NCBI GenBank assembly: GCA_903887845.1
Contig: CAISRC010000022.1
Span: 1-42,853, forward strand
Length of the DNA stretch: 42,853 nucleotides
Origin: an uncultured Chlorobiaceae bacterium
GTDB taxonomy: Bacteria; Bacteroidota; Chlorobiia; Chlorobiales; Chlorobiaceae
Direction of reading: 5' to 3'
Below are positions 1-42,853 of this stretch, piece after piece. Below the pieces are notes generated by a model. It did no database searches and was not told the DNA's origin. It saw only the letters and a list, made by a program, of their open reading frames with translations. The position numbers were made by a program, and so were the translations under genes. Numbering within the stretch: position 1 is the stretch's first letter; each line of letters begins with the position of its first letter.

Positions 1-132
1 AATATCAAGAAGAGGTTCGAATATTTTCCAATCGATATGTGCCTCAAGTTTGAGCAGAGGATCATTGAGTTTGGTAAGTTTTTCAAGCAAAAAATGCTCG
101 TCAAACATGCCTAACGGGTTGATGTGTTTCAT
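1..132 (-). CDS. IS5-type transposase, N-terminal part (cut by window edge)
   Basis: Read on the minus strand from an ATG at 132, this frame begins MKHINPLGMFDEHFLLEKL and stays open for 44 residues to the window edge. The opening resembles the N-terminal domain of IS5-group DDE transposases, which cut and rejoin the ends of their own insertion sequence. The catalytic DDE residues would lie outside the window. About 120 AT-rich bases separate its start from the glycosyltransferase gene, and I could not define the terminal inverted repeat there. The family call rests on recognition of a short N-terminus. Confidence 0.6.
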   Translation of the reverse strand, partial: MKHINPLGMFDEHFLLEKLTKLNDPLLKLEAHIDWKIFEPLLDI

Positions 133-250
133 TACAACGGGGAAGTTGATATTATTGCATTAATATACGAAATATGACCCTCAATTTATAACGCTAACAC
201 TATAAAATTTATAAAGATATATCAGTCAAGATTAAATAGAGGTGCCCTTA

Positions 251-1273
251 ATGAAATCCGCCCCCTTAATCTCAGTTATTATTCCACTCTATAATGGAGA
301 AGCGTATATACAGCGATCAGTTAAGTCTGTTTTGGCTCAAACTTATATCAATTTCGAATTGATTGTTGTAAACGATGGATCAACAGATGCCGGTAGTGAA
401 GTTGTTCGAAATATTTTCGATCCTCGATTACGTTTGCTGCATCAAAGCAATATGGGGGTTAGTGCGGCACGAAATAAAGGTATAGCCGAAGCGAAAGGAA
501 TATATATTGCCTTCCTGGATGCTGATGATGAGTGGGATATTTTATTATTGGAGTCTCTTGTAAACCTTTCTTATATGTATCCTTTTGCAGGTATTTATGG
601 CTCGGGCTATCGGTGGATTTCCTTAAACGGGAAAGTGCACGAGATTTCTATTTCTGAGTTAAATGATCAGAAAAAATCAGTTCTGATAAAAGATTGTATT
701 TATAGGTTAAGTTATATGTATATAATCACTTCAAGTGGTGTAATGATACCAAAATACATATTTGAGGAACTTGGTATATTCAAAGTTGGTGAGCATTATG
801 AGGAAGATGAGGAGATGTGGTGCAGGATCGCTTGTTACTATAATGTAGCCTATGATACCCGTATTTTATACACCTATTATCAAACAGAATCTATTGGTAA
901 ACCAAGGTATAAAAAGCCCCAGCAATATTCCCCTACGATTAGAGCATTAGATGAGTATATACTTAGAGGTGCAGATGGACTTTGTTCTAAAGATGAGGCA
1001 ATATTCAGAATAAATAAATTGTTCCATAATAAGATTTGTAATTTAATTTATCGAAATCAAAGAGCTTCTGCTGTCAGTTATCTAAAAGATTTTAATACAC
1101 TTAATGGCTTATCAATAATGATGAGGCTCATTAAATATAAAATATTCTGGCCTTATATATATACTATTTTTTTTGGAAAAAGGGTTATTGCTTTTATTTC
1201 TAATCGTTTTAAGCGCAATATATTGCGATATGATATTTTTGTTAAAGGAGGTACTTACTTGCGCTATATATGA
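251..1273 (+). CDS. Family 2 glycosyltransferase
   Basis: Probable inverting GT-A fold glycosyltransferase that moves a sugar from a nucleotide-sugar donor onto a surface polysaccharide or lipid-linked glycan at the cytoplasmic membrane face. The N-terminus has the typical GT2 opening (SVIIPLYNGEAYIQ), then VVNDGSTD, the NMGVSAARNKGI segment, and the DxD-type metal/sugar-nucleotide motif LDADDEWD near residue 95. An acidic EEDEEMW segment near residue 185 fits the ED(x)W-type base region. I chose the ATG at 251 because AGAGG lies about 9 bases upstream; a GTG at 242 is also in frame. At 340 aa the length is normal. The gene is AT-rich and sits beside a GT4 gene, which suggests a glycan cluster. 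The acceptor cannot be told from sequence. Confidence 0.85.
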   Translation: MKSAPLISVIIPLYNGEAYIQRSVKSVLAQTYINFELIVVNDGSTDAGSEVVRNIFDPRLRLLHQSNMGVSAARNKGIAEAKGIYIAFLDADDEWDILLLESLVNLSYMYPFAGIYGSGYRWISLNGKVHEISISELNDQKKSVLIKDCIYRLSYMYIITSSGVMIPKYIFEELGIFKVGEHYEEDEEMWCRIACYYNVAYDTRILYTYYQTESIGKPRYKKPQQYSPTIRALDEYILRGADGLCSKDEAIFRINKLFHNKICNLIYRNQRASAVSYLKDFNTLNGLSIMMRLIKYKIFWPYIYTIFFGKRVIAFISNRFKRNILRYDIFVKGGTYLRYI

Positions 1274-1539
1274 ATACTCACATCTTCTTTTTCTGTATAT
1301 TATTGAGTATCCTTTAATCAGATTTATATAATTCTATGCCTCTTATGTATTAGCTGTTATAAATTTATATCGATTGAAAAAACTCCATATTGGAGTATAA
1401 GGCGCAATTACGCTCTCATCTTCGCAAACAGCGGCATAGACATTGGGTGATTTATCTCACATTTCGAACAATCAACCTACGTTTCGCAAATCAAATTTTT
1501 CAGTTACATAACCGAACGCAAAGAGGTTTTAATTGCTTC
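1274..1539. other. AT-rich intergenic stretch
   Basis: This stretch lies between two co-directional glycosyltransferase genes. An in-frame TTG at 1390 would add 50 residues to the next gene, but those residues (rich in R, H and Q) do not look like a GT4 N-terminus. No clear terminator or RNA gene is seen. Confidence 0.4.
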
Positions 1540-2739
1540 ATGAAAAACATAAAGCCGGTCGCAATTCTACTAACGCCAGTATTGCCTCAATCCGGAGGAT
1601 CAGGGCGCTCGCTTCGTGCATGGCATTGGCTACAGACATTAAGCCAGACTTATCGAGTTTACATTATGGTCACGGATCCGTGTATAAATATCACTCCGCT
1701 TAGTCACAACTTTTCAGAAGTAAATGTTCTCGCGATTGATCATACCCTGCAGTCAACCAGCCCTTTATATGCCCGTATCACCTTGCTGTTTCCATTTTTA
1801 GTGTTAGTATCCAAAAAATGTGTTGTGGACTGGTTACACCCTCTTTCAAATAGGCTTATCAATCTTTGTCTGGATGATCTTGTCGATGAACCTGTTAAAT
1901 ATATCCTTGTATTCCGGTTTTATCTCCATGATGTAGCTATCTCTATCTCGGAGAGATTTCCCGAAGCTATTATTGATCTCGACATGGATGACTACGAACC
2001 ACTTACGCGCTTGAGTGTTGCAGGGGCACAAGTGCGCTTGGGGCGTTATGCCGACGCGTTACGTAGTTTCTCTGCGGCGATTCAGTACTGGTTTATGGAA
2101 AGGCTTGTTCTTAAAGGTTATCGTACAGTGTATCTGGCTGCGGAAAAGGATTGTCCTCTGATCCCAACAGGTAAAGAAACGGTAATTTCTTGTCGGTCAA
2201 ACAAAATTCTGTTTCCGGCTTATTTCCCGCTTCCACCTCTTAACGCTGAATTAAGCCTTCTGTTCGTTGGATCGCTGAGTTATCCTCCCAATGAGGAAGC
2301 TGTGAAAACTTTGGTTATAAGCATATTTCCAGAGCTACAAAGGCGAATTAATCGCCCCATTCGGTTATCTGTTATAGGGCGACATCCCTCTCCTGATGTG
2401 AAGTCACTATTAGAGCGTGCCGCACATGTTGATTTTATAGCGGATGCTGATGACTTGACTGCTTCATATGCCAAGACTCATATAGTGCTTATTCCATTAA
2501 GAGCAGGCGGTGGAACCAAACTTAAGACTTTGGAAGCTTTCGCATTCAGGCGACCTGTTGTTTCTACCCGTCATGGTGTCCGTGGGCTTAGGGCAGTATC
2601 TGGTGAGCATTATCTACATGCAGAAACACCCATGGAGTTTGCTGAAGCAGTCATGAGACTTGAAAGAGATCAGACTTTAGCTCTACAGATTGCTCAAGCA
2701 GGATGGGAACTCTGTGCTAGAAACTTTAGAATTGAATGA
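1540..2739 (+). CDS. Family 4 (GT-B) glycosyltransferase, C-terminus possibly shortened
   Basis: Probable retaining GT-B glycosyltransferase for surface glycan assembly. The N-terminal Rossmann domain starts with a beta strand and SGGSGRSLRAWHWL, the usual GT4 pattern for binding donor or acceptor. The C-terminal donor-binding domain carries LLFVGSLSYPPNEEAV and PLRAGGGTKLKTLEAFA, followed by PVVSTRHGVRGL; the glutamate in TLEAFA matches the conserved E of the EX7E-type motif. The start at 1540 is preceded by AAGAGG about 13 bases upstream. The protein stops at ...ARNFRIE, where relatives usually run some 15-25 residues further through a last helix, so the 3' end may be truncated. The following 297 bases hold no gene, which fits a past rearrangement. 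Confidence 0.8.
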   Translation: MKNIKPVAILLTPVLPQSGGSGRSLRAWHWLQTLSQTYRVYIMVTDPCINITPLSHNFSEVNVLAIDHTLQSTSPLYARITLLFPFLVLVSKKCVVDWLHPLSNRLINLCLDDLVDEPVKYILVFRFYLHDVAISISERFPEAIIDLDMDDYEPLTRLSVAGAQVRLGRYADALRSFSAAIQYWFMERLVLKGYRTVYLAAEKDCPLIPTGKETVISCRSNKILFPAYFPLPPLNAELSLLFVGSLSYPPNEEAVKTLVISIFPELQRRINRPIRLSVIGRHPSPDVKSLLERAAHVDFIADADDLTASYAKTHIVLIPLRAGGGTKLKTLEAFAFRRPVVSTRHGVRGLRAVSGEHYLHAETPMEFAEAVMRLERDQTLALQIAQAGWELCARNFRIE

Positions 2740-3036
2740 GTACGCTCATTTATTCTTTCATTAGCCTCAGGCTATGGCGGTGTTGAACATGTCTCAGAAG
2801 TACAACGAGATGGATCCGGTTAGAAATCAATTACGACTCCTAAGTATAAAAAATACTCTACGAAGGCTCTGACTCCTCTTCGCTGTCACCTCAGCGCAGA
2901 GGTTTCCTCTCTTATGTCGCTTACCCTTCCCAATGTTCAGCCTTCAACCACAGATGTCTTTTTCCGCTACTAAAGCGCATACAATGTTTTTCAGGCTTCG
3001 CCTTGCGTTCCGAAGCTCGGCGTTCCCAGCCTCATC
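2740..3036. other. Gene-free stretch between glycosyltransferase and Lpt permease genes
   Basis: The neighbouring genes converge on this stretch. No open frame of substance is visible. Its right end (about 3000-3030) contains a short piece resembling the repeat family at 4511-4582 (gaagctcggcgttccc). No clear T-run terminator is seen. It may hold debris of an old mobile element, but nothing recognisable remains. Confidence 0.35.
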
Positions 3037-4398
3037 TTAGCGTGAGGTATTGAATACGGCGCCGGTCAGGCTGGTAACAAGCCATAGGCCTATGCAGACC
3101 ATGACGGCGTTGCCCAGCCACATTGATATCATGGGGTCAAGGATGCCTCGTTCGGCAATTTTTTCGCCGGCAATCATGATCATCCAGTAGACAACGAAAA
3201 GAGTAAGCGAGATGGCAGCCCCGGCCCCGAAGCCGCCGCGCCGCGCCAGAACGCCAAGAGGTGCGCCGACCATGACGAACACAAAACAGGCGAGGGAGAG
3301 TGCGTATTTTTTGTGCCAGGCGGCCATGTAACGGTTGTACATGGTCTGGTTCGAGGCTATGTTGTTGAGTTCACTGTCAAGCTGGGCAAGTTGTTGGTCA
3401 ACAAAGCTGGCGGCTCTGGTTATGGCCTTTACCGATGGAGATGCCGGGAGGGTTTGGTGTGCTTCGGCGCGGGGTTGCGCTATACGCTCTGCCAATTGTT
3501 CAAGAGGCTTACGAATACGTTTTTCGGATGTGCTCATCCTTGTCATGAATTCATTGCCAATAAGGTGTAGCTCGTCTGCTGAAAGCTCGTTGTCGCCAGA
3601 ACGCATTCTGTTCCCGGAAGAGCGTGCAAATCCGAAGCCTGATGATTCAAAAACAAACCGCTGTTTGCCGAAGCTCATGTTGCGGCTGATGGTGTGATCG
3701 GGTTGGCGCACTTGATGAATCTCACCGTTATAGAGGGTCATCACCAGATACTGATAATCGGCGGTAAAGTCAATGCGTCCCTTTTCAGCCGTCACCACGG
3801 TGCTGTACTCTGGCCTTGTAACATCATAAATGACAATGCCATAAAGCTCTTTTAGCCGATCATCAGACTTTCGAATGAAGATGGAATAACCGTCCACAAG
3901 GGTTGAAAAGGCGTTTTCGGTTAATCCGAACGCCGGTTTCGACCTTGTGATATCGACCATCATTGATTTTGCATAATAGTTGGTCCGGGGAAGAACCACG
4001 TTATTAAAGCGTTCGACCAGCGCGGAGAGCAACAGTCCTGCCAGGAGCACCGGTATCATAAGTCGGTAGAGGGAGAGGCCTGATGCTCTGAAAACGGTCA
4101 TTTCAGAGGTAGTGGTCAGGGAACCGAATGCCATGACAACCGCAACAAGCACCGCCATTGGTGCCGCAAGACCAACCATCCAGGCGGATTGCAGCATAAT
4201 GAGTTCTACAATGACGGAAAAGCCGATACCTTTGCCGATAAAGCGATCGGCAAAGGTTGAAAAGAACTGGAGTATCAGAACAAAAATGAGGGTGATAAAA
4301 GAAAATATAAAGGGCCCGATATGCGATTTGAGAATATATCGATCGATAATTTTTAACACCTTTATCACTCTATTTGGGTGGCCGTTACAAAAAAACAC
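3037..4398 (-). CDS. LptF/LptG-type lipopolysaccharide export permease (YjgP/YjgQ family)
   Basis: Integral membrane component of the LptBFGC transporter, which extracts lipopolysaccharide from the inner membrane and passes it to the periplasmic bridge. The layout is typical: one N-terminal transmembrane helix after IIDRYILKSHIGPF, two more helices within about residues 60-130, a periplasmic beta-jellyroll of about 150 residues, a hydrophilic linker, and three C-terminal helices from about residue 365 on. The QSAWMVGLAAPMAVLVAVV and SEMTVFRASGLSLYRLM segments match the family. LptF and LptG cannot be separated safely here. The true start may be one of two in-frame GTG codons 10-13 residues inside. 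The gene is outside the island and supports a Gram-negative host. Confidence 0.85.
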   Translation of the reverse strand: MFFCNGHPNRVIKVLKIIDRYILKSHIGPFIFSFITLIFVLILQFFSTFADRFIGKGIGFSVIVELIMLQSAWMVGLAAPMAVLVAVVMAFGSLTTTSEMTVFRASGLSLYRLMIPVLLAGLLLSALVERFNNVVLPRTNYYAKSMMVDITRSKPAFGLTENAFSTLVDGYSIFIRKSDDRLKELYGIVIYDVTRPEYSTVVTAEKGRIDFTADYQYLVMTLYNGEIHQVRQPDHTISRNMSFGKQRFVFESSGFGFARSSGNRMRSGDNELSADELHLIGNEFMTRMSTSEKRIRKPLEQLAERIAQPRAEAHQTLPASPSVKAITRAASFVDQQLAQLDSELNNIASNQTMYNRYMAAWHKKYALSLACFVFVMVGAPLGVLARRGGFGAGAAISLTLFVVYWMIMIAGEKIAERGILDPMISMWLGNAVMVCIGLWLVTSLTGAVFNTSR

Positions 4399-4510
4399 TC
4401 TGTGTTGACAGGATCAAAAACAATGCAACTGCTGCCTGCTGTTTTGAAATGCCTGCTGCTTGGTAAGATAAGAACTCTGGAGTATCTATCAATATGCTGG
4501 AGGGAACCAT

Positions 4511-4582
4511 GGGAGCGCCGAGCTCCAGGTCGGCATGGTGGTTTTTCTGCGTCTTTTTGCCGAGCTGGAGCTCGGCGCTCCC
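4511..4582. repeat. 24-bp inverted repeat
   Basis: Arms at 4511-4534 and 4559-4582 are complementary over 24 bases with one mismatch, separated by 24 bases. The arm core is GAGCGCCGAGCTCCAG. Part of this sequence recurs at about 3010-3030, so it is probably a dispersed repeat family rather than a dedicated terminator. Confidence 0.7.
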
Positions 4583-4629
4583 AGGGCTCGGCGCTCACGG
4601 GACTCCCAGGGCTCGGCGCTCACGGGACT
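4580..4629. repeat. Two perfect tandem copies of a 25-bp unit
   Basis: The unit (beginning CCCAGGGCTCGGCG and ending ACGGGACT) occupies 4580-4604 and again 4605-4629 without a difference. It overlaps the right arm of the inverted repeat by three bases. A recent slippage duplication would explain it. Confidence 0.8.
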
Positions 4630-4651
4630 TGGTGGTCACGGAGAGGTACAG

Positions 4652-4689
4652 AACAAAAAAGACTTACAAGCCTGAACCTGTAAGTCTTT
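4652..4689 (-). terminator. Rho-independent terminator downstream of the tRNA-Lys 3' half
   Basis: On the minus strand an 11-bp perfect stem (AAAGACTTACA pairing with TGTAAGTCTTT; window positions 4679-4689 and 4658-4668) is followed by a run of T. It lies directly after the CCA end of the tRNA-Lys remnant, so it was probably the terminator of the tRNA before integration split the gene. It could also work weakly on the plus strand. Confidence 0.75.
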
Positions 4690-4697
4690 ATTTTATA

Positions 4698-4744
4698 TGG
4701 TGCACCCGGGAGGACTCGAACCTCCAACCCATTGATTAAGAGTC
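4698..4744 (-). other. Attachment-site core: displaced 3' half of tRNA-Lys(CTT)
   Basis: On the minus strand the last 47 bases form the 3' half of a tRNA: anticodon loop with CTT, variable loop, a T arm with a GGAGG/CCTCC stem and TTCGAGT loop, the 3' acceptor strand CGGGTGC, discriminator A and encoded CCA. The 5' half is absent: the sequence above 4744 has no D arm and no matching acceptor strand GCACCCG. Tyrosine integrases commonly recombine in the 3' half of tRNA genes from the anticodon loop onward. In this orientation the displaced half lies at the left end of the inserted element, and the whole tRNA gene should lie at its right end, which is not in this window. Confidence 0.8.
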
Positions 4745-4912
4745 ACTGATTCTGATGTATTTTCCAATAACAAGAAGTTCATCCTACCAATTTAAACCTT
4801 TATTTTCTTGTTAGTTAGTGAATAAGTGTGTATTTTACAGTATTAACGCATAACGTAAAATATCTGATTCAAAGCACCCTCCAAAGCACCCTTAAAACGG
4901 TCAAACTTTACC

Positions 4913-6139
4913 ATGGGAAGACTAACGAACAACAATCTAACAGACCTGAAGGTAAAGAAAATAACCTGCCCAACGACCAGCAAAACCATCGACGTTCGTG
5001 ATGGTGACGGGCTAATTCTCCGCGTTTCCCAATCAGGTAAAAAACACTGGCGATACGAATACAGGGTCGAAAATCAAAAAAAAGCGCTCCCTCTTGGGCA
5101 ATACCCCAGGATAAGCCTGAAACAGGCACGGGAACTCTCTCAAAAAGCAAAAGACCTTAGACTGCAAGGAATCGACCCAGCAGAACATGCAAGACAAGCT
5201 ATAACTGAAGCCAAACAGGGACAATTACGAAAAGGTGAAGAGCTTGAAAAACAGCTTGCCGAGCCTATGTTTCAAAACCTTGCCGATGAATATATCGCCT
5301 CACTTGAAGGATCTCCCTCTCAATATGGGATAAAAAAAGCCATCTACCATGATGCCGTAAAGCAATGGAAATCTCGAAAGGCAAACACCATCACCCGCAG
5401 AGAATGCGTCCTGCTTCTTGATGAAGTCAAGAAAAGAGCACCGGTCTTATCGAACCGTCTTCACTCATACCTGAAAACTATGTTCAAGGTTGGCGTTCAA
5501 CGTGGGTTAATCGAGAGTAACCCAATGAACGATATTGCAAAGCCAGCTCCTCGAGCAGATCATAGAGATAACTCAAGCAAAGCTCTTGATCAAAAGCAAA
5601 CCAAAGCATTATACAGTGCCTTACAATCAAACCCATTTGACGACATCATAAGGCTCATGCTATGGACTGGAGCCAGACCAAACGAGATCCTAAGCATGAA
5701 ATGGCAGCAAATAAAAGATGATGTCTGGACCCTTGGAGCTGGAGAACACAAAGCCGGTCACCGCCGTAACAGAACGATATCCCGTCCCCTCATAGCCCCA
5801 GCAACACAAATAATAGCGAAATACAATGGCATCCATGAAGAACTCGTTTTTCCTGGGCCAAGAGGAACAGCAATGCCAACATCAAGCCTGAACCACTTTG
5901 TTCGCAGATATCGTAACCATTATGGCATTGAAGGTTTTACCCCCCACCATGTACGTCATACCATAAGCACCAGAATGCGGGAGATAGGAATTCGGCCCGA
6001 TATTGTTGAACGAATTCTCGGCCATATCATTGACGCAGGTATAATGGATGTCTACAACAGTTATAACTACCTTCCAGAAATGAAATCAGGATTATTAACA
6101 TGGAACGAATGGATTGATGATGTAATAAAATTACAATAA
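4913..6139 (+). CDS. int: P4-type tyrosine site-specific integrase
   Basis: Tyrosine recombinase that integrates and excises the element at the adjacent tRNA-Lys att site. Residues 1-100 form the arm-binding DUF4102 domain (DGDGLILRVSQSGKKHWRYEY, LPLGQYPRISLKQARE). Residues about 115-200 are the SAM-like core-binding domain. The catalytic domain shows the first Arg in WTGARPNEIL (about residue 256), His-x-x-Arg in HHVRHTISTRM (about 345-348), the second His in LGH (about 371), and the nucleophile Tyr in MDVYNSYNY (about 380). Length (408 aa) is normal and the active site looks complete, so it is probably functional. It starts 168 bases inside the att remnant and points into the element. Confidence 0.93.
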   Translation: MGRLTNNNLTDLKVKKITCPTTSKTIDVRDGDGLILRVSQSGKKHWRYEYRVENQKKALPLGQYPRISLKQARELSQKAKDLRLQGIDPAEHARQAITEAKQGQLRKGEELEKQLAEPMFQNLADEYIASLEGSPSQYGIKKAIYHDAVKQWKSRKANTITRRECVLLLDEVKKRAPVLSNRLHSYLKTMFKVGVQRGLIESNPMNDIAKPAPRADHRDNSSKALDQKQTKALYSALQSNPFDDIIRLMLWTGARPNEILSMKWQQIKDDVWTLGAGEHKAGHRRNRTISRPLIAPATQIIAKYNGIHEELVFPGPRGTAMPTSSLNHFVRRYRNHYGIEGFTPHHVRHTISTRMREIGIRPDIVERILGHIIDAGIMDVYNSYNYLPEMKSGLLTWNEWIDDVIKLQ

Positions 6140-6246
6140 CATTGTATTAATTTTATTTTTACGCTTTTATTTGTATTTTCAAGCAATATGTTAGTCATGG
6201 AGATCAGCCCCATAACCGGTAATTATGCCGCCATAAAGCTGTGGAG

Positions 6247-6387
6247 TCAGCATACTCTTAAGTGACGCAACCGGTGAAACCCCGGAATTGGTTAAGGGCA
6301 AACCAAACCTGATGCCCTAATTCAGTACTATGCTGAATCCCGTCGAGTCGTAACCGATGGAGCTACTTTTCAAACACTGATTTGAAA
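6247..6387 (+). ncRNA. Structured non-coding stretch upstream of the AlpA-like gene (candidate RNA or leader)
   Basis: An 8-bp stem (TCAGCATA 6247-6254 with TATGCTGA 6329-6336) closes a junction holding two inner hairpins: CCGG 6271-6274 with CCGG 6282-6285, and AGGGCA 6295-6300 with TGCCCT 6313-6318. A further hairpin, TTTCAAA 6368-6374 with TTTGAAA 6381-6387, ends 13 bases before the start codon of the next gene. The nested order suggests a folded RNA or cis-acting leader, or a recombination or origin site of the element. It matches no riboswitch class I can name. It is an inference from pairing alone. Confidence 0.4.
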
Positions 6388-6400
6388 CGGAAGCTGTGCT

Positions 6401-6739
6401 ATGTACGACTCAAAAATCAACTCCATTATTATTGTCTGTATCAAAACCAATGACGCTCCCCTCTCTTCTGTTGACCGCAACAAGTTAAGTCAACAGCTTG
6501 GTATCAGCAGAAATTCGAGTTACGTACTCCAGCGAGAAAGAAAATTACCTCCCCCAATTTCCCCGCCACTTGGGCCTAAATTTTGGCACCGTTACGAGGT
6601 AGATGCCATTCTTTTATCCATGTCCGACGCAAGTATCACTCCTGAAAGTATGGCTTCCTCTTTGGTTGAATCCCGGAGTAAGCTACCTGAACTGATTCTG
6701 CAAGCACACTCGACGAAATCAAAGGGTTCAGCTGCCTGA
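6401..6739 (+). CDS. AlpA-like small DNA-binding regulator / excisionase
   Basis: Protein of 112 aa with a MerR-like winged-helix: RNKLSQQLGISRNSSYVL followed by RERKLPPPI and FWHRYEVDAILLSM. This is the pattern of AlpA-family regulators of P4-like elements (HTH, then 'LPxPI', then a conserved aromatic and '...DVxxWL'). Such proteins commonly activate or direct excision by the neighbouring integrase, so its place directly after int fits. The start could be the ATG at 6401. The N-terminal 20 residues are unlike the family and could be untranslated. Its upstream region is the structured stretch at 6247-6387. Confidence 0.6.
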   Translation: MYDSKINSIIIVCIKTNDAPLSSVDRNKLSQQLGISRNSSYVLQRERKLPPPISPPLGPKFWHRYEVDAILLSMSDASITPESMASSLVESRSKLPELILQAHSTKSKGSAA

Positions 6740-7033
6740 AAAACATATCACCTCCGCTCCCCTTCCCCTGGCGCCCGGCAGCTTTTGCCTGCTTGCTGCT
6801 TCCTGCTTTGCGCCAGAGCAAGAAGAGCTACGGCGTGAAAGCAAAGCGCCCTGCCGGGGTACCGGCAAGGCGAATGAAGAGCGGGGGGCGCAGGCGCGCA
6901 TATTGCCGCCTTCACTTGCCCATTCCCCTAAGATTGCACTATATTATTAACACATAATTTTCATTGCGGTTAATTCATTCAATTCCTTCATGAGGCGGTT
7001 ACATAGCCGCCGAAACATCAACAGACAAGCGCT
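6740..7033. repeat. GC-rich repeat fragment with an NGTA-loop hairpin, plus leader of the NACHT gene
   Basis: Bases 6770-6905 are GC-rich and related in style to the repeat arrays at 37.6-39.4 and 40.7-41.7 kb. The hairpin at 6847-6872 has stem CGCC-c-TGCCGG, loop GGTA and stem CCGGCA-a-GGCG, i.e. 10 pairs with one C-A mismatch. After it comes an AT-rich stretch (6935-6975) that probably holds the promoter of the NACHT gene, and a small hairpin GGCGG 6993-6997 / CCGCC 7007-7011 just upstream of its start. No ribosome-binding site of usual strength is seen before 7034. Confidence 0.55.
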
Positions 7034-10000
7034 ATGGCTGACAACGGAATAATAAAAAAGAAAATACTTGTAGCCTCCCCCGGTGATGTTTACAGGGAGC
7101 GGAAGATTGTTGAGGAGGTGATTGAGGACTGGAATATTCGCAACAGCAACGAGCGTGGTGTGTTGCTTGACGCGGTGCTCTGGGAAAAACATGCAGCATC
7201 AGAAAACAGAGGGAAGGGGGATGGCCCGCAGGAGGTGATTACTCGCCAGATTGTTGATGATTGCGATTGCGCTATCGGCATTTTTTGGAACCGCATCGGA
7301 ACGCCGACCCGGTTTGCTGCCGGAGGAGCGGTTGAAGAGGTGCAGAGAATGCTCACCGTTCTGAAACGTCCTGTTATGCTCTATTTTTCGAATCTCGCAA
7401 TAGCTCGCAACAAAGTTGATAAAGAACAGGAAGCAAAGCTTGAAGAGTTCAGGGCATTGATGAAAAAAGATGGGCTGGTATGGGAGTATGGCAATCGGGC
7501 GACTTTCCGAAAACTGCTTGCTCGCCACCTTGACAAAAATATTCGTGAATGGTTCTGTACCCTCGGCGCTCCACCATCCAAACAGCCGATTCCAACCGAA
7601 GAAGTGTTGCGCCGCTATCATGCAACGATCAAGGAAGAGCTGGGATACATCCGTATGCTTGGCCTGCCGGGCGTTGAAAGCGTCAAAGTCAACCTGAATG
7701 ATGACACCTTTGTCCCGCTTTGCCTTTCCGACAGGCATGAGAGCGGCTTTCATCCAAGGAAACAGGATATCCCTCAGGCGCGTGGTGGAGTTGAGGATAT
7801 GCTCAACCCCGACGAGGTGATGCAACGTGCCTTCAAAAAGCGCCGGATGCTGCTCGTTATCGGCGATCCGGGTTCAGGCAAAACAACCCTGATCAAATAT
7901 TATGCCTTGTGTGCCCTTGAGGAGGATCACTTCAAAAGGCTTGGTTTTCCTGCTCCGGTCAGCGTATTTTATCTGCCATTGCGCGACCTTGTCCGTCATG
8001 AAAAAGGTCACTACGACACACTGCCAGCCAATTTTTCTCACTGGTCTGAAAAGCATCACCAGCCCATTGAAGCTACCTTTTTTGATGAGTGGCTTCGTAA
8101 TGGAACGCCCCTCATTTTACTTGATGGTCTTGACGAAATCAGCAATACGCAAGATCGAATTGAGGTGTGCAAGTGGATTGATTCGGCCTTGAATACCTTT
8201 ACCACAGCCCGCTTTGTAGTCACATCAAGGGCGACAGGCTATCGCAAAGATGAGGGGATTGAGCTTGCGTCCGATTACGAGCGGGCCGATGTTCAGGATT
8301 TTACGGTGGAACAGCAGGAACGTTTTTTGAAAAACTGGTTCACCGAGGCCTTTCTGAAAGAGGCTTGTCCGAAAGAGGTTGATGAAACAGAATGGGCGCG
8401 TCTGCAACAAGCGGAAGCTGGAGAGCGTACCCAAAAGATGGTTGCCCATCTGAAAGAGGAAAAGAACAAGGGACTCCGTCAACTTGCCGCCATACCGATG
8501 ATTTTGCAGATTATGGCAATTCTGTGGAAGGATCGGGACTATATGCCGGAGAGCCGGGTAACGCTATATGAGGCTTCGCTCAACTACCTACTCGAATTTC
8601 GCGACAAGCGCCGGGGAATTATTCCTCCTCTTTCGGCAGCGCGTGCACGTCAGGTGCTTGCTCCGATCTCCCTCTGGATGCAGGAAAAGATCAAAAAGGA
8701 TGAGGCTGTCGGCAAAGAGATGCACAAAAAAATAGGGGAGCAACTCGACAAACAGGATAAGCCACCCACAGTTGAGGATTTTTGCGACTATCTGGTCAAA
8801 CGGGCAGGCTTGCTGGTAGAGACGGGAGCACACGATTATCTCTTCCGCCATAAATCATTCCGCGAATATCTGGCAGGAGTTCAACTCGTCATTAAAGTGC
8901 GCTCAACAAGGTATCTTGGGAACCTTATTGCAGGCTTTGGCAACGACTGGTGGGATGAACCAATTCGCTTTTTTATTGCACAGGGAGACGAAGAGATATT
9001 CAACCTCTTCATGAAAAAGCTCTTTGACTCCCCGGTCAGTGATGAGCTGACCCTTAAGCAGCAGTTGTTGTTGCAGACTATCATAGAAGAAGCGCCATTG
9101 AAAAAAGTTGATGCCCTTTGCACAAAACTGCTTGCCCCAGCAAACACTGCCAGCCGCCAGCGAGTGATTCTCGACAGCCTGAAAACCATCGGAAAACCTG
9201 CTGCCATAAAGACGTTGGAACAGTTCAAAAGCAGAGCGCTAGCAAAAAACAAGGATGTTGCCGATCGTGCTGATGAGGTGATGTATGCTCTTCAAGAGCC
9301 GAAAGATAAAGCTGAACTCTCTGGTAATGTTGAAAAAGCAGCCCCGATAACGATTACTCAACCGGTCATCAATCTTGCGCATCGACCCGCATCATTCCGC
9401 AACCCCATCGAACAGGATGCCGAATATATCCTAGTACCAAAAGGCAGCTACCTCGATTCGGAGACAAACGAGAGAAGGGATGTAGAAAATGATCTCTATT
9501 TTGCCAAGTATCCGGTAACCAACAAACGCTACCGCTCATTTATTGCGGCGCTTGGAGAACATTCAGAAATCAGGGAAAAGCTTGACGAAATTGCACAAAA
9601 CAACAAATGGGATAGCGAATTTGCCAAATATCTCAATGAAGGCAAAAACGACCTTGTCGCTCTCTTTCGTTCAGCCTATGATGAAGATCGAAAATTTGGC
9701 GGCGACGATCAGCCGGTTGTTGGTGTTTCCTGGTATGCGGCCCAAGCCTACGCACTCTGGCTTTCACAGCTTAAAGGAAAACCAGACTCTTACCGCTTGC
9801 CGAATGAAGTTGAGTGGGAGTGGGCCGCAGGAGGCAGGCGAGATGATGCCGTGCAGGAAGTCAGAAAGTACCCTTGGCCAGACGATAAGGGTGAACCAAC
9901 ACCAAAACTGGCCAACTTTGGTATGAATGTGGGCGCAACAACACCCGTCGGTAGTTATCCCGAAGGGGCAACCCCTGAAGGATTGTATGATATGGCCGGA

Positions 10001-10171
10001 AACGTATGGGAGTGGACGGATAGCTGGTACGATAAACCCAGTTCGGACCGTGTGCTTCGTGGCGGGTGCTGGGACGACGGCGCCGAGGGCTGTCGGTCGG
10101 CTGATCGCCGTTGGGGCACCTCCGACGGCCGGAGCGGCAGCGTTGGCTTCCGCCTGGTGTTCGTCCCGTAG
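7034..10171 (+). CDS. DUF4062-NACHT-FGE/lectin STAND protein, putative DGR-diversified sensor
   Basis: Large (1045 aa) STAND NTPase, probably a cytoplasmic sensor or defence protein. Residues about 8-110 match DUF4062 (KKILVASPGDVYRERKIVEE, CAIGIFWNRIGTPT), a TIR-like effector or adaptor fold common in conflict systems. The NACHT domain follows, with Walker A GDPGSGKTTLIKYY near residue 277 and Walker B LILLDGLDEIS near 361; a helical region runs to about 760. Residues about 795-1045 form a formylglycine-generating-enzyme/C-type-lectin domain (YFAKYPVTNKRYRSFI, GVSWYAAQAYALWLS, LPNEVEWEWAAGG, GLYDMAGNVWEWT, RVLRGGCW ... VGFRLVFV). Such a fold serves as a hypervariable ligand-binding module in DGR targets, and here the last 120 bases are adenine-poor. 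The protein lies between the AlpA-like gene and the phage block as a solo cargo gene. The ligand is unknown. Confidence 0.88.
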   Translation: MADNGIIKKKILVASPGDVYRERKIVEEVIEDWNIRNSNERGVLLDAVLWEKHAASENRGKGDGPQEVITRQIVDDCDCAIGIFWNRIGTPTRFAAGGAVEEVQRMLTVLKRPVMLYFSNLAIARNKVDKEQEAKLEEFRALMKKDGLVWEYGNRATFRKLLARHLDKNIREWFCTLGAPPSKQPIPTEEVLRRYHATIKEELGYIRMLGLPGVESVKVNLNDDTFVPLCLSDRHESGFHPRKQDIPQARGGVEDMLNPDEVMQRAFKKRRMLLVIGDPGSGKTTLIKYYALCALEEDHFKRLGFPAPVSVFYLPLRDLVRHEKGHYDTLPANFSHWSEKHHQPIEATFFDEWLRNGTPLILLDGLDEISNTQDRIEVCKWIDSALNTFTTARFVVTSRATGYRKDEGIELASDYERADVQDFTVEQQERFLKNWFTEAFLKEACPKEVDETEWARLQQAEAGERTQKMVAHLKEEKNKGLRQLAAIPMILQIMAILWKDRDYMPESRVTLYEASLNYLLEFRDKRRGIIPPLSAARARQVLAPISLWMQEKIKKDEAVGKEMHKKIGEQLDKQDKPPTVEDFCDYLVKRAGLLVETGAHDYLFRHKSFREYLAGVQLVIKVRSTRYLGNLIAGFGNDWWDEPIRFFIAQGDEEIFNLFMKKLFDSPVSDELTLKQQLLLQTIIEEAPLKKVDALCTKLLAPANTASRQRVILDSLKTIGKPAAIKTLEQFKSRALAKNKDVADRADEVMYALQEPKDKAELSGNVEKAAPITITQPVINLAHRPASFRNPIEQDAEYILVPKGSYLDSETNERRDVENDLYFAKYPVTNKRYRSFIAALGEHSEIREKLDEIAQNNKWDSEFAKYLNEGKNDLVALFRSAYDEDRKFGGDDQPVVGVSWYAAQAYALWLSQLKGKPDSYRLPNEVEWEWAAGGRRDDAVQEVRKYPWPDDKGEPTPKLANFGMNVGATTPVGSYPEGATPEGLYDMAGNVWEWTDSWYDKPSSDRVLRGGCWDDGAEGCRSADRRWGTSDGRSGSVGFRLVFVP
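10051..10171 (+). other. Putative DGR variable repeat (VR) at the 3' end of the NACHT gene
   Basis: By hand count these 121 bases contain 9 A (about 7%), against 34 A in the preceding 120 bases at 9901-10020 (28%). The encoded segment RGGCWDDGAEGCRSADRR then WGTSDGRSGSVGFRL matches the C-terminal pattern of DGR-target FGE domains, in which template AAC/AAT (Asn) codons are rewritten. Here those places carry GAC, GAC, GGC, GAT, GGC, AGC, GGC and AGC (D, D, G, D, G, S, G, S), all reachable from AAY by adenine changes. Framework residues R-GG-W, CRSA, R and GFRL are kept. No template repeat, reverse transcriptase or Avd gene is in the window, so mutagenesis would have to act in trans or be past. 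Confidence 0.72.
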
Positions 10172-10217
10172 TCAGTTGGCAGCTCTTCCGACTTTGCTTT
10201 GAGCGAGAGTGCAGTTA

Positions 10218-10270
10218 CAACATTATGGTGAGCGGCTGAGAGGGACGAACAGCCGCACGCCATAATGTTG
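10218..10270. other. Long hairpin downstream of the VR
   Basis: Arms 10218-10238 and 10250-10270 pair over 21 bases with two mismatches around an 11-base loop. The outer 11 bp are perfect (CAACATTATGG with CCATAATGTTG). GTTA at 10214-10217 and TAAC at 10273-10276 extend it after a bulge. DGRs often carry a hairpin or cruciform just downstream of the VR that helps homing; this one begins 47 bases after the stop codon. It could instead be a bidirectional stop signal between convergent transcription units, although no T-run follows. Confidence 0.6.
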
Positions 10271-10291
10271 CGTAACGAACGACAACAGAGA

Positions 10292-10308
10292 GGCCGCCAC
10301 AGGCGGCC
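10292..10308. terminator. GC-rich hairpin between convergent units
   Basis: GGCCGCC 10292-10298 pairs with GGCGGCC 10302-10308 around ACA. An A-rich tract follows on the plus strand, so the matching T-tract lies before, not after, the hairpin on the minus strand. It could be a weak terminator for the phage block or a second DGR-associated hairpin. The remainder of 10309-10383 is C/A-rich and without other features. Confidence 0.4.
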
Positions 10309-10383
10309 AAAATTTCAAAAAAAAATTAAGCAACAAAACACCTCCCAAAATAACTCCCATCCCTCCCATAACCCCTATCCCCC

Positions 10384-11760
10384 CTAAACCCCCCCCACCT
10401 TCCGCCCCAACTCCCGATCAATCTTCTCAATCATCGCGTCATCCACCAAACTCACCCGCGCAATCAGCTTATTCAGCTCACGCAACAACGTCACCGAATT
10501 CATCCTCTCCGCCACATCCTTCGCCGCCGTCAAAAACTCCAGATCAGCCTTCCGGTCACGCAACTCAAACCGCAGCGGATAGGTCACCTCATACCCCGAC
10601 GCTTCAGCATCAACCCCCTCCCACAAACAAAACATCCTGAAAAGCTGATACTCACAAAGCTGCAACTGCGCCGACTTCCCAGCCAGCAACGTATTCAAAA
10701 TCTGAAACTCCGTCTCCATAGCCACACCAGAAATCACCTGCTTCCGATAAGTCCGCACCGACGTCAAATGCGCCATCCGGTTAATCGCCTCAGTCTTCTT
10801 CTCAATCGCCGACAACAGCCCCGCCAACGCCTCAGCATCCGCCTGCAAAAGATACGGCCTCTTATCCGAAGGAGCATCAGGGTCCATAAGAATCACCCCA
10901 CCCGCGCCCGACGTCGCCTGATCCCCGGGATTCTTCACCAGCGTCTTATGATTACTCCCCCTGATCATCTGAGTCAACTCCGAATAATCATTATAGATCG
11001 AAACCTGCATCCCCACAATATCCTCAATATCCGAAGAAGCCTTCCCCCGCACCGTCGATTTCTGATTCGAATAAAGCACCGCCGGAATCGCCCCAAGCGG
11101 GTTCAGCACCTCCACCGGCTCACCAACAATCAAGTTCTCCAGAATCTTCGTTGTCTTAATCGTCTCAACCGTCCACTCAATCACCGTCACCGCCCGCCCC
11201 TTGCGCGTCTCAGTCTCAGTCTTCGTCTTGAGATAGCTCAACAAAGTAGCCCCATTCAACGCCGTAGTAAACTCAAAATCAAGCACATCCTCAGGTGTAT
11301 ACAACCGCACATAAGGACGCAACCCACTCCGAATTTCATCCGCCTTCGTTGCCGCCGTCACCGCAGGCTTGTCCAACACCACCCACACCACCCCATACAC
11401 CCCGCCAAAAACCTGCACCGTCTTCATAAACTCGTTCAGCGGAGTTCCATCCATATCAGCATCCAGAGCAAGCCTGTTCAAATTGGTATTCTTGTCCAGC
11501 TTCCCAAAATTCCGTTTCGGCGGATCACGCCAAATAAACCCCGCATACGTGGTAATAACACTCTCACAATGATTTTCAAGCGGAGTCTGCTGAATCCTCT
11601 TCTCATACTCAGGGTTGGCCTCCGCCACATACTCATACAACAGCTTCAACGCCTTCCACTCCTCCCCCCCCTCAAAAGCAGCCTTGTTCCGTTTCCACTT
11701 CTCAATATTGGCAAGATAGACCTTGTTCGTCACCCGCAACAATTCAGCGCCACTCGTCAT
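10384..11760 (-). CDS. Phage portal protein (DUF4055-like)
   Basis: Probable portal that forms the dodecameric ring at the capsid vertex through which DNA is pumped. The 458 aa are mostly alpha/beta with KLLYEYVAEANPEYEKRI, NHCESVITTYAGFIWRDPP, an NDYSELTQMIRGSNHK segment and a long helix-rich C-terminus, as in DUF4055 portals. I chose the ATG at 11760 because GGAGGGTG stands just upstream; an in-frame TTG at 11775 is less likely. It begins 2 bases after the terminase stop codon, so the two are translationally coupled. It is the last gene of the minus-strand structural block. The specific family is recognised by pattern, not by search. Confidence 0.7.
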   Translation of the reverse strand: MTSGAELLRVTNKVYLANIEKWKRNKAAFEGGEEWKALKLLYEYVAEANPEYEKRIQQTPLENHCESVITTYAGFIWRDPPKRNFGKLDKNTNLNRLALDADMDGTPLNEFMKTVQVFGGVYGVVWVVLDKPAVTAATKADEIRSGLRPYVRLYTPEDVLDFEFTTALNGATLLSYLKTKTETETRKGRAVTVIEWTVETIKTTKILENLIVGEPVEVLNPLGAIPAVLYSNQKSTVRGKASSDIEDIVGMQVSIYNDYSELTQMIRGSNHKTLVKNPGDQATSGAGGVILMDPDAPSDKRPYLLQADAEALAGLLSAIEKKTEAINRMAHLTSVRTYRKQVISGVAMETEFQILNTLLAGKSAQLQLCEYQLFRMFCLWEGVDAEASGYEVTYPLRFELRDRKADLEFLTAAKDVAERMNSVTLLRELNKLIARVSLVDDAMIEKIDRELGRKVGGV

Positions 11761-11762
11761 CA

Positions 11763-13001
11763 CTACACCCTCCAACTTGTTGGTTGCCTGTACTCCCTTG
11801 TCGGCATCCGCACAGGGAACAATTTTTCAATCGCATACCCCGCAGCATCCGACGCATGAGTCAGCCCCTCATTACTCTTGTCAATATCCCCACCCTTCCA
11901 ACTCACCAGCTCAAAATCCTTGATCAAATGAGGGCAATTACCAACCGTCAGCTTTCCCTCCCGCAGCAACTTGTTCACCGCATTCACCCGGCCCCGAACC
12001 GGAGGGTGCGCCGGCCTTGCCTCAACCCGAAACCCCTTCCCCTTCAAAATGTTGAAATCAGTAGAATCCGAAGAACTCTTCCGCGCCCGACCGGCAGGGT
12101 CCGGAAACACCGTCATGCCAGGATACCTCTCATACAACAGGTCAGCCAGCTCGTATGTGGTCGAGTTAGTCAGATGGATCTCATCAAAAAAGTGAACCGA
12201 CCCATCCGGAAACACCGAAAATATCTCAGCCGTCAAATTATCGACATTGAAATCAATCCCCGCCTGATAATGGTAACCCTCCAATTTCGGCCTCACCACA
12301 AGACAGCCCTTCGAATCAAAATACTTGTACACCCTGCCAGCAGTCAAGTTCACAAACTGCCCGTTCATATACGCCGCACGTTGATTCTCATCAAAAGCCT
12401 TCTCAAGCATCGAAATAAATTGAGCAGGGAGATGAGTATTATCCGCCGTTCGCGCCACCACCGTGCCAAGATCATAACGGCCATCAACGTTCTTGGCAAG
12501 TTCATAACCCCAATTGAGCTGCTCAGGCGTCCCCGTCAAAAAGAACTCCCTGAACGTTGCATCAGGATGGCGAAGTCGCGAAAGGATGACATTAAGAATA
12601 TCACCATCCATAATAAACGGCTCATCAGCTCCAGCCGTAGCCAGATTCGGGCCCTTCAAACTGTCAGGGTCGTCACCAGAAGCAACCCATATCGTACCAG
12701 CCCAGCCAGGAATCAGGAACTCATGGTTCGTCTTATTATACTCATACCGAATCCTTGCCCTATCAAGCAACCCGGCAAGAGAGACAATAACCGTCTTACG
12801 AGCCTGCTTGTACGTTGGTGAAACATAGAGATGCGGAATAGGAGCATTGATATAGCTGTTCCAGATAGAGCGAAGAGCGCCGATGTGGGTTTTCCCGCTG
12901 CCATAACCACCAATCAGGAGCTTCACAAAGTTTGGAAGCTCCCAAAACGCCCGTTGATGAGGCAGCATCCGCCCCTTATCAACTCCAAAACGCTGGTTCA
13001 T
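11763..13001 (-). CDS. terL: Phage terminase large subunit
   Basis: Packaging motor ATPase and headful or site-specific nuclease (412 aa). The ATPase domain has a Walker A-like GGYGSGKTHIGALRS near residue 32, YVSPTYKQARKTV, a GADEPF Walker B-type acidic pair near 126, and the coupling motif FLTGTPEQ near 155. The RNase H-like nuclease domain shows AGIDFNVDN (first Asp, about 246), VFPDPAGRA (second) and THASDAAGYAIEKLF (last Asp near the C-terminus). The start overlaps the preceding small gene by 4 bases (ATGA). Together with the portal it forms the packaging machine. Key residues appear intact. Confidence 0.88.
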   Translation of the reverse strand: MNQRFGVDKGRMLPHQRAFWELPNFVKLLIGGYGSGKTHIGALRSIWNSYINAPIPHLYVSPTYKQARKTVIVSLAGLLDRARIRYEYNKTNHEFLIPGWAGTIWVASGDDPDSLKGPNLATAGADEPFIMDGDILNVILSRLRHPDATFREFFLTGTPEQLNWGYELAKNVDGRYDLGTVVARTADNTHLPAQFISMLEKAFDENQRAAYMNGQFVNLTAGRVYKYFDSKGCLVVRPKLEGYHYQAGIDFNVDNLTAEIFSVFPDGSVHFFDEIHLTNSTTYELADLLYERYPGMTVFPDPAGRARKSSSDSTDFNILKGKGFRVEARPAHPPVRGRVNAVNKLLREGKLTVGNCPHLIKDFELVSWKGGDIDKSNEGLTHASDAAGYAIEKLFPVRMPTREYRQPTSWRV

Positions 13002-13210
13002 CCACCAAGCGCCTCAGCAAGAGAAAGGCGCGACAAATCAGCACAAGCGGTAATCTGCTTCAGCTCCAAATCAGTAATGTCCCTACTCTCTTGCGTCGCC
13101 GTCGAGATAAGCTGCATCGCCGAATTGACCTGTGCAGTGACATTCTCAATGGAGGTAACCGTTTCTGCAAGAGAGGCAAGAGCCGTAATCATGTTGACCA
13201 TAATGTTCAT
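12998..13210 (-). CDS. Small helical phage protein
   Basis: This 70-aa frame (MNIMVNMITALASLAETV...) is rich in A, L, T, S and E and looks like a helix or coiled coil. It overlaps the terminase start by 4 bases, sits between the lysis genes and terL on the same strand, and is thus probably translated. A small-terminase-like or lysis accessory role is possible, but the sequence itself shows no domain. It lies 33 bases after the lipoprotein gene. Confidence 0.5.
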   Translation of the reverse strand: MNIMVNMITALASLAETVTSIENVTAQVNSAMQLISTATQESRDITDLELKQITACADLSRLSLAEALGG

Positions 13211-13243
13211 GTTTGGTTTAGGGTTCAGTGAAGTTATGTTGTG

Positions 13244-13630
13244 TTATATTGCGATCCGAAGCGAATAGTGTGTCACGGTTTCCCGTATCTCTCGTATTGA
13301 CGCAAGGGCTGAAGAGAGCTTCCCGGAGGCAGTCGGGGAGTTGGTCACCTGCAACACCCTTGCCTCGTCAAGCGCAGCCCTTGCACCATCAACTTTGCCC
13401 ATCAGCTCAACCGCCTCAGCCCTGCTCATCTTGCCACTCCTGTAGCAACCCTCAATCAGCGTATAGAGCGAGCCACAGGCAGCCACCCCACCACCATACA
13501 GCTTGTTGAAGGTCACCCCGCCTGCAAACGCAGGATCGACGACAGCGGTTTTGCTTGTTGAACTCAATTGCGGTGGAAGCGTGCACCCGCCAGCCGTGAG
13601 CAGCACAAGAAGCAGAGCGATTCTTTTCAT
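13244..13630 (-). CDS. Phage-encoded small lipoprotein (lysis-cassette accessory)
   Basis: Protein of 128 aa with a classical lipoprotein signal: MKRIALLLVLLTAGG followed by the lipobox Cys (LTAGGC), so the mature protein would be lipid-anchored in the outer membrane or facing the periplasm. The rest is low in charge and helical toward the C-terminus (MSRAEAVELMGKVDGARAAL). Its start overlaps the amidase stop by 4 bases (ATGA). Outer-membrane spanins are small lipoproteins in this position after holin and endolysin genes, but they are usually shorter and Pro-rich, so an o-spanin role is only a suggestion. Confidence 0.65.
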   Translation of the reverse strand: MKRIALLLVLLTAGGCTLPPQLSSTSKTAVVDPAFAGGVTFNKLYGGGVAACGSLYTLIEGCYRSGKMSRAEAVELMGKVDGARAALDEARVLQVTNSPTASGKLSSALASIREIRETVTHYSLRIAI

Positions 13631-14229
13631 AATGATTCCTTGTAATTGAGGATTGCGGCAACATGCATCTCTGCAAGCGCAACGCGCCCGGCATGAGAGC
13701 TGATAAAGTGGTAATCTTTCAGGGTATCCATAAAGAGGTTTTCAGTCAGCACGGCAGGGCACAGCGTTTTCGTCAGTATGGAAAAGTCGTTGCTCTCCTT
13801 GTCACCATCGCCATCAGTTACATCCTTGCGTATCGCAAACCCCTTGAGGTACTTTGGCGCCGCATCAAGGATCATCTCCGCCAGCCGATCACTCCGTGTC
13901 TTGCCTTTCGATGTCCAAGCCTCAAAGCCACTGCCTTTGCACGCGTTAGCATGAACCGAAACCAGCACTGACTGAAAGCCATCGTTGCTTGCTGCAGAAA
14001 CCATCCGGTTCACTCTCACGATCCGTTCAGAAATGGATACATCATGCACCTCCGGCACAACGCGCGCACAGGGCACACCAGCCTTTTCAAGCAGCAGAGT
14101 GATCATGTTGACGATATCGCGATTAACCTCATACTCATAAAGCGTTTTCAAGCCTGGGAAAGAAGAGCGCTTTCCCGGAGTATCACTGCCATGACCATTG
14201 TCCAGAAAAACCGAGAGCGGACGACTCAT
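13627..14229 (-). CDS. N-acetylmuramoyl-L-alanine amidase (endolysin, Amidase_3 type)
   Basis: Zn-dependent amidase that cuts the bond between muramic acid and L-Ala in peptidoglycan and so releases phage progeny. The 200 aa contain the family hallmarks: LDNGHGSDTPGKRS near the N-terminus (first Zn His), NRDIVNMITLLLEKAGV with Glu, SVHANACKGSGFEAW (second Zn His), and CPAVLTENLFMD with the catalytic Glu near 165. There is no signal peptide, so export would need the upstream holin-like protein. Start and stop overlap the neighbouring genes by 4 bases each, giving a tight holin-amidase-lipoprotein lysis cassette. Confidence 0.88.
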   Translation of the reverse strand: MSRPLSVFLDNGHGSDTPGKRSSFPGLKTLYEYEVNRDIVNMITLLLEKAGVPCARVVPEVHDVSISERIVRVNRMVSAASNDGFQSVLVSVHANACKGSGFEAWTSKGKTRSDRLAEMILDAAPKYLKGFAIRKDVTDGDGDKESNDFSILTKTLCPAVLTENLFMDTLKDYHFISSHAGRVALAEMHVAAILNYKESL

Positions 14230-14549
14230 GCTTCACCTCCATTGTTATCATTGTTGTCAGGTTTGCCGACGAAATAATTGAAAATGTCCCGTTCCCGCCG
14301 ATAGATTTCACTGATCACCCGATCGCCCAGCGTCCCGGCGATATAGCCAACGATAAACGCGAGATTTCTTTCAATGTTGAAGTATTCAACAAGCAAGTAA
14401 GCCGGAAAGATTGCCAGCAACGACACACCAAGGCGTATCAGCAGCTCACGCCTGCCAGTCAATGTTTTTTGATACAGGGCATGAAGAATGTTCGTAAGTG
14501 CGCCAATAACACCCGAAGCCAAAAGACCAAAAAAGTCGTTGCGTTCCAT
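14226..14549 (-). CDS. Holin-like membrane protein
   Basis: Small (107 aa) membrane protein with hydrophobic segments at about residues 7-25 (FFGLLASGVIGALTNILHAL), 38-56 (LIRLGVSLLAIFPAYLLVEY) and 63-80, and a charged C-terminal tail (RRERDIFNYF...NDNNGGEA). This topology and the position just before the amidase fit a phage holin that opens the inner membrane and times lysis. The amidase start overlaps its stop by 4 bases. The holin class is not assigned. Confidence 0.7.
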   Translation of the reverse strand: MERNDFFGLLASGVIGALTNILHALYQKTLTGRRELLIRLGVSLLAIFPAYLLVEYFNIERNLAFIVGYIAGTLGDRVISEIYRRERDIFNYFVGKPDNNDNNGGEA

Positions 14550-14560
14550 AATCTCTTGCC

Positions 14561-15916
14561 TTAAAAGTATCGTATTGGTCTGAAGCTTCGGGCTTCACTC
14601 TTCAACTCCGAATCATAATAAGCCTCCCCTGCATCGTACGGGAAGTAAAAGAGATAGGCGATGTACTCGTAGCCATAATCAGTACCCTCCGCAGAAGTCC
14701 AGTAAGCAGGGTGCGTAAACCCGCCAATCGCCTCCGAGTTCTGCTCGATCTTTAACCAGTCGTTGGGAGTCGGTAAACAGAAGTCACTAAACCCGTCAGG
14801 CGAAACATAATCGTGGCAATACTTCGCCGCACTGCCCGTGTGCCCCGCTTGCGCAATAATGGCATCGGTATTGGCGTTGCCCTGCCCAAGAGCAAGCGCC
14901 GCCGCACCACAGAAAGCATCAGTAACATTGCTCCATACCATGGGCGGCAGGTCAGCAGGCGCAAGAACAATACCATGAAACTCACCAGCCACAAACCCCG
15001 CATCGCCTTCCTGGTAGAGGTAAGCAAGAATGCCGCCATGGTAATCATCGCCAGGGAGCGGGTTCGCCACATTACAATAAACCGTCCAGTTATATGATTG
15101 CCTCAAATCGTCCGCAAAGTGCACATTCTCAGCACTCAGGCCACTGTTATTGCCAGCGATATTGAGAACCCCGTTTTCGATATTGGCAAGAAAACAGAGG
15201 TTAAGAAACGAGATGACTCCCTCTTCAGACAAGGAGAGATTGGAGACGTTGAGATGAATACCATCACTCCAGGTGGTTATCGTAGGGATATCATAATCAT
15301 TGAACTGAACACCACTCCCTGAAAGATCAATGCTCAGCAAGCTGGCAAACCGGCTGATGTTCAGCAACTCACCACGCAAACCAGTCGCCCCCGAAAGATC
15401 AATCTCCGTCAGCGTTGCAGGCAGCCTGTCAAAGTCACCCGACACCGCAGAACCAGGAATCAAAAGGCGCGTCAACGGGCAACCAGCGACAGCAAGCTCA
15501 CCCGTAAAATTGCCTCCAACCAGCTCAAGTTCACTCAGGCTTTCCAGATTCCCGAACCCTTTGACCGAACCACAAAGCGAAGGATAACCCGCATTCGAGA
15601 ATCTCGTAATCCGGTGAACATCACCCTTGATCACCAGATCAAAACGGCCAGGGTCAGCGTACACCGTCGTATACACCAGCGACTCAAACGTCACCTGATA
15701 CGTTGAGCCAGCCCCCCAGTTGATAATGATGGCGCCACTTCCCACAATGTTCAACGTGCGACTGCCGGGAAGTTCAATATCCCAATACAGCCCCACCAGT
15801 TGCCGCAAATACACACGAGTATTCCAGGCACGCGCAGGCGTAAGCTGCCCCTTGGTGTTCCACCCGCGCGATTTTTTTGAGGCGAGCGCTTCATTAAATC
15901 CCTTGCTGTTACTCAT
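14561..15916 (-). CDS. LRR / lectin-like phage fibre or receptor-binding protein
   Basis: Protein of 451 aa with three visible parts. Residues about 40-130 are beta-rich (GSGAIIINWGAGSTYQVTFE). Residues about 120-270 are leucine-rich repeats (LESLSELELVGGNFTGEL, LPATLTEIDLSGATGLRGEL, LSIDLSGSGVQF). The C-terminal ~150 residues resemble the FISUMP/DUF1566 C-type-lectin-like group (CLPTPNDWLKIEQNSEAIGG, AYWTSAEGTDYGYEYIAYLF, SFRPIRYF). The position between connector-like and lysis genes, and a lectin-type end, suggest a fibre that binds a surface receptor. The start overlaps the preceding gene by 4 bases. The Tyr/Asp/Gly-rich end is hypervariable in this fold. Confidence 0.6.
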   Translation of the reverse strand: MSNSKGFNEALASKKSRGWNTKGQLTPARAWNTRVYLRQLVGLYWDIELPGSRTLNIVGSGAIIINWGAGSTYQVTFESLVYTTVYADPGRFDLVIKGDVHRITRFSNAGYPSLCGSVKGFGNLESLSELELVGGNFTGELAVAGCPLTRLLIPGSAVSGDFDRLPATLTEIDLSGATGLRGELLNISRFASLLSIDLSGSGVQFNDYDIPTITTWSDGIHLNVSNLSLSEEGVISFLNLCFLANIENGVLNIAGNNSGLSAENVHFADDLRQSYNWTVYCNVANPLPGDDYHGGILAYLYQEGDAGFVAGEFHGIVLAPADLPPMVWSNVTDAFCGAAALALGQGNANTDAIIAQAGHTGSAAKYCHDYVSPDGFSDFCLPTPNDWLKIEQNSEAIGGFTHPAYWTSAEGTDYGYEYIAYLFYFPYDAGEAYYDSELKSEARSFRPIRYF

Positions 15917-16338
15917 CGCCTCAGGCGGTTACCTTCCGCCGGTGATTTGGCGTAGAGAGAAACGTATTCTGACCCATTAAAATACTGCACACCAGCCGCA
16001 AAAACACTCTGCAACTCCTTGAAATACTGTCGCTCATAAAAAGCAATCATTGCCACAAACCCCTCACCGCCAACAGAAGCCGCCAGCGACGGTAACACAT
16101 AAGCCGCCAGTACCTTGAACACCGAAGCCTTCATCCATTGGGCAGGGTTCAGCTTCGTAGCGTCAAACGCCACCGATTGAATACCTTCGCTCAAAGACTG
16201 TGCAGGTAACCAGAGGTTCTGAAGATCACGATTGATATCTGCTTCAGCATCAGCGTGATAAGCGGCAAAAGAAGTAATACCATGCTCAAAAACGTATGGC
16301 TGATACTTCAGGAGGTCGGTGTCAGTAGAGTAAGGCAT
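15913..16338 (-). CDS. Phage head-completion/connector-like protein
   Basis: Protein of 141 aa from the ATG at 16338 (MPYSTDTDLLKYQPYVFEHG), 13 bases after the stop of the preceding gene. Longer in-frame openings would overlap that gene. The sequence has a helical core (SFAAYHADAEADINRDLQNL) and aromatic C-terminal part (AMIAFYERQYFKELQSVFAA). A short helical protein opening with residues on 'DLLKYQP' and placed between capsid and fibre genes resembles head-tail connector proteins, but this is inference. Its last codons overlap the fibre gene start. Confidence 0.55.
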   Translation of the reverse strand: MPYSTDTDLLKYQPYVFEHGITSFAAYHADAEADINRDLQNLWLPAQSLSEGIQSVAFDATKLNPAQWMKASVFKVLAAYVLPSLAASVGGEGFVAMIAFYERQYFKELQSVFAAGVQYFNGSEYVSLYAKSPAEGNRLRR

Positions 16339-16351
16339 AACGCAACAACGA

Positions 16352-16699
16352 TTAACGAAAAGACATGGTAACGTGCGATTCAGCACCCGTAATAATTGAA
16401 ACAGCCGTGGCTCCCTTGGGTATCTTTTCTATGTTGGTAGACCCAAGAGTGCAGAAGTCAAGAAAGGGACCGCCATCATAATATTGAGGGTCGGCAAGAT
16501 CGGTCGCGCTCTTGAATTTATAAGCAAAGTATGAACCAATAATGCAACGAAGAATAACGTAAGTCGCGTCAGCAGGGACAGGGTAATCTTCCACCGTATC
16601 AGCAGGAAGAGGCAGGGAGTTTCTACCATTACCAAGAGAGCGCATCAGCGCAGGAACAGTACAAACCACGTCACTCCAGGAACCAGTAGTCGTCGCCAT
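16352..16699 (-). CDS. Phage structural protein of unknown role
   Basis: Protein of 115 aa, probably beta-rich (TYVILRCIIGSYFAYKFKSA, GATAVSIITGAESHVTMSFR), with no recognised domain. It lies 54 bases after the major capsid gene on the same strand and just before the connector-like gene. That place is typical of capsid decoration or head-tail joining proteins. A function is not assigned. Confidence 0.5.
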   Translation of the reverse strand: MATTTGSWSDVVCTVPALMRSLGNGRNSLPLPADTVEDYPVPADATYVILRCIIGSYFAYKFKSATDLADPQYYDGGPFLDFCTLGSTNIEKIPKGATAVSIITGAESHVTMSFR

Positions 16700-16752
16700 A
16701 AATTACCTCTTGAGATACTGAATAGTAATAAAACTCCCTTCCGCCTGCTCAA

Positions 16753-17700
16753 TTACCCAAGCCTCACACCAGGAAGCACCGCAATCGATCGATTATTCAA
16801 CACCTGTGAATCGGCCTGCAACTCTACCGTAAGCTCATAAAAGTTGCCGTTCATCACCATGTCATACACCTTCATCCCGTTTCTCGTGGTCATCAGAGAA
16901 AAGTATGCCTGCTCATCAGACCGGAAAGCATAGACACTGGTACAATCCGTGCTGGTTCCCTTCGTTTCCGTTTGTGCCAGTACTTCAGTACCATCGTAAT
17001 TGTAGCCGGCATGAATAACCGGCACCCCGGCAAAAGTCATCATCCTGCGGCCAAACTGATCGGTTGTGGTCGTGCACTGCGCAGCCGCAACAGTCGTCAA
17101 GCGGCCCCACACACTACTGTTCATCACCAAAAGCTGAGCGCCATTGACAACACTCCCAACCAACACCTGCAACGCCTCAACAAACTTCTGCTGGCTGGAT
17201 ACCGCAGTATCACTCACTCCCGTCAACACCTGAAGGCCATTGGTGCCTGTGGCCGTAAGTGTCTGGCTGGTGCCAAGCGAAGCAACAATCTTTTTGAGAC
17301 CATTAAACTGGGCAGGAGTCTGCGTAGCATCACCATTGACAATGTAATTGCTGAGATTGCGGCCAAGTGTTTGCCCAAAGCTGGCAAGTTGACGTTTCAT
17401 TTCGCTTGGCACATCTCCACCACGCTCCTCATAAGCACGGTCAAGTCGCATCGTCTTGCCAAGAATTTTCAGCGCATAAGTTGCATAACTCGGAGCTGCA
17501 TCAGTCTTCGATGCAAAATCAGCCGCGATAGTACGAAAAAGAGCATTAGCGTTGACATCAGCGTCCGATCGAATCAGCGCCGAACCGCCTGGCTGATAAA
17601 AGAAGTGAACATAGTCCAGAATCGGCGCAGTTTTGCGCACATTGTCAAGAACAAGCTTCGACAGTTCGTCACCTGCCGACACGTCATAAATGAGTCCCAT
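16753..17700 (-). CDS. Major capsid protein (HK97 fold, probable)
   Basis: Protein of 315 aa that would build the icosahedral shell. It has the layout of HK97-type capsid proteins without a long delta domain: helical N-terminus (ELSKLVLDNVRKTAPILDYV), a segment with DFASKTDAAPSYATYALKIL, the spine-helix region RQLASFGQTLGRNLSNYIVN, then a beta-rich A-domain (GAQLLVMNSSVWGRLTTV, GVPVIHAGYNYDGTEV) and the C-terminal QAYFSLMTTRNGMKVYDMVM segment. It follows the scaffold gene with a 27-base gap. No protease gene is seen. Identification rests on order and pattern. Confidence 0.7.
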   Translation of the reverse strand: MGLIYDVSAGDELSKLVLDNVRKTAPILDYVHFFYQPGGSALIRSDADVNANALFRTIAADFASKTDAAPSYATYALKILGKTMRLDRAYEERGGDVPSEMKRQLASFGQTLGRNLSNYIVNGDATQTPAQFNGLKKIVASLGTSQTLTATGTNGLQVLTGVSDTAVSSQQKFVEALQVLVGSVVNGAQLLVMNSSVWGRLTTVAAAQCTTTTDQFGRRMMTFAGVPVIHAGYNYDGTEVLAQTETKGTSTDCTSVYAFRSDEQAYFSLMTTRNGMKVYDMVMNGNFYELTVELQADSQVLNNRSIAVLPGVRLG

Positions 17701-17727
17701 GGTCGTTATTGTTGAGGTTCGATGAGT

Positions 17728-18372
17728 TTATTTTCTTCCCGTCTTGAGAGCATCATATTGTCCCTGAAGCTTGGTCATCACCGGATCGCCGGTACTGGCG
17801 GCAGCACCAGAAGAGCTGGTATCGGCAGAACCCTGGCTTCCTGCACCTCCCGGAGTCGCTGGAAGAAAATGAGGGTTGGTTTCAAGAAAGGCAGAGACAT
17901 GTTCATCAATCGTGACCGGTTTGCCGTTCTTGACTACCGGATTGCCTGAAGAGTCCACCACCATAACGCCGCTCTTCGGGTCAAACCTGATTGAGCCACG
18001 GAGAAGCTCCGCAACCTGATCGGGACGATGTGCCTTATGTGCAGCGGCAAGCAGCTTGGCATCTACTTCACTCCGCTCCAGTTGTGAAGTGAGTTCCTTG
18101 AGCTGGTCTGCCGCCTCTTTTTGAGCCTTTTCAAGAACCGCATCTTTTTCCTTCACCGTATTGTTGAGAAGCTGATCGAATTGTCCCTTCGCCAGCAAGG
18201 CATCATCGGCATGCTTTGTCTCAGCAGCCTTCAAGCGTTGATACTCTTCCACATCAACACCAGCAAACTGACTCTTGGCCGCAGAAGTCGCAGCATCAAC
18301 ACGCGCCTGTATTGCCGCATCAAGCTCCGCCTGCGTGTAACTCTTTGGTTGTGGCTGACTCTCTTTTTCCAT
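17728..18372 (-). CDS. Phage scaffold (GP20-like)
   Basis: Protein of 214 aa. Residues about 15-125 are a charged, Ala/Glu/Lys-rich coiled coil (SYTQAELDAAIQARVDAATS, KEKDAVLEKAQKEAADQLKE) and the C-terminal 50 residues are low-complexity Gly/Ser/Ala. This is the build of minor structural GP20-type scaffolds that shape the procapsid before packaging. The ATG at 18372 is preferred over the one at 18378 because GGAGAG stands 6 bases before it. It is the first gene of the minus-strand block, so the block promoter probably lies in the AT-rich 18373-18470. Confidence 0.7.
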   Translation of the reverse strand: MEKESQPQPKSYTQAELDAAIQARVDAATSAAKSQFAGVDVEEYQRLKAAETKHADDALLAKGQFDQLLNNTVKEKDAVLEKAQKEAADQLKELTSQLERSEVDAKLLAAAHKAHRPDQVAELLRGSIRFDPKSGVMVVDSSGNPVVKNGKPVTIDEHVSAFLETNPHFLPATPGGAGSQGSADTSSSGAAASTGDPVMTKLQGQYDALKTGRK

Positions 18373-18486
18373 AATCATCTCTCCATAATTAAAGTTGTGG
18401 GAGTAATATAAATGAAAAAAGATGTAAAAAAGAAAATAATTCTTTCGTATTTATCGCAAATATGAGAAAAAAAAAGGTGAATGCTC

Positions 18487-18789
18487 ATGAAAAAGAAATT
18501 TCCTGATTTCAAAACTGACGACGAAGCCGAAGCTTTCGTAGAGGCTGCCGACTTGAGCGAGTACGATTTTTCAGGCATGGTGCCAATGCGTTTTGAGTTG
18601 AAACGCAAGGATACGTCAATCAGTCTCCGGCTGCCTGAAAAGTTGTTAGAGGCAGTGCGCATTAATGCAAAACGCGTTGGAATTCCATATCAACGTTTCA
18701 TGCGGTTGGCAATTGAACGAGCAGTGAAGCCAAGTAAACACCCGCAACACACGGACGGCAGCACCACAACAAGGGATCAACAGCTTTAG
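18487..18789 (+). CDS. CopG-type antitoxin without a partner toxin
   Basis: Protein of 100 aa resembling the CopG_antitoxin/BrnA group: KKKFPDFKTDDEAEAFVEAA, the SEYDFSGMVPMRFELKRKD segment, then the ribbon-helix-helix SISLRLPEKLLEAVRINA. Such antitoxins bind and repress their own promoter and neutralise a small BrnT-like RNase. The toxin gene normally stands directly upstream on the same strand. Here the ~100 bases upstream hold no such gene, so this is an orphan. The ATG at 18487 is spaced 8 bases from AAGGTG; an ATG at 18481 is too close. Confidence 0.75.
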   Translation: MKKKFPDFKTDDEAEAFVEAADLSEYDFSGMVPMRFELKRKDTSISLRLPEKLLEAVRINAKRVGIPYQRFMRLAIERAVKPSKHPQHTDGSTTTRDQQL

Positions 18790-19104
18790 AGGCCTAATCT
18801 CCCCCGCACCCTGCAAGCTTCAGCCAGCAAAAAGCCCGCCTTCGCTCCTGCAATGCCAAGCCCCGCCGCTCGGTACCGTACGCACGCAGCTCCGCCGCCT
18901 CCGGAGTACCGGAAGCCGCTCCGCGCTCCGGCATGGACGGTTCATTGTAAGAGCAAAACAACCAGGTGAGCGTGATTATTGAAGAAAATAAACCGCACAA
19001 GCGCTTTAAATTATAGCCCTTGTTTATATTGATACTCCTTTATCCCTGTCAGTGATTTTATTTGTTCATCAAATAGTGCCGTACGTCATCCATGTCCTGA
19101 AACC
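18790..19104. repeat. GC-rich repeat fragment with an NGTA-loop hairpin
   Basis: Bases 18890-18926 recur in similar form at 41631-41667. The hairpin at 18897-18916 has stem GC-c-TCCGG, loop AGTA and stem CCGGA-a-GC, with the same C-A mismatch as other members. Bases 18960-19100 are AT-rich and probably contain the promoter of the helicase operon. No gene is seen. Confidence 0.55.
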
Positions 19105-22008
19105 ATGAGCATATCCCTCACCAGCTATCACGCGCAATACTTTGCCTACGAGCTCACACGAAGCCGCGCCGCTGACGATCAGGGTAAATTCACCGCATCA
19201 CTGCAAGACGCCACTGTTGACCTGAATCCACACCAGGTTGAAGCCGCACTTTTCGCCTTCAAGTCGCCGCTCTCCAAAGGAGCACTGCTTGCTGATGAAG
19301 TTGGGCTTGGTAAAACCATTGAAGCCGGTATCATTCTCTCGCAGAAATGGGCAGAGCGCAAACGAAAGCTCCTCATCATCGCACCGGCAAACCTCCGGAA
19401 GCAGTGGAATCAGGAACTTGCCGACAAGTTTTTTCTGCCATCAACCATCATTGAAGCAAAATCCTTCAATCAGATAATCAAAAGTGGCAACCTCAACCCC
19501 TTCGAGCAAAGCGAAATTCTCATCTGCTCCTACCAGTTCGCACGCTCTAAAGAATCGTACCTTCGGCACGTGCAATGGGATCTTGTCATTATTGATGAAG
19601 CCCACCGCTTGCGGAACGTCTATCGGCCCGACAACAAAATCGGCAAATCCATCAAGTCTGCCCTTGCCCATACACAAAAAGTCCTGCTCACCGCAACCCC
19701 GTTGCAGAACTCACTGCTCGAACTCTACGGGCTGGTCAGCATCATTGACGACTACACCTTTGGTGATCTCAAAAGCTTCAAGTCAAACTATGCCCGAATC
19801 GGTGACGGCGGCCAATTTGCCGACCTCAAAGAGCGCCTCAAACCAGTCTGCAAACGCACCCTTCGCCGTCAGGTGCTCGAATACATCAACTTCACCAACC
19901 GGCTGGCAATTGTCGAAGAGTTTTACCCCTACGAAGAGGAGCAGAAACTCTATGACGACGTTTCAGACTACCTGAGAAGCGAAAAACTCTATGCACTCCC
20001 GGCAAGCCAGCGGCACCTCATGACCATGATTTTGAGGAAACTCCTCTCCTCATCCACCTTTGCCATACAGGGAACGCTCCAGAAACTTGCCAACAAACTT
20101 GAATCGCTGCTTGAAGGTCAAGCACCCGTTCAGTTCGACGACATTGCCGAGGAGTATGAAAGTTTCGATGAACTTGCTGAGGAGTGGAATGAGAGTGAAG
20201 AACCACAGCGGAAAGAGCCTGAACCAATTCCAGCAGAAGAGCGGGCTCTTGCTCTCGAAGAAAAAGAGAAACTGCAACGATTTGCTACACTTGCAAGCAC
20301 CATCCAGAAAAACTCCAAAGGCGTTAAACTGGTTACGGCGCTCACGAAAGGCTTTGAAAAATTGCAGGAACTCGGTGCCGCCAAAAAAGCCATCATCTTC
20401 ACCGAATCAACCCGAACCCAGCAATACCTCAAAGAGATCCTTGAAACCCGGGGTTATGGCGGTCAGATCGTCCTCTTCAATGGCAGCAACAATGACGAAC
20501 ACTCCCGAACTATCTATACCAGATGGATGCAGCACCATGCCGGTACCGACCGCATCAGCGGTTCACCCAGTGCCGACAAGCGCCAGGCCATAGTTGACTG
20601 GTTTCGTGACCATGCCACCATCATGATCGCTACCGAAGCCGCCGCCGAAGGCATCAACCTTCAGTTCTGCTCCCTTGTGGTCAACTACGACCTCCCCTGG
20701 AACCCCCAGCGGATAGAACAGCGCATTGGCCGCTGCCACCGCTACGGTCAAAAGTTTGATGTTGTGGTCATCAACTTTCTCAACAAAGCCAACGCTGCCG
20801 ATCAAAGGGTCTACCAACTGCTCGATCAAAAATTCAAGCTCTTCAGCGGAGTATTCGGCGCCAGTGATGAGGTGCTCGGAGCTATTGAAAGCGGAGTGGA
20901 CTTTGAAAAACGTATTGCCAGAATTTATAAAGAGTGCCGAACCGCACAGGAAATTCAGGAAGCATTCGACGCTCTCGAAGCAACCTTTGAAGAAGAGAAA
21001 CAGCAGAAGCTCGACAACACGAAACTGCAACTGCTTGAAAACTTCGACGACGAAGTTCACCAGAAACTCCGCGTCAACCTCCAGCAAGGTAGAGAGTATC
21101 TCAATATGTTCGAGCAACGCCTGTGGGGCATATCAGAATTGACGCTCAACGGCAACGCCGACTTCCATCCCGAAGCATTCTCCTTCACCCTGAAAGCAAA
21201 TCCCTTTCAGAACCCCGCCATTCACCTCGGGGTCTACCAGCTTCTGAAATCCGCAACCGAACGCAAAAAATCAGAAATCGACCTTGCCCCAACCGCCAAC
21301 ATCTACCGTATCGGCCACCCCCTTGCCCAGTCAGTACTAAACGCCTGCAAATCCCAATCACTCGGGGTAAAGCAGATTCTCTTCGACTATACCAACACGC
21401 CCATCAAAATATCGGTTCTTGAGCCACTGCTTGGCGAGTCCGGCTGGTTAACACTTTCGCTCTTGCGCATCAGCTCATTTGAAGAGGAAGAGTATCTGGT
21501 TCTCTCCGCCATTACTGATGCCGGAACACCGCTCGAAGGCGAACTCTGCCAGAAGCTCTTTAACCTCTCGGGGAAAGAAATGGAAGCGGTCATAATCGAA
21601 GAACCAGTAACGAGATCCCTCGAATCCATCAAAACCTTGCAGATAGAGGCCATTCTTGATGACTGCATGAAGCGCAACGCCCGCTTCTTCGACGACGAAT
21701 ACGAAAAACTCGACAACTGGGCTGAAGACATGAAGCTGAGCCTTGAGCGGGAGATTAAAGATCTCGATGCCGAAATCAGGCTCCGCAAGGCAGAAGCCCG
21801 AAAACTCTCCGATCTCGAAAGCAAGGTACAGGAGCGCCGCCACGTCAAGGAACTTGAAAAACAGCGCGACGAAAAACGGCGTCACCTGTTTGAAGCACAA
21901 GATCAGATTGAAGGTAAAAAAGATGGATTACTCGAAGCGGTCGAAGCAAGGATGAAGCAACAGAGAGAGGAAAAGACACTCTTTACCATACGATGGATGT
22001 TAAAATAA
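19105..22008 (+). CDS. SNF2/RapA-type helicase of a defence cluster
   Basis: Superfamily 2 DNA translocase, 967 aa. Motif I LLADEVGLGKTIEAGI lies near residue 65, motif Ia IIAPANLRKQW near 92, motif II IIDEAHR near 163, motif III LLTATPLQNS near 195. The second RecA domain shows KAIIFTESTRTQQYL near 430, ATEAAAEGINLQFC near 515 and motif VI QRIGRCHRYGQ near 540. The C-terminal ~130 residues are a long charged coiled coil. SNF2 proteins of this length accompany restriction-modification-like defence genes, where they probably remodel protein-DNA complexes or move on invading DNA. It is the first gene of a co-directional run through the Res gene. The exact system name is not certain. Confidence 0.85.
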   Translation: MSISLTSYHAQYFAYELTRSRAADDQGKFTASLQDATVDLNPHQVEAALFAFKSPLSKGALLADEVGLGKTIEAGIILSQKWAERKRKLLIIAPANLRKQWNQELADKFFLPSTIIEAKSFNQIIKSGNLNPFEQSEILICSYQFARSKESYLRHVQWDLVIIDEAHRLRNVYRPDNKIGKSIKSALAHTQKVLLTATPLQNSLLELYGLVSIIDDYTFGDLKSFKSNYARIGDGGQFADLKERLKPVCKRTLRRQVLEYINFTNRLAIVEEFYPYEEEQKLYDDVSDYLRSEKLYALPASQRHLMTMILRKLLSSSTFAIQGTLQKLANKLESLLEGQAPVQFDDIAEEYESFDELAEEWNESEEPQRKEPEPIPAEERALALEEKEKLQRFATLASTIQKNSKGVKLVTALTKGFEKLQELGAAKKAIIFTESTRTQQYLKEILETRGYGGQIVLFNGSNNDEHSRTIYTRWMQHHAGTDRISGSPSADKRQAIVDWFRDHATIMIATEAAAEGINLQFCSLVVNYDLPWNPQRIEQRIGRCHRYGQKFDVVVINFLNKANAADQRVYQLLDQKFKLFSGVFGASDEVLGAIESGVDFEKRIARIYKECRTAQEIQEAFDALEATFEEEKQQKLDNTKLQLLENFDDEVHQKLRVNLQQGREYLNMFEQRLWGISELTLNGNADFHPEAFSFTLKANPFQNPAIHLGVYQLLKSATERKKSEIDLAPTANIYRIGHPLAQSVLNACKSQSLGVKQILFDYTNTPIKISVLEPLLGESGWLTLSLLRISSFEEEEYLVLSAITDAGTPLEGELCQKLFNLSGKEMEAVIIEEPVTRSLESIKTLQIEAILDDCMKRNARFFDDEYEKLDNWAEDMKLSLEREIKDLDAEIRLRKAEARKLSDLESKVQERRHVKELEKQRDEKRRHLFEAQDQIEGKKDGLLEAVEARMKQQREEKTLFTIRWMLK

Positions 22009-22009
22009 T

Positions 22010-22028
22010 ATTAACCTTTGGGGTTAAT
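22010..22028. promoter_or_regulatory. Palindromic operator candidate upstream of higB
   Basis: ATTAACC 22010-22016 and GGTTAAT 22022-22028 form a perfect 7-bp inverted repeat with a 5-base centre, 38 bases before the higB start and 2 bases after the helicase stop. HigA-type antitoxins repress through such palindromes. It could also be a small stem, but no T-run follows. Confidence 0.45.
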
Positions 22029-22065
22029 AAGTTTTAATGCGCTGATAAATTTCGTTACCTTGTAG

Positions 22066-22401
22066 ATGAATATTCGATACCACACACGCAAGCTGGAAAA
22101 AAGCGTTGAAAGCTTTTCGGCTATTAAAAAGGATTACGGGCAAAGGGCAAACAAGGTCAAGCAGCGCCTTGAGGATCTTGTTTCTGCAGCAAATCTGGAG
22201 GGCATGCGCTCAATTCCTGCAGCCAACTGTCATGAACTCAAAGCTGATAGAGCGGGTGAAATAGCTGTTGATATTTCACCTAATCATCGCATAATCTTTA
22301 AGCCCGACCATAATCCGTTCCCGCTGAAAGAGGATGGAGGACTTGAATGGAAAGAAGTTACAAGTATTGTCATTACAGCAATTGGTGAAGATTATCATTA
22401 A
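22066..22401 (+). CDS. higB: HigB-like RelE-family toxin
   Basis: Small (111 aa) ribosome-dependent mRNA interferase candidate. It shows the RelE/HigB pattern: N-terminal basic helix (RKLEKSVESFSAIKKDYGQR), a second helix (KVKQRLEDLVSAANLEGM), then beta strands CHELKADRAGEIAVDIS and HRIIFKPD, and the C-terminal VTSIVITAIGEDYH. The strands and terminal tail match 'system killer' toxins. The cognate antitoxin gene starts 13 bases downstream, the usual toxin-first HigBA order. The pair is inserted within the restriction gene run, where it may stabilise the cluster or act as a second abortive layer. Confidence 0.85.
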   Translation: MNIRYHTRKLEKSVESFSAIKKDYGQRANKVKQRLEDLVSAANLEGMRSIPAANCHELKADRAGEIAVDISPNHRIIFKPDHNPFPLKEDGGLEWKEVTSIVITAIGEDYH

Positions 22402-22414
22402 AACGAATAAAACT

Positions 22415-23530
22415 ATGAATAATCACTATAAAACAAGAGCTGATATTGCGGTGGCTCGTGAAATAATTTCCAGTCCGGGTGATACACTTGCTGAGCATCT
22501 TGAATATACAGCAATGACCCAGACCGAGTTAGCAGAACGGATGGGCAGACCAAAAAAGACCATCAACGAAATCATTCAAGGCAAAGCGCAAATAACCCCC
22601 GAAACAGCACTGCAACTTGAGCGCGTTGTTGGAATCCCTGCTGATTTCTGGATAGAACGTGAACGACGCTATCGCTTACAGCTTGCTGAAATTAATGAAG
22701 CTGAAAAACGCATTACTTATGCAGAGTGGGCAAAGAAATTTCCCTGCAAAGAAATGAAAGCTAAGGGGTGGATTAACTTTGATGGCAATGTCACTAATGC
22801 CATCAATGCGCTGCTCTCCTTTTTTAACGTAGCAAGCCCTGACGTATACGAAAATTTTTATCACGGTCAGGTCTATGCAACCGCCTACCGCATGAGCGAA
22901 AAAAACAGCAAAGACCCATACTCTGTTGCAGCATGGCTTCGGCAAGGAGAGCGGCAGGCCGAATTGCTTCAGGTGCCTAATTTTGACAGGAAAGCTTTTG
23001 AGGCAACCTTGCAGGAGATAAAAAAGCTGGTGATCAGCGGCAACGATGATTTTTTCCCGGTGCTTCAGGAGCTGTGCTGCAAAACCGGTGTAAAGGTTGT
23101 CCATACTCCCTGCCTGCCAAAAGCGCCCCTGCATGGTTCAACCCGCTGGGTCAAAGGCAACCCCCTGATTCAACTCTCAAACCGCTTGAACCGCAACGAT
23201 ATTTTCTGGTTTACCTTTTTCCATGAAGCGGCCCATATCCTGAAACACAACAAAAAGGATGTTTTTGTAGAGGGAATGGAGTACTCCTGTGACGGCAAAG
23301 AAAAAGAGGCTGAAGCCAATGCCTTTGCAGAAGAGTGCCTGATGAGCCGCAAGGAGGAAAAAGAGATCATGCTGAGCGGTGGATTTGAAAAAGAAGATAT
23401 CCAGCGTTTCGCCACCAAAATCGGCACACACCCGGCGATTGTTGCTGGCAGGCTGGCAAACCGTGGGGTGATGAAACAGCATGAGGGCAATGTTTACGGC
23501 TTTTATAAAAAAGTTGAACTGAAGGGTTGA
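22415..23530 (+). CDS. higA: HigA-type antitoxin fused to an ImmA/IrrE metallopeptidase domain
   Basis: Protein of 371 aa from ATG 22415 (MNNHYKTRADIAV); longer starts would overlap higB. An XRE-type helix-turn-helix occupies about residues 30-85 (MTQTELAERMGRPKKTINEI, KAQITPETALQLERVVGIP). The C-terminal half has an ImmA/IrrE (M78) Zn-peptidase motif, FTFFHEAAHILKH (HExxH), with an ESLM-like EECLM segment downstream. Long HigA antitoxins of this kind neutralise HigB, repress the operon and may cleave a regulator under stress. The active-site His and Glu are present. Next gene begins 10 bases after its stop. Confidence 0.87.
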   Translation: MNNHYKTRADIAVAREIISSPGDTLAEHLEYTAMTQTELAERMGRPKKTINEIIQGKAQITPETALQLERVVGIPADFWIERERRYRLQLAEINEAEKRITYAEWAKKFPCKEMKAKGWINFDGNVTNAINALLSFFNVASPDVYENFYHGQVYATAYRMSEKNSKDPYSVAAWLRQGERQAELLQVPNFDRKAFEATLQEIKKLVISGNDDFFPVLQELCCKTGVKVVHTPCLPKAPLHGSTRWVKGNPLIQLSNRLNRNDIFWFTFFHEAAHILKHNKKDVFVEGMEYSCDGKEKEAEANAFAEECLMSRKEEKEIMLSGGFEKEDIQRFATKIGTHPAIVAGRLANRGVMKQHEGNVYGFYKKVELKG

Positions 23531-23540
23531 AACCGAAGTA

Positions 23541-25298
23541 ATGAAACCAAATCAAAAGTTAGAACTCACCTGGATAGGCAAAGGGCAAGAACCAAAGCTG
23601 GAACCGAGGATTCTCATAGAGCAGCCTGAATACAGTTATGGTGATCCGGATAGCGGGAATATGCTGATTCAGGGGGATAATTTGCTTGCACTGAAGGCGC
23701 TGGAGCAGGAGTATGCCGGGAAGGTTAAATGTATCTACATCGATCCGCCGTATAACACTGGGTCAGCATTTGAACATTATGACGACAATTTAGAGCATTC
23801 TATATGGTTGAATTTGATGAACCAGCGTATTGTTTTTTTGCGGAATTTAATTTCAATGGATGGTTTTTTTTGCTGTCATATCGATGATAGCGAAGGTCAA
23901 TATCTAAAAGTTTTATTAGATGAAATATTCGGCAGAAAAAATTATTTGACAACCCTATTTGTAAGAGTCAGATATCCTGATAAAACACTAAAGCAAGATA
24001 TGGATTTTCATAAGGAAATTGAACAAGTTCATGTGTATAGGAAAGAATATGGAGCAAAACCGAATCTTAATCAATCAGAGTTATCGTTTGATAAATTTTG
24101 TTTTTTTATTTCAGAGTTAAGCCAAGGTAAGGAGGTCATACTTGGAGGTAAACGAGTTGTTGTTTTTCAAAAAGGAGAATATGTAATTGAGAAAAAATCA
24201 GAGGGTAATGCTTTTGGTTTAAAAGAGATATGGGCAACAGGAAGTATATTGGATGGTAATTCATCGGGTCGTTTTTTTCGAGATAACCTAACTGGTCGTT
24301 ATGAAATTGATGGCCTTGGTGTCTTGTACAAGGTTTATGGAATAGGAGATGACCGATACGATTATCGGTATTTCACTGGACCACAAAGACTTGGTGCGAC
24401 AAAAGGCAAATACTTTCAGGGCGTTCCGGTTGATAACTTAAATAGTGAAAATAAGATAACGGAACAACCTATTAATAATTTTTATGATTTAGCATCAAGT
24501 TTTGGTAATTGCAGGACAGAAGGCGGTGTTGGCTTTAGAGGTGGAAAAAAGCCTGAAATGTTACTAAGTCTGATTCTTCGGCATTTTTCTAATGAAGGCG
24601 ACCTTGTCCTCGACTCCTTTCTTGGCTCCGGCACCACCGCTGCCGTAGCGCAGAAAATGGGCAGGAAATGGATAGGCATTGAACTTGGTGACCATGCAAA
24701 AACCCATTGTGTGCCTCGTTTGAAGCAGGTTATTGCTGGTTCAGATCAGGGCGGTATCAGCAAAGCAGTTGAGTGGCAAGGCGGTGGAGGCTTCAAGTTC
24801 TATACCCTTGCTCCGTCACTCCTGAACAAAGACAAGTACGACAACTGGATTATCAGCAAGGAGTACAACCCTGATATGCTTGCCGCAGCCATGGCGAAGC
24901 AATCGGGGTTCAGGTATGAGCCTGACGGGCATGTGTACTGGAAGCAGGGGCGCAGCAGCGAAAAGGACTACATCTACACCACCACCCAGTTCATGACCGT
25001 GGAGATGCTCGAAAAGATCAGGGAGGAGATGGGCCCTGATGAAAGCTTGATGATTTGTGCAAAAATATACCAGCGTGAATGCGAGAATCGCTTTCCGAAC
25101 ATCACCGTCAAAAAAATCCCCCAAATGCTTCTCGGCAAGTGCGAGTTCGGTAAGGAGGATTACAGCCTGAACATTGTCAATCTGCCGCACGATGACGTTG
25201 CAGCACCATCTGATGATGAGGCTATCGATGAACGTATTGATGAAAATCCCGGCAATGAACCAGCAAGCCAGTCAGCTCAAACCAACCTCTTCTACTGA
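23541..25298 (+). CDS. Type III-like adenine-specific DNA methyltransferase (Mod)
   Basis: N6-adenine methyltransferase, 585 aa, that would mark host DNA and give sequence specificity to the partner Res. Motif IV is IYIDPPYNTGSAFEHY near residue 68. Motif I is LDSFLGSGTTAAVAQ near 360, followed by KWIGIELGDHAK. Motif IV before motif I with a target-recognition domain (TRD) between them is the beta-class order of type III Mod proteins. The DNA for the TRD part (about 23780-24590) is much richer in A/T than both conserved flanks, which suggests exchange of the recognition domain. The gene starts 10 bases after higA and its stop is 5 bases before the Res start. Confidence 0.9.
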   Translation: MKPNQKLELTWIGKGQEPKLEPRILIEQPEYSYGDPDSGNMLIQGDNLLALKALEQEYAGKVKCIYIDPPYNTGSAFEHYDDNLEHSIWLNLMNQRIVFLRNLISMDGFFCCHIDDSEGQYLKVLLDEIFGRKNYLTTLFVRVRYPDKTLKQDMDFHKEIEQVHVYRKEYGAKPNLNQSELSFDKFCFFISELSQGKEVILGGKRVVVFQKGEYVIEKKSEGNAFGLKEIWATGSILDGNSSGRFFRDNLTGRYEIDGLGVLYKVYGIGDDRYDYRYFTGPQRLGATKGKYFQGVPVDNLNSENKITEQPINNFYDLASSFGNCRTEGGVGFRGGKKPEMLLSLILRHFSNEGDLVLDSFLGSGTTAAVAQKMGRKWIGIELGDHAKTHCVPRLKQVIAGSDQGGISKAVEWQGGGGFKFYTLAPSLLNKDKYDNWIISKEYNPDMLAAAMAKQSGFRYEPDGHVYWKQGRSSEKDYIYTTTQFMTVEMLEKIREEMGPDESLMICAKIYQRECENRFPNITVKKIPQMLLGKCEFGKEDYSLNIVNLPHDDVAAPSDDEAIDERIDENPGNEPASQSAQTNLFY

Positions 25299-25303
25299 CC
25301 CCT

Positions 25304-27982
25304 ATGAATGCCAAAGCCAACTACATCAAACAACGCTTGTCACTGAGGGAACCACTGAAGGAGTCACTGGATATTGTTGCCGTTTTAGCTGATCTGCTCG
25401 AACTGAAAAAAGGCGCCGATCTTGCTGCTGAACTGGAGAAGGTTCAAGCGCTCTATCCCTCCTGCAAGGATTTTGAGCGTGAGTTCCCCTCACTCTGCTT
25501 TTCCATCGCCACCGGTGTCGGTAAAACAAGGTTGATGGGCGCCTGCATCAGTTACCTCTACCTGCAAAAAGGCATCCGCAACTTCTTTGTGCTTGCCCCC
25601 AACCTCACCATCTACGACAAGCTCATCAAGGATTTCGGTGACCCCGGCTACCAGAAATATGTTTTTGCCGGAATTACCGAGTTTGTGCACAACCGGCCAG
25701 TCATCATCACCGGCGAAAATTATAACCAGGTTGGTGCACTTTTCAGCGGCGAAGAGGTCCGCATCAATATCTTCAACGTCTCGAAATTCAATGCCGAAAA
25801 CAGAGGCACCAAAGAGGCCGGTGTTGCCAAGCCCCCAAGAATCAAACGCCTCTCGGAATACCTCGGTCAATCCTACTGGTCATACCTCTCCGGCCTGAAC
25901 GATCTGGTCATCCTCATGGACGAAGCCCACCGCTACCACGCCGATGCCTCCAAAAAAGCCATCAACGAACTGCAACCGGTGCTTGGTATTGAACTGACCG
26001 CTACCCCAATCGACGAAAAAGGCAACGCCTTCAACAATGTTGTCTATGAATACTCCCTTGCCAAAGCGCTTGCAGACGGCAAATATGTGAAAAATCCTGC
26101 CGTTGCAACCCGGAAAAATTTTCGGGCTCAAGGCCTTTCCGCGCAGGAAATTGAAAAAATCAAGCTCGAAGACGCCATCAGCGTTCATCAGGCAACCATC
26201 AATGCTCTTGAAGTCTACGCCCGGAACAACGGAGTCCGCAAGGTAAAGCCCTTCATCCTTGTGGTTTGCAGCAGCATCACCCACGCCCGCGAAACCTTCG
26301 ACTACATTACCTCAACCTCCTTTTTCAACGGCACCTTTAACGGCAAAGTCCTGCAAATCGACTCCAGCACCAAAAAAGACGATGAAATCGAACGCCAGTT
26401 CATCGACCTCGAACGCTACGACAACGACATCGAAATTGTCATTCACGTCAACATGCTCAAAGAGGGCTGGGATGTCAACAACCTCTACACCATCGTTCCT
26501 CTGCGTGCCGCCAATGCCTCAGTCCTGATTGAACAAACCATAGGCCGCGGCCTGCGCCTCCCGTACAATGGCGAAAGAACCGGCGATGATGCTGTCGATA
26601 AACTGACCGTTCTGGCACACGACAACTTCGACAAGGTCATTGAAGCCGCACAAGACCCCAACTCAATATTGCAGAAAGTCTCGTTCATTGAGCTTGATGT
26701 CACCGATCTCACTCCAAACACCGAGGTGATACAGTCACCCTCCAAAGTCCAGGTTGAAGTAACCCGTGAAGAGAAACTGATTGCGGCTATGACGGATGAA
26801 AAAGAGAAGCAGGTTGCAACCAACCGCCTCGATGCAAAAAAAGCCATCATCCACCTCCTGCCAACCATGAACGGCGATCAGGGCGTAACAAGAGTGGCCG
26901 ACCTGAACAAACCCGAGGTCAAGCAATATGTGATGGAGCAGATTGAGGCAGAGCAGTCAAAAGGTCAGCTCGGTATGTTTACACAGCAACTCTTGCAGGA
27001 AGCCGACGCTATCTACGAAGAGGTCGTCACAAACTTTAAAAACAACATCATCGAAATTCCCCGGATGGATCTCGTCCAGGAAGAGGTCAAAGTCTGGTTT
27101 GAAGTGTTTGATCTTGATGTTTCGAAAGGCTTTACCTACGAACCACTGAGCGAGGAAATCCGGGTCGTCGAACTCACCGGCGACCGGAAGACCACCGACA
27201 TAGGCGTTAAATACGGTGCATATTCCTCACAAAGCCCTGTCAATCAGGTCATCTCTGAACTCGTCAACTATCCGGAAATCGACTACGACGACAATGCTGA
27301 ACTGCTCCACAAACTGACCAATCAGGCCATTGATACCATTTCGGCAAACCTCAGCGTCGCATCAAAATTGATACTCGTTGTCCGGCAATACCGCAAATTC
27401 ATAGCAGGCAACATCTACGACCAACTCAAAGCACACCTGAAAATCAGTGAGCCCGCCTGGCAGGATCCAAAAGTCCTGCCCTTCATCAAAATCGAAGACT
27501 GGAACTTCTCCGCACTCAAAGACGGGCGCCGCCACTACAAAGACAGCATCACCCCGACAAGCCTCATTCCCAAACTGGTCTTCACCGGCTTTGAAAAAGC
27601 CTGCCATTTCGAATACAAATTCGACTCAAAAACAGAAAAAGAGTTCGCCTATATCCTCGAAAACGACACAACCGTCCTCAAATGGCTGCGCCCCGCACCA
27701 AACCAGTTTCGAATCTACTGGGCCAGCAACTCCAGCCGCTACTACCCCGACTTCGTCGTTGAAACCATTGAAAACATCTACCTCGTCGAAACCAAAGCCG
27801 CCAACGAACTCGACAGCACCGAAGTTCAGGAAAAAACGGCAGCAGCTCTTCGGTATTGTGCCTATGCCACAGCCTTTACCACTGCCAACAATGGAAAAGC
27901 ATGGAAATATCTTTTAATTCCCCATGATCAGGTCACAACAACATCAAGCTTTGAATTTCTTTTGGGAAGGTATAAGGCGTAA
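25304..27982 (+). CDS. Type III-like restriction subunit (Res): helicase plus PD-(D/E)XK nuclease
   Basis: DNA translocase-nuclease, 892 aa, that pairs with Mod to cut unmethylated foreign DNA. Walker A SIATGVGKTRLMGA lies near residue 70, DEAH-type motif II VILMDEAHRYH near 205, motif III ELTATPID near 230, and motif VI EQTIGRGLRLPY near 410. The C-terminus has RYYPDFVVE...IYLVETKAANE (about 808-830), a PD-(D/E)XK nuclease site. All key residues are present. Start 5 bases after the Mod stop indicates one operon. With the upstream SNF2 gene this makes a larger than usual type III-like set. Confidence 0.9.
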   Translation: MNAKANYIKQRLSLREPLKESLDIVAVLADLLELKKGADLAAELEKVQALYPSCKDFEREFPSLCFSIATGVGKTRLMGACISYLYLQKGIRNFFVLAPNLTIYDKLIKDFGDPGYQKYVFAGITEFVHNRPVIITGENYNQVGALFSGEEVRINIFNVSKFNAENRGTKEAGVAKPPRIKRLSEYLGQSYWSYLSGLNDLVILMDEAHRYHADASKKAINELQPVLGIELTATPIDEKGNAFNNVVYEYSLAKALADGKYVKNPAVATRKNFRAQGLSAQEIEKIKLEDAISVHQATINALEVYARNNGVRKVKPFILVVCSSITHARETFDYITSTSFFNGTFNGKVLQIDSSTKKDDEIERQFIDLERYDNDIEIVIHVNMLKEGWDVNNLYTIVPLRAANASVLIEQTIGRGLRLPYNGERTGDDAVDKLTVLAHDNFDKVIEAAQDPNSILQKVSFIELDVTDLTPNTEVIQSPSKVQVEVTREEKLIAAMTDEKEKQVATNRLDAKKAIIHLLPTMNGDQGVTRVADLNKPEVKQYVMEQIEAEQSKGQLGMFTQQLLQEADAIYEEVVTNFKNNIIEIPRMDLVQEEVKVWFEVFDLDVSKGFTYEPLSEEIRVVELTGDRKTTDIGVKYGAYSSQSPVNQVISELVNYPEIDYDDNAELLHKLTNQAIDTISANLSVASKLILVVRQYRKFIAGNIYDQLKAHLKISEPAWQDPKVLPFIKIEDWNFSALKDGRRHYKDSITPTSLIPKLVFTGFEKACHFEYKFDSKTEKEFAYILENDTTVLKWLRPAPNQFRIYWASNSSRYYPDFVVETIENIYLVETKAANELDSTEVQEKTAAALRYCAYATAFTTANNGKAWKYLLIPHDQVTTTSSFEFLLGRYKA

Positions 27983-28035
27983 TAATTCTGGTAAAGAAAA
28001 AGCATTCTTTATTAAATGATAATAAATTTGAAATT

Positions 28036-29388
28036 ATGGGTTGGAACAATTATTTGAATGAAAACAGGTTAAAAACCACCTCAAGAATTAAAGAAAATGA
28101 TGATAGAAATGAGTTTGAAAGTGATTTTGGAAGAATTATTTTTAGCCCCGCCATAAGGCGAATGCATGATAAGACGCAGGTGTTCCCTCTGACTACAGAT
28201 GATAATATTCATTCAAGATTAACGCATTCATTAGAAGTAATGTCTGTTGGTGAGTCAATAGCATTAAATGTTTTAAAAAATAGTCAGTTTAAAGAGGTAA
28301 TACAGAGTTATAAAAATATTGGTGATATATATAGGGTTATTCCAGTAATTGTCAAAAATGCTTGTTTGGTTCATGATATTGGTAACCCACCATTTGGCCA
28401 TTTTGGCGAGACTGTTATACAAGAGTATTTTTCAAAGTATTTTAAAACGCTTACTGAAAAGAGTAGGTTTAAACTTAATGACTTGCAAAAACAAGATTTT
28501 GAAAAATTCGATGGTAATGGTCAAGGTTTTAGGGTGTTAACAAAGTTACAGATGCTTGATGATAAATATGGACTAAATTTAACATTTGGCACGCTCGGAG
28601 CTTATTTGAAATATCCAAATCCTGATCAGCTTGAGCCGGAAATCCTTTCACGTAAAAAAAGAGGGGTCTTTCAGTCTGAAAGAGATTATTGCGAAAAAAT
28701 TATGAATGGTCTTTCGCTTATGAATGGATCAAAACCAATTAGACATCCGCTTTCATTCATTATGGAGGCAGCTGATTCAATTTGTTATTTGATTATGGAT
28801 ATTGAAGATGGGTATAATAAAAAATGGTATGGTTATGAAGATATAAAAAAAGGACTACAGGGTGTTTATAATATAAATAAAGTGTTTATCGGAATTGAAA
28901 AAAATCATAAAAGTGATATTGCAAGAATTGTTAATTTGAGGTTGTCTCTTATAAGACAATTGGTTCTTTTATCTGTGAATAATTATTTAATTAATATTAA
29001 AAAAATATGTTTAGGTGATTACAATTGCGAATTAATAGATGACGATGATAGTCGGCTTGTAATTGAATTAAAAGCCTTTTGCAAGAAAAATATTCTTCAG
29101 AAAAAAGAAATTATAGGCCTTGAGTTAACCGGCCATTCTGTATTGAAAGGATTGTTAGATTATTACATTGAATTCTGTTTCGATAATTCTGATAAGTATA
29201 GGTATAGAGCTTTAAATATGATATCAAAAAGTGTTCTTGATATATCTTTGCTTGAGAATAATAAAAAAAAGTTTGAGGATATGGATGATTATTATAAAAT
29301 ACGCGTAATTGTTGATTACATCACCGGTATGACGGATCAATATGCATTAAACCAATACCAGAGATTAAGTGGCCAAAAGATTAATTGA
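28036..29388 (+). CDS. dgt: dGTPase-family HD triphosphohydrolase
   Basis: Hydrolyses dNTPs (classically dGTP) to deoxynucleoside plus triphosphate. The N-terminus matches the family closely: FESDFGRIIFSPAIRRMHDK, TQVFPLTTDD, then SRLTHSLEVMSVGE with the first metal His (about residue 63), and LVHDIGNPPFGHFGE with the HD pair (about 114-123). Length 450 aa is close to the family norm. Base composition is far more A/T-rich than the restriction genes just upstream, so it was probably acquired separately. dGTPases are known anti-phage proteins that deplete nucleotide pools. Its 3' end overlaps the next gene by 20 bases, so a joint function is likely. Confidence 0.88.
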   Translation: MGWNNYLNENRLKTTSRIKENDDRNEFESDFGRIIFSPAIRRMHDKTQVFPLTTDDNIHSRLTHSLEVMSVGESIALNVLKNSQFKEVIQSYKNIGDIYRVIPVIVKNACLVHDIGNPPFGHFGETVIQEYFSKYFKTLTEKSRFKLNDLQKQDFEKFDGNGQGFRVLTKLQMLDDKYGLNLTFGTLGAYLKYPNPDQLEPEILSRKKRGVFQSERDYCEKIMNGLSLMNGSKPIRHPLSFIMEAADSICYLIMDIEDGYNKKWYGYEDIKKGLQGVYNINKVFIGIEKNHKSDIARIVNLRLSLIRQLVLLSVNNYLINIKKICLGDYNCELIDDDDSRLVIELKAFCKKNILQKKEIIGLELTGHSVLKGLLDYYIEFCFDNSDKYRYRALNMISKSVLDISLLENNKKKFEDMDDYYKIRVIVDYITGMTDQYALNQYQRLSGQKIN

Positions 29389-30070
29389 GATAAAAAAAAG
29401 GGTTGATAACTCTGGTGCTGATTTTGAAGATTATTTGACAAATAGTTTCAGCCCACAAGTATTGTCTTTTTTGGATAATTTATCCAAAAAGACAGACCTG
29501 TACATATTTAGTGGTGTTATAAGAAATTATTTTCTGCATATTCTTGAAAATAGAGATATAGATCTATTTATGGATGGGTATTTCGATATAGATTTATTTC
29601 TTGAAAAATACGAGCATAAAAAAAATAATTTTGGTGGCTATAAAATACATCTCTCTGATAATAAGATAGATATATGGTTTTTAAAAGATACTTGGGCGAT
29701 AAAGGAATATGAGCTTGTTTTTGACTTTGATTTACCAAAATATATACCAAATACATCTTTTTTTAATTTTTCATCAATTATATATTCGTGTAGAGAAAAA
29801 AAATTCTACTATACCAAGCATTTTTTAAGATTTTTAAGAGACAAAGAAATTGATTTGTTATATCTTCCAAATGCAAATTATTCTCTTTGTGTAATAAATA
29901 CAATATATTATAGTGAAAAATACAAGTTAAAGGTTAGTGATAAGTTGAAAAGTTATATAAAAAAATCTGTCAAGAATGGTCTAGTTGATGTTGAGAAAAT
30001 TCAGATAAGTCATTTTGGAAGAACAATCTATTCTGTGAGTGAGATAAAGCATAAGATTGAAATTTTATAG
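29369..30070 (+). CDS. Nucleotidyltransferase-fold protein coupled to the dGTPase
   Basis: Protein of 233 aa. It shows a minimal polymerase-beta/poly(A)-polymerase-head pattern: YIFSGVIRNYFL (the glycine-containing loop) followed by NRDIDLFMDG with two Asp spaced D-x-D, and a possible third acidic residue in NKIDIWFL. The C-terminal half is helical and very rich in K, Y, N and I. The GTG start at 29369 overlaps the dGTPase gene by 20 bases, which indicates translational coupling. It could modify a nucleotide, RNA or protein, or sense phage factors for the dGTPase. The second conserved Gly/Ser is atypical, so activity is uncertain. Confidence 0.55.
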   Translation: MAKRLIEIKKRVDNSGADFEDYLTNSFSPQVLSFLDNLSKKTDLYIFSGVIRNYFLHILENRDIDLFMDGYFDIDLFLEKYEHKKNNFGGYKIHLSDNKIDIWFLKDTWAIKEYELVFDFDLPKYIPNTSFFNFSSIIYSCREKKFYYTKHFLRFLRDKEIDLLYLPNANYSLCVINTIYYSEKYKLKVSDKLKSYIKKSVKNGLVDVEKIQISHFGRTIYSVSEIKHKIEIL

Positions 30071-30168
30071 CATGCACCAATTTGGTGCCATATGTTTCGC
30101 GAATGGGAATCGTATTGAAATAATTCAAGAAACCAAATTAGATAGCTAACTAGATAAACAGGTCAAGC

Positions 30169-30321
30169 ATGCTCAACCCCCTAAAGTATATAAGTGTTTG
30201 CAGGGATGAGATTGTCTTTTGCTTAATGTTGGCGCTCTTGTCGTATACGGTGTGCATTGCCCAACTGGCAAAAACAACAAGTAAGAATAAGATGATCTCA
30301 CAAACACTGCTCATGTTGTAA
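30169..30321 (+). CDS. Possible 50-aa hydrophobic peptide
   Basis: The frame MLNPLKYISVCRDEIVFCLM... has one hydrophobic stretch (about residues 15-32, VFCLMLALLSYTVCIAQLA) that could span a membrane, then a polar tail. It stands alone in the 286-base gap before a plus-strand gene. Its ribosome-binding site is weak and there is no homology that I recognise, so it may be chance. Confidence 0.25.
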   Translation: MLNPLKYISVCRDEIVFCLMLALLSYTVCIAQLAKTTSKNKMISQTLLML

Positions 30322-30356
30322 CTGACAATAGATAGCTCAAGCCAAATTGAATCACT

Positions 30357-31361
30357 ATGCTTTGGACACCCAGCACCATTTATCGTGAAGACCCATTTCT
30401 GAAGGAACGTGATCTGGAAGACGCCATATTGACGGTCGCACCTACCCTTTTTGGAGAAAATCGCATTTATCTCGACACAAAGCGACTAATGGGTGGTCGA
30501 GGTCAAGTCCGAAACATACCAGACGGTTATCTCATTGATCTCACCAGTAACCGTGAGCCTAAATTATATATGGTTGAAAATGAACTGGCGGCACATGACC
30601 CCCTCAGGCACATTGCCGTTCAAATACTTCAGTTTTCTCTTTCATTTGAAAGCTCACCAAACCTGGTGAAGCAGATTGTTAAGGACGCTGTCAGAGCAAT
30701 TCCGCAAGCTATAGCGCAGTGCAGCACTTATGCATTGCAGCATGGGTTTGAAAATATTGATGTTCTCCTTGAACGGATGATATATGGACGAAATGCTTTC
30801 AATGCTCTTGTGATTATTGATAACCTTGATGAAGAACTGGAGAAAGTGCTGATAAGCCGATTCAAGTTTCCAGTTGAAATCATTACCCTCGAAAGGTTTA
30901 AGGGGCCACAAGATGAGCATGTTTTCCGGTTTGAGCCATTCCTCGCAGATTTAACGGCAAACAACTCTATTGCGACCACGGATATATCAGAGGTAATGAA
31001 GATAGATCCCTCTGATATTGATACAATTGTAGTCCCTGCAAGAGAAGATGGATTTAATGAAGTATTCATTGGTAAAGAGTGCTGGCATCATGTACGAATT
31101 CATAGCAGTATGATTCCCAAAATCAAGTATGTCGCAGTGTATAGAGTTGCACCCATTTCAGCCATTACTCATATTGCACCTGTTTCATCTATCGAACAGT
31201 GGCAAGACACCGCAAAATATGTCTTGAACTTCTCCGAACCAGCTAAGCAAATTGCACCTTTAGAACTCGTGACCAACGGCAGAGTAAAAGCCCTGCAAGC
31301 TTCCCGGTACACCTCAAAAGCGCGTCTTGAACAAGCAAAAACGATGGATGACGTATTTTAA
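30357..31361 (+). CDS. Uncharacterised protein, possible nuclease-fold N-terminus
   Basis: Protein of 334 aa that I do not recognise by name. Its N-terminal half has IPDGYLIDLTSNREPKLYMV then ENELAAHDPLRHIAVQILQF, an arrangement like the PD...(D/E)xK core of restriction-endonuclease folds (Asp in PDGYLID, Glu in VENEL), but the lysine is not in the usual place. The C-terminal third has KECWHHVRIHSSMIPKIKYVA and ends with basic ASRYTSKARLEQAK. The next gene, a clear PD-(D/E)XK protein, starts 15 bases downstream, which suggests a shared operon. Function is not assigned. Confidence 0.7.
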   Translation: MLWTPSTIYREDPFLKERDLEDAILTVAPTLFGENRIYLDTKRLMGGRGQVRNIPDGYLIDLTSNREPKLYMVENELAAHDPLRHIAVQILQFSLSFESSPNLVKQIVKDAVRAIPQAIAQCSTYALQHGFENIDVLLERMIYGRNAFNALVIIDNLDEELEKVLISRFKFPVEIITLERFKGPQDEHVFRFEPFLADLTANNSIATTDISEVMKIDPSDIDTIVVPAREDGFNEVFIGKECWHHVRIHSSMIPKIKYVAVYRVAPISAITHIAPVSSIEQWQDTAKYVLNFSEPAKQIAPLELVTNGRVKALQASRYTSKARLEQAKTMDDVF

Positions 31362-31376
31362 AACCAAGGAGCCTTC

Positions 31377-32162
31377 ATGTTCAACGATATCCCATATTGG
31401 AAAGTAAACCGGGAAGAGCGATTTTTCTGCTTTCTCTTTGCACATGCGCTCTTGTCATCGCGCTCCGTCAGAGTTGGTTTTGCTGAATTGGCGAAGGAGA
31501 AGTGTGATATGGAGCAGGCGCTTGATCCCGATGAACTTGAGGTCTATGTTGAAGTCGCTGCACTTCGAGATTACTCGTACGACCTTGGCAATCCTTCTAA
31601 GTATTCAAACCTGACCCATGACCGGAGAAGAACCGTTCTGGAACAGATTTTAAAGATTCGTGAAGTTGATCCGGAAATGCTTGATAAACACGACCTCTTC
31701 TGGACATCCCCGAATAAAAAGAAGCTCTGGTGCCCGAGCCATTGGAGCATAGAAGCGCTGAACAATGCTGGTCTGGAAAAACTTAAAGAGGTACGTTGGG
31801 CTTTCAACGCAAAACCGGATATCTTGCTGGTCTCTCCAAAAACAATGCTGGTCATCGAAGCCAAACTCGAATCCGGCGAAGGCCGCAAAGACGAAACCGG
31901 CTATAAACAGTATGAAATTCAGGAGTTGATTGTTGACTTGTGGAAGCAACTCATTCCAGAATTCCAACAGCGGAAGCTTGCTCAAGCCAGGCTGGAAGTC
32001 AAAGGCGCAGGCAATAACACCATCACCTGGGTAGACATTCTCGCTATCATTGCTGATTCCGATATTGACGCTTTCACCAGAAACTCCCTTGATCAACTCA
32101 AAAAGTATTTTAATGGCAAGAAGGGAGCGTCAAATTCACGGCAAGAATACCAGAGCCCATGA
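31377..32162 (+). CDS. PD-(D/E)XK nuclease-fold protein
   Basis: Protein of 261 aa with a visible nuclease core: AKPDILLVSPKTMLVIEAKL near residues 142-160, where the Asp of PD and the Glu and Lys of EAK give the PD-(D/E)XK triad, followed by YKQYEIQELIVDLWKQL, the helix that carries a conserved Gln/Tyr in related families. A GAG-rich site upstream (AAGGAGCC) supports the start at 31377. Its stop overlaps the following kinase-like gene by 4 bases (ATGA), so the two are translationally coupled. Probably cuts DNA or RNA in an anti-phage operon; the trigger is unknown. Confidence 0.75.
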   Translation: MFNDIPYWKVNREERFFCFLFAHALLSSRSVRVGFAELAKEKCDMEQALDPDELEVYVEVAALRDYSYDLGNPSKYSNLTHDRRRTVLEQILKIREVDPEMLDKHDLFWTSPNKKKLWCPSHWSIEALNNAGLEKLKEVRWAFNAKPDILLVSPKTMLVIEAKLESGEGRKDETGYKQYEIQELIVDLWKQLIPEFQQRKLAQARLEVKGAGNNTITWVDILAIIADSDIDAFTRNSLDQLKKYFNGKKGASNSRQEYQSP

Positions 32163-32974
32163 GAAGAGTCAAAACAGAGAGGTTTATCAGGCAGATAGAG
32201 ACGCAAGGCAGCGTTCCATCAATATTCGAATGCAGCGACGGTGAAACCTGGTATATCAAGCATATCGGCAATAACCGGCTGCATGTGATCAATGAGCTGA
32301 TCGGAGCCTCTCTGCTGCAATTTCTCGATCTTCCTACCCCGGAGATGGCGCTTGTCGAGGTTGTTCCTGAAACCGTTATAGACGAAAAATTCGATCGAAA
32401 GCCACCTCAAGGCTTGGCATTCGGCTCAAGGCAACTGAAGGGACAATCCAAGTCACTTGACAAGGGAGATTTGTTTCAGCATCAGGAAATGTGTAAATTT
32501 GCGGCTCCTCAGGCCTTGATAGGGATTGTTTTGTTTGATATCTGGGTTTACAATACAGATCGTGGTCCGCATAACCCGAATGTTCTTATTGAGGAAGTCG
32601 GTAAAGACAGTTGCCACCTTGTGGCAATAGATCATGCCATGATTTTTGAAGGTAAGGAATACTGCGGTCTGGATAGTAGCAGAAACAGCCTTCCGCCCAC
32701 TATTGAAGAATCCCTTATCAGTCATCCACTTTACCGAGACGTGTATGATTCATTCGGACTTTTTTCCTCTGATGAAGCCGACAGGGTTCTTGGCCGGATA
32801 GAGAATGGAACGGAATCAGAGCTTCATGACATCTTGAAGGTAATCCCCGATGAGTGGGAAGTCAAAGAGACAGAAAAAGAATCGATTATAAAACACTATC
32901 TGTTGCCCCGAAAGAATTTGGTTCGCAGTTTCTATCAACAACTTTTAGAGGATGCAAAGATTAAGTTACCATGA
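32159..32974 (+). CDS. HipA-like kinase domain protein
   Basis: Protein of 271 aa with a HipA/PI3K-like kinase pattern: WYIKHIGNNRLHVINELIGA (ATP-binding Lys and following Glu), FDIWVYNTDRGPHNPNVLIE (catalytic Asp and Asn, as in the HipA loop N-x-D-x-x-x-x-N) and CHLVAIDHAMIFEG (metal-binding Asp of the IDH motif). Short HipA_2-type proteins like this commonly sit beside DUF3037 genes, and that is the case here. It is coupled to the nuclease gene before it and to the DUF3037 gene after it by 4-base ATGA overlaps. A Ser/Thr-phosphorylating regulator of the neighbouring nuclease is plausible. Confidence 0.78.
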   Translation: MRRVKTERFIRQIETQGSVPSIFECSDGETWYIKHIGNNRLHVINELIGASLLQFLDLPTPEMALVEVVPETVIDEKFDRKPPQGLAFGSRQLKGQSKSLDKGDLFQHQEMCKFAAPQALIGIVLFDIWVYNTDRGPHNPNVLIEEVGKDSCHLVAIDHAMIFEGKEYCGLDSSRNSLPPTIEESLISHPLYRDVYDSFGLFSSDEADRVLGRIENGTESELHDILKVIPDEWEVKETEKESIIKHYLLPRKNLVRSFYQQLLEDAKIKLP

Positions 32975-33897
32975 AAACCTATTTCACAACCGTAAAATAC
33001 GCGCCGAATCCTGACCGTGAGGAGTACTTCGGCATCGGATTAATCCTGGTGAGCCCTGAGAGCGGCGCTGTAAAAGTACGTTTCTCGCGGGATCGCGTGA
33101 CTCTCATTAATCGTGCCCTTGGTATTGACAAATCCTCACTTCTTGAGAGTGCAATGCAGCAGGCCGAAGGTCTCGCAAAAAGCCGGGAGCCTCTTGATGT
33201 CAAACACCTCGAATATCTCTCCGTCTACGAAAACGGCATCATTCGCTACGCAACGCCAAAACCGCTGGTCATTGCCCATGATAACCCTGACGAATCTGCC
33301 GACGACCTCCTTGAGCAGCGTTTTGACAGACTGTATCATAAGTTGATAACTGACAAAAAAGAGGGAAGAAGAAGAGTATCAAGAGGCAATGCTCTTGCAA
33401 CAGATTTTCACAAAATGGCCAGAAAGAGTGTTGATTTTCAACACTATCTGAATGTTGATTACAAACTTGATGCCGCAGAATTGCAAACAGAAATTTTGTT
33501 GCCTGAAATTCGTCTTGATTTTATTGGAGGTAATGGCTCAATACACTGCGGTTATATTTTGAACCTCAATGCCAGCGGATCAACATTGTCAGAAAATATT
33601 TCGAAAACGATAAGTCTTTATGATTGCTTAAATAAGCTTTATGGTTTTTGTGAACAAAACAGCAAAAAGGAACAAAAGATAATTCTTGACAAAAAGCAAG
33701 CTGAACAAAAAGGTGCAAAGCAAGCTTTGAACTTAATCGAATTGATTACGGCCGATAAGCCGTATGAGGTTGTCCAGATTTCTGACACTCGTAAATTCAT
33801 GAATGATGTCTTGGAAGAGGCTAAGGGAAAAGGTGTAGAGCCATTTTCAAGCTGGGTCAATAAACACTCACCAAAACATTGTTATTCTATACAGTAA
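32971..33897 (+). CDS. DUF3037 protein
   Basis: Protein of 308 aa. The N-terminus (TYFTTVKYAPNPDREEYFGI then GLILVSPESGAVKVRFS) matches DUF3037, a family of unknown role found next to HipA-like kinases. The C-terminal half is unusual in length and ends with helical lysine-rich sequence (DKKQAEQKGAKQALNLIELI). Start overlaps the kinase stop by 4 bases. The nuclease, kinase and DUF3037 genes form one tightly coupled operon. A regulatory or antitoxin-like role for DUF3037 is inference from context. Confidence 0.75.
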   Translation: MKTYFTTVKYAPNPDREEYFGIGLILVSPESGAVKVRFSRDRVTLINRALGIDKSSLLESAMQQAEGLAKSREPLDVKHLEYLSVYENGIIRYATPKPLVIAHDNPDESADDLLEQRFDRLYHKLITDKKEGRRRVSRGNALATDFHKMARKSVDFQHYLNVDYKLDAAELQTEILLPEIRLDFIGGNGSIHCGYILNLNASGSTLSENISKTISLYDCLNKLYGFCEQNSKKEQKIILDKKQAEQKGAKQALNLIELITADKPYEVVQISDTRKFMNDVLEEAKGKGVEPFSSWVNKHSPKHCYSIQ

Positions 33898-33951
33898 ATA
33901 ATCTTCACTTCAGACTACCGCCCTCCTCTCTGGCGCAGCACTCCGCTCCTT

Positions 33952-34224
33952 TTGCGCAAACCTGCCAGACGCCCAAGCCCAACAGACGCTGGTGTGATCG
34001 GATTGAGCAAAGCTATCACCAGGGCACAAACCAAAGCTCCCGATAAAGCAAACGACTGCAAAGTGGTCTTTAACGTCCAGCAGCCAACCGCAGAGGCCAT
34101 ACTGAATATTTCAGATTATTTTTGCTGGGCAGTTCAACGTGTCTTTGAGCGTGGCGAGATCAGATATTACGATTATAGTAGCGACAAGGTTGCGTTGGTG
34201 CAGGATCTCTACGACTTTGAATAA
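33952..34224 (+). pseudogene. C-terminal remnant of a DUF3800 protein
   Basis: From about 33994 the frame reads like the end of DUF3800 proteins: TAEAILNISDYFCWAVQRVF then ERGEIRYYDY, where 'DY...WAvQR.yERg' is the family's C-terminal signature. The N-terminal RNase H-like domain is missing and is replaced by GC-rich repeat sequence (about 33920-33990). No credible start remains. A copy of that repeat also lies at about 34520-34580, so repeat-mediated rearrangement may have removed the front of the gene. Confidence 0.65.
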
Positions 34225-35099
34225 TGGAAAAATGGAGGGAACTACTATAACCGGCAAAAAAAGTTATCGAGCGACAACTGCCTGAAAAACAACAAATAAA
34301 AAAAGCCCATCATTGCACTAAGAAGGATACCCTTCAACGGCGTGAAGCCGACCTTCATGCAACACAGGCTAAAACCGATGTACAAGAAAAATAATATAAA
34401 AACAATAACCAGGAGCAAGCCACCTATCCCATCCTTTAATTCTTCTTGACTTAGCGCTCCTTCTTATGTCTGCAATAACGTAACCAGAACCAATACCGCA
34501 AAAAAAACATGACATACAGGCGCTTCGCTCCGTTTGCGTAACCTGCCGGGTGCCCAAGCAAACAGACACCGCCCCACACTGCCCGATCCCTGCGACCCAC
34601 TCAATCCAACAGAACCTACGAAATTCTTAAAAACAAAGAGCTGAAAAGAAAAATTTTCCCGTAAAAACAAAAAGGCCCCGGAAATAGTCCAAAGCCCCAT
34701 TATCGACCGGGAAAAGCCCAATCCTTTGGCACAAAATATCTGAAACGTTCTGTTTTTGCAATTTTATATAAAAAAGCAAGCAAGCGCCATAAGGACATCG
34801 TTGCTCCCTGCAGGAATGAGTCGATTTTTATCTGATAACAGTTTATCAACGTAAACGAGCTCGGAGGGAAAAAACTGATTCTTAAAATGACACAACAAAA
34901 ATTTCCGGAAGCATCAAAACCGCAAGGCTCGGTGCACATCTTGATGCATCGAGCCTCGAAACTCATTCCTCCTATTGTGGTAGGATGAGCCTCAAAAGGT
35001 AAACAAACAAAAGTTGAATTACAACAAGTGTTTAACGGCAAGCACTCTATCACCACTCCCCGCAGCCCCATTGACACCAACCACATCACACCACTGCTG
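34225..35099. other. Gene-free stretch between the DUF3800 remnant and umuC
   Basis: No open frame here looks like a protein. Bases 34520-34580 repeat in degenerate form the sequence at 33940-33990 (cgctcc-ttttgcg..acctgcc..gcccaag). A hairpin at 34926-34955 pairs GGCTCG and TGCA with TGCA and CGAGCC around an 8-base loop; it could end transcription of umuDC, though the T-run on the minus strand (GGTTTTG) is poor. Confidence 0.45.
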
Positions 35100-36377
35100 C
35101 TACCCCTTCACCGAAATAATATCACTCCACCTCGTAGTATAGGAAGGCGAAAGCCGATCCTGATTGGGTTTCCACCCCACCGAATTTTCCGAAGCCAGCC
35201 GCAGCGCACCGCGCCCATACCGCTCATTAATGCCATCCATAACCTGCATCAACGTTTTGCTCTGCTCACTATCAGCCGCCGCCTCATCAGCAAAAAGCGA
35301 AAGAGTCCTGCCAGCCAACGCAACCGGCGAGAGTTCACTGACAATCACCCCGGCTTTCTTGTAAGCATACCCGGCGCGAAAGAGCACATCCAGCACCGAT
35401 TGAGCTGCACGAATCAGCGTCATGGAGTCTTGAGTCGGGTACGGTAACGAAATGGTTTTCGTCCCCCAGTACCGCGCCCCCTCGTTGTCATCAAACGGGC
35501 TGGTGCCAATAAAGAGCGTCAGCATCGAGGCGACCGCCTGTTCCTTGCGCAGTTTCACCGCACACTTGCCCGCAAAGGTAGCAACTGCCTGATGCAACTC
35601 GTCAAAGGTCGTTACACTCTTTCCGAAAGATCGTGAAGTGCAGATGCTCTGCTTTGCAGCTCTGACCAGCTCCATCGGCAAACAGGAAGTCCCGTTCAGC
35701 TCCGCCTGCAGCCTTGCGCCAGTGATGTGCAGATGCTTGCGCACCCAGGGCACAGGTGCCGCCGCCAGATCAGCAGCGGTGTTGATGTTGCGTGCAGAGA
35801 GCAGCTTGCTCAACTGCCGTCCGATACCCCAAACATCCTCAACCTTCGTCATGGCAAGCGCTGAAGCAATCAATTCTGCACCATCAAGCAGACAAACGCC
35901 CTGATAGACCGGATTCTTTTTAGCCAGCCGATTGGCCACCTTGGCAAGCGTCTTGGTAGGCGCCATACCGACACAAACCGGAATACCGGTATGCTGCCTG
36001 ACTGTCCGACGGATAAGGCGCGCATACTCTGCCAGATCATACCGCCCGAAACTGCTCATGTCGAGAAACGCTTCATCAATAGAATACAGCTCAATATCAG
36101 GAGCAAGAGCCGCCGGTGTCATCATCACCCGTGACGACATATCGCCATACAACGGATAGTTCGAAGAAAAGACCGCGACCTTATGCCTACGCAGTAAATC
36201 CCGGCACTTGAACACCGGAGTCCCCATCTTGATACCAAGCGCCTTGGCCTCCTCAGACCGTGCAATAATGCAACCGTCATTGTTCGAAAGCACCACCACC
36301 GGACGAGTGCGCAGCGCAGGGTTAAAGACCCGTTCACACGAGGCATAAAAGTTATTGCAGTCAACCAGAGCAAACAT
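35100..36377 (-). CDS. umuC: DNA polymerase V catalytic subunit UmuC
   Basis: Y-family translesion polymerase, 425 aa from ATG 36377, which has GGAGG 8 bases upstream. The N-terminus shows FALVDCNNFYASCERVF (first metal Asp), PVVVLSNNDGCIIARSEEAK and IELYSIDEAFLDMS (the catalytic SIDE motif, near residue 100). The HhH/thumb region VEDVWGIGRQLSKLL and the little-finger and C-terminal UmuC domains follow; length matches E. coli UmuC (422 aa). It works with cleaved UmuD to copy past damaged bases during the SOS response. The gene starts 20 bases after the umuD stop, so they form an operon. Catalytic residues are intact. Confidence 0.95.
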   Translation of the reverse strand: MFALVDCNNFYASCERVFNPALRTRPVVVLSNNDGCIIARSEEAKALGIKMGTPVFKCRDLLRRHKVAVFSSNYPLYGDMSSRVMMTPAALAPDIELYSIDEAFLDMSSFGRYDLAEYARLIRRTVRQHTGIPVCVGMAPTKTLAKVANRLAKKNPVYQGVCLLDGAELIASALAMTKVEDVWGIGRQLSKLLSARNINTAADLAAAPVPWVRKHLHITGARLQAELNGTSCLPMELVRAAKQSICTSRSFGKSVTTFDELHQAVATFAGKCAVKLRKEQAVASMLTLFIGTSPFDDNEGARYWGTKTISLPYPTQDSMTLIRAAQSVLDVLFRAGYAYKKAGVIVSELSPVALAGRTLSLFADEAAADSEQSKTLMQVMDGINERYGRGALRLASENSVGWKPNQDRLSPSYTTRWSDIISVKG

Positions 36378-36397
36378 AGGGAGAACCTCCAGCCAGT

Positions 36398-36850
36398 CTA
36401 TCGCGGTTTGTGGATAACGTATGCGACAATCCCCCAAACCAGAAAGTCATTCTCCTCAATGATTCTGATCGGCTTAAACTCCGCATTGGCAGGAACGAGG
36501 TAGATACCATCATCCCGCACTGAAAGACGCTTCACGGTAAATTCACCATCAAGAAAACAGACCGCAATATCCCCATCCTTCGCCTCAAGCGCCTTGTCAA
36601 TAACCAGCAAATCCCCATCCTCAATCCCCGCATCAATCATCGAGCTACCCTTCACCCGAGCGAAAAACGTCGCCGCAGGATGCTTCACCAGCTCCCTGTT
36701 CAGGTCCAGCGCAATCTCCACATAATCCTCCGCAGGCGAAGGAAAACCCGCCGAAACACCCGCAGCAAAAAGCGGCAACTCAAGCGATGTCGCCAAATCA
36801 GCCGCGTAAAAGTCCAAGACCGGATCGGAATGTATTCGGGAAAGTCTCAT
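36398..36850 (-). CDS. umuD: SOS mutagenesis protein UmuD (S24 self-cleaving)
   Basis: LexA/UmuD-family protein of 150 aa from ATG 36850 (MRLSRIHSDP); an in-frame ATG at 36883 is possible. The cleavage site is Ala-Gly in GVSAGFPSPAEDYVE. The catalytic Ser lies in VKGSSMIDAGIEDGDLLVID and the Lys in EFTVKRLSV. RecA-stimulated self-cleavage gives UmuD', which forms Pol V with UmuC. It is slightly longer than the E. coli protein (139 aa) at its N-terminus. A palindrome 47-63 bases upstream is a candidate SOS operator. Confidence 0.92.
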   Translation of the reverse strand: MRLSRIHSDPVLDFYAADLATSLELPLFAAGVSAGFPSPAEDYVEIALDLNRELVKHPAATFFARVKGSSMIDAGIEDGDLLVIDKALEAKDGDIAVCFLDGEFTVKRLSVRDDGIYLVPANAEFKPIRIIEENDFLVWGIVAYVIHKPR

Positions 36851-36896
36851 GGCGAGTGTGCATAGTAATATTGAACAAACCATCAAGCAGAACCGC

Positions 36897-36913
36897 TTTT
36901 GCAATATGCAAAA
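36897..36913. promoter_or_regulatory. Palindromic operator candidate upstream of umuD
   Basis: TTTTGCA-ATA-TGCAAAA is a perfect 7-bp palindrome with a 3-base centre. It sits 47-63 bases upstream of the umuD ATG. LexA boxes vary among bacterial phyla, so the assignment as a LexA site is inference from its place and symmetry. Confidence 0.5.
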
Positions 36914-36997
36914 AAGCAGACAATGAGCAGCCAGGACGGCGTTCACTTTGCAGACGTGTTTCAGGCGTTGGTCTCCCATACCGAATCAGAAAGGATA

Positions 36998-37549
36998 CTA
37001 CTTGAAGACCGTTTTGGCTACAGCATGCCGAATCATGTCCTTGGTAGTAAAGGCTGAATGAATAAGGCGGATACGCTCTTCAATGCCAGTTTGGCCTTTT
37101 TGTCGTGCACAGATTTCACGCAATTGAGGAGCAAACCCGATGCCAAGGAGGCGCATACCTTCCAGTATGCCAGTGGTCGCTTCCACAAGAAAAATAGCAA
37201 TGGCATTTGTCTCTGACGCCATCCAGATTCTGCGGGTTTCATCATCAAATTTTGAGATATCAAAAGAGATATCAAAACGGAACTCTTCCCCGAAATCCAC
37301 AATCAAAAAAGGAATATCCCGCTGCTCAAAAAGGTACACAGTTATTTTACCAGTTGTAAACAATCTTTTTTCTTTTCGGGAAATCTTTCGGAGCGACATC
37401 AGGAGATGGAAAAAATTCTCTGTCGGTATAGCAATATTCATCTCCCGACCGGTACAGTACTGTTCAAGAGGAAAAAGTTCTCCAACTCGGTACGCGTCCA
37501 TAATTCTAAAGGTTTTGCTGGTATAAACCTGGTTTTGCTGATTGTCCAT
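36998..37549 (-). CDS. Uncharacterised protein upstream of umuDC
   Basis: Protein of 183 aa from ATG 37549 (MDNQQNQVYTSKTFRIMDAY); a longer TTG start at 37597 would reach into the repeat array and is less likely. It contains LMSLRKISRKEKRLFTTGKI, DIPFLIVDFGEEFRFDISFD and TRRIWMASETNAIAIFLVEA, a mixed alpha/beta soluble protein. I recognise no family. It is co-directional with umuDC but separated by 147 bases that hold the operator candidate, so it is probably transcribed apart. Its AT-rich DNA contrasts with the repeat array next to it. Confidence 0.65.
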   Translation of the reverse strand: MDNQQNQVYTSKTFRIMDAYRVGELFPLEQYCTGREMNIAIPTENFFHLLMSLRKISRKEKRLFTTGKITVYLFEQRDIPFLIVDFGEEFRFDISFDISKFDDETRRIWMASETNAIAIFLVEATTGILEGMRLLGIGFAPQLREICARQKGQTGIEERIRLIHSAFTTKDMIRHAVAKTVFK

Positions 37550-37606
37550 AAGGTAAGAAGGATAAACAAAATATTCGATACTCAATCCGGCACGCAAGCA
37601 GTTTGC

Positions 37607-37684
37607 GCGAAAGCGGAGTACCGCCTTCGCTCATGCACGCCCAGCCTCACCACCCAGCATGGCACCCTTGAGTACAAGAGTGCC
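37607..37684 (-). repeat. Hairpin pair, module copy A
   Basis: First hairpin 37607-37630: GCGAA-a-GCGG, loop AGTA 37617-37620, CCGC-c-TTCGC. Second hairpin 37661-37684: GGCAC-c-CTTG, loop AGTA 37671-37674, CAAG-a-GTGCC. Each single mismatch is A-C on the plus strand, hence G-U on the minus strand, where both stems become 10 bp without a break and the loop reads TACT. Confidence 0.7.
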
Positions 37685-38084
37685 ACAGCAGGCCCGCAAC
37701 AACCGCATTGCTTCGTTGCCTCCGCAGCCTGCAACTCCGCTACGCTCCACTGCCTGCTGCTCCAGCGCCTTGCAGCGGCATGGGCAGCATGATGCAAGAG
37801 CCAAGCAAGCAGGCCATCGGCAGCCGTATTGCTTCGGGGCATGGCAGTCAAGCCTCTTCGCTTCGCTCAGTGCAAATGAGCGGTAGCAGGCAAGTTCAGT
37901 GGCTGGTGCGGACAGCGCAACGGAGGTGGATCGCCATTTTGAAAGCAACGGTTTCAGCGCTGTCCACCCCAGAACCCGCACCGGCAAAGCTCCGTGCGTA
38001 CCGGTGCTGGAGCCAAGCAAGCACGCCACCGGCAAGCCGCAAAGCTTCAGGGCTATTGAGGAGCAAGCAGGCAAGCCGTATGGC

Positions 38085-38161
38085 GCGAAAGCGGAGTACC
38101 GCCTTCGCTTCTGCACGCCCGCCGCACCACCCAGCATGGCACCCTTGTGTACAAGAGTGCA
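38085..38161 (-). repeat. Hairpin pair, module copy B
   Basis: First hairpin 38085-38108 is identical in stem and loop to copy A. Second hairpin 38138-38161 has loop TGTA instead of AGTA and its outermost pair is lost (G-A). Confidence 0.65.
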
Positions 38162-38420
38162 AAAGCAGGCCAGCATCTGCCGCATTGCCTCATCGCCTAC
38201 GCCGCAAGCTACTCCGCTTCGCTCCACTGCCTGCTGCTCCGGTGCTTTGCAGCGGCATGGGCAATGCAGTGTAATCGAGTGGCTGGCAGGCCACCGGCAA
38301 GCCGCATTGCTTCGGGGCATGGCAGCCAGCAGCATCGCTTCGCTTGCTGCCGACTGCCGCCCCTCGCAGCGGCAGGGGCTGTTCGGTGCAATTGAGAAGC
38401 AAGCAGGCAAGCTAAATGCA

Positions 38421-38498
38421 GCAAAAGCTGCGTACAGCCTTCGCTTCTGCACGCCCAGCCGCACCACCCACCATGGCGCCCTTGAGTACAAGAGCGCC
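38421..38498 (-). repeat. Hairpin pair, module copy C, with compensatory changes
   Basis: First hairpin 38421-38444: inner stem GCTG/CAGC in place of GCGG/CCGC, so one G-C pair became T-A on both arms; loop CGTA; a second A-C mismatch in the outer stem is again G-U on the minus strand. Second hairpin 38475-38498: GGCGC/GCGCC in place of GGCAC/GTGCC, so an A-T pair became G-C. Confidence 0.7.
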
Positions 38499-38853
38499 AA
38501 TATAAAGCAAGCTTGCGCCCTGTGCTTTCGGTGCCCGTTACTTCCGCTCTGCGCAATTGGCGCTCGCTCGCTCAGCCAGGCAGCGCCAATTGCACTGCCG
38601 CTCCAGCGTCGTTCACCTCCAGCCCGGTGACGCGCAAATGAAGAAAGAATAGTGCAGCTCCACCGCACGTCAGGCAGTGCGCACCCTGCTTTATGCCACT
38701 TTGCACGCTTGGTGCTGGCGCACTGCCTGACGACCGGCTCCGCTGTGGTAGCATGGCACAACACAGCATTGCCGCTCCTTCGATTCGGCTTTGCCTCACT
38801 CACTTCGGGCAACGCTGCAATGTGCATGAAGAGCGTCTGCGCGCTTCGCTTGC
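38476..38853. repeat. Long direct repeat, copy 1
   Basis: About 380 bases that return with high similarity at 39036-39423. Inside are a 12-bp inverted repeat (38553-38564 with 38582-38593) and a perfect 15-bp inverted repeat (CGTCAGGCAGTGCGC 38668-38682 with 38718-38732). It ends in the motif ATGAAGAGCGTCTGCGCG, part of which recurs at 41.1-41.6 kb. Confidence 0.8.
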
Positions 38854-39035
38854 CAGCAAGCCAGAGGTGGCAATGCAACACCGGCACCCAGCAAGCCTTC
38901 TTTCACCTGCGCGGGAAGAACTCGCTTCATTCCGCCGCCGCTCCGCTTCGCTGCACGCAGCTCCATGAATCGACCCGCTCCGGCTCCAGAACGTGCAGAG
39001 CGCCTTGTCAGAGACGGTCAGCAGGGGGAAGAAAA

Positions 39036-39423
39036 GCGCCCTTGAGGAACAAGAGCGCCAAGAGAAAGCAAGCTTGCGCCCTGTGCTTTCGGTGCCCGTC
39101 ACTTCCGCTCTGCGCAATCGGCGCCCGCTCACTCAGCCAGGCAGCGCCGATTGCACTGCCGCTCCAGCGCCGTTCACCTCCAGCCCGGTGACGCGCAAAT
39201 GAAGAAAGAATAGTGCAGCTCCGCCGCACGTCAGGCAGTGCGCACCCTGCTTTGTGGAGCTTTAACGCTTGGTGCTGGCGCACAGCCTGACGACCGGTTC
39301 CGCTGTGGTAGCATTGCACAATACAGCATTGCCGCTCCTGCGATTCGGCTCCGGCAGGCTCCGCCTCACGCACTCGGGAAAAGCTGCAATGTGCATGAAG
39401 AGCGTCTGCGCGCTTCGCTTGCT
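39036..39423. repeat. Long direct repeat, copy 2
   Basis: Second copy of the 38476-38853 repeat. In its inverted repeat (39114-39124 with 39144-39154) one pair is C-G where copy 1 has T-A, a compensatory change. The 15-bp inverted repeat is kept with one A-A mismatch (39229-39243 with 39278-39292). The middle of the long loop differs (tttgtggagctttaa). Confidence 0.8.
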
Positions 39424-39430
39424 GGCGTCG

Positions 39431-39876
39431 TAACCATACATCAGGCGGCTGGTGCCATTGGCCGGTCGGGGCCGGCCAGCATTACATAATGGAAATTATA
39501 CACCCGGCGCTGGCGCGCCTACACGGAGTACCGTGTTGTATAATTTGCCATTATGTAAAGTCAGGTTTTGGCGAGCCACCTTACCTTTGGCGTTCACAGC
39601 CAACAGCTCAGTCGTACTACGGGGATCCGTGGAGTAAACAGAACCAACAACCAGAGCACCGGCATGTACTCAAGGTAAAATATCGCATCCTTCCACTTGA
39701 AGCTCCCCTTCAGGCTCATTCTTTAGCTCCGTTCACGTCTGACACTGTGCCATTAATTATTAATTTACAGCAATAAATTCTGTTACTTGCACCTTCATGA
39801 GAAAGAGTAACAAGTAGAGATCTTGTAAGTAATGAACGAATAACTTACAAGAATAGAATAAGGAGCGAGGTTGAAC
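39431..39876. other. Gene-free stretch before the glycosylase-like gene
   Basis: It holds a hairpin TGGCCGG/CCGGCCA (about 39458-39477), the 77-base palindromic element at 39482-39558, and then about 300 bases with no clear signal. An AT-rich stretch at 39740-39860 probably contains the promoter of the next gene. Confidence 0.4.
39482..39558. repeat. 77-bp palindromic element with a nested NGTA hairpin
   Basis: Arms 39482-39502 and 39537-39558 pair over 21 bases with one bulged base (TTACATAATGG then AAATTATACA). Inside, directly before the right arm, ACACGG 39521-39526 and CCGTGT 39531-39536 flank the loop AGTA 39527-39530. AT-rich arms around a GC-rich centre suggest a small non-autonomous mobile element (MITE-like) or a cruciform. 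No clear target duplication is seen. Confidence 0.65.
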
Positions 39877-40680
39877 ATGAAGTTTCTCTTTGGAAAGCAA
39901 GTGCGGAATATGCCGCCCAGTGGTAACGGCAAAAGACTACTGTTTATTCTTGGCGCTTACCCGAGTGCGCTGCATGTTCGCTGGCATCATCCAGGCTTAG
40001 TAACATCAATTCGGGCAGTGGCAATAGACAATGAACCTGAGCCTTTCTGGACAGGGAAAGGGGAACAAGAACTGATTGAGGAGTGGAAGCGTGCTGTCGG
40101 ATTTCAAGACAAATGGGGTTCCGTATTTCCATGCGGCGGCTCCAATGGCCCCTCAGGGCTTTGGGTAGAAAAGAAGATTCTTGTTCCATTAGGCTTACCA
40201 CGTTCAAAAGCATGGATCACAGATTGTCTCGACACATATTTTGAGAGCAAAGCTGCAGCAGATCGGCTCAATGCCCCAGAACTTGTAAACCTCATCAAGC
40301 AATACGGCATACCCGATCGCCAACATAGGCATCACCCCTCCGAATCTGACATCGTGAGTGAGGCCAAGCAACACCACCTTGAGAGATTGCGAAATGAGTT
40401 GACGATAGCAAGTCCGGAGTTGATTGTTACTCTCGGTAATGCGGCCCTCAGAGTAATGAACATTCTCATTGATGGGTACAGCGATAAAATTTCTAAACTC
40501 TCTGCCAAAGAAGAATATGGTCGCAAGTTCCAGGTTCAAGTCTGCGGACAGAATGCAGAATGGCTACCATTGGCACATCCTGCAGCTCCAAAGATATATC
40601 AAGATGCTCACGACATCTGGTGCAAAAGTTTTAACACAAGAGTTCAAGAGGTTGATAGAAATATTGGGAAAGAAGGATAA
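39877..40680 (+). CDS. Uracil-DNA-glycosylase-like superfamily protein
   Basis: Protein of 267 aa from ATG 39877, with AGGAGCGAGG just upstream; an in-frame TTG at 39871 is less likely. It shows the UDG-superfamily layout: motif 1-like LFILGAYPSALHVRW near residue 25, a central ITDCLDTYF strand region, SPELIVTLGNAALRVM near 185, and motif 2-like PLAHPAAPKIY near 232. In known glycosylases, motif 1 holds the catalytic Asp or Asn and motif 2 the 'HPS' loop; here the Asp/Asn after GxxP is not obvious, so base removal is uncertain. It stands alone between two repeat arrays. DNA damage repair or defence against modified phage DNA are both possible. Confidence 0.65.
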   Translation: MKFLFGKQVRNMPPSGNGKRLLFILGAYPSALHVRWHHPGLVTSIRAVAIDNEPEPFWTGKGEQELIEEWKRAVGFQDKWGSVFPCGGSNGPSGLWVEKKILVPLGLPRSKAWITDCLDTYFESKAAADRLNAPELVNLIKQYGIPDRQHRHHPSESDIVSEAKQHHLERLRNELTIASPELIVTLGNAALRVMNILIDGYSDKISKLSAKEEYGRKFQVQVCGQNAEWLPLAHPAAPKIYQDAHDIWCKSFNTRVQEVDRNIGKEG

Positions 40681-42236
40681 CTCGTGTGGAAGAGATTTGT
40701 CAACACTCATGCTGGGCTGGTCAACGTAGCGGCATAATAATCAGTCTTAAAGGCAATCAAGAAGCTTCTGGATAACCGCCATATTGCAGCCCGGCCTATC
40801 GCGCTTGAACTCCGCCGGTGTGGTATGGTGACACCACAGAAGCATCTTCCCGCAAGCGGGTGGCGTGGTTGTCATGGTGGCAGGGTCGAGTCTCAGTGTA
40901 TTCAATGCGTTCAACAGCCGCGCACAGAGGGAAGATCGCAACTGTTCAACGCCCTTTACCTCTACGCGCTCCGCTTGGAACTCGCGATATACTGCTCAGT
41001 CACGCTGCTTGCAATGGGCTGCTGTGCTGGCTGCCTGCTTTGCAAGGAGCAAGCAGTGCGCCTTCGCAATGAAGAGCTTTCTGCGCGCTTCGCTTGCTGG
41101 CAGGCCAGGCAGCGGCGGGAATGCGGTCCAGAAGAGCTGGCTATGGCTGCTGCGTGCGGGGCAGGGGCGGCGCGAAAGGGCTGTTCATCCGGGGGTGCAA
41201 TTGGCTGCCTCCGCAGGGCTGTTGCGGAACCACCGTCATGTCGTCAGGCAGCCGCGCCAAATCATCATGCTGTTCCTCATACTCTCGGGCGGTCTGCCCG
41301 GCGCATCTTATTTTCTCCGCGCTCCGCTTGGGGCGATGTACTGCTCAGTCATGCTGTTTGCTGAGTACGTCCAGTGAAGTCTGGTGAAATCGTGCAAGGC
41401 AAACAGCCCGCCTTCACAATGAAGAGCGCAAGGTAAAAAGAGTTCGGGGTACCTCACTCCATTTACCTGCAAAAGCGGCGCTGTTGGGGTACCAACCACG
41501 CCGCATGGCGATATACTTACTTTGTCATGCCGCTTGCAGGAAGAAGAGCAAGTGTCATGCCAAAGTAAATGAAGAGCGCAAGGTAAAAAGAGTTCGGAGT
41601 ACCTCACTCCTTTTACCTGCAACTAAAAGAACTCCGCAGCCTCCGGTGTACCGGAAGCTGCTCCGCGAATGCGGGGGGAGTACCCCCCACACCCCCGGTT
41701 GGTATGGGTGGTGTTTGTTTGGTTGCTGGGCGTGCGTCGGTGCGCGTACCGGTAGCTTTTGCCCGCTTGTTGGTTGCCGTTCGGTGGCAGCGTCTTTATG
41801 GGCTGGCTCCGCCCCCCATTTCCCCCTGGTGCTCGGGCGTAAGTCTCCAGCCTCCCCCCAGTGCGGCAGCCGGTCAGCGTTCACCAAGCCCCCATCGCTG
41901 CATTTTTCTCTCTTGTCACGCCCTGAACTTATGGCTTTACTGGTGCAGCCTTGCCTGCTGGACCTTGTGCCATCGGCGCAGTCAGGCAAGTGTTTCAGTG
42001 GGTTCAAAAAAACAGACGAATCACGGGACAGAAAGGATGGGTTTTTGGTAATTCATTTTGAAAAAATCCGGGTGAAACAGAAGAGCTGCATTATTTATTT
42101 GGTAAAAATTAAGTCAGCAAAAATCGTACTTAACTATATATTATTTAATAATTTAAATTCTTTTTTCATCTTTATTTTCTTATATTTAAGTGTATTTAAA
42201 AAGTGTTTCTAATGTCTTAAAAATAGGAGGCTTGTA
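40681..42236. repeat. GC-rich repeat region with three bipartite modules and several hairpins
   Basis: I see no credible gene in these 1.55 kb. A sequence of the type GCGAT-TACT...GTCA-GC-GCTTGC occurs at about 40984, 41333 and 41506, each followed 60-90 bases later by AATGAAGAGC (41070, 41417, 41568). After the last two, a hairpin AGGTAAA...TTTACCT with inner GGAGT/ACTCC repeats (41424-41474 and 41575-41622). NGTA-loop hairpins are at 41475-41504 (GCGGCG, GTTGG, loop GGTA), 41639-41658 (TCCGG, loop TGTA) and 41673-41688 (GGGGGG, loop AGTA). From 42080 the sequence becomes AT-rich up to the next gene. Confidence 0.65.
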
Positions 42237-42449
42237 ATGTACCAAACAAAAAGGAGCAAATATTTTGTGGCTTACATGCCAGGCAGTAAAGTTTTAGGGT
42301 CTTTCTGTATTGTCGGTATTGATGGCAATTGCGCCAATACCGGGAAAAGCGCCAAGGCTTTTAAATCGGAGGGCTACAAAATTATACCCTATGAGCAAGC
42401 GGTAAAGGAAATAAGATCAAGGTACGGAGAGGAAGGGGAAAGGCTTTAA
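42237..42449 (+). CDS. Small uncharacterised protein
   Basis: Protein of 70 aa with a strong AGGAGG 6 bases before its ATG. It reads MYQTKRSKYFVAYMPGSKVL and later GKSAKAFKSEGYKIIPYEQA, an alpha/beta-looking soluble protein with no family I know. The excellent ribosome-binding site and the similar small gene downstream support real translation. Confidence 0.6.
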   Translation: MYQTKRSKYFVAYMPGSKVLGSFCIVGIDGNCANTGKSAKAFKSEGYKIIPYEQAVKEIRSRYGEEGERL

Positions 42450-42467
42450 CATACACACAGGCACAAT

Positions 42468-42703
42468 AACACAAACGACCAAACCGGAACAGGAGAAAAA
42501 ATGAGACTTGATTACACGACGGACGGGTTAAACTGGACAACACAGGAACTTGAAGGTTTTATGGGATGCGTTGTTTTAATGACGCTAATCCTCCCTGCAG
42601 GCGCTTTTGGAATGTTGGGATGTCATTTCTTCGATTCTCCTGTAGGGCTAAAAAAAATGCTTGGTAGCATTCTTGACCGTTAAAAAAACACAAACGACCA
42701 AAC
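42468..42703 (+). repeat. Repeated 17-base leader before two gene starts
   Basis: AACACAAACGACCAAAC stands at 42468-42484 before the gene at 42501 and again at 42687-42703, where it is followed by taacaggagg, a ribosome-binding site. At the second copy the IS21-type end begins instead of a start codon. Confidence 0.7.
42501..42683 (+). CDS. Small hydrophobic protein
   Basis: Protein of 60 aa with ACAGGAG before the ATG. One transmembrane-like segment (about residues 20-42, FMGCVVLMTLILPAGAFGML) follows a polar N-terminus (LDYTTDGLNWTTQELE). It belongs to the same short run as the 70-aa gene, 51 bases upstream. No function is assigned. Confidence 0.6.
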   Translation: MRLDYTTDGLNWTTQELEGFMGCVVLMTLILPAGAFGMLGCHFFDSPVGLKKMLGSILDR

Positions 42704-42714
42704 TAACAGGAGGC

Positions 42715-42853
42715 TGAGCACACCGGAGTATAGTGTACCACCTCTACCGGAGCAAAGTGTACCAGCGATTCCGGAGCATAGTGTACCACCTGTACCGGAG
42801 TAAAGTGTACCAGGTATACCGGGCGAAAGTGTACCACCCAATCATGTCAGATT
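42715..42853. mobile_element. End of an IS21-type element with five 24-bp terminal repeats
   Basis: Five contiguous units of 24 bases (42723-42842) share CCGGAGYAWAGTGTACCA at each start and differ in the last six bases. Runs of such repeats ending in GTGTACCA are typical of IS21-family tips, where transposase binds. A TG dinucleotide at 42715 could be the tip. The istA/istB genes would lie beyond the window. Confidence 0.65.

What the first reader, a model, noticed from the sequence alone, without database searches (positions are those of the whole stretch)
37598..41690. Hairpin family with NGTA tetraloop, different stems and minus-strand G-U rule
At least eleven hairpins in the window share a 4-base loop NGTA (AGTA, GGTA, TGTA, CGTA) but have unrelated stems: CTTG, GCGG, GCTG, TCCGG, TGCCGG, GTTGG, ACACGG, GGGGGG. 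Most carry one mismatch 4-6 pairs from the loop, and that mismatch is nearly always C-A on the plus strand. On the minus strand it becomes a G-U wobble, so the stems are complete only as minus-strand RNA with a UACN loop. Members also lie at 6847-6872, 18897-18916 and 39521-39536. This points to a selected RNA or ssDNA element spread through intergenic space, not to random GC-rich filler.
Basis: partly seen in the sequence, partly recalled or inferred. Interest (0 to 1): 0.82.

Follow-up and report, generated by a model that had tools for sequence, protein, structure and literature searches.

The report
Strand-specific hairpin arrays in Chlorobium islands
Green sulfur bacteria of one genus carry long non-coding stretches, lying among their anti-virus genes, that are studded with hairpins which share one loop but not their stems and pair fully on only one strand, which points to an undescribed family of structured RNA-like elements whose job is not yet known.

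Summary
The window, a whole contig of a Chlorobiaceae MAG, has 11 hairpins with a UACN loop on the minus strand and none on the plus strand. Local dinucleotide shuffles give 0.07, and 0 of 300 reach 11. The hairpins belong to a genus-restricted, patchy family. In fetched genus loci, 74 of 74 model hits (43 distinct sequences) point one way within their locus. Their closing pair is always G-C, and 42 of 43 carry a non-Watson-Crick pair, mostly G·U 5-7 pairs below the loop. A strand-symmetric scan finds G·T 25, A·C 0; the genome control is 47:41. Compensatory changes link homologous copies. The 39521-39536 member is one arm of a three-way junction with six doubly changed pairs. The hairpins sit in 2-3 kb non-coding blocks that alternate with defence genes. 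They are not 'spread through intergenic space': in this genome every model hit is on this contig. No REP-type transposase gene was found. Best reading: a new modular family of RNA-level structured repeats in Chlorobium defence islands. Transcription and binding partner are unproven.

The parts
37598..39600 (-). Structured non-coding array 1 (tandem modules A, B, linker and three-way junction)
   Evidence: Internal repeats at 83-90% identity; homologous blocks in other genomes; homologous blocks there are non-coding
40760..42000 (-). Structured non-coding array 2
   Evidence: Hairpins 41478-41692; homologous to G050:C35 (L235)
37607..37630 (-). Hairpin A copy 1, GCGAAGGCGG-UACU-CCGCUUUCGC, G.U at position 5
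   Evidence: R1 32.8 bits
37661..37684 (-). Hairpin B copy 1, GGCACUCUUG-UACU-CAAGGGUGCC, U.G at position 5
38085..38108 (-). Hairpin A copy 2
38138..38161 (-). Hairpin B copy 2, loop UACA
38421..38444 (-). Hairpin A copy 3, stem changed on both sides (GCUG/CAGC), loop UACG
38475..38498 (-). Hairpin B copy 3, A-U changed to G-C
39035..39059 (-). Degenerate hairpin B with altered loop (UUCCU)
   Evidence: R1 E 0.82
39482..39558 (-). Three-way-junction element: about 20-bp outer helix, hairpin ACACGG-UACU-CCGUGU (39517-39540), second hairpin GGCGC/GCGCC
   Evidence: z -7.4; six doubly changed pairs among 10 sequences; R2 E 4e-19 here and in 11 further genomes
41432..41467 (-). Hairpin H copy 1, loop UACC, 2x2 internal loop plus G.U
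   Evidence: sequence; 55-bp repeat at 96%
41582..41617 (-). Hairpin H copy 2, loop UACU
41478..41501 (-). Hairpin I, 13-bp stem GCGGCGUGGUUGG-UACC, U.G at position 7
41637..41660 (-). Hairpin E, GCAGCUUCCGG-UACA-CCGGAGGCUGC, U.G at position 6
41669..41692 (-). Hairpin F, GUGUGGGGGG-UACU-CCCCCCGCAU, U.G at position 7
18895..18918 (-). Hairpin D, CGGCUUCCGG-UACU-CCGGAGGCGG, U.G at position 6
   Evidence: same hairpin beside related phage genes in G050:C9
6848..6871 (-). Hairpin C, GCCUUGCCGG-UACC-CCGGCAGGGC, U.G at position 7
   Evidence: conserved block of about 195-230 bp (87-91%) in G050:C33 and G065:C184

Best explanation
These are members of a genus-specific family of modular, structured non-coding repeats that work as single-strand structures of the UACN strand, most likely as RNA. 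SHOWN: the hairpins are real, strand-polarised, co-oriented, maintained by compensatory change, built on one plan (G-UACN-C cap, 4-6 Watson-Crick pairs, a wobble at pair 5-7, then a lower helix), and packed with a three-way junction into conserved 2-3 kb non-coding blocks that alternate with defence cargo. INFERRED: the blocks are transcribed; the shared cap plus wobble is a repeated recognition site for one partner (a host RNA-binding protein, or loop-loop contacts through the self-complementary GUAC), which is why stems may change while loop and wobble stay. INFERRED: modules spread by duplication and by homologous recombination between co-oriented copies. That would keep orientation constant and let defence genes be gained, lost or swapped between blocks, as where G010 has cargo between two direct copies of a module that is single in G045.
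For: Enrichment over shuffles and loop specificity; G-T 25 vs A-C 0 in UACN hairpins against 47:41 in the control; compensatory changes between homologous copies; linker transitions symmetric, AG 947 and CT 978; 74/74 hits co-oriented and 42/43 with a non-Watson-Crick pair; G010 replaces a whole stem between conserved flanks and keeps the UACN loop; six-sequence block folds better on the UACN strand, e.g. -356 vs -274 kcal/mol, z -6.35; non-coding substitution pattern, with 1-nt indels and no codon phase; defence cargo; cargo between direct module copies; no consistent leading- or lagging-strand orientation, which fits RNA better than replication-coupled ssDNA.
Against: No expression data exist here, and no partner protein or transcript ends were identified. 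Orientation ignores that of the cargo genes, so the hairpins are not simple UTR parts of them. The opposite strand also folds better than its shuffles (z -5.83). Among single changes from Watson-Crick pairs in UACN hairpins, 13 go to G-T, 7 to A-C and 19 to transversion mismatches, so many copies are decaying. Copies share ancestry, so event counts are not independent. The link with defence genes was not tested against a null.
Confidence: 0.55

Rival explanations
1. REP/BIME-like miniature mobile elements: imperfect ssDNA hairpins recognised by a tyrosine (HUH) transposase, spreading as singlets and clusters.
For: Short imperfect palindromes in clusters, stems that differ between sub-families and G-T pairs in stems are all reported for REPs (PMC3733652).
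Against: No Y1_Tnp gene in the 98.8% complete own genome. No GTAG or CGTC tag at the stem foot; the constant part is the loop. REPs occur as head-to-head and tail-to-tail dimers, here all hits in a locus point one way. Blocks are long and conserved in order between species.
Confidence: 0.12
2. Recombination sites like integron attC: ssDNA hairpins of one strand used by a recombinase to insert defence cargo, so sites stay co-oriented with cargo between them.
For: Strict co-orientation; cargo between blocks and between direct module copies; a tyrosine integrase in the window.
Against: Spacing is often 50-250 bp with no cargo in between. Whole 2-3 kb blocks, not only the sites, are conserved. One breakpoint seen lies between hairpins B and A, not in the loop. 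A single G-T rather than extrahelical bases marks the strand.
Confidence: 0.12
3. No selected structure: perfect palindromes decay by strand-biased C-to-T mutation, which turns G-C into G-T on one strand only.
For: Would give G-T without A-C on one strand; arrays are mostly G-rich on the UACN strand.
Against: Linker transitions are symmetric. Both-side Watson-Crick changes are common. The loop and closing pair are constant while stems differ.
Confidence: 0.06
4. Intrinsic terminators or insulators between cargo operons.
For: GC-rich hairpins next to gene ends; two UACU hairpins outside the genus are ordinary terminators.
Against: No U-run follows the hairpins examined; many hairpins in series; orientation independent of flanking genes; also upstream of genes.
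Confidence: 0.08
5. Sites tied to the diversity-generating retroelement that shares these islands.
For: VR or TR copies lie in several array loci.
Against: Most arrays have no VR nearby. The conserved DGR block after VR has a different sequence and loop.
Confidence: 0.04

Closest known systems
BOX elements of Streptococcus pneumoniae (PMC3049150)
   Same: Modular repeats with variable copy number of modules, predicted RNA stem-loops, intergenic, no own coding gene needed
   Different: Here many unrelated stems share one loop, strand polarity is set by G-U, blocks reach 2-3 kb with a three-way junction, and they alternate with defence genes; no sequence relation was tested
REP/BIME elements, GTAG and CGTC families (PMC3733652)
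   Same: Short imperfect hairpins, families with alternative paired stems, G-T pairs; CGTC repeats reported in Chlorobi
   Different: No terminal tag, constant loop instead, single orientation, no Y1 transposase in the genome
Integron attC sites (from general knowledge)
   Same: One folded strand is the working form; arrays point one way with cargo between
   Different: Cargo absent between most hairpins; conserved part is the loop, not core boxes
Coat-protein binding hairpins of ssRNA phages (from general knowledge)
   Same: One loop motif and one fixed irregularity below it on otherwise variable stems, repeated along an RNA
   Different: Chromosomal and bacterial; no coat-like protein known here; an analogy of working only

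Membership tests
REP / RAYT (GTAG) | GTAG tetranucleotide at the stem foot | tested here: not met
   Flanks and stems of the distinct copies read; only G-UACN-C is constant
REP / RAYT (GTAG) | RAYT (Y1_Tnp) gene in the genome | tested here: not met
   PF01797 absent from own genome, control genomes ring; relatives not tested
CGTC REP | CGTC tag, 8-9 bp stem, CCA-like tail | tested here: not met
   Not seen in sequences; definition
Integron attC | Integron integrase IntI in the genome and R/L core boxes | not tested
   A phage-type tyrosine integrase is in the window, but IntI-specific features were not examined
BOX-like modular repeats | Modular composition with duplicated modules and RNA-like folding | tested here: met
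   Module duplications; folding
BOX-like modular repeats | boxA/B/C sequence homology | not tested
   No alignment to BOX elements was run
Known Rfam RNA family | Match to a curated covariance model | tested here: not met
   None at gathering cut-off; only sub-threshold chance hits in related loci
Intrinsic terminator | U-run directly after the hairpin | tested here: not met
   Sequences after hairpins A, B and others
DGR target-site hairpin | Hairpin directly downstream of VR | tested here: not met
   The block after VR has a different conserved sequence
Protein-coding repeat | Codon-phase bias and indels in multiples of three | tested here: not met
   Uniform phases and many 1-nt indels; flanking gene behaves as coding

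The most novel reading that the evidence does not exclude
Each 2-3 kb block is a single very long structured non-coding RNA whose repeated G-UACN-C hairpins bind many copies of one partner (or each other through GUAC contacts), and which serves the surrounding anti-phage islands, for example as a scaffold, sponge or sensor in defence.
Probability: 0.15. Interest if true: 0.88.

Novelty: new variant of a known kind. Interest (0 to 1): 0.62.

Why it matters
Structured repeats in bacteria are usually defined by a conserved sequence. Here the loop, the closing pair and a wobble position are conserved while stems turn over, which is a signature of recognition by structure. If the blocks are transcribed, they would be among the larger structured RNAs of bacteria and would sit inside defence islands. 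If they are recombination platforms, they would offer a concrete route by which those islands exchange cargo. Both readings can be tested with one RNA-seq data set and one population-sequencing data set.

Tried and rejected
Rfam: nothing at gathering, nothing credible at E<=0.5 in related loci. Viral contigs: the module A core gives 14 matches, all without the extended stem, taken as chance matches in phage coding sequence; module B gives none. Phage and plasmid collections: no match. Phylum scan with the hairpin model: outside the genus only three isolated single hits; the two examined, G184 and G209, look like ordinary terminators, and G158 was not examined. Nine named Chlorobiaceae loci around umuC: no hairpins. 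Replication-strand hypothesis: nine contigs give mixed orientation, 5 versus 4. Coding-repeat hypothesis rejected. Literature: no description found for Chlorobium, within an open-access library only. Pair counting on hand-picked hairpins is circular because rows were chosen for pairing; it was not used as evidence.
Full report
WHAT WAS CHECKED. The window is a complete 42,853-base contig (C22) of a 2.65-Mb, 98.8% complete genome. Close relatives of its UmuC-like gene are in Chlorobiaceae MAGs, so it is a green sulfur bacterium. Read on the minus strand they have the form stem-G-UACN-C-stem. Eleven pass a stem threshold on the minus strand and none on the plus strand; local dinucleotide shuffles give 0.07 on average and never reach 11 in 300 trials, and no other loop class exceeds two.

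STRAND RULE. With a detector that treats G·T and A·C alike, so that it cannot favour a strand, distinct UACN hairpins from arrays of this genus contain 25 G·T and no A·C pairs. Hairpins in 40 stretches of the own genome contain 47 and 41. Hairpins with other loops in the same arrays lean the same way (17:7 at the loosest threshold, 9:0 at threshold 9). Hairpins were deduplicated by their inner stem only, so related stems still count more than once.

ONE PLAN, MANY STEMS. A covariance model built from 13 such hairpins found 74 hits in the window and 20 related loci, 43 of them distinct. The closing pair is G-C in all 43, and 42 of 43 have at least one non-Watson-Crick pair: 28 at pair 5, 6 at pair 6 and 11 at pair 7 counted from the loop. 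All hits within a locus point the same way. The loci were chosen with this model, so loop conservation is partly selected. Independent support is that in these loci TACT is the loop of 29 of 145 distinct four-base-loop hairpins, and that the unselected variants TAGT and TATT come next among loops read on that strand.

COMPENSATORY CHANGE. Homology-based alignment of modules B and A from several genomes shows five pairs changed on both sides, reached by 1 of 500 shuffles. In hairpin A, pair 8 is G-C, G·U or A-U in different copies. Across all array alignments, distinct changes at Watson-Crick pairs of UACN hairpins include 14 both-side changes that restore Watson-Crick pairing, against 3 both-side mismatches. 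Single transitions split 13 to G·T and 7 to A·C, and 19 single transversion mismatches show that copies also decay. Linker transitions are symmetric (947 A/G, 978 C/T), so biased mutation is not the cause. In G010 a hairpin between conserved flanks has its whole stem replaced and its UACN loop kept.

A LARGER FOLD. The member at 39521-39536 is one arm of a three-way junction, window 39482-39558 on the minus strand: a 20-bp outer helix with one bulge, the ACACGG-UACU hairpin and a second hairpin. It folds at -39.3 kcal/mol, z -7.4. Ten sequences give 98% paired cells, six doubly changed pairs and a covariation score that no shuffle reaches. A model of it finds this element in 12 of 65 genomes of the genus and in none of the other genera of the class that were scanned. 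A distant copy in G026, not used to build the model, keeps the outer helix through new changes and has ACGCCG-UACC-CGGUGU in place of ACACGG-UACC-CCGUGU, with a G·U on the UACN strand.

WHERE THEY ARE. Blocks of 2-3 kb with the hairpins in conserved order occur in several species. They are non-coding: many 1-nt indels and no codon phase, while a flanking gene shows both constraints. In six species a 740-800-nt piece folds about 75-82 kcal/mol better on the UACN strand than on the other. In this genome all model hits lie on this contig, and 756 kb of other sequence from array-bearing genomes holds two such hairpins. Between the blocks lie defence genes. In the window these are a DrmD-like helicase, a PD-Lambda-2-type protein, a type III restriction system, a dGTPase and a NACHT protein. 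Elsewhere they include AbiGi, two Abi_2 proteins, a TIR-pentapeptide protein, HKD-Snf2 and a type II restriction enzyme. This is an observation without a null test. Compared with G045, G010 has genes inserted between two direct copies of a module.

WHAT IT IS NOT. No Y1 transposase gene, no Rfam match, no relatives in plasmid or phage records, no true match in viral contigs, no fixed replication-strand orientation.

CONCLUSION. The evidence shows a genus-restricted family of modular structured elements kept in shape on one strand. RNA is the most economical reading: G·U is treated as a good pair, orientation is uniform within a block and independent of replication, and long blocks are conserved. 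Transcription, partner and benefit are inferred and untested.

Noticed in passing
window 7034-10171 (+), VR about 10041-10173: NACHT plus FGE-sulfatase protein (1045 aa) whose 3' end is a variable region of a diversity-generating retroelement; the template repeat and reverse transcriptase are on another contig (G000:C39), with differences at template adenines. NACHT proteins diversified by DGRs are known (PMC10907252).
   Followed up: partly
L062 (G000:C39) 14627-16548; L019 (G000:C40) 1485-1650: Further VR copies and the template repeat of the same DGR; the stretch after the stop codon is conserved between targets.
   Followed up: partly
window 42716-42853: Tandem units of about 26-27 bp resembling CCGGAGNATAGTGTACCA at the contig end; not analysed.
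   Followed up: no
window 10384-18378 (-): Phage-type gene cluster with a large terminase subunit, kept next to the same UACN hairpin in G050:C9.
   Followed up: no
L061 position 5395 (G000:C38): Hairpin TTTGTAGGGTCACGG-TACG-CCGTGACTCTACAAA outside the arrays, with the same loop class and a G-T on the TACN strand; looks like a different dispersed repeat.
   Followed up: no
window 39871-40680 (+): Protein with a weak uracil-DNA glycosylase superfamily match, lying between the two arrays.
   Followed up: no
arrays in L229-L248 and window: Many hits lie near MAG contig ends, so copy number is probably underestimated.
   Followed up: no

Follow-up and report, generated by a model that had tools for sequence, protein, structure and literature searches.

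The DNA studied here contains a long non-coding region of hairpins, in which the two sides of a stem have changed together from one copy to the next. It lies in a window of 42,853 nucleotides from an uncultured Chlorobiaceae bacterium (contig CAISRC010000022.1); "the window" means that whole stretch. Such changes raise the question of whether base pairing itself is being maintained, and if so, on which strand, as RNA or as DNA, and to what end.

The main array has a G+C content of about 0.62, against 0.44-0.48 in its flanks, and has no match in Rfam or Pfam. The borders of its blocks coincide with hairpin feet. That the array codes for protein (a 418-aa minus-strand ORF, and others) was considered and rejected: these frames have no Pfam match, whereas the conserved neighbours do. 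The features are collected in Table 1.

Table 1. Hairpins, array blocks and neighbouring genes in the window.
Feature	Position	Strand	Details
Tyrosine integrase, phage/island type	4913-6139	+	Presumed left island end
umuC and umuD homologues (Y-family polymerase; S24 peptidase)	35100-36979	-	
ORF, 199 aa, adjoining array	36998-37597	-	56% homologue beside radC on conjugative plasmid pPAES01
Main non-coding hairpin array	37600-39561	- (sense)	Strand from loop and wobble orientation
Two-hairpin module, copy 1	37607-37684	-	GGCACTCTTG-TACT-CAAGGGTGCC, spacer, GCGAAGGCGG-TACT-CCGCTTTCGC
Two-hairpin module, copy 2	38085-38162	-	Loop TACA; upper hairpin's outermost pair broken
Two-hairpin module, copy 3	38421-38498	-	Variants GGCGC/GCGCC and GCTG/CAGC; G.U at 38423 (minus)
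Hairpin	38553-38593	-	GCAATTGGCGC...GCGCCAATTGC
Long hairpin, 20 bp	38663-38737	-	CCGGTCGTCAGGCAGTGCGC...GCGCACTGCCTGACGTGCGG; second copy 39224-39297; z -6.3 on minus strand
Hairpin copy	39114-39154	-	GCAATCGGCGC...GCGCCGATTGC; copy of the 38553 hairpin, within a ~561-bp tandem duplication
Folded dif mimic	39482-39561	-	CTTTACATAA-TGGCAAA-TTATACAACA / G-TACT-C hairpin / GGGTGTATAA-TTTCCA-TTATGTAATG
Inner hairpin of dif mimic	39521-39536	-	ACACGG-TACT-CCGTGT
Second hairpin block, same strand	41475-41698	-	41475-41504, 41517-41568, 41582-41617, 41636-41661, 41663-41698

Paired changes and the folding strand

An earlier, sequence-only reading described four paired changes that leave stems intact. 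Three of these can be read directly from the sequence: GGCAC/GTGCC (37661-37684) against GGCGC/GCGCC (38475-38498), GCGG/CCGC (37613) against GCTG/CAGC (38427), and T-A at 38558/38588 against C-G at 39119/39149. In 22 of 27 copies of the two-hairpin module, the pair behind the first of these is G-C; in 3 it is A-U, and in the other 2 it is broken. The GCGG/GCTG pair shows two same-branch double changes among 43 copies, and a one-sided change in one copy (L066, module start 3206). The 38558/38588 pair is TA in 12 of 15 relatives, CG in 1 and TG in 2.

The fourth change, at 38423, was described as G.U-compatible. This holds on the minus strand, but on the plus strand, which that reading had used, the G-C pair turns into A.C. 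The stem is therefore kept intact on the minus strand only. Absent from the account was the module copy at 38085-38162, where the lost outermost pair of the upper hairpin (TTGCAC/GTGCCA at 38139-38160, within 38137-38162) leaves a broken stem. Pair-breaking module copies also exist elsewhere, with GGC/GGC, GGCGC/GAGCC and GGCGC/GCACC.

The choice of strand matters more generally. Where the plus strand has a mid-stem A.C mismatch, the minus strand has a G.T wobble, for example in GCGAAGGCGG-TACT-CCGCTTTCGC and GGCACTCTTG-TACT-CAAGGGTGCC. Because such mismatches become G.T or G.U wobbles there, the minus strand is the sense strand, and it is also the one that folds better. RNA folds of the minus strand beat shuffled sequences for three modules, with z-scores of -4.7, -2.4 and -4.8. 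The polarity of the array rests on its loops and these fixed wobbles.

Further repeats lie at higher coordinates. At 41418-41472 and 41568-41622 there are two 55-nt copies, 96% identical and 150 bp apart, each of which ends a GGTAAAA...TTTTACC hairpin with apex GGTACYCC. A 24-nt unit, CCGGAGYAWAGTGTACCA..., is found four times in tandem at 42723-42842, adjoining the contig end.

Covariation across Chlorobium

By a covariance model, 22 of 65 Chlorobium genomes contain the module, in 1-7 copies that are often clustered; the genome of the window (G000) has 5. Copy 1 scores 105 bits with this kind of model (R1), which was partly built from that copy. The modules sit within non-coding arrays of 2-5 kb, and in those inspected the long-stem hairpins of the G-TACT-C type are nearly all co-oriented. 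GTACTC is found 88 times in sense and 4 times in antisense over 12 arrays, some of which overlap or are related, so that the counts are not independent.

On the sense strand, TACT is by far the top loop among strong hairpins with four-base loops, and the G-TACT-C loop is common to eight or more stem types. Relative to shuffles, sense folds better than antisense (Wilcoxon p 2e-6, on overlapping windows). In one homologous position the entire stem has been swapped, with the hairpin and its loop kept: CATGCGGCAGGCTG-TACT-CAGCTTGCTGCTTG (L128:7501) corresponds to GCTGCCGGGTGCG-TACC-CGCACCGGGCGGC (L133:13270). Several arrays are colinear between species over 1-1.5 kb, at 84-89% identity. The arrays are modular, and the order of their parts varies between islands.

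Relatives were found within the genus only, except for one isolated 26-nt match in G055. Besides that match, the only relative outside the genus is a stretch of some 130 bp on the plasmid pPAES01, upstream of radC. When an 18-mer core is combined with flanking structure, the named matches are "uncultured Chlorobiaceae" MAGs, several of them with lake-sample names. Five matches in other phyla fit the handful that chance would give for an 18-mer.

Some other ideas were tried and dropped. Spread by phage or plasmid found no match among phages or viral contigs, and one partial plasmid match, which has no hairpins. A genome-wide motif of the uptake-sequence type does not stand out, with GGTACTCC occurring 102 times against 90 in the reversed control. 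One hairpin copy (L042:4612, compared with L128:7919) is cut at its loop, between GGTA and ATTG, with its 3' half replaced by a different sequence; as this is a single case, the idea that rearrangement breakpoints fall in loops was set aside.

The first alignment held 27 copies of the two-hairpin module. In it, 9 pairs show a double change, against 2.8 after shuffling (0 of 500 shuffles reach this) and 2-4 in slid controls. Of its cells, 84% are paired, compared to 38-51% in the slid controls. For a stricter count, 43 distinct copies were gathered by a sequence-only profile, so that pairing was not selected for, and changes were counted on a tree. This yields 7 same-branch compensatory events, where random matchings give 1.95 +/- 1.43 and reach 7 in 10 of 2000 cases. 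Against a tree-based null no single one of the 24 module pairs is significant, the best E being 0.36.

Five hairpin families were then pooled (the two-hairpin module and the window families 38553, 39480 and 41517). Together they show 24 same-branch compensatory events, against 2.98 +/- 2.00 expected (0 of 2000). The largest contributions come from the palindrome of family 39480, with 10 against 0.46, and from the 41517 type, with 6 against 0.93. The latter hairpin, at 41517-41568, has 10 covarying pairs in 17 sequences. This supports selection on pairing in the stems, in aggregate, as an excess of compensatory change beyond phylogeny and composition. The support is strongest in two families that the sequence-only reading had not used, namely the 41517-41568 hairpin type and the palindrome (39482-39561).

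That reading had concluded that pairing, and not sequence, is maintained, and had asked for a covariation test of the R-scape type. The test is passed in aggregate, but no individual pair of the module passes. Selection on pairing is supported in the same aggregate sense, but the stronger wording does not hold. Most positions in the module stems are near-invariant in sequence, the GTACTC loop is conserved as well, and many one-sided changes break pairs.

The branch counts for the five families are 24 double changes, 28 changes from Watson-Crick to G.T, 22 to A.C and 65 to other mismatches. Since G.T and A.C are similarly frequent (28:22) and other mismatches number 65, the constraint is moderate. 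The near equality also means that the substitution pattern points to no single folded strand and is silent on RNA versus DNA. Covariation alone cannot tell RNA from folded single-stranded DNA.

The dif-like palindrome

Central to the array is its palindrome at 39482-39561, beyond the stretch (37607-39154) in which the four changes lie. It consists of two inverted dif-like sites (39484-39556), with centres of 7 and 6 nt. The dif site of the host is TTGTATAA-TATATA-TTATGTAAAG, at G000:C92:1884-1907, on a different contig than the array (C22). Its arms with a 6-nt centre are found in most of the 65 Chlorobium genomes, usually as a single copy; a combined pattern with centres of 6-7 nt is present in 50 of the 65, and its reversed control in 0.

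In its left half, the palindrome has arms identical to those of the host dif around a 7-nt centre (TTGTATAA-TTTGCCA-TTATGTAAAG); its right half is an inverted partner that has degenerated. The 7-nt centre agrees with that of the host dif only at its first and last base. As single-stranded DNA the palindrome folds with a z-score of -8.25, with a single bulge that is located in the centre.

Of the 13 copies in the palindrome alignment, 12 are complete, meaning that both sides are present. Both Xer-arm stems are 100% paired in all 12; four positions have double changes, and one-sided changes are absent. Over the structure, the 13 copies contain 14 double-change cells, against 4.0 when shuffled and 0 in slid controls. 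There is good support for the palindrome being a folded dif mimic. Templated correction between the arms could also account for its perfect double changes.

Two more folded dif-like pairs, in G067 and G030, came from a pattern search with the arms in opposite order, and each encloses a GTACTC hairpin. The link between the loop motif and folded Xer-like sites therefore does not depend on the arrays.

Other dif-like sites were seen along the way. G018 has a perfect extra one, TTGTATAA-TAATAA-TTATGTAAAG (L048:2828-2851, G018:C82), with a lone two-hairpin module some 100 bp away. Perfect host dif sites also form inverted pairs, with spacings of about 0.1 and 1.4 kb, at G084:C159:171-298, G026:C108:12513-13936 and G010:C85:3576-4993; these are possibly other small Xer-exploiting elements of Chlorobium. 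In the genome of the window, contigs C81, C95 and C96 share their first ~90 bases, which include TTTACATAACCCTCATTAT, a dif-like sequence where a repeated element ends; this element interrupts the assembly. In 7 of 9 carrier genomes the final centre base of the mimic agrees with the host dif centre, which is too few, and too confounded by phylogeny, for the idea that it tracks that centre to be kept.

A close parallel is the phage CTXphi, the type case of IMEX. Its attP(+) consists of opposed dif-like sites that pair on single-stranded DNA (PMC3089051, PMC5357621). They lie about 90 bp apart, fold on the (+) strand into attP and have centres of 12 and 7 nt; in the 7-nt-centre site, as in that of the mimic, ...CCA stands before TTATGT (PMC3089051). 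As with attP1 and attP2 of CTXphi, the inverted dif-like sites of the mimic are close together, and a forked hairpin on one strand makes up the Xer site. Like an IMEX site, the mimic is an inverted dif-like pair with intra-strand pairing, judged by fold and covariation, and arms that are those of the host dif.

An IMEX is integrated at dif and has no integrase of its own; the array is on C22, dif is on C92, and the island carries a tyrosine integrase. The island is therefore not an IMEX. Unlike the CTXphi site, the mimic has a loop segment of about 35-75 nt, both of its Xer-arm stems covary between species, and it sits among the many hairpins of an array, in an integrase-bearing island away from dif. 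Its host is Chlorobium, where CTXphi is a filamentous phage of a gammaproteobacterium.

Islands, rival explanations and a possible mechanism

Along the window come the integrase, prophage-like genes for terminase, scaffold and amidase, a DISARM-DrmD-like helicase together with restriction genes, then umuDC and the array. The defence-like block, at 19105-29388, has a DISARM DrmD-like helicase, a methyltransferase, a restriction helicase and a dGTPase. After it come genes for a HipA-like kinase and a DUF3037 protein, both of which are also beside the array in L042. Across the arrays examined, island genes encode tyrosine integrases, DUF3987 and PriCT_1 proteins and RadC or UmuDC, along with Abi, TIR or restriction functions. 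The island proteins that were scanned included no relaxase.

The plasmid pPAES01 of Prosthecochloris aestuarii (conjugative, NC_011061) resembles these islands, with 81% identity over the ~130 bp upstream of radC. As in the window, umuC is next door, and so is a homologue of the window's 199-aa ORF. Unlike the arrays, it has 0 GTACTC hairpins in the 32 kb examined. A long-range stem of about 15 bp upstream of radC, CTTTTTGYGCAAGGG...CCCTTGCGCAAAA, is kept both in Chlorobium islands (L128:6347-6477) and on pPAES01 (NC_011061 32927-33055).

What could such an array be for? It may be a long structured non-coding RNA, in which the minus strand is transcribed over 2-5 kb and many G-UACU-C hairpins bind a protein, as a sponge or scaffold would. 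One-strand polarity, an invariant loop on variable stems, sense-strand G.U wobbles, minus-strand module folds that beat shuffles and aggregate covariation all fit this. We nevertheless consider it rather unlikely. No Rfam 15 family matches at gathering or permissive thresholds, and there is no clear promoter or terminator excess for a single transcript, as the terminators in the window (14 against 6.8 +/- 2.8) are scattered over both strands. The modular arrays with their island-dependent order, and the equal frequency of one-sided G.T and A.C changes, also argue against an RNA, and a dif mimic with host-identical arms fits DNA and not RNA.

The hairpins might be passive: palindromes or REP/MITE-like repeats that propagate themselves or undergo quasi-palindrome correction, with double changes that reflect arm copying and not selection. 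REP and BIME sequences, associated with RAYT transposases, are likewise short imperfect extragenic palindromes in pairs (e.g. PMC2817692, PMC3733652). Modules here are dispersed and tandemly duplicated, hairpin feet are block borders, and the Xer-arm helices show only perfect double changes without a one-sided cell, as gene conversion between arms would give. The copy number is low, however, with at most 7 modules per genome, unlike the high-copy short palindromes of REP type. The array also differs from REP/BIME in being co-oriented and in conserving a loop (tested) and not a foot tetranucleotide (the foot was judged by eye). No Y1 (TnpA_REP) transposase, PF01797, was found in the genome of the window, nor an IS200/RAYT Y1 transposase in the module-rich G013, G018, G019, G024 and G028; an origin from REP/RAYT or IS200 was rejected for this reason and for the low copy number. 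Passive repeats would not lead one to expect colinearity between species, and arm correction leaves the fixed mid-stem wobble, the invariant one-strand loop and the polarity unexplained. On balance this is unlikely. Far less probable still is an integron-like cassette array, whose hairpins would be atypical attC sites on which an integron integrase acts. attC sites are strand-specific folded recombination sites, conserved in structure, with bulged bases and arranged in same-strand arrays. The same-strand hairpins, extrahelical bases and covarying stems here do resemble them, and 13 of the 65 Chlorobium genomes have an integron integrase over the cut-off. But the GTT/AAC triplet that attC requires is replaced by AAT/ATT in 5 of 12 palindromes, including the one in the window, and the other hairpins are without the motif. 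The arms are those of Xer and not IntI, matching the host dif, and the integron integrase model TIGR02249 has no match in the window's own genome at E 1e-30. The missing integrase and triplet already mostly refute the integron reading. A likely attC does exist at L042:373-446 (G024:C50), with GCCTAAC...GTTATGC and paired L boxes, about 2 kb from a junction of radC and array; G024 also has an integron integrase (G024:C28).

The reading we prefer, with a probability of roughly 45%, is that the array is a cis-acting non-coding region that folds while single-stranded, includes a folded Xer site, and is carried on integrative islands of Chlorobium. It probably does its work in folded, single-stranded form when DNA is moved. 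Selection on the folding of one defined strand would lead to compensatory changes, polarity and fixed wobble pairs.

The minus strand would fold in a single-stranded stage, which may be transfer, rolling-circle replication or repair gaps. The folded mimic would then form a double-stranded Xer site, which XerC/XerD could bind and recombine in one strand exchange, comparable to attP(+) of CTXphi. The island's own integrase, the position of the array away from dif and the mostly mismatched centre speak against this, so that a Xer reaction between mimic and dif is a proposal. The G-TACT-C hairpins would be recognition or folding elements of the same Xer process. As only one hairpin in the array resembles a Xer site, the others would have this role by association, and a single-stranded role may extend in the same way to the whole array.

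A more far-reaching version, which we consider doubtful, is that these arrays are a new platform for single-stranded DNA folding: same-strand hairpins with an invariant G-TACT-C loop on a kilobase scale, anchored by a folded dif mimic. The islands would exchange, integrate or replicate as single-stranded DNA through the host Xer system or a hairpin-binding protein, independently of integrons and IS200-type elements.

Folded single-strand recombination sites have been described for integrons and filamentous phages (PMC3089051). If the proposal is true, this principle would reach another phylum and another kind of element, the defence islands of Chlorobium, where it may offer a route for the exchange of defence cargo.
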